A DNA stretch of 22,175 nucleotides, taken from a virus. A program made the translations under genes and the position numbers. Each line of letters begins with the position of its first letter. Within the stretch, counting starts at the first letter, position 1. The stretch is from positions 1 through 22,175 of the IMG/VR virus record IMGVR_UViG_3300022928_000136; one strand, written 5' to 3'. The notes under the pieces were generated by a model. It made no database searches. It was not told the DNA's origin and was given only the letters and a program-made list of their open reading frames with translations. Positions 1 to 22,175 of the stretch are shown here, in pieces.

Positions 1-3000
1 ACTATCAGTACCCTTCATTATCCTGAAGGTGTCTGTATTATTATCAATGTGAGTAGCGTGTGTAGATGAGGTAGCTTTATTTATTACTAGGTGACCTCCT
101 TCTGTAGTTGTTTTTGCTGCTAATGACAGATTAGCCTCACTAGGAACACTAGTAGTCCCGATACCTACGTTGCCGTTTGCGTCAATACGCATCCGCTCGG
201 CAGCAGCAGTGGTATCGTAGAACCTTAATGAGCTTGCTCCGTTAGAATTAAAATCTATACGTGGATTACTTCCTGTAAGCTGTACGTCATCTGTAATTAA
301 AGCTTTACCTACAACGTGCAGTTTTTGAGATGGATTCGTAGTTCCAATACCAACGTTGCCATCTCCTAAAATAGTTACTCGGTCTGGGTTAGATACTTGT
401 CCTAGTTTGATAGGATCGCTATCTGTTGCTACAATTCTAAACGCTCCTCCTTGGTAGTTGATATATCCCCTGTCGTTATTAGCACTTCTTTCTACAACAA
501 AACCTTGATTTACAGCTGTGTCGCTTTGGGTTTTAATATGAAGTACAGATACAGGACTAGTTGTCCCAATACCGACATTTCCATCCACAACAAGATCACC
601 ACCCATAGACACACTACCTCCCGCTTGAGTAGTCTCAATGTTACCACCACTAGAGATAAAGAACACGTCTTGATCTGTTGGAGTAGTCAACCTCAAGTCA
701 CCATCAGAGGCAACAGCTAACTCATTAGTAGCGTTCTCGTAAGTAATGAAGCTGTCCCCACCAGTAGTCTTTAGATGTAGGATAGCATTACCACCTGAGT
801 TGCTTAGAGTAAAGAAGTCGTTAGCAGTACCGTACTCACCGCTTTGGAAGTGGAAGTCGGTAGTTGCTGTAGACATTGCATTGTTGAAGTATGTCTCACC
901 TGTGCTATTGTTGTAAGTGATAACAGTACCTTGTCCTGTAGGAGTGTTCTCATCACGAAGTTCTAGGACTACGTTAGAAGAAGCGTTAGAAGAGCCTACA
1001 CGTAAACGTGTCTCTGCTGTTCCTACTACGTGGAGTTTGGTTGCTGGACTTTGAGTTCCAATACCCGTACTTCCTTGTATATAAGCATCGCCAGTAACAC
1101 CTTCAATGTTAAATCTTGAAGTCCCATCTTGCACAAGGTTCATAAGAGAACCAGAACCAGTGTCGTTTAGTTTTAAATAATCGTCTGGAGTAGCCCCACC
1201 CGAACCAAATGCAACGCCATATCCATTATCTACAGTAATCCATCCTCCAGCAACATCTAGTTTAGTTACTGGACTTGTAGTTCCAATGCCTACATTACCT
1301 GAAGCTCGTATGGTCATTCTTTCTTGTAAAGCAGTACCGCTCTCCGTCCAGAAAGATAGTTTGCTTAACGCACCAGTTGATTCTCTAACACCTTGTATTC
1401 TAGCGACAAATCTATCTGCTAGATCGTTAGTACTTGTTCTAAAGTCTATGTTGTAACCACCATTATCGGTTATGTTTGAACCATCAAGCTGTAATAAAGT
1501 TTTAGGAGTAGAGGTTACCGAACTGTCATCAATTGAAAGTTTATATCCAGGACTACTAGTGCCAATACCAACGTTGCCTCCGTTAAAATACGAGTTACCG
1601 CTTGTGCTTACCTGCACAACATTACTTCCTCCAGATTTTATTAAAAGCACTCCACTGTTCGTACCTGTAGTGGTTAGAGAGAATGCTTGAACACCTAATT
1701 GATAGAAGTTTGCAATAGCAGCTGCATTATCGTCTTGATTAACTACTAAGGCAGGTTGATTTGCAACAGTATCTGGATTATCTATATGGAACTTACCTGT
1801 TGGACTTGTAGTACCTATACCTACATTACCACCATTTAGATATGAATCACCATTAGCTCTAAACTGTATTTTTTTAACATTTTGATAATAAATACCTTGA
1901 TACCCTTCGTCAGAAAAATATTGTTCTGCTTCCCATAATTTATAAACTGTACTGCCAATTTTTGTTTTTATATCAATACCGTGCGTAGTATTTGTGCCAC
2001 CAACTGTTAAGGTTTTATCTGGACTCGTAGTCCCGATACCAACGTTTTGTGAGGAATCAATAAATAGTGCATCCGTAGTAGAAGTTCCTTGAGGAATTCC
2101 TGTCTTTACTTGGAAGGTTTGTACGTTAAATTCTAACTGCCTAATATTACTGTTTGTAGAACCCTGATATGTAGTGATTGTTGCGCCACCATCACTATTT
2201 GTATCTACCTTTAATCCACCTACAGAGTCTAAAACAATATCTAATTTACTAGAAGGACTCGTAGTACCAATACCAACGTTTTGAGAATTGTCTATTGTAA
2301 TAGCAGCAATACTATTTGTAGCTAACTTCAATTCTCCATTACCTGAAGAAGCGTTTATCTGATGACCTGCGTGTTCACTCGCAGTATTGTAAGAAGATAG
2401 TCTAAGCTGTCTTGTTGCTCCTGATCCAAAGTATGCGTATTCTCCTACTGTTTCTTTGTTAACATCCAAAGTAGCATTTGGTGATCCAGTACCAATGCCT
2501 ACTTTTATTGTGCCAGCACCTGTATTCTGAAAGTTAACTTCTCTATCTGCACCACTACTCCATCCTATATTTGCTGTAGTTCCATCACTTGATATTCTAA
2601 ATACACTAGATCCAGTAGTATACATCAGAATTTGAGTAGAATTACCAGATGGTCTTTCTATCCATATTCCGTCAGTAGGTGTAACTGTTCCTGTGTAATC
2701 ACCAACAAATAAGGCTCCTCCTCTTACGTCCAATTTACTACCAGGACTACTCGTCCCAATACCAACATTGCCACCGCTGTGACCAGTAATTCGCATTACC
2801 TCGGTTGCTGCTACTGATGCGCCTCCTCCAGGTGATGTTGCAAATACTAAAGCTCCAGCTGGAACCGAAGAACCCACATCGTTGATACTTTGAATATAAG
2901 TAGCAACTTTAGTCCCATTAGGATTGCTAGCATCTTTAGTGTAGAACTCTAACTTTCCAATGTTATCACCAACACTCCAGGTTTTGTCTTCGGTATTTGT

Positions 3001-6000
3001 AATTCTAATTACAGGTTGCGTAGCAGACACATCTAACTTAGCTCCAGGATTATCAGTACCTATACCAACGTTACCACCCTCAAAATATGTATCACCACCA
3101 CCGCTAACTCTGAATACTGTTCTCGCATCTGTAGAATCACGAAGAATAAAGTCATCGTTACTTCCTACATACTGAATCCAAGATTGAGCAGCTGATGTAT
3201 TCGTAAGCATAAATACAGGGCTTCCAGCTTTTGATATCTCAAGCTCTGCATCAGGACTAGTAGTCCCGATACCAACGTTGCCGTCCCCACGAACATACAT
3301 TCGTGTACTTCCGTTAGAAATTAATTCTAAAATATAAGTTGATGCACTTGCGCTTGTTCCTGCATTAATATAACCTCCATAACCACTTCCGTGTGCAAAA
3401 AATGCTGAAGTTGAATTATTTGATCTAAACTTAGTAGCCCAATCATTGGAAGCTCCTTCCACGTGTAATCTATGATCTGGACTATCAGTCCCGATACCAA
3501 CGTTGCCTAACTTGTTGATACGCATATGTTCTACTGGAGCATCGCCACCTGTCTGTGTAGCAAATCCTAATGCAGAACCACCGTTGCCGTTACTAGTATC
3601 CTTTATGGAGCGTATTTCAGTTTTAATTATCTGGTTATTGCTTCCGCTCCAGTAACGACCATTCATCTGTATGATGTTCTGTATGTCGTTTTGGTCTACT
3701 AGGGCTGCATCATAATTATTAAACTGTATGAGGGTAGCTCCACTTGTTTTATTTGAACCAACATATAGGTTACTTGTTGCACGAATTTGACCATCAACAT
3801 CAAGTTTAACTCCTGGATTGGTAATACCAATACCAACGTTACTACTAAACCAAGAATCAACAGTACCTATTACCGCCTTTTCTACATTCTTACCTCTAAA
3901 CCTAGCAATAGCTCCATCAGAGTTTCCTCTGTTAAATGTGGACTCTCCTGCGTCTACGTATAGTTTAGTTGCTGGAGCAGTTGTACCGATTCCAATGTTT
4001 CCTGATTGTTTTACAACAAATAAAGGTGACCAAGTATCATCTGTTGAATCTGCATCTTGACTACCAACGGAAATTTCAAATGCAGCATCTACATTTTCTT
4101 GCGCTGCAAGCATCCAGTTATAATGAGTCGCTCCTGTCTCAAAGAATAAGTCTGGAGATGAATTACTAATTCTAAGATTATTAGTTGTAGTGTTACCTCT
4201 GTCTGTTACAGACTGAAGCGTATCTTCAATAGTAGAAGTGTCTACTGTAATGTTACCAGAAGCGTCTGACTTTAGATACCCTGCCGTGTATTGAGGAAGC
4301 TGTATTGCTCCATCTGACTCAATTACAAGTCCTATATTTGAGGTAGTTCCGTCAACAGTAGAGAAACTCAGTCTCGTAGAGTTTGTAGTACCACTCCAAT
4401 CTTCTGAAGCCTCCATCCAAATTCTACCCCCTACAACAGAATCAGTACCATTGTGACCTGAGAACTTGATGCTACCAAGATCATTGGTGTCAAATATTGT
4501 TTGGTCATCCTTGTGCAACCATAGGTTAGCAGGAGCAGAACCGCTACCTCTAACCATTAGATTCTCAATAAGTGAATCGTGGTTAAATGAAGAGCTGTAT
4601 GTTAGGTTTGCACCAACGGTAAAGGTATTGCTTGGAGCAGTGTTGCCTATACCTACGTTACCACCATTAGTAATATAGAATCTAGATGATCCGCTTTTTT
4701 TAATGTTTACTAAATCTGCTGTTCCGTTGTTATCAAGGTTTAGCATAAAAGTTCCACCGTGATTACCTACAGCAAAGAAAGAACCATTGGTAATCATACC
4801 GTAATTATCCGCTGCTGAATAAGAACGTATGTTGCCTCTAACATCTAGCTTTTCATCTGGACTATTAGTCCCAATACCAACGTTACCACCGCTAGTAATG
4901 CGCATACGTTCAGTATTGCCCGAAGTTGAGAAAAACCTTAATGCTCCTGAAGAGACGCCATTGTCGTAGTCAATTCTACCATTGGTTTGAGCCAAGATGA
5001 TATCATCACTGATTTTCATCTTACCAACTACATCTAGTTTCTGTGCTGGGTTGTTCGTTCCTATACCAACTTTCCCACTTCTCATTGTAAGTGTTTGCGT
5101 AGCAGTACCACCTGAAATTGTTTGGAAAGTCAATGATCCGTCTTCAGATCCATCTGTTACATCTTCTGCCTTTGCAGTTAAAATAACATATCTAGTGTCC
5201 TGACTTGCATCATTGTATCCTCTAAAATCTAAAAGACCTAATTCTTCACCATCCGCAGGAACTGCGTTGTGTTTAAATTGTAACCAGCTTCTATCACTAG
5301 AGGCAGCTCCAAATAACATCTGTGCATTACCGTCACTAACGTCTAACTTAGCTCCAGGATTAGTAGTGTTAATACCAACGTTACCAGATGAATTAATCAT
5401 CATTGGATATGTAGACTGTCCTACATTGTGGAAGTAAAGTGAGTCTGTATTTGTGTAAATGTTAAACTCGCCAGTTGCGCTTGTAGTTCTCTTTAGTTTA
5501 AGCTGTGTATTAGAAGTAGATACCTCAATGTTTAAACCACCAGTCATCGTATCACCAGTAACAGCTACAAAGTCTGTTGAAGAAGAAGAGGGGATGTAAC
5601 TAGTTTCAATGACGTTTCCGCTACTATCTACAGCTAATGCATATGCAGCTGTGCCTGTGAAGGCGTTGCTTCCGTATTCGTTTAACTTTATCTGACCGTT
5701 AGTCGCTATTGCAAACTTTTCGGTTAATGTCGTACTGCCAAATGCACCAGAGGTGTATATACCAATATTACCAGATTGGTCTGTTAAATATCTTGATACA
5801 GGATAAGCTCCTTGATACATATCAATGATACCACCTCTGTTTGAACCTTCTAATCTAAACGAAGCGTAAGAATTGCTTGCGGATTCTTTTAAATGCAGCT
5901 TTTCAATTGGACTAGTAGTTCCAATACCAACGTTACCACCATCGGCTACAAGGGTTGTGTAGTTTTCCGAGTTACCGAATGCTGCTTTTCCGTTGCCTAG

Positions 6001-6819
6001 ATTACCAAAATAAGCATACCCGTTACCACCTTGAACAAAAGATACTTGATTAGAACCGCCATCTGATGTTACAAAATAACCACCTCGTACATCTAATTTT
6101 CTAGAAGGACTAGTAGTTCCAATCCCAACGTTGCCTGAAGTATCAATCCGCATACGTTCTGCTGCTCCTGCTACAAACTGTACAGTGTCGTCATTTGGTA
6201 AGTATACGGAAGCACCAAAGTCCTGATTGCCCATCGCAGCTCCAGATGCTCCTCCTTTAATGTAGAAGTACCCGTTTGTGTAATGTGTAATACCAGCTAC
6301 AGGGATACTCCCGCTCTGTCCTAATTTTATTGCTCCACTTACCTCTAACTTAACGGAAGGACTAGTAGTCCCAATACCAACGTTACCGTTAGCAAGTATA
6401 CGCATCCGTTCAATATTGTTGCTAGTAAATCCAAAGTAGTGGTTTGTTTGTGTTCCAATATAACCTCCATTACCATCAGAGTAGAAGTGGGATTTAACAC
6501 TTGCTCCATTGTTCGCAGTGTAAATAATACCACCTCCTCCAGTAGATTTACCTTGAACTTCTAATGTAGACCAAGAAGCACCGACAGCTTGAGGACTAGT
6601 AGTGCCGATACCTACGTTACCTGAAGAATCAATGGTTAGCCTGTATGCAGAACTTGTAACGTCATATATTGATAATCCATTACTGTCTACTCCCAAATTC
6701 CAAGTTCTTCCGCTTAGTACTCCAGTTCTTTTTAGGTTTATTCCAGTTCCGTCAAATGACTGGTTTCCCACAACGGTTAAAGTTGCTGTAGGATTAGTAG
6801 TACCAATACCTACGTTACC
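1..6819 (-). repeat. Array of about 26 in-frame GNVGIGTTSP repeat motifs
   Basis: On the minus strand the first Gly codon of each motif starts at 6819, 6621, 6387, 6135, 5937, 5769 (variant GNIGIYTSG), 5385, 5076, 4887, 4662, 4002, 3843, 3507, 3282, 3075, 2772, about 2506 (KVGIGTGSP), 2283, 2049, 1830, 1578, 1299, 1074, 582, 360 and 174. Nearly all positions are multiples of three, so the repeats are in register with the fibre gene. The plus strand shows the complement as near-identical 29-base blocks such as ggactagtagtcccgatacc followed by aacgttgcc. Spacing is 159-336 bases except for gaps of 660 (4002-4662), 492 (582-1074) and 384 (5385-5769). The sequence between motifs is divergent. This is a coding repeat, not a CRISPR or satellite array. 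Confidence 0.95.
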
Positions 6820-7485
6820 TGCTGAGGTGATACGAACCTTTTCAGAGTTGTCTACTTTAAACTGAATAACACTATTACTATCTGAATTATTTGCGTCAGC
6901 TCCGACAGTTAAGTTACCACTAAAAGATTCTACTCTACCACTACCTCCTACTGTGCCTAACTCTGTATATGAACTTGATAAAGCATTTGTTCTTTGAACT
7001 CTAAATGCAGCGTCATTATCAGTTGTATTACTAGCTATAGCACTTCCAACAGTAATATCATTAGCTGTAGTATTCCCTCTATCTGTAACAGAGTCTAACG
7101 TATCAGTCTCGTTAGTAAGGAAGGAGCTGGTGTCTACACTAACCACACCATTAGCATCGGTCTTTAAGAAACCACCAGTAATAGCAGGTAGCGTTAACCC
7201 ACCTCCGATAGTAAATGTACCTCCAGCTTGTGTAGTAATGATGTTCCCAGTAGATGTAATCAAGAATACATCTTGATCCGTAGGAGTAGTCAATCGTAAG
7301 TCTACATCAGACGAGATAGACAGCTCACTACCGTCATAAGTTATAAATGAATCACCGCTATTGTTTCCAATTCTTAGAATCGGTGTTGCTGTGTCTTTGA
7401 GATATAAACTTGATAATCCTGTACCCGATACACTACCGTCAATTACGATGTGTTCAAAGTCATCTAACCTAGATAGGAACTTCAT
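1..7485 (-). CDS. Giant repetitive tail fibre / adhesin, 3' end missing (runs off left edge)
   Basis: A single open frame of 2,495 codons starts at ATG 7485 and reaches the window edge with no stop. The first upstream in-frame stop is TAA at 7491-7489, which fixes the start to 7485 or later. The protein (MKFLSRLDDFEHIV...) is Ser/Thr/Gly/Asn-rich and beta-type, with no signal peptide or membrane segment visible. About 26 copies of a GNVGIGTTSP-type motif are spaced mostly 60-110 residues apart, often preceded by ERMRI and followed by KLDV. All copies share one frame. An N-terminal cassette (residues about 40-150) partly recurs at 583-765 and 4180-4320. A DTMTGGLNI fibre motif lies near 5530-5560. 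Such repeats are typical of long phage fibres and Bacteroidota adhesins, many of which end in a self-cleaving S74 chaperone domain; that end would lie outside the window. It has its own promoter after a terminator. Likely role: host-surface contact as a trimeric fibre (inference). Confidence 0.9.
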   Translation of the reverse strand, partial: MKFLSRLDDFEHIVIDGSVSGTGLSSLYLKDTATPILRIGNNSGDSFITYDGSELSISSDVDLRLTTPTDQDVFLITSTGNIITTQAGGTFTIGGGLTLPAITGGFLKTDANGVVSVDTSSFLTNETDTLDSVTDRGNTTANDITVGSAIASNTTDNDAAFRVQRTNALSSSYTELGTVGGSGRVESFSGNLTVGADANNSDSNSVIQFKVDNSEKVRITSAGNVGIGTTNPTATLTVVGNQSFDGTGINLKRTGVLSGRTWNLGVDSNGLSIYDVTSSAYRLTIDSSGNVGIGTTSPQAVGASWSTLEVQGKSTGGGGIIYTANNGASVKSHFYSDGNGGYIGTQTNHYFGFTSNNIERMRILANGNVGIGTTSPSVKLEVSGAIKLGQSGSIPVAGITHYTNGYFYIKGGASGAAMGNQDFGASVYLPNDDTVQFVAGAAERMRIDTSGNVGIGTTSPSRKLDVRGGYFVTSDGGSNQVSFVQGGNGYAYFGNLGNGKAAFGNSENYTTLVADGGNVGIGTTSPIEKLHLKESASNSYASFRLEGSNRGGIIDMYQGAYPVSRYLTDQSGNIGIYTSGAFGSTTLTEKFAIATNGQIKLNEYGSNAFTGTAAYALAVDSSGNVIETSYIPSSSSTDFVAVTGDTMTGGLNIEVSTSNTQLKLKRTTSATGEFNIYTNTDSLYFHNVGQSTYPMMINSSGNVGINTTNPGAKLDVSDGNAQMLFGAASSDRSWLQFKHNAVPADGEELGLLDFRGYNDASQDTRYVILTAKAEDVTDGSEDGSLTFQTISGGTATQTLTMRSGKVGIGTNNPAQKLDVVGKMKISDDIILAQTNGRIDYDNGVSSGALRFFSTSGNTERMRITSGGNVGIGTNSPDEKLDVRGNIRSYSAADNYGMITNGSFFAVGNHGGTFMLNLDNNGTADLVNIKKSGSSRFYITNGGNVGIGNTAPSNTFTVGANLTYSSSFNHDSLIENLMVRGSGSAPANLWLHKDDQTIFDTNDLGSIKFSGHNGTDSVVGGRIWMEASEDWSGTTNSTRLSFSTVDGTTSNIGLVIESDGAIQLPQYTAGYLKSDASGNITVDTSTIEDTLQSVTDRGNTTTNNLRISNSSPDLFFETGATHYNWMLAAQENVDAAFEISVGSQDADSTDDTWSPLFVVKQSGNIGIGTTAPATKLYVDAGESTFNRGNSDGAIARFRGKNVEKAVIGTVDSWFSSNVGIGITNPGVKLDVDGQIRATSNLYVGSNKTSGATLIQFNNYDAALVDQNDIQNIIQMNGRYWSGSNNQIIKTEIRSIKDTSNGNGGSALGFATQTGGDAPVEHMRINKLGNVGIGTDSPDHRLHVEGASNDWATKFRSNNSTSAFFAHGSGYGGYINAGTSASASTYILELISNGSTRMYVRGDGNVGIGTTSPDAELEISKAGSPVFMLTNTSAAQSWIQYVGSNDDFILRDSTDARTVFRVSGGGDTYFEGGNVGIGTDNPGAKLDVSATQPVIRITNTEDKTWSVGDNIGKLEFYTKDASNPNGTKVATYIQSINDVGSSVPAGALVFATSPGGGASVAATEVMRITGHSGGNVGIGTSSPGSKLDVRGGALFVGDYTGTVTPTDGIWIERPSGNSTQILMYTTGSSVFRISSDGTTANIGWSSGADREVNFQNTGAGTIKVGIGTGSPNATLDVNKETVGEYAYFGSGATRQLRLSSYNTASEHAGHQINASSGNGELKLATNSIAAITIDNSQNVGIGTTSPSSKLDIVLDSVGGLKVDTNSDGGATITTYQGSTNSNIRQLEFNVQTFQVKTGIPQGTSTTDALFIDSSQNVGIGTTSPDKTLTVGGTNTTHGIDIKTKIGSTVYKLWEAEQYFSDEGYQGIYYQNVKKIQFRANGDSYLNGGNVGIGTTSPTGKFHIDNPDTVANQPALVVNQDDNAAAIANFYQLGVQAFSLTTTGTNSGVLLIKSGGSNVVQVSTSGNSYFNGGNVGIGTSSPGYKLSIDDSSVTSTPKTLLQLDGSNITDNGGYNIDFRTSTNDLADRFVARIQGVRESTGALSKLSFWTESGTALQERMTIRASGNVGIGTTSPVTKLDVAGGWITVDNGYGVAFGSGGATPDDYLKLNDTGSGSLMNLVQDGTSRFNIEGVTGDAYIQGSTGIGTQSPATKLHVVGTAETRLRVGSSNASSNVVLELRDENTPTGQGTVITYNNSTGETYFNNAMSTATTDFHFQSGEYGTANDFFTLSNSGGNAILHLKTTGGDSFITYENATNELAVASDGDLRLTTPTDQDVFFISSGGNIETTQAGGSVSMGGDLVVDGNVGIGTTSPVSVLHIKTQSDTAVNQGFVVERSANNDRGYINYQGGAFRIVATDSDPIKLGQVSNPDRVTILGDGNVGIGTTNPSQKLHVVGKALITDDVQLTGSNPRIDFNSNGASSLRFYDTTAAAERMRIDANGNVGIGTTSVPSEANLSLAAKTTTEGGHLVINKATSSTHATHIDNNTDTFRIMKGTDS

Positions 7486-7503
7486 ATGTTAACGCATTTT
7501 ATG

Positions 7504-7511
7504 CAAAGATA
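7504..7511 (-). promoter_or_regulatory. Bacteroidota-type -7 promoter element (TATCTTTG) of the giant fibre gene
   Basis: The minus strand reads TATCTTTG, a full match to the Bacteroidota primary sigma factor -7 consensus TAnnTTTG. It ends 18 bases before the ATG at 7485, which would leave a short leader of roughly 10-15 bases. A TTG at 7530-7528 lies 16 bases upstream and could be the -33 element, though the spacing is slightly short. The element follows the U-tract of the terminator at 7514-7546, so transcription would restart for the fibre gene. The assignment is by motif match and context. Confidence 0.65.
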
Positions 7512-7513
7512 CC

Positions 7514-7546
7514 AAAAAAGAAAGGAGCAACTCTCGTCACTCCTCT
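7514..7546 (-). terminator. Intrinsic (rho-independent) terminator
   Basis: On the minus strand an 11-base arm AGAGGAGTGAC (7546-7536) and an arm GTTGCTCCTTT (7531-7521) pair with three G-U wobbles around a GAGA tetraloop (7535-7532), which is of the GNRA class. The U-rich run TTTCTTTTTT completes a classic terminator, its first bases belonging to the stem. It lies just after the stop of the 121-residue gene (7571) and before the giant fibre gene, so it would end the long adhesin transcript. Confidence 0.8.
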
Positions 7547-7570
7547 TGTATAGCTGTTGATGTCTAGCAG

Positions 7571-7936
7571 TTATTCTTGTGGTAAGTTACTAGTAATAAA
7601 CTCTTTAGCTTCTGTGTTTGTCATCAGCGTGTAGCTTGGTGCAGTAAGACCGCTTCCTAATGCAATCAAAGAGCTTACCTCGCTGTTCTGCCAAGACACT
7701 TCCATCTCGTAGACTACGTACTCAACCTCATCTACAGTTACTGTAATAGGCTGTCCAAACTTGGTTGTGTTACGTTCTCCGTATTGCTCCCAAGTAGGAT
7801 GATGGTTAATCGTCTCTGTGACTTCCATAGAAGCCTCGTCATAGACGTTCTCCGTCCAGTCGTATGTTGTTATCGCTGAAGGGAGTTCGTTGCTTATATC
7901 CGCTTTAGGGATGCTTATGTATACGTTGCCTCTCAT
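7571..7936 (-). CDS. Small protein of unknown function, last gene before the terminator
   Basis: A 121-residue soluble protein (MRGNVYISIPK...) with no signal peptide or membrane segment. The ATG at 7936 overlaps the TGA of the preceding gene in an ATGA arrangement, so the two are probably translationally coupled. I do not recognise a family. The mid part has alternating beta-type stretches (GQPITVTVDEVEYVVYEMEV), and the C-terminus (NTEAKEFITSNLPQE) looks helical. Its position at the end of the adhesin operon is where phages often keep fibre-assembly or attachment proteins, but that is only a positional inference. The terminator begins 25 bases after its stop codon. Confidence 0.8.
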   Translation of the reverse strand: MRGNVYISIPKADISNELPSAITTYDWTENVYDEASMEVTETINHHPTWEQYGERNTTKFGQPITVTVDEVEYVVYEMEVSWQNSEVSSLIALGSGLTAPSYTLMTNTEAKEFITSNLPQE

Positions 7937-8292
7937 TGTGGTTGATTGTTGTATTCTTGTTCGTACAAATCGTCTAGTCCGTAGAAGGTGTGTGCCTTTG
8001 TTGTAGGGTCACAGTAGATGCGGTATGCATCAAAGCCTTCTGCCTCTTCTTCATTCCATAGGATGTCTACAGAGTATTCTGTTTCAAACACAGCTTCAGT
8101 AACAATTGTATCAGGATCACCTTCAGCATAAACTGGAGGAGTAGTCATAATATGACCTATCTCTACAACAGTTGCTCCGTCAATGCGTGTAGCAGTCTCG
8201 CCATCAGGCATTTCTTCGCTAACCTCAATGGTAGCTTTTACTGTTTCCCAAGCTTCCTTGGATTCAAATTGATATTTTAGAAATCTTGCCAT
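7933..8292 (-). CDS. Small acidic protein of unknown function
   Basis: A 119-residue acidic protein (MARFLKYQFES...). The start at 8292 shares its A with the TAA of the upstream spike protein in a TAATG junction, and its own TGA overlaps the next ATG. The C-terminal half (VDILWNEEEAEGF, then AYRIYCDPTTKAHTFYGLDD) resembles small phage proteins that carry a VDILW...HTFxG-type signature and sit beside fibre genes. I know of no assigned function for those. No membrane segment, signal peptide or catalytic motif is visible. A structural or assembly role is inferred only from location. Confidence 0.8.
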   Translation of the reverse strand: MARFLKYQFESKEAWETVKATIEVSEEMPDGETATRIDGATVVEIGHIMTTPPVYAEGDPDTIVTEAVFETEYSVDILWNEEEAEGFDAYRIYCDPTTKAHTFYGLDDLYEQEYNNQPQ

Positions 8293-9593
8293 TATAGGGT
8301 TGTTAATGTTATTGCTTCTTCTGGTGTTAGTTGCTGGTCAAAGAACATAATCTCTTTAACTGCGTTACAGTTCTGCACAGGCTCAAAGTTAAAGTTGTTT
8401 ATCTTAATAGGATTAGAAGTATGGTTTTCCGTAACAACCGCAACTCCGTTTAAGTACAACTTCCATTGACTAGCCGTCCAAGAAAATACCATTTTGTTAT
8501 CTTGATCCACATTAAGCTGCACTGTTTCAGCTGATCCCGTGCTTCCATCGTGTACATTGTACCACATCCACTGCACTGTGCCTGTACCAAATTCTCCTCC
8601 AGCTGTGCTATCAGTAGAGTAAAAAGTAAACGACTCTCCAGAGTCGGTAGCGTCTTCCAGCCACATTGTTCTAGTGGAAGTTACACGTGAAGATGATCTA
8701 GGACGCATATTTAAATACACAGCACCTGAAGACTCACCGAAGATGTTGTTTGCTTGTAGGTCTGTAATGTATAAATCAGAACGTGGACGTGTTACAGTGG
8801 AAGCTTCTGTCTTTATATAACTAGTAGGCTCAAGACCTTCATAAGCAGTCCACTCTTCAAGTTGTCCTCCCCAGGCTAAAATACCTCCAGTTGGAACAGT
8901 GCAGGTTTCAAGTCTACCTCCATTTGCATCATCAATAAGAGCAGTGATAATACGACCATTTGAGTTTGTTGAAAAAGACTCCATTGTAACAAAAACACGA
9001 TACCACCCATCGTTACCTACGGCTTCAATACCGTAAGCTAAAAATGCATCATAGTTATCTGAGAATGTTACAGTGCCGTCAATAATGTCAAAGTTTATAC
9101 GGCTACCGTTAAAACCAGTAGACCCTGTCATTTGAATATATCTAGCTCCATTAGACTTCACATAAATGCTATGAGTATACCAACGATTATCTGTTATAAC
9201 AGTATTCTGCATAAAGAAACAAGAATTGTTACTAGTTGCTTGATCTATTTTAACAGCGTTGATTAAACCCTCTGGTGATATTCCTGCATTTGGAGTTCTT
9301 ACAGTACTACCCTGAGAAAAATCCCAACCATAAAAATTGTATGAATACGGATATCTATTCGTAGAACCAATCTCATACAACATATACGGACTACCATCTA
9401 ACCATTCCACTAGTGGTACGTGAGTTGCTTGCTCTTTTACCTCGCCACAATCTGTAAGACGATTAGCAACAGAGTTTCTTCCGTAAGTAAACTTGCCTGC
9501 ATCGGTCAATGGTTTCTCAGCCCAAAGCTCTCCAGCTTTATATGCTGACCCACCTGTTAAGATTAATGAAGCCTTGTCGTATATCTTACCCAT
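8292..9593 (-). CDS. Spike-domain plus LamG-like virion protein (433 residues)
   Basis: I place the start at ATG 9593 (MGKIYDKASLILTGG), where it overlaps the upstream TAA in a TAATG junction. An upstream ATG at 9647 would add 18 residues and overlap the preceding gene by 55 bases. Residues 1-70 align by eye with the start of the next gene upstream (DKASLIL versus DKACLIF, then VANRLTDCGEV versus VATRYNEDGKI). Residues about 70-275 form a carbohydrate-binding-like phage spike domain with its hallmark segments STNR, HSIYVKSNG, NDGWYRVFVTM, WGGQLE and TSYIKTEAS. Residues about 290-430 look like a LamG/concanavalin-type lectin fold (WKLYLNGVAV, then IMFFDQQLTPEEAITL). Likely surface-exposed and glycan-binding. 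The adjacent upstream gene is a diverged paralogue. Confidence 0.88.
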   Translation of the reverse strand: MGKIYDKASLILTGGSAYKAGELWAEKPLTDAGKFTYGRNSVANRLTDCGEVKEQATHVPLVEWLDGSPYMLYEIGSTNRYPYSYNFYGWDFSQGSTVRTPNAGISPEGLINAVKIDQATSNNSCFFMQNTVITDNRWYTHSIYVKSNGARYIQMTGSTGFNGSRINFDIIDGTVTFSDNYDAFLAYGIEAVGNDGWYRVFVTMESFSTNSNGRIITALIDDANGGRLETCTVPTGGILAWGGQLEEWTAYEGLEPTSYIKTEASTVTRPRSDLYITDLQANNIFGESSGAVYLNMRPRSSSRVTSTRTMWLEDATDSGESFTFYSTDSTAGGEFGTGTVQWMWYNVHDGSTGSAETVQLNVDQDNKMVFSWTASQWKLYLNGVAVVTENHTSNPIKINNFNFEPVQNCNAVKEIMFFDQQLTPEEAITLTTL

Positions 9594-10885
9594 TATAGTT
9601 CTTTTAATGCAGTTAATCTGTTGTTTGTAATAGTAGGAGACTCCCAAGTAAGGTCATTGCGATCCACTAACTCTTGGTAATCATCGTATGATGTGAGGGC
9701 TATACATTCAGCACTGTTTAAAGCGTCTGCCGAAAAGTACATCTCATCAATCATCATAGTACCGCCTTGAGGTCTAAAATAAATATAAGCTACATCATTC
9801 CAAGCTTGTGTAGAAGTTGAAACACTATTAGATTCTACGCCATTCAAAAAGAATGTGCCATTAGAATCATCATTTAGCCTCCATATAAACTTAGTCTTCT
9901 TTGAGTTTGCTATTGGTGTAGAACTAGTAATAACCTCACTACCCCAGCTATCTGCAAAACCAAATCTATTTTCATAAAAATAAGCACGACCATAATTTGA
10001 TGCAGAACTTCTAATCCATATAGAGTCTGTGGCAGTATCATCATCAGCACTAAGGTCAATCATAAACGTACCCTTAACTTGCTTAAACATATTGCTAAGA
10101 GTAGTTATTTGCATTTGCTCTAATCCTCTAGATGCTGTTGATCCTGTAGTCTTAATAAGACTTGTAGGGAATGGTGATGGCTCTGCTTGTAACCCATATA
10201 TGTATATACCCTCGCCACTAGTAGATGCTGCATCGTAATAGTTTGCAAGAGGATATTGAGTTGGACTTATATAAACAGAATCAGAAGATGTTTGAGTTGA
10301 TGTCCAGGTCATCCAAACACGATACCATCCATTACCTACATCTTTAATACCATATGTAGTATCTGATGCATTACCTACAATTTTACCTTGGCTAAGATCA
10401 ACTTTAATTCCTGCACTACCATAATGGTGAAATTGAAAACTAGGATACTCCCCAGCTTTTGCATATATAGAAACCGTGTATTGTGTTCCATTCGTAGCTG
10501 CAAAAGATGTGCTTAAATAAGCAGGGTTAGCAGTAGAAGAGTTTATATTCACTTTTACGCCTTTCCCCGATAACGCATCTGGAGAGTCTTGATTATCAAT
10601 AGTTATTACACGAGTCTTACTAAGACTACCTAAATTCATCCCATTAGATATTCTATTTGTTCTAGAGTCTTCTAAAAGCAAATGAGGACATTTTGTAAGG
10701 TCAGAGGGATCATAGTTTATACGTGGAATTCCACCAGACACCTCTTCAATCTTACCGTCTTCGTTGTACCGTGTAGCAACTCCAGTACGTGTGAAAGTAA
10801 AGTCTTCACCACGAAAGCTATATGCTTTACCTGACTTAACCCTAGAGGGTTTGAATATTAAACACGCTTTATCTTTTAATGACAT
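9593..10885 (-). CDS. Spike-domain plus LamG-like virion protein (430 residues), paralogue of its neighbour
   Basis: The 430-residue protein starts MSLKDKACLIFKPS. Residues 27-80 carry the pattern FTFTRTGVATRYNEDGKIEE, PRINYD and LLLEDSRTN, which matches the R...AT...G.I...PR.dYd...LLLE..TN opening common to phage head-spike/fibre proteins. The spike domain spans about residues 80-260, with YTVSIYAKAGEY, GNGWYRVWMTWTST, YISPTQ, IYGLQAE and TSLIKTTGSTASR. Residues about 265-400 are a LamG-like domain (WRLNDDSNGTFFLNGVE, then MMIDEMYFSADALNSAE). One base separates its ATG from the stop of the 800-residue gene, and its own TAA shares an A with the next ATG. Probably a receptor- or glycan-binding decoration; the ligand cannot be read from the sequence. 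Confidence 0.88.
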   Translation of the reverse strand: MSLKDKACLIFKPSRVKSGKAYSFRGEDFTFTRTGVATRYNEDGKIEEVSGGIPRINYDPSDLTKCPHLLLEDSRTNRISNGMNLGSLSKTRVITIDNQDSPDALSGKGVKVNINSSTANPAYLSTSFAATNGTQYTVSIYAKAGEYPSFQFHHYGSAGIKVDLSQGKIVGNASDTTYGIKDVGNGWYRVWMTWTSTQTSSDSVYISPTQYPLANYYDAASTSGEGIYIYGLQAEPSPFPTSLIKTTGSTASRGLEQMQITTLSNMFKQVKGTFMIDLSADDDTATDSIWIRSSASNYGRAYFYENRFGFADSWGSEVITSSTPIANSKKTKFIWRLNDDSNGTFFLNGVESNSVSTSTQAWNDVAYIYFRPQGGTMMIDEMYFSADALNSAECIALTSYDDYQELVDRNDLTWESPTITNNRLTALKEL

Positions 10886-10886
10886 A

Positions 10887-13289
10887 TTACTTCTTGTCTA
10901 ATTCAGTTAGGTAATTCACTAAACAGCTGTGTGCTTCTACTGTAGCACCATCACTAGCTGTTCTCTCAATGTAAGCATCAAGCTCTGAAGCAACCTTAGT
11001 ACCTCCAAAGGTAGAAGCCTTCTCGTTAAAGTTATCTGCTACTTGATCCGCTGTAAGGGCGTAGTTGTATACTCTTGCGTTTGCAATTTGACCATATAGC
11101 CATTGTTCTCCATCAGATGGGGCATAGCCAATCCTTAGTGGCGAACTGTTTGTTGAAACAGTCCAAGAATTAGTAAAGGAATTTTGCAGTGAACCATTGA
11201 TATATATTTTTTGACTACTTGGCTCAATAACAGCTACAATGTGTTGATAGCTTCCATCGGTGAAATTAAAAGCAGAAAAAACACCTCCAATACCAATATA
11301 GCCTCCATTTGCCGAATTTGTTGAATACACACGAAGTGTAAATCCAGAAGCTCCATTTGACCCTGTGGCTTTATCAAAAATTGGCATATATCTATTACTT
11401 GAACTTAACTCGCCCGTATTGTTATATACCCAAGCCTCTATTGTCATTGGAATGACGGTATCAGTACTCGCATTATCCTGAACCTCTGCCCACGAATTCC
11501 CATCAAAGTTATAAGCACCTGATGCACGAGGGTTAGATATAGTGTTACCAAACACGTCTTTACCAGGTGTTGAGCCTTCTTGGATTAATACAGGAGATGT
11601 TTGAGCTGTTGCTTCAGTGCGGATATAAGGAGATGGCTGACTTGTAGGACTAGAAGCATAATTAGCACCCCATATATACAGGTAATCAGTGCCATTACCT
11701 GTGTATTGAACTACTGAATCTGAAGTATTTGGAGAAATACCTACAGTAAAATTACCACTTGAGCTTGACGCTGTATACCTTGCCCAAAATCTAAACCAAC
11801 CGTTTCCTGCATTTTCAGAACCATAAGATTCGTATGCGTTATAACTATTACCAGCAGCGTGACCTATATAAGTTCCGTCATTTAAATTCCACTTAGCTAT
11901 TCTACTTCCATTACCCTGATAAAAATATATACCATTAATACCTTCTCCTTTTTTAGCGTAAATAGAAACCTCATACAATACCCCCGAAGTTGTTGTCACA
12001 CTTTTTAATAGTGAATCGTGGTACGCATTGCTTGAATTTACTGTAGACTTATCAGCAGTAAATGTTTCATTAGGGGCATTAGTTTGGTCAGCGGTAATAC
12101 TAGTATTTCCATATGACCAGCCAGTTTCAAAAGACTCACTGTAGGATAAAAGGTTTGTTCCTTTATTCCAATCCATTAAAGCGGTCTGAGGTAACGGTTC
12201 TGGAAGTCGTGTTACCCAAGTAGCACCATTAATAGTACCGTTGTAGTAGTTAGGTACAACCTCTTTAACAGATACGTTGTCTACAGTAGCTGAAGAGTTT
12301 GAACTATATCCGTGTTTAAACTTTAGACTACTGCTACCGCTGCCGTAATACATATCGTATACAAACGTACCGTTACCTAAAGGAACAGCTTGTTGTGTAT
12401 TTCCTAGGTTCACGAAGATGTTGAATGCTGTTGAGGTATAGTCAAACTTGACTCGGTAGAATTTTCCTACCTCTAAGTCTAGCGGTTGCTCTACAAATGA
12501 TCCTGAGAGTGGGGCGTTAGTCCATATAGCCTTACCTCCTGCAATCTCTACGGTAGAGGAATCTGTAGTTCCCCACTTCTGACAAGTCTCGTCAAATCCT
12601 GCGTTAGAGATAAGCTCTGTGCCTATAGCGTTTGCGTTTGCATTATATACATATGACCCAGCACCTTCCGTCATTGGTAGGTGTAGCACAAGGCTTGTAG
12701 CATCTACTCCTGTAGGTACAGCTTGTTCTGGGTTATCGTATAGTTCGGCTACTTGTTCTGCGGTAAGGGCTACATTAAATAATCTTATGTTTGAAAGATT
12801 ACCAGCATAAAATTGACTACTATTATCAGCTCCTATAGAGAGATCTTGATTACTAATGTCGTGAACAGTAAAAGTTGTACTGTCTAATGTTTGAGAAACG
12901 CCATCAATATAAATAACCACATTATTGTTTCCGTTGTAAGTAATGACAACGTGATGCCATTTATTATCATTAAAAGTATCAACAGTAGTAACTCCATTAA
13001 CACCGTCATAGGTGTTAATCTTACCATTAAAAACCGTAGAGTTAAAATAATTTCCCCCGCTATTTATTTGCCAAACCCTTTCGTTACTGCTTATTGATGT
13101 TTTAAAATAATATGATAAAGTACGGGTACTTCCACTTACAGTAAATCCGCTGACAATTATTTCATCATTCACCCCATCAAAGCTCAACCCCTTACCAGAG
13201 TATATAGAAGCTCTATTAGAACCTAAGTCTGAACCATCCGTTGTTCTTGGAAGAACTGGTTTGTTATATGGTGTTGCTATTGCTGCCAT
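10887..13289 (-). CDS. Large multidomain adhesin with two LamG domains and two carbohydrate-binding-like domains
   Basis: An 800-residue protein. Domains in order: LamG-1 at about residues 32-190 (GLSFDGVNDEI, WHHVVITYNG, VVIYIDG, NLSNIRLFNVALTAEQVAEL); a family-4/9-type carbohydrate-binding-like domain at about 225-345 (ELISNAGFDE...W, then ATVDNVSVKEV); a phage spike domain at about 380-575 (TNLLSYSESFETGW, YEVSIYAKKGE, GNGWFRFWARYT, SPYIRTEAT); LamG-2 at about 590-760 (AYNFDGNSWAEV, PMTIEAWVYN, KIYINGSLQ, QIANARVYNYALTADQVAD); and a short C-terminal helix. No signal peptide or transmembrane segment was seen. The spike domain is shared with the next two genes downstream, suggesting duplication. 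The start shares its A with the upstream TAA (TAATG). A virion-attached glycan-binding role is likely; hydrolase activity is not supported by any catalytic motif I can see. Confidence 0.9.
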   Translation of the reverse strand: MAAIATPYNKPVLPRTTDGSDLGSNRASIYSGKGLSFDGVNDEIIVSGFTVSGSTRTLSYYFKTSISSNERVWQINSGGNYFNSTVFNGKINTYDGVNGVTTVDTFNDNKWHHVVITYNGNNNVVIYIDGVSQTLDSTTFTVHDISNQDLSIGADNSSQFYAGNLSNIRLFNVALTAEQVAELYDNPEQAVPTGVDATSLVLHLPMTEGAGSYVYNANANAIGTELISNAGFDETCQKWGTTDSSTVEIAGGKAIWTNAPLSGSFVEQPLDLEVGKFYRVKFDYTSTAFNIFVNLGNTQQAVPLGNGTFVYDMYYGSGSSSLKFKHGYSSNSSATVDNVSVKEVVPNYYNGTINGATWVTRLPEPLPQTALMDWNKGTNLLSYSESFETGWSYGNTSITADQTNAPNETFTADKSTVNSSNAYHDSLLKSVTTTSGVLYEVSIYAKKGEGINGIYFYQGNGSRIAKWNLNDGTYIGHAAGNSYNAYESYGSENAGNGWFRFWARYTASSSSGNFTVGISPNTSDSVVQYTGNGTDYLYIWGANYASSPTSQPSPYIRTEATAQTSPVLIQEGSTPGKDVFGNTISNPRASGAYNFDGNSWAEVQDNASTDTVIPMTIEAWVYNNTGELSSSNRYMPIFDKATGSNGASGFTLRVYSTNSANGGYIGIGGVFSAFNFTDGSYQHIVAVIEPSSQKIYINGSLQNSFTNSWTVSTNSSPLRIGYAPSDGEQWLYGQIANARVYNYALTADQVADNFNEKASTFGGTKVASELDAYIERTASDGATVEAHSCLVNYLTELDKK

Positions 13290-14113
13290 TAGCTTACTGT
13301 TCCGTTTGTTGCGTTACCTGTCTTATCACTAAGGATGGTTGCACCTCCATCATATTCAAACCACATCATCAGACCTTTAGTCTCAGTTGCGGTTAATTCA
13401 TCGTAAGACTTCATCATTATTGAACGTATTTCTTCTGGAGAAAGAGATCTATCGTAAAAAGACACATTAGCCAAAGATCCAGCTAGAGTGTTTACATATC
13501 CATTGTAATACATACCTCCAAGATGTATGTAGTTTTGAGATCCATCGGTGTTATATGTGTCCATCAAGTTTACTCCAGAGCTGTTTGCAAAATTCATCGC
13601 TTTGACTTGACCATTTACATAAACTTCATAATACTCATCTGATCTTCCGTAATTGCTAAAAGCGATGTGATACCATTGACCACCATTTAATTTACTACCA
13701 TCAAGATAATTAGAAGCAACCATACTTCTTGTCAATCCTTGATATGCATATACAGTAATTACCTCATCACTTCTTGCACCTGTAGCATCACCAAACTTTA
13801 ATCCATTAGGCTGTTGCGTTCCGAAACACCAAGCTTCACGAGCAGTTCCGTTTCCAGTGACATCATCTTTTAAATAGTACCAACCAGCAGATGCCTTAAT
13901 TGTAAACTTTGGAACTTCAAATGAAATAATATCCCCATCAGCATTAAACGATGCACTCCCTGTTGTAGGACTCTTCAACGCTTCTACGCTAGGGCTTAGA
14001 TCAACGACAGAGCCACCAACCTTTGTTACATAGCTGGCAGCACTCGTTATCGCCTGTGCAATAGTCTCCCCAGCCTTTAAAGCTTGGGCAAGTAAATAAC
14101 CTAAATACGGCAT
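13289..14113 (-). CDS. LamG-domain virion protein
   Basis: A 274-residue protein. An N-terminal helical stretch (YLLAQALKAGETIAQAITSAASYV, residues 4-29) is followed by a LamG/concanavalin-type domain at about 60-235. The recognisable elements are WYHIAFSNY, YYEVYVNG and SLANVSFYDRSLSPEEI. The N-terminal helix is amphipathic and Ala-rich rather than a clear signal peptide and could be the virion attachment part. Both ends join neighbours through TAATG overlaps. The domain resembles the LamG units of the two-LamG gene downstream, so these may be a lectin series. A glycan or surface-protein ligand is inferred from the fold family. Confidence 0.85.
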   Translation of the reverse strand: MPYLGYLLAQALKAGETIAQAITSAASYVTKVGGSVVDLSPSVEALKSPTTGSASFNADGDIISFEVPKFTIKASAGWYYLKDDVTGNGTAREAWCFGTQQPNGLKFGDATGARSDEVITVYAYQGLTRSMVASNYLDGSKLNGGQWYHIAFSNYGRSDEYYEVYVNGQVKAMNFANSSGVNLMDTYNTDGSQNYIHLGGMYYNGYVNTLAGSLANVSFYDRSLSPEEIRSIMMKSYDELTATETKGLMMWFEYDGGATILSDKTGNATNGTVS

Positions 14114-15237
14114 TAGCCTACTCTTTGAATGATTACTCTATAATCTGTTCCAATACCAGCACCAAAGCGCAAAGTAACGGCATTTGTATCTGTTGCCTCT
14201 ACATCACACATCACATATGCAAATGGAGAGCTTGTTTCTCTTAGTTGTACAACTACATCCTGGCTTCCTAAGCTGTGCGTTACCGTTACACTAGCCGCAG
14301 CTGTAATGTCCGCAGCGTAGCCTTTACTATCGTAGTGAGCCTCAAGAGCCGCAGGAGTGACAGCACGTGTAGTATCCGTCCCTGCAATAGCTTCAGCATC
14401 AGTAGCAAGCTCTACAACCCCTTTATTAGTATCACTAGCTTCTTCAGCTGCGATGGTTACTGTTGATCCGCTACCTGAAGTATTGATGCCCTCACCAGCG
14501 GTGAATGTCAACTCACCAGCAGAAGGACTAGCACTACCGCTTTCCGTAGCGATGTTAATCAAGTCTAAGATATCCGAAGCGTCAACCTTCTTAACGACAC
14601 CTGAGTCTGAAACCAACAGCTGATTATCGTCCGCAGCAGTGATATCATCAATGCTACCGATATGTAACTTCTGGTCTACCGTACTCCAGTAGTCCGAGCC
14701 TTCATTCCAAATGAACTGTACGTTAGACTCAGTACCACGCTCAATCTCAATACCTGCGTCCTGTGAAGGAGCAGCATCACCCGCAAGATTACTATTCAAT
14801 AGAATAATATTATCCGCTAAGTTGATGGTCTCTGTGTTGACTGTAGTCGTTGTACCAGTTACAGTAAGGTCAGCAGTAATGGTTACCGTAGTACCATCGT
14901 CCGTGATACTTGAGTCTGTAAACTGACCGTTCCCATTATCCCACTTTAGGATGGTGTTGTCGGTAAAGTTAGCGTTGTTCTTTAACGCTAGAGATACAGC
15001 TCCGTCAGTACCACCACCAGATAAACCAGTGGAAGCAGTAACAGCTGTGATATCCCCCTTCATACTTTGCCATACAGGACCAACTTCATTAATACACACA
15101 TACACCTCGGTAGAGGTAGTGTCGTAGTAGATCTGACCCTCCTTAGGATTAGAAGGTGCTGAAGCAAGATTATGAACGACTACGTTCTGAATCTCGTTCT
15201 TACTGAGGTTTATACTTGATAGGTACTTAATAGCCAT
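14113..15237 (-). CDS. Tail fibre protein with phage-fibre repeat and C-terminal HSLG-type beta domain
   Basis: A 374-residue protein. Residues 26-58 (APSNPKEGQIYYDTTSTEVYVC...W) are the common N-terminal attachment-like segment of phage fibres. Residues 61-90 carry GDITAVTASTGLSGGG. Residues 120-185 contain the TVTGTTTTVNTETINLADN and ILLNSN pattern seen in marine phage fibres. Residues 268-300 (SDTNKGVVELATDAEAIAGT, then TTRAVTPAALEA) match the short tail-fibre repeat of the Phage_fiber_2 type. Residues 315-374 form a terminal beta domain (VTVTHSLGSQDVVVQL...VTLRFGAGIGTDYRVIIQRVG) that resembles the C-terminus of the 108-residue gene just upstream. Stop and next start overlap as TAATG. A structural fibre with receptor-contact potential is likely. 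Confidence 0.9.
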   Translation of the reverse strand: MAIKYLSSINLSKNEIQNVVVHNLASAPSNPKEGQIYYDTTSTEVYVCINEVGPVWQSMKGDITAVTASTGLSGGGTDGAVSLALKNNANFTDNTILKWDNGNGQFTDSSITDDGTTVTITADLTVTGTTTTVNTETINLADNIILLNSNLAGDAAPSQDAGIEIERGTESNVQFIWNEGSDYWSTVDQKLHIGSIDDITAADDNQLLVSDSGVVKKVDASDILDLINIATESGSASPSAGELTFTAGEGINTSGSGSTVTIAAEEASDTNKGVVELATDAEAIAGTDTTRAVTPAALEAHYDSKGYAADITAAASVTVTHSLGSQDVVVQLRETSSPFAYVMCDVEATDTNAVTLRFGAGIGTDYRVIIQRVG

Positions 15238-15239
15238 AG

Positions 15240-15566
15240 TTAGTTAAAATATGCTTTGCCTGAGAACGCTCCGACAAAAGTTAGGGTTACTGTGTTATCG
15301 TCTATATATCTAATTTCTCCGTGTACTACATCTTCAGCAGAGTCAACAACTACAACAGCTGGGCGTTTACCTAGGTTGTGAGAAGCTGTCCATTCCGCAG
15401 AAGGAGTATCCTGCACGTGAACGTAGTTCTTATCACCACCACCCTTGAGACCAGTAATCCCTACAGTGTTCTGAGCAGGCTGTTTAGCAATAGTAGTTTT
15501 ATTGTAACCACTTTGTGTGATGGTTACACTAATGCTCTCTTGGTTTTTTACGGTTATATTACTCAC
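15240..15566 (-). CDS. Small virion-associated beta protein (HNLG-type domain)
   Basis: A 108-residue protein starting MSNITVKNQESISVTITQSG. Residues 57-108 (AEWTASHNLGKRPAVVVVDS...DDNTVTLTFVGAFSGKAYFN) form a small beta domain also found at the end of the following fibre. The H-S/N-L-G turn is followed by a hydrophobic strand and a V-T-L-x-F strand. It overlaps the BppU-like gene by 8 bases and ends two bases before the fibre start, so all three are probably coupled. A baseplate or fibre-tip part is plausible; the domain's ligand or partner is unknown. Confidence 0.8.
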   Translation of the reverse strand: MSNITVKNQESISVTITQSGYNKTTIAKQPAQNTVGITGLKGGGDKNYVHVQDTPSAEWTASHNLGKRPAVVVVDSAEDVVHGEIRYIDDNTVTLTFVGAFSGKAYFN

Positions 15567-15942
15567 TTACGTCTTCGTTCACTTTAAAGATTCCGTACAT
15601 CCAAGTAATGACTGTAGCACCTTGAGAGGACTGTAGGTCATACACATAAATACCACCCTCTATCGTAGCCATGGTGTTTGATGAAGCGGTAATAGTTAGC
15701 AGTCCGTTGTTGTCTCCAGTAAAACCAAAGTCATTAGCGGTATCGTCATTAGAGTCTCCATCAAGTAAGGCTGATCCAGATGTGTCTGACTCACGTACTT
15801 GCATCATCCACTCGTAACCATCCGATAGATCAATGGCAACTCCGTCCTCATCTTTAAATGTTAGTTCTAGAGTAAAACTATCTCCACGTCTTGTGGTGAT
15901 ATCTACCCTGTTTGCTATGTCTAAGTTTATGCTGGTTGCCAT
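15559..15942 (-). CDS. BppU-like baseplate N-terminal domain protein
   Basis: A 127-residue protein. Its core (ITTRRGDSFTLELTFKDEDG, then VAIDLSDGYEWMMQVRES) matches the layout of the BppU N-terminal domain family (kGDt...l.l.l.d..G..idLt), which in lactococcal phage TP901-1 anchors receptor-binding proteins to the baseplate. The rest (LLTITASSNTMATIEGGIYVYDL, ATVITWMYGIFKVNEDVSE) completes the beta sandwich. No C-terminal extension is present, so it may act as a small adaptor between the tail and the fibres encoded downstream. It begins 17 bases after the portal stop, with a TAAATTTG element immediately before its ATG. Confidence 0.7.
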   Translation of the reverse strand: MATSINLDIANRVDITTRRGDSFTLELTFKDEDGVAIDLSDGYEWMMQVRESDTSGSALLDGDSNDDTANDFGFTGDNNGLLTITASSNTMATIEGGIYVYDLQSSQGATVITWMYGIFKVNEDVSE

Positions 15943-15946
15943 ATTG

Positions 15947-15954
15947 CAAATTTA
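15947..15954 (-). promoter_or_regulatory. Possible -7 promoter element (TAAATTTG) before the baseplate/fibre operon
   Basis: The minus strand reads TAAATTTGC, matching TAnnTTTG, in the 17-base gap between the portal stop and the ATG at 15942. Only four bases separate it from the ATG, so any transcript would be nearly leaderless. In AT-rich DNA an 8-base match with two free positions can occur by chance. The position at the head-to-adhesin switch favours function, but the support is moderate. Confidence 0.4.
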
Positions 15955-15959
15955 CTAAA

Positions 15960-18401
15960 TCATTGATTACCAAATAGTTGACTCATCATGTCTGAACCGT
16001 CTTCTAACTCCCCTCTTTTACCCTGTCTCTGAGAAATCATTTTAGATTGTTCAACAGCTTGTTTTTTAACACGCTCGTCTTTACGGTCTTCTTTTTTGGT
16101 TTCTAGACCGTTTCTAAAGTTTCTTTCCTGGGCCTTTTCCATCTGAATGACAGATGCTTTTGCTCCTTCTAGCTGACCCTTTAATTGGTACTCTAGTTGT
16201 AGGAGTTGGGCTTTAGACTGGGTTTCAGCCTGGATCTCTGCAAGTTTAGCTTGAGTCTGAGCTTGAAGCTCCTGCAGCTTGCCCTGGCTTGCCGCCATTG
16301 CTGTTTGCTGGTTCATCTGAGCCTGCATCTGAGAGTTCTGCTGTGCAATCATCTGCTGCTGTCTCATGCGCTTCTTGCGTCTGATAATCAATAGGCGTTC
16401 AGCCTGATCAACATCTTTAAGCTGTCGTACAGCTATTGCGTCTTCTAAGTCGATCTCTTTTTGAGCTAGTGCTACTTGAATGTTTTGCTCTAGGTATGCT
16501 TTCTCTGTATCGTCCATCTCAGTCTGAATCTTCACACCGAAATTGTACATAGGCAGCTCGCTGAAAGAAGAAAGCACAGCCATGTTAGACTTACCTATAG
16601 CTCGCTCGTAAGCCTGGTATAAAACAGATTGAACAGGAAGGATCTGAAGACACTTAACGATATCCTCACATACTCTACTGTATAGGTAGATCGCTGCATT
16701 AGTAATATCATAGATAGCGTTGTTACCAGCTGCCATAGCTTGCTGACGAACACCAACCAGTTGCTCTCCTTTTGGAGATGTTCCATCCATTACTTCGTTA
16801 ATACCTGTCGTATCACGTATAAGACGGAGATTATGGTTGTAGATAGCAATAAGCTCATTGATATTCCTAATGCTATTATCCAGACTCCTAACTGGAGGGT
16901 TCTGGAATCCACCTTCTGGATTTTTTGAGCGATAGTAGAATACACCTGTTTGTTCATATATATCCTGAATGTCTAGCGGCTGTAGTTCTCCGCCTTTACC
17001 TAATTGAACGTTTTCAAGTCCCTCGATGTCTACAATCAAACCGTCTGGTTTGGCCTTAGCAATAGCTTGCTGTAATTTCAAATGAGACAGTTGTAGCTGA
17101 TCCGCAAAACCAATTACAGAACCTACAAGTGATTTAGGCATCATTCTGCGTAGGTTTGTAGAAACCACAGAGTATGAAAGTCTAGCACGTGTTAAGTCGT
17201 GTGCGTTTTTAGGGATGTTCTTTTTTTGACCGTAGTCAAACATATGATCTGTTCCAACGATATAGCTTCCGCCAAATACAGTTTGGATGCTCATGTGCTT
17301 AGGCTGTCTGTCGTATACAGACTCGCGAGGGGGGTTGTAGTCAAACCCTTTGTAGTATAGGTTTTTATTACCGAATCTAGACTCCTTCTCCTCGAACATC
17401 ATGTCGTCTGTAGAAAGGAACTCAAAATCCATTACCTCTACGATAAACTCATCGTACCCGTATGTTGTACGGTCCAAAGTTTCGTCATAGTACTTGTATG
17501 ATAGCTTATCTGCACGGTTCTGGTACTTGTTCTTTACCTTCTGTGCGATCATCTCATACTGCTCTTCTGTAAGCTCATCACGAGCAATACGCTTAAGCTC
17601 AGAGATGCTAATCTTCTTGATGTGTCCTGCATACATGAGGTCGCTAAATGTAGGGTCCTCGGTGTAGCTATGGAAGAAGTATGCTGGATCGATGTATTCC
17701 TCGGTGATTCCATAGTTAGGATCGTTGTTTCTTTTTACAACGCCCATGCCACAGATTACCAAGTCGTTTACCGCTCTTCTGTATACACGCTGATCAAAGT
17801 CATTCCACTCTAGTGTAATATTTGTTCCGATCTGTGCTGCTATCTCTGCAGATGTTTTAATGCTGGCATCCATGAAGATTTCAGCTTCTTCTGGAGTCTC
17901 TGGAATTGCACTGGTGTCGATTCCCGTTTTTACGCCCTGGTTGTTCAGGGCTTCGATCATCTTCTTGTTCTTTACCTCAAACATCTTCTCAGCACGTTTA
18001 CGATCCTTCTCAGACTGAGATAGTGGGTCGATAGCGTTGAGGTTTGGATAAGGCTTTCTTGATAGAATATTGTTTACTACGATCTTTACAAACTTAGGGA
18101 CGATAGGCACTGGAGACCAGTCAAGGTTTAGCAACGTACCGTCCCCGTTGTTCGGATCTAAAGAATTTAGAATCTGTTTATAGATAGAAGTATCTTGTGT
18201 ACCATTCGCGTAGTCGCGGTTGGTTTCAAAGTCTTTAAGTCTACGTCTGAATAAACTTCGTTCATCGTCAGACTGACCCCACTGCTTTTCAATAGCCTTG
18301 GCGTATTTTAGACCATAAGACTTATTCGTCTTTTGAGAATAGTGTGAAAAGGGATCGGGAAAGTTACCGTACTTTCCTCTGTCATTATCATTATTGTACA
18401 T
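15960..18401 (-). CDS. Portal protein
   Basis: Starting at ATG 18401 (MYNNDNDRGKYGNFPDPFSH) it is 813 residues. A longer reading from TTG 18428 would begin inside a promoter-like element, so I reject it. It directly follows the large terminase, the classic order. The N-terminal half has portal-type features (WSPVPIVPKFVKIVVNNILS, a long acidic/helical insert, VYRRAVNDLVICGMGVVKRN). The centre carries the RDTTGINEVMDGTSPKGEQL segment, where portals of this group have a TGI...G turn before the clip/stem helix. The last 120 or so residues are Q/K-rich and strongly coiled-coil-like (MRQQQMIAQQ to QSKMISQRQG), resembling the C-terminal barrel or tail found in long podovirus-type portals. It forms the dodecameric DNA channel of the head vertex. 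Its large size and style recall crAss-like portals, which I cannot confirm. Confidence 0.9.
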   Translation of the reverse strand: MYNNDNDRGKYGNFPDPFSHYSQKTNKSYGLKYAKAIEKQWGQSDDERSLFRRRLKDFETNRDYANGTQDTSIYKQILNSLDPNNGDGTLLNLDWSPVPIVPKFVKIVVNNILSRKPYPNLNAIDPLSQSEKDRKRAEKMFEVKNKKMIEALNNQGVKTGIDTSAIPETPEEAEIFMDASIKTSAEIAAQIGTNITLEWNDFDQRVYRRAVNDLVICGMGVVKRNNDPNYGITEEYIDPAYFFHSYTEDPTFSDLMYAGHIKKISISELKRIARDELTEEQYEMIAQKVKNKYQNRADKLSYKYYDETLDRTTYGYDEFIVEVMDFEFLSTDDMMFEEKESRFGNKNLYYKGFDYNPPRESVYDRQPKHMSIQTVFGGSYIVGTDHMFDYGQKKNIPKNAHDLTRARLSYSVVSTNLRRMMPKSLVGSVIGFADQLQLSHLKLQQAIAKAKPDGLIVDIEGLENVQLGKGGELQPLDIQDIYEQTGVFYYRSKNPEGGFQNPPVRSLDNSIRNINELIAIYNHNLRLIRDTTGINEVMDGTSPKGEQLVGVRQQAMAAGNNAIYDITNAAIYLYSRVCEDIVKCLQILPVQSVLYQAYERAIGKSNMAVLSSFSELPMYNFGVKIQTEMDDTEKAYLEQNIQVALAQKEIDLEDAIAVRQLKDVDQAERLLIIRRKKRMRQQQMIAQQNSQMQAQMNQQTAMAASQGKLQELQAQTQAKLAEIQAETQSKAQLLQLEYQLKGQLEGAKASVIQMEKAQERNFRNGLETKKEDRKDERVKKQAVEQSKMISQRQGKRGELEDGSDMMSQLFGNQ

Positions 18402-18425
18402 AGCGTTTCGCAGAATACTTCCTCG

Positions 18426-18433
18426 CAAAGATA
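18426..18433 (-). promoter_or_regulatory. Bacteroidota-type -7 promoter element (TATCTTTG) of the portal gene
   Basis: TATCTTTG on the minus strand matches TAnnTTTG and is identical to the element before the giant fibre gene. It lies in the gap between the terminase stop (18454) and the portal ATG (18401), giving a leader of about 15-20 bases. No convincing -33 TTG is seen at the usual distance; the region there reads TTCG. Its presence argues that the in-frame TTG at 18428 is part of the promoter and not the start codon. Confidence 0.55.
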
Positions 18434-18453
18434 CAAAATTAAACTACTGCGAA

Positions 18454-20580
18454 TCAGCGTCTTATCTCGTTGTTGTATCTGCGGAAGAATTTCTTGTCGT
18501 CAAAGGCAGACAACTTCTTTTCTTCTTTGTATTTCTGCGCTGCTAGTAGCGCTAGACCCGAACTAATCGTAAGGTCATACTTAGTACGGTTGTCTATTTT
18601 ATAGCCGATCCAGTCTTCCAGCGTGCGGTCAAAATACATGTTACCCATCTCGCCAGTTTCATTGTTTATCCCTACGTATTCCTCTATGTAAGCTTCTATA
18701 GCATGTGCGTGAGCCTGGATAACGTCTTGAGAGTTAGAGGGTATCCCCCTGGTCTTCACGTTCATTGATCCAGGAGTCTTCAAATGCTCTGGACGCTTCA
18801 TCACGTACTCTTCGTAACCCCTTGATTCAAAGTGCCTTACGATGCCGTACTTGTTGTTCTCGATTAACAGTGGATAGCCGTAAAATACAGCAGCCATAAG
18901 TACATCCTCGTAGAATATACGTGCCAGAGGAGGTCTTGATGCATACTCTGCAACAAACATATTGGGTGGGGCAGCCATGCTAAATTTATTGTACAGGTGA
19001 CATGCACCTTTAGACCCTCTGTTATCTGTGGTGGAGTCTAGGTCATAGCTATCGACACCTCCAACCCCTATGTGGTCGTTCGCGGGGTGCTTCTTGTTGT
19101 ACTTGATTACGTACTTATTCCTATCCTCTTGCTTAGGCATCCAAGATATTCTCCAGCGTCCTTGTGGGTTTGGGCTGAATACAACCTCGGTGTCACTTGC
19201 ACCATCCTTCCAGCTAAAGTTTCCTCTAACGACTGGGTTTGGATAAAGCTCTTGATTGTACTGGACCTGCTCGTATATCTTTCCAATATTAAATGTAGAT
19301 CCCTCGATGCTGTCGCGCATTGCTTCGTCAACGGTAAAGGGGAACTGACGTATAAATTCGTTTAGCTCACGGGCATCGTTCTTTAGTGCATCACGCTCAT
19401 TCTTTAAGTACGTCTTCGCGCCAATATCGACATAATCCCCATCAATCGTTTTAATTGGTTTCTCGGGATCTTCCACGATGGGGTTTCCATACTTGTCAAA
19501 GAAACCTTCCAGGGCTTCGTAGGCTGGTACAAAAAGTCTATAAAGGCCAGTCTTTGTTCTTCCGTTGGCGTTTCTGTCGTCTGGGTCTGAGTCTCTCCAA
19601 AGCTCCTTATACTGGTTACCACCCTTGTCCATAGGGTTGACAGTAGACCCCATAAGGCACTTCCCGATGATCTTTCGCCCAACAATAAGACAGGTACGCT
19701 CGATACGCCATGCTTCTCTAATGTCCGTAGGTTTCTCCCATTTACCGCTTTCATCTAAATAAAGTATGTGAAGCTTTTCACCATCGTATGCGTTATTCGT
19801 GGTGTTCTTCCAGTTGATAATAGTATTAAGAGCCTCTCCCTTGTTTGAGGTCTTGTTCTTTTTAGTAATACGCTTTGACGGCTCACGAAATGCAAGCTCC
19901 ATACGTGGATTGGTAGTACCGTCTTGAATAGGCTTGAAGAAAAATGGATAAGACTTAAACATAGGAACCACCTTTTTCATAAAGATGTTCTCCTGTGCAT
20001 CCTTACCTGTTTTAGACTGTATACCCAACAGCTTGTCTTTCACCTGAGTACCCTCGTCTACTAGTATCGCTGCAGATATATTGGTGTATCCAGAACGTCT
20101 ACACTTAGTGTACATCTGCCCTATAGATCTTGGGTCATACTCACATGCGGCAAAGTGGATGAATAGCCTTCTTTGAAACTCCAGGTAAGACGCATATCCG
20201 ATATCCATCTTACTCCATTGTAGCATCATATAGTGTCGCCCTGTAATGTAGATGCGTTCACCGTTATTAAAGAACCAAACACCTTCACGCCTGCGCTTAA
20301 ACTCCTGCTCGATATATGGAGAAAAACGTTTTTTGAAGTCGGATGGCATTTCGTACCACTCGTCCATAGAGCGAATCCTTTGCAGTTCTGCTGGCACAGG
20401 AAGTCTTTGCCACATTTGCATATCCAACTTACTTCCATAGTTGAGGATTTCTTTGTCTGGTGGCGCTTCTGGGAGCTGAATATCAAGCCCACCGACCTGT
20501 ATGACCTCGCCACCCGTATCGTTGGGACATATGTTGATAACGTAGTTATCGTACCCATCCACTTGTTTAAGTCCTGCCAT
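18454..20580 (-). CDS. terL: Terminase large subunit (ATPase and nuclease)
   Basis: A 708-residue DNA-packaging motor protein. The Walker A-like loop is KCRRSGYT at residues 159-166. Walker B is LHILYLDES at 270-278, with D276 and E277 as Mg-binding and catalytic residues. The coupling motif GSTVNP is at 311-316. The RNase H-like nuclease domain follows, with acidic candidates D510 and D513 (GGVDSYD), E574 (LIENN) and D619 (SQDVIQAHAHA). It cuts concatemeric phage DNA and pumps it through the portal at the procapsid vertex. The start MAGLKQVDGY lies 36 bases after the stop of the candidate small subunit. The length is at the upper end for TerL, with an N-terminal region of about 100 residues before the ATPase core. 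Its neighbours, portal downstream and helical small protein upstream, fit the packaging module. Confidence 0.95.
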   Translation of the reverse strand: MAGLKQVDGYDNYVINICPNDTGGEVIQVGGLDIQLPEAPPDKEILNYGSKLDMQMWQRLPVPAELQRIRSMDEWYEMPSDFKKRFSPYIEQEFKRRREGVWFFNNGERIYITGRHYMMLQWSKMDIGYASYLEFQRRLFIHFAACEYDPRSIGQMYTKCRRSGYTNISAAILVDEGTQVKDKLLGIQSKTGKDAQENIFMKKVVPMFKSYPFFFKPIQDGTTNPRMELAFREPSKRITKKNKTSNKGEALNTIINWKNTTNNAYDGEKLHILYLDESGKWEKPTDIREAWRIERTCLIVGRKIIGKCLMGSTVNPMDKGGNQYKELWRDSDPDDRNANGRTKTGLYRLFVPAYEALEGFFDKYGNPIVEDPEKPIKTIDGDYVDIGAKTYLKNERDALKNDARELNEFIRQFPFTVDEAMRDSIEGSTFNIGKIYEQVQYNQELYPNPVVRGNFSWKDGASDTEVVFSPNPQGRWRISWMPKQEDRNKYVIKYNKKHPANDHIGVGGVDSYDLDSTTDNRGSKGACHLYNKFSMAAPPNMFVAEYASRPPLARIFYEDVLMAAVFYGYPLLIENNKYGIVRHFESRGYEEYVMKRPEHLKTPGSMNVKTRGIPSNSQDVIQAHAHAIEAYIEEYVGINNETGEMGNMYFDRTLEDWIGYKIDNRTKYDLTISSGLALLAAQKYKEEKKLSAFDDKKFFRRYNNEIRR

Positions 20581-20600
20581 TTAATTTTATTTTATTCCCA

Positions 20601-20616
20601 GTAGAGAAATCTCCAC
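20601..20616 (-). other. Small hairpin in the gap before the large terminase
   Basis: The minus strand GTGGAG-ATTT-CTCTAC can form a 6-base-pair stem (one G-U pair) with an ATTT loop, directly after the stop of the 98-residue gene. No U-tract follows, so it is unlikely to terminate. It could stabilise or attenuate the mRNA, or be chance. Confidence 0.25.
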
Positions 20617-20913
20617 TTACTTTGAGAATCGCTCTGCGAATCCTCCTGAGTAGTCTTGCTCTTCTTCAATTCCTCCTGTTTCCTTAAGTTCTCTAACCAT
20701 TTGTTCGAGTCGCTGGTATTCAATAAGGAGTTCTTTTGCATCTGTAGCTGTTTGTTTTATACTCTGTAGTTCTGCCTTGCGTTGAGAACCAGATAGTTCT
20801 GCATCCACAGGTTTTCTTATTTCATCAATCATGTTATTGATTGCGATCTCCATAGATGCCAACAGTCTCGTTGACGCTTCTACTGTATTAAAGCTGTTCT
20901 TCTTCCTTGACAT
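20617..20913 (-). CDS. Helical small protein, candidate terminase small subunit
   Basis: A 98-residue mostly helical, charged protein. A basic N-terminus (MSRKKNSFNT) is followed by long helices rich in Glu, Gln, Lys and Leu, and an acidic C-terminus. Position immediately upstream of the large terminase and size are right for a small terminase subunit, which would recognise phage DNA and form a ring. However, no clear helix-turn-helix is visible and I do not recognise the family, so this is a context-based call. The ATG at 20913 overlaps the end of the GroES-like gene by 26 bases. Confidence 0.75.
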   Translation of the reverse strand: MSRKKNSFNTVEASTRLLASMEIAINNMIDEIRKPVDAELSGSQRKAELQSIKQTATDAKELLIEYQRLEQMVRELKETGGIEEEQDYSGGFAERFSK

Positions 20914-21484
20914 AGACTAGCTCTGATGTTCTCATTCGGTACACTGATGTACCGTCTATGAGTTCCATTTTATATTCTGAATTTTTCGTATAGCCCACCA
21001 GATCACCAGGCTTCGTTCCAATCCATTCTGAATCTTGGGGTAGGGTGAGTAGTTCGCCCTCCAGTTTAGGTTCTTCTGCGAGCTTAAGAACAATGCCAGA
21101 AGAAGTTGTTTCCTCTTTCGGCTTATCAGGGGGTAAAACGAAACACCAGTCACCAAGCATAGTAATATCACCAGCTTCATCTTCGACTGCGATAGCGTGA
21201 TTGCTATATCCTCCGTTGGGGTCATAATTAACCATGTATAGGTTTTCTCCAAGATCATAGGCTTGCTCCATTACTACGTGGTGGTGAAAATAAAGTACCT
21301 GGCCGACAGCTGCGCCACGGTAACTTACGGGGGGAGAGACTATTTGTCCGTAATTGTATCGGTGTTCAAACTCGTTGAACTTTGTGATGAGCTTAAGAGT
21401 TGTCTCATCGGACAACTTTATCTCGTCTTTAAACTTCTTGTCTATCCTTACGATGAAATGTTTTAACGGTCTCATATCAATCAA
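20888..21484 (-). CDS. Tandem GroES-like co-chaperonin protein
   Basis: A 198-residue protein with two GroES-like parts. Residues 4-75 begin MRPLKHFIVRIDKKFKDE, parallel to the MxIRPLxDRVIVK opening of GroES, and continue with GQIVSPP and AAVGQVLYFHHHVV in place of the GEVLAVG and VGDIVIF strands. Residues 111-192 restart the pattern: GDWCFVLPPDKPKEE, then SSGIVLKL at 128-135 (the GroES mobile loop that binds GroEL is GGIVL-type), LEGELLTL, KPGDLVGYTKNSEYKMELID and YRMRTSELVYV (like SESDILAIV). The first copy lacks a GIVL loop. Normal GroES is about 95 residues, so this is roughly double. By analogy with T4 gp31 it could pair with the host chaperonin to fold capsid or fibre proteins (inference). 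It overlaps the 76-residue gene start by 8 bases. Confidence 0.75.
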   Translation of the reverse strand: MIDMRPLKHFIVRIDKKFKDEIKLSDETTLKLITKFNEFEHRYNYGQIVSPPVSYRGAAVGQVLYFHHHVVMEQAYDLGENLYMVNYDPNGGYSNHAIAVEDEAGDITMLGDWCFVLPPDKPKEETTSSGIVLKLAEEPKLEGELLTLPQDSEWIGTKPGDLVGYTKNSEYKMELIDGTSVYRMRTSELVYVKEEEQL

Positions 21485-21707
21485 AATTTAAATCGTACTC
21501 GAGTATACACGGCATATCGTCAATGGCTTTCCATAGCATTGTGCCTTCCTCGTTCTCGATATAAATCAGATACCGTTTTTTTCCGTGATGGTGTAAATGC
21601 GCCTCGTCTTGAACAATTGCGCTTACTTTTCCTGCCCCTGCGCGCATGCCTACATAATAAGCCATGGCATCCTTCGGGTCTCTTCCGATGATAATTTTTC
21701 TAATCAT
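21477..21707 (-). CDS. Small protein of unknown function
   Basis: A 76-residue protein (MIRKIIIGRDPKDAMAYYVG...). It has an N-terminal beta-alpha start, a His-rich stretch (EAHLHHHGKKRYLIYIE) and an acidic end. I do not recognise a family. Its end overlaps the GroES-like gene by 8 bases, and a gap of 26 bases separates it from the upstream gene. The compact soluble look suggests an auxiliary protein; no function is assigned. Confidence 0.7.
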   Translation of the reverse strand: MIRKIIIGRDPKDAMAYYVGMRAGAGKVSAIVQDEAHLHHHGKKRYLIYIENEEGTMLWKAIDDMPCILEYDLNFD

Positions 21708-21733
21708 TTTAATTTAATTGTAAAGAGGTGGAT

Positions 21734-22072
21734 TTAATTTACGTCCCCATCTCTTTTTGATAAGTTGATCCAGTAGTCTATGCTTGACTGTTCCGATTTC
21801 TTCTCTTCACGTACTTGTTCCGTATATGCTTCGACACAGTAAGACAGTAGGTCATCGAGTTCTTCATCGTCAGACACAGAGAAAGAAGACAACAGACTCA
21901 TGTTTGCACGTTCGTCACCGTCCTCGTCTACATACGAGCTTTCCATGTCTAAGAATCCTATGGCGATGCAAGAAAGAAACTCGTCTTCCATCTCGTACTT
22001 CTTCACCACAGCATTTATAGCCAGGATAAGATCCTGGATCTCTAGGATCGCTTCTTTTTGCTTTTCAGTCAT
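21734..22072 (-). CDS. Small acidic protein of unknown function
   Basis: A 112-residue acidic, mainly helical protein (MTEKQKEAILEIQDLILAIN...) with Asp/Glu clusters such as DEDGDE and SDDEELDDLL and no membrane segment. Its ATG shares the A of the TAA ending the partial gene to its right (TAATG), which supports the start. No family recognised. Small acidic proteins upstream of packaging genes are common in phages, but nothing here assigns a role. Confidence 0.75.
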   Translation of the reverse strand: MTEKQKEAILEIQDLILAINAVVKKYEMEDEFLSCIAIGFLDMESSYVDEDGDERANMSLLSSFSVSDDEELDDLLSYCVEAYTEQVREEKKSEQSSIDYWINLSKRDGDVN

Positions 22073-22175
22073 TAGTCTAATTTAGTTAAAATAAATGTTG
22101 ATGCAGTCAATAGTGCAGCTCCGCCAGAAGCGTTCATGCTTACCTGGTAGTAGATATCCTCATCTGTATCTGCGT
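22072..22175 (-). CDS. 3' end of an unidentified gene (partial, runs off right edge)
   Basis: The last 33 codons are readable: ADTDEDIYYQVSMNASGGAA, then LLTASTFILTKLD and a TAA at 22074-22072. The other two reverse frames contain stops within the first 40 bases, so this frame is the coherent one. The beta-strand pattern with a final TFILTKL strand resembles the end of small jelly-roll or C1q/TNF-like virion domains, but the piece is too short to identify. It overlaps the next ATG by one base. Confidence 0.6.
   Translation of the reverse strand, partial: ADTDEDIYYQVSMNASGGAALLTASTFILTKLD

Follow-up and report, generated by a model that had tools for sequence, protein, structure and literature searches.

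The viral DNA analyzed here, a stretch of 22,175 nucleotides (IMG/VR record IMGVR_UViG_3300022928_000136, positions 1 to 22,175; hereafter the window), encodes what is probably a tandem GroES-fold co-chaperonin that would function as a Cpn20-like lid for GroEL in the service of virion assembly. Chloroplasts and apicoplasts are known to contain tandem co-chaperonins, and the way in which their even-numbered domains serve a seven-fold chaperonin is a long-standing puzzle. This organellar protein, Cpn20, is a well-known precedent that was missing from the preliminary description of the window.

The gene and its genomic neighborhood

The open reading frame that had been reported at 20888-21484 is present, on the minus strand. 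The frame opens at a TTG codon (21484) that falls within the 3' end of the preceding ORF, and the aligned relatives begin at an ATG codon (21475) three codons inside the frame. Because the starts of the relatives align at this ATG, the coding sequence most likely spans 20888-21475 and specifies 195 amino acids, and the length of 198 residues given earlier would apply only if TTG 21484 is used. Within the clade to which the window belongs, the gene is under purifying selection, with a dN/dS of 0.13 over the whole protein.

The ORF directly upstream (76 amino acids; 21477-21707, minus strand) has its stop codon just before ATG 21475 and relatives in 105 loci, and it is likely co-transcribed with the tandem gene. 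Between the tandem gene and the terminase gene lies an ORF of 98 amino acids (20617-20913, minus strand), of which the start overlaps the end of the tandem gene and of which relatives were detected in 107 loci (tblastn). Its product, which holds this place in the window's clade, is probably helical, and its sole PHROG match is weak (phrog_20415, E 0.0012); location and length might be those of a small terminase subunit, but no family match pointed that way. The next large genes downstream encode the terminase large subunit (18454-20580, minus strand; phrog_6681, E 1.8e-197) and the portal protein (15960-18428, minus strand; phrog_6547, E 5.3e-186, and Pfam P22_portal at its cut-off) in a tight operon, which bears out the earlier placement of the gene beside the packaging genes. 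Moreover, a terminase gene was found downstream on the same strand in all 144 distinct family members that have at least 900 bases of downstream sequence.

Elsewhere in the window, three adjoining minus-strand genes (8292-9605, 9593-10885, and 10887-13289) share a match to the tail family phrog_5939, which hints at a duplication of tail or adhesion proteins. An open-ended minus-strand ORF of at least 2495 amino acids (1-7485), which runs off the window, consists of many repeats of the GNVGIGTTSP type, like those of long phage tail or fiber proteins.

Family membership and distribution

Residues 4-193 of the protein match positions 1-199 of the 200 positions of PHROG_13932, 'co-chaperonin GroES' (E 1.8e-24), and a match to this family is common to 40 of 40 diverse members. 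A single profile search among viral contigs detected 526 relatives, and 540 were obtained with a Manatee-type query. The cultured members include gp096 of Cellulophaga phage phi13:2, gp089 of Cellulophaga phage phi38:1, and gp30 of a Flavobacterium elemovirus, and the members from Cellulophaga and Flavobacterium phages are already annotated as co-chaperonin GroES or cpn10. Likewise, 'chaperonin cpn10' is listed among the core genes of the Pervagoviridae (PMC8776804). The window's protein shares with the cultured members of PHROG_13932 the length of approximately 200 amino acids, the full-length family match, and the place before terminase and portal, but it is only some 19-25% identical to them, and its clade differs in having the docking motif in half 2 rather than half 1 and in comprising contigs without phage GroEL or single GroES. 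Tenacibaculum phage Gundel_1 encodes a related terminase, upstream of which no tandem protein was found. Four relatives were encountered in genome assemblies, all of them in Bacteroidota metagenome-assembled genomes (MAGs) and beside related terminases, which points to a Bacteroidota host; the window's virus is therefore likely a Bacteroidota-infecting tailed phage.

A tandem or double GroES in phages was not found described in the non-subscription literature that was searched. The earlier remark that no well-studied phage co-chaperonin of this type is known thus holds for that literature, but it needs qualification, since the family is catalogued as PHROG_13932 and carries GroES or cpn10 annotations in cultured phages. 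What was not found in the literature searched is the tandem architecture in phages, the swap of the loops between lineages, and the link with companion genes.

Sequence evidence for two GroES domains

Profile-profile comparison of each half with GroES aligned both halves to GroES and thereby supports the claim of the preliminary description of two GroES-like segments in one chain. Against a profile composed of E. coli GroES and 12 phage GroES proteins, half 2 (residues 101-195; 20891-21175, minus strand) scored 95.7% (E 8.9e-9; hhalign). Half 1 (residues 1-100; 21176-21475, minus strand) scored 82.5% (E 9.8e-6; residues 1-63 on GroES 3-67), a value that depends on the combined alignment, as half 1 of the window's clade alone scored 18% and half 1 of 21 sequences outside this clade gave a weak 1.5%. 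Column-shuffled controls (30 per half) reached maxima of 3.7% for half 1 and 0.5% for half 2. In both halves the alignment to GroES is in register starting at the first strand, and in both the GroES roof hairpin falls opposite a gap. Direct profile alignment of half 1 with half 2 gave no usable signal (7% at best), and an internal duplication is therefore not supported by sequence.

The Pfam Cpn10 model scored 12.9-15.4 bits in half 2 of the window's protein, below its cut-off of 21.1 bits, and exceeded this cut-off in relatives (22.1 bits, 27 bits in a phi38:1-like half 2, and 34.6 bits in a phi13:2-like half 2); overall, Cpn10 was seen in 24 of the 40 family members. Half 1 was recognized by Pfam neither in the window's protein nor in its relatives, and its placement comes from profile alignment and fold comparison. 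Neither the single protein nor the profile detected GroES in sequence searches of the PDB, which returned chance matches only.

Predicted structure and comparison with known co-chaperonins

An AlphaFold model of the protein, based on an alignment of 40 relatives, had a pLDDT of 86.3 and a pTM of 0.81. Confidence was lower at both loop positions, with residues 21-40 in blocks of 70 and 66 pLDDT, and it was low in the half-2 loop that carries SGIVL. The best PDB matches were 7ekq_R and 7ekq_Q (194 and 205 residues, aligned along their entire length; E 5.9e-5), with GroES and Cpn10 chains next in rank, and the Foldseek matches to GroES chains had a probability of 1.00. The structural matches had a moderate TM score of 0.56 with high rmsd, in which domain orientation perhaps plays a part. 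The structure list names 7EKQ only as CrClpP-S2c; on the basis of the chain lengths and of a study of the plastid CLP system (PMC8889267), which describes CPN11/20/23 in complex with Chlamydomonas ClpP, we read these chains as the two-domain CPN20 and CPN23. A second AlphaFold model, made for the distantly related Manatee-type lineage, had the same top match, i.e., the 7EKQ chains over both halves, and subsequently GroES and Cpn10; the folding alignments drew on viral-contig copies of the lineages and share members, so that the two models are not fully independent. The T4 gp31 structure (1g31) matched the window's model at E 0.64 and the Manatee-type model at E 0.039, and the four best matches among viral structures include phi18:3 cpn10 and proteins of 183-186 and 304 residues.

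The protein is thus predicted to adopt the GroES beta-barrel fold, and prediction and profile alignment together indicate two GroES domains arranged head to tail, as in Cpn20-type proteins. The preliminary description had named a prediction without a GroES fold in either half, or with a better match to another beta-barrel family, as evidence that would speak against it; the model instead matches tandem co-chaperonins and then GroES.

The Cpn20, Cpn21, and CPN23 proteins of chloroplasts and apicoplasts share the head-to-tail arrangement with the window's protein and, as 7EKQ chains Q and R, provide its best fold match over both halves, but identity is approximately 15% and nothing indicates that the fusions share an ancestor. 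Moreover, each domain of Cpn20 has both a mobile and a roof loop (PMC3542282), whereas the window's protein lacks the roof hairpin and has one canonical loop only; it is therefore not filed as Cpn20, although it may work like it. T4 gp31 is likewise a phage-encoded, roofless protein of the GroES type (PMC6318259), the roof being absent here from the alignment of both halves, but gp31 is a single-domain subunit that forms a heptamer, unlike the tandem chain of the window, and its fold match is weak. With GroES/Cpn10 (PF00166) the protein shares the predicted barrel fold and the register of the half-2 loop, and it differs in being tandem, in scoring below the Pfam cut-off, and in missing the roof and the half-1 motif.

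Probable divergent specialization of the two loops

The SSGIVLKL stretch is present in half 2 as reported, at residues 128-135 in the earlier numbering and 125-132 when counted from ATG 21475. In the profile alignment its SSGIVL aligns on AGGIVL of GroES, and SGIVL (residues 126-130; 21086-21100, minus strand), in register with GGIVL of E. coli GroES, is the putative site at which the mobile loop of half 2 docks on GroEL. Among 64 sequences of the window's clade, the motif has S in 62 and G in 60, I, L, or V at position 128, I or V at position 129, and L130 throughout. The dN/dS of this stretch is approximately 0.5, a noisy estimate over eight codons with few synonymous changes, and it indicates weaker constraint than in half 1. 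In codons 125-132 (21080-21103) pS is 0.145, compared to 0.386 for the rest of the gene; this low synonymous variation could be chance over eight codons or reflect an additional constraint on DNA or RNA.

At the mobile-loop position of half 1 the protein has the segment LKLITKFNEFEHRYN (residues 27-41; 21353-21397, minus strand), which is rewritten and highly conserved. Its consensus in the window's clade is LKLVxKFNEFEHRxN, with K32, E35, F36, R39, and N41 invariant in 64 of 64 sequences, and its dN/dS of 0.026 makes it the most constrained stretch of the protein. A mobile loop with a hydrophobic docking tripeptide is, judged by sequence, thus kept in half 2 and absent from half 1. The earlier view that only the second copy keeps the motif is correct for the window, but its statement that the first copy diverges requires revision, since no other part of the protein is as conserved as the half-1 loop. 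The dN/dS and the invariant residues of half 1 led us to reject the idea of a decayed copy, and its strong constraint argues for specialization rather than decay.

In other lineages the arrangement of the loops is the reverse. Half 1 there carries GGI(E/D)(F/L)I or (N/S)GL(I/V)L, while the half-2 loops comprise 17-19 residues without the motif in the Manatee-type and elemovirus lineages, and 26-28 residues with hydrophobic triplets in the phi13:2 and phi38:1 types. These patterns suggest an ancestor with two loops, followed by lineage-specific specialization.

Companion chaperonin genes

A GroEL gene is present in 8 of 9 Manatee-type, 6 of 6 elemovirus, and 2 of 3 phi38:1-type records, and not in phi13:2, and a separate single-domain GroES is encoded in nearly all Manatee-type, elemovirus, phi38:1, and phi13:2 records. 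The elemoviruses have their own adjacent groES-groEL pair (record L082, 5035-6848) besides the tandem protein, and both genes likewise occur in most Manatee-type records, so that these phages may run a complete chaperonin system. In 12 contigs of the window's clade, of up to 65 kb, neither GroEL nor a separate GroES was found; because a search for end repeats in the three largest of them detected none, their completeness is unproven and the two genes can be called absent only provisionally. Should they be truly absent, the protein of this clade probably works with host GroEL, and this same clade retains the canonical docking motif in its second half.

Functional interpretation

A Cpn20-like lid would operate as follows. 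A few copies would close into a small roofless ring, which may be a homo-oligomer, e.g., four chains contributing eight domains in the manner reported for chloroplast Cpn20, or may be mixed with host GroES, e.g., three chains and one GroES contributing seven domains. The ring would dock on host GroEL via the SGIVL loop of the second domain, and the loop of the first domain would have been rewritten for another job, perhaps contact between subunits or with a virion protein. The lid could then help to fold large virion proteins (capsid, portal, or tail), as T4 gp31 helps to fold gp23. The roof hairpins missing from both halves would fit a wider, gp31-like dome; in gp31, roof loops are absent and the chamber is slightly larger (PMC6318259). 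A tandem precedent is Plasmodium Cpn20, which replaces GroES in E. coli (PMC3542282), and Cpn20 functions despite the symmetry mismatch (PMC5780408). Against the lid stand the shortened, motif-free half-2 loops of the Manatee-type and elemovirus proteins, which imply that docking through half 2 is not general to the family, and the separate GroEL and single-domain GroES of many relatives, which would render a plain lid function redundant there. The weaker constraint on the half-2 motif compared to half 1, and the moderate TM score and high rmsd of the structural matches, likewise count against it.

These observations bear on two further readings. In a narrower version of the lid, the protein would work only as a mixing subunit inside rings with single-domain GroES of host or phage, retuning the chaperonin like plant Cpn20 with Cpn10. 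We consider this possible, but less probable than not, in view of the separate GroES that accompanies the tandem protein in records of the elemoviruses, the Manatee type, phi38:1, and phi13:2, the fact that seven is not divisible by two domains, and the known hetero-oligomers of Cpn10 and Cpn20 (PMC5780408; PMC4242682); however, only host GroES could serve in the window's clade, where contigs contain no single GroES, and homo-oligomeric Cpn20 also works (PMC5780408). The main rival, which we judge rather unlikely, is that the GroES fold no longer caps a chaperonin and has been re-used in packaging or assembly, either as a partner of terminase or portal, or as a scaffold. The invariable place directly before terminase (144 of 144) would agree with this, as would the strongest constraint lying in a non-canonical half-1 loop, the loss of the half-2 motif in two large lineages, and the separate GroEL and GroES of most relatives. 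Yet gene order alone is no proof of a packaging role, the lineages that lost the motif keep GroES-like G-G-I-x-(F/L) or G-L-x-L in their half-1 loops, the window's clade keeps SGI(I/V)L, and half 2 is still recognized as Cpn10 in several lineages.

Two other readings concern the identity of the fold and its partner. Since chains of the ClpP complex 7EKQ provide the best structural match, and the title of a paper cited in PMC8889267 states that the CPN11/20/23 complex inhibits ClpP, the protein could be imagined to cap host ClpP and to block or redirect proteolysis, as CPN11/20/23 on Chlamydomonas ClpP. This is very improbable: tandem co-chaperonin structures simply happen to be available in 7EKQ, the match thus reflects domain architecture and not partner, and the window contains no proteolysis-related content. 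Even more strongly disfavored is an unrelated beta-barrel with a chance GIVL string, for which the subthreshold Pfam score and the PDB sequence searches without GroES could be put forward, but profile, PHROG, and fold searches consistently identify GroES, and the shuffled controls scored far lower.

Significance

A more speculative reading, to which we assign little likelihood, is that the tandem co-chaperonins of Bacteroidota phages are lids with unlike faces, in which one domain docks and the loop of its partner is a site for virion or packaging proteins, with these roles swapped between lineages. If this is true, a client receptor would be built into the lid, in correspondence with the presence or absence of a GroEL gene in the phage. 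The phage group offers natural variation in which domain keeps the docking loop and in the presence of phage GroEL and GroES, and its cultured members, i.e., phi38:1, phi13:2, Calle, and the elemoviruses, make the tandem co-chaperonin testable. As a constant neighbor of terminase in a large group of phages, the tandem architecture represents a second case beside that of chloroplasts and apicoplasts.
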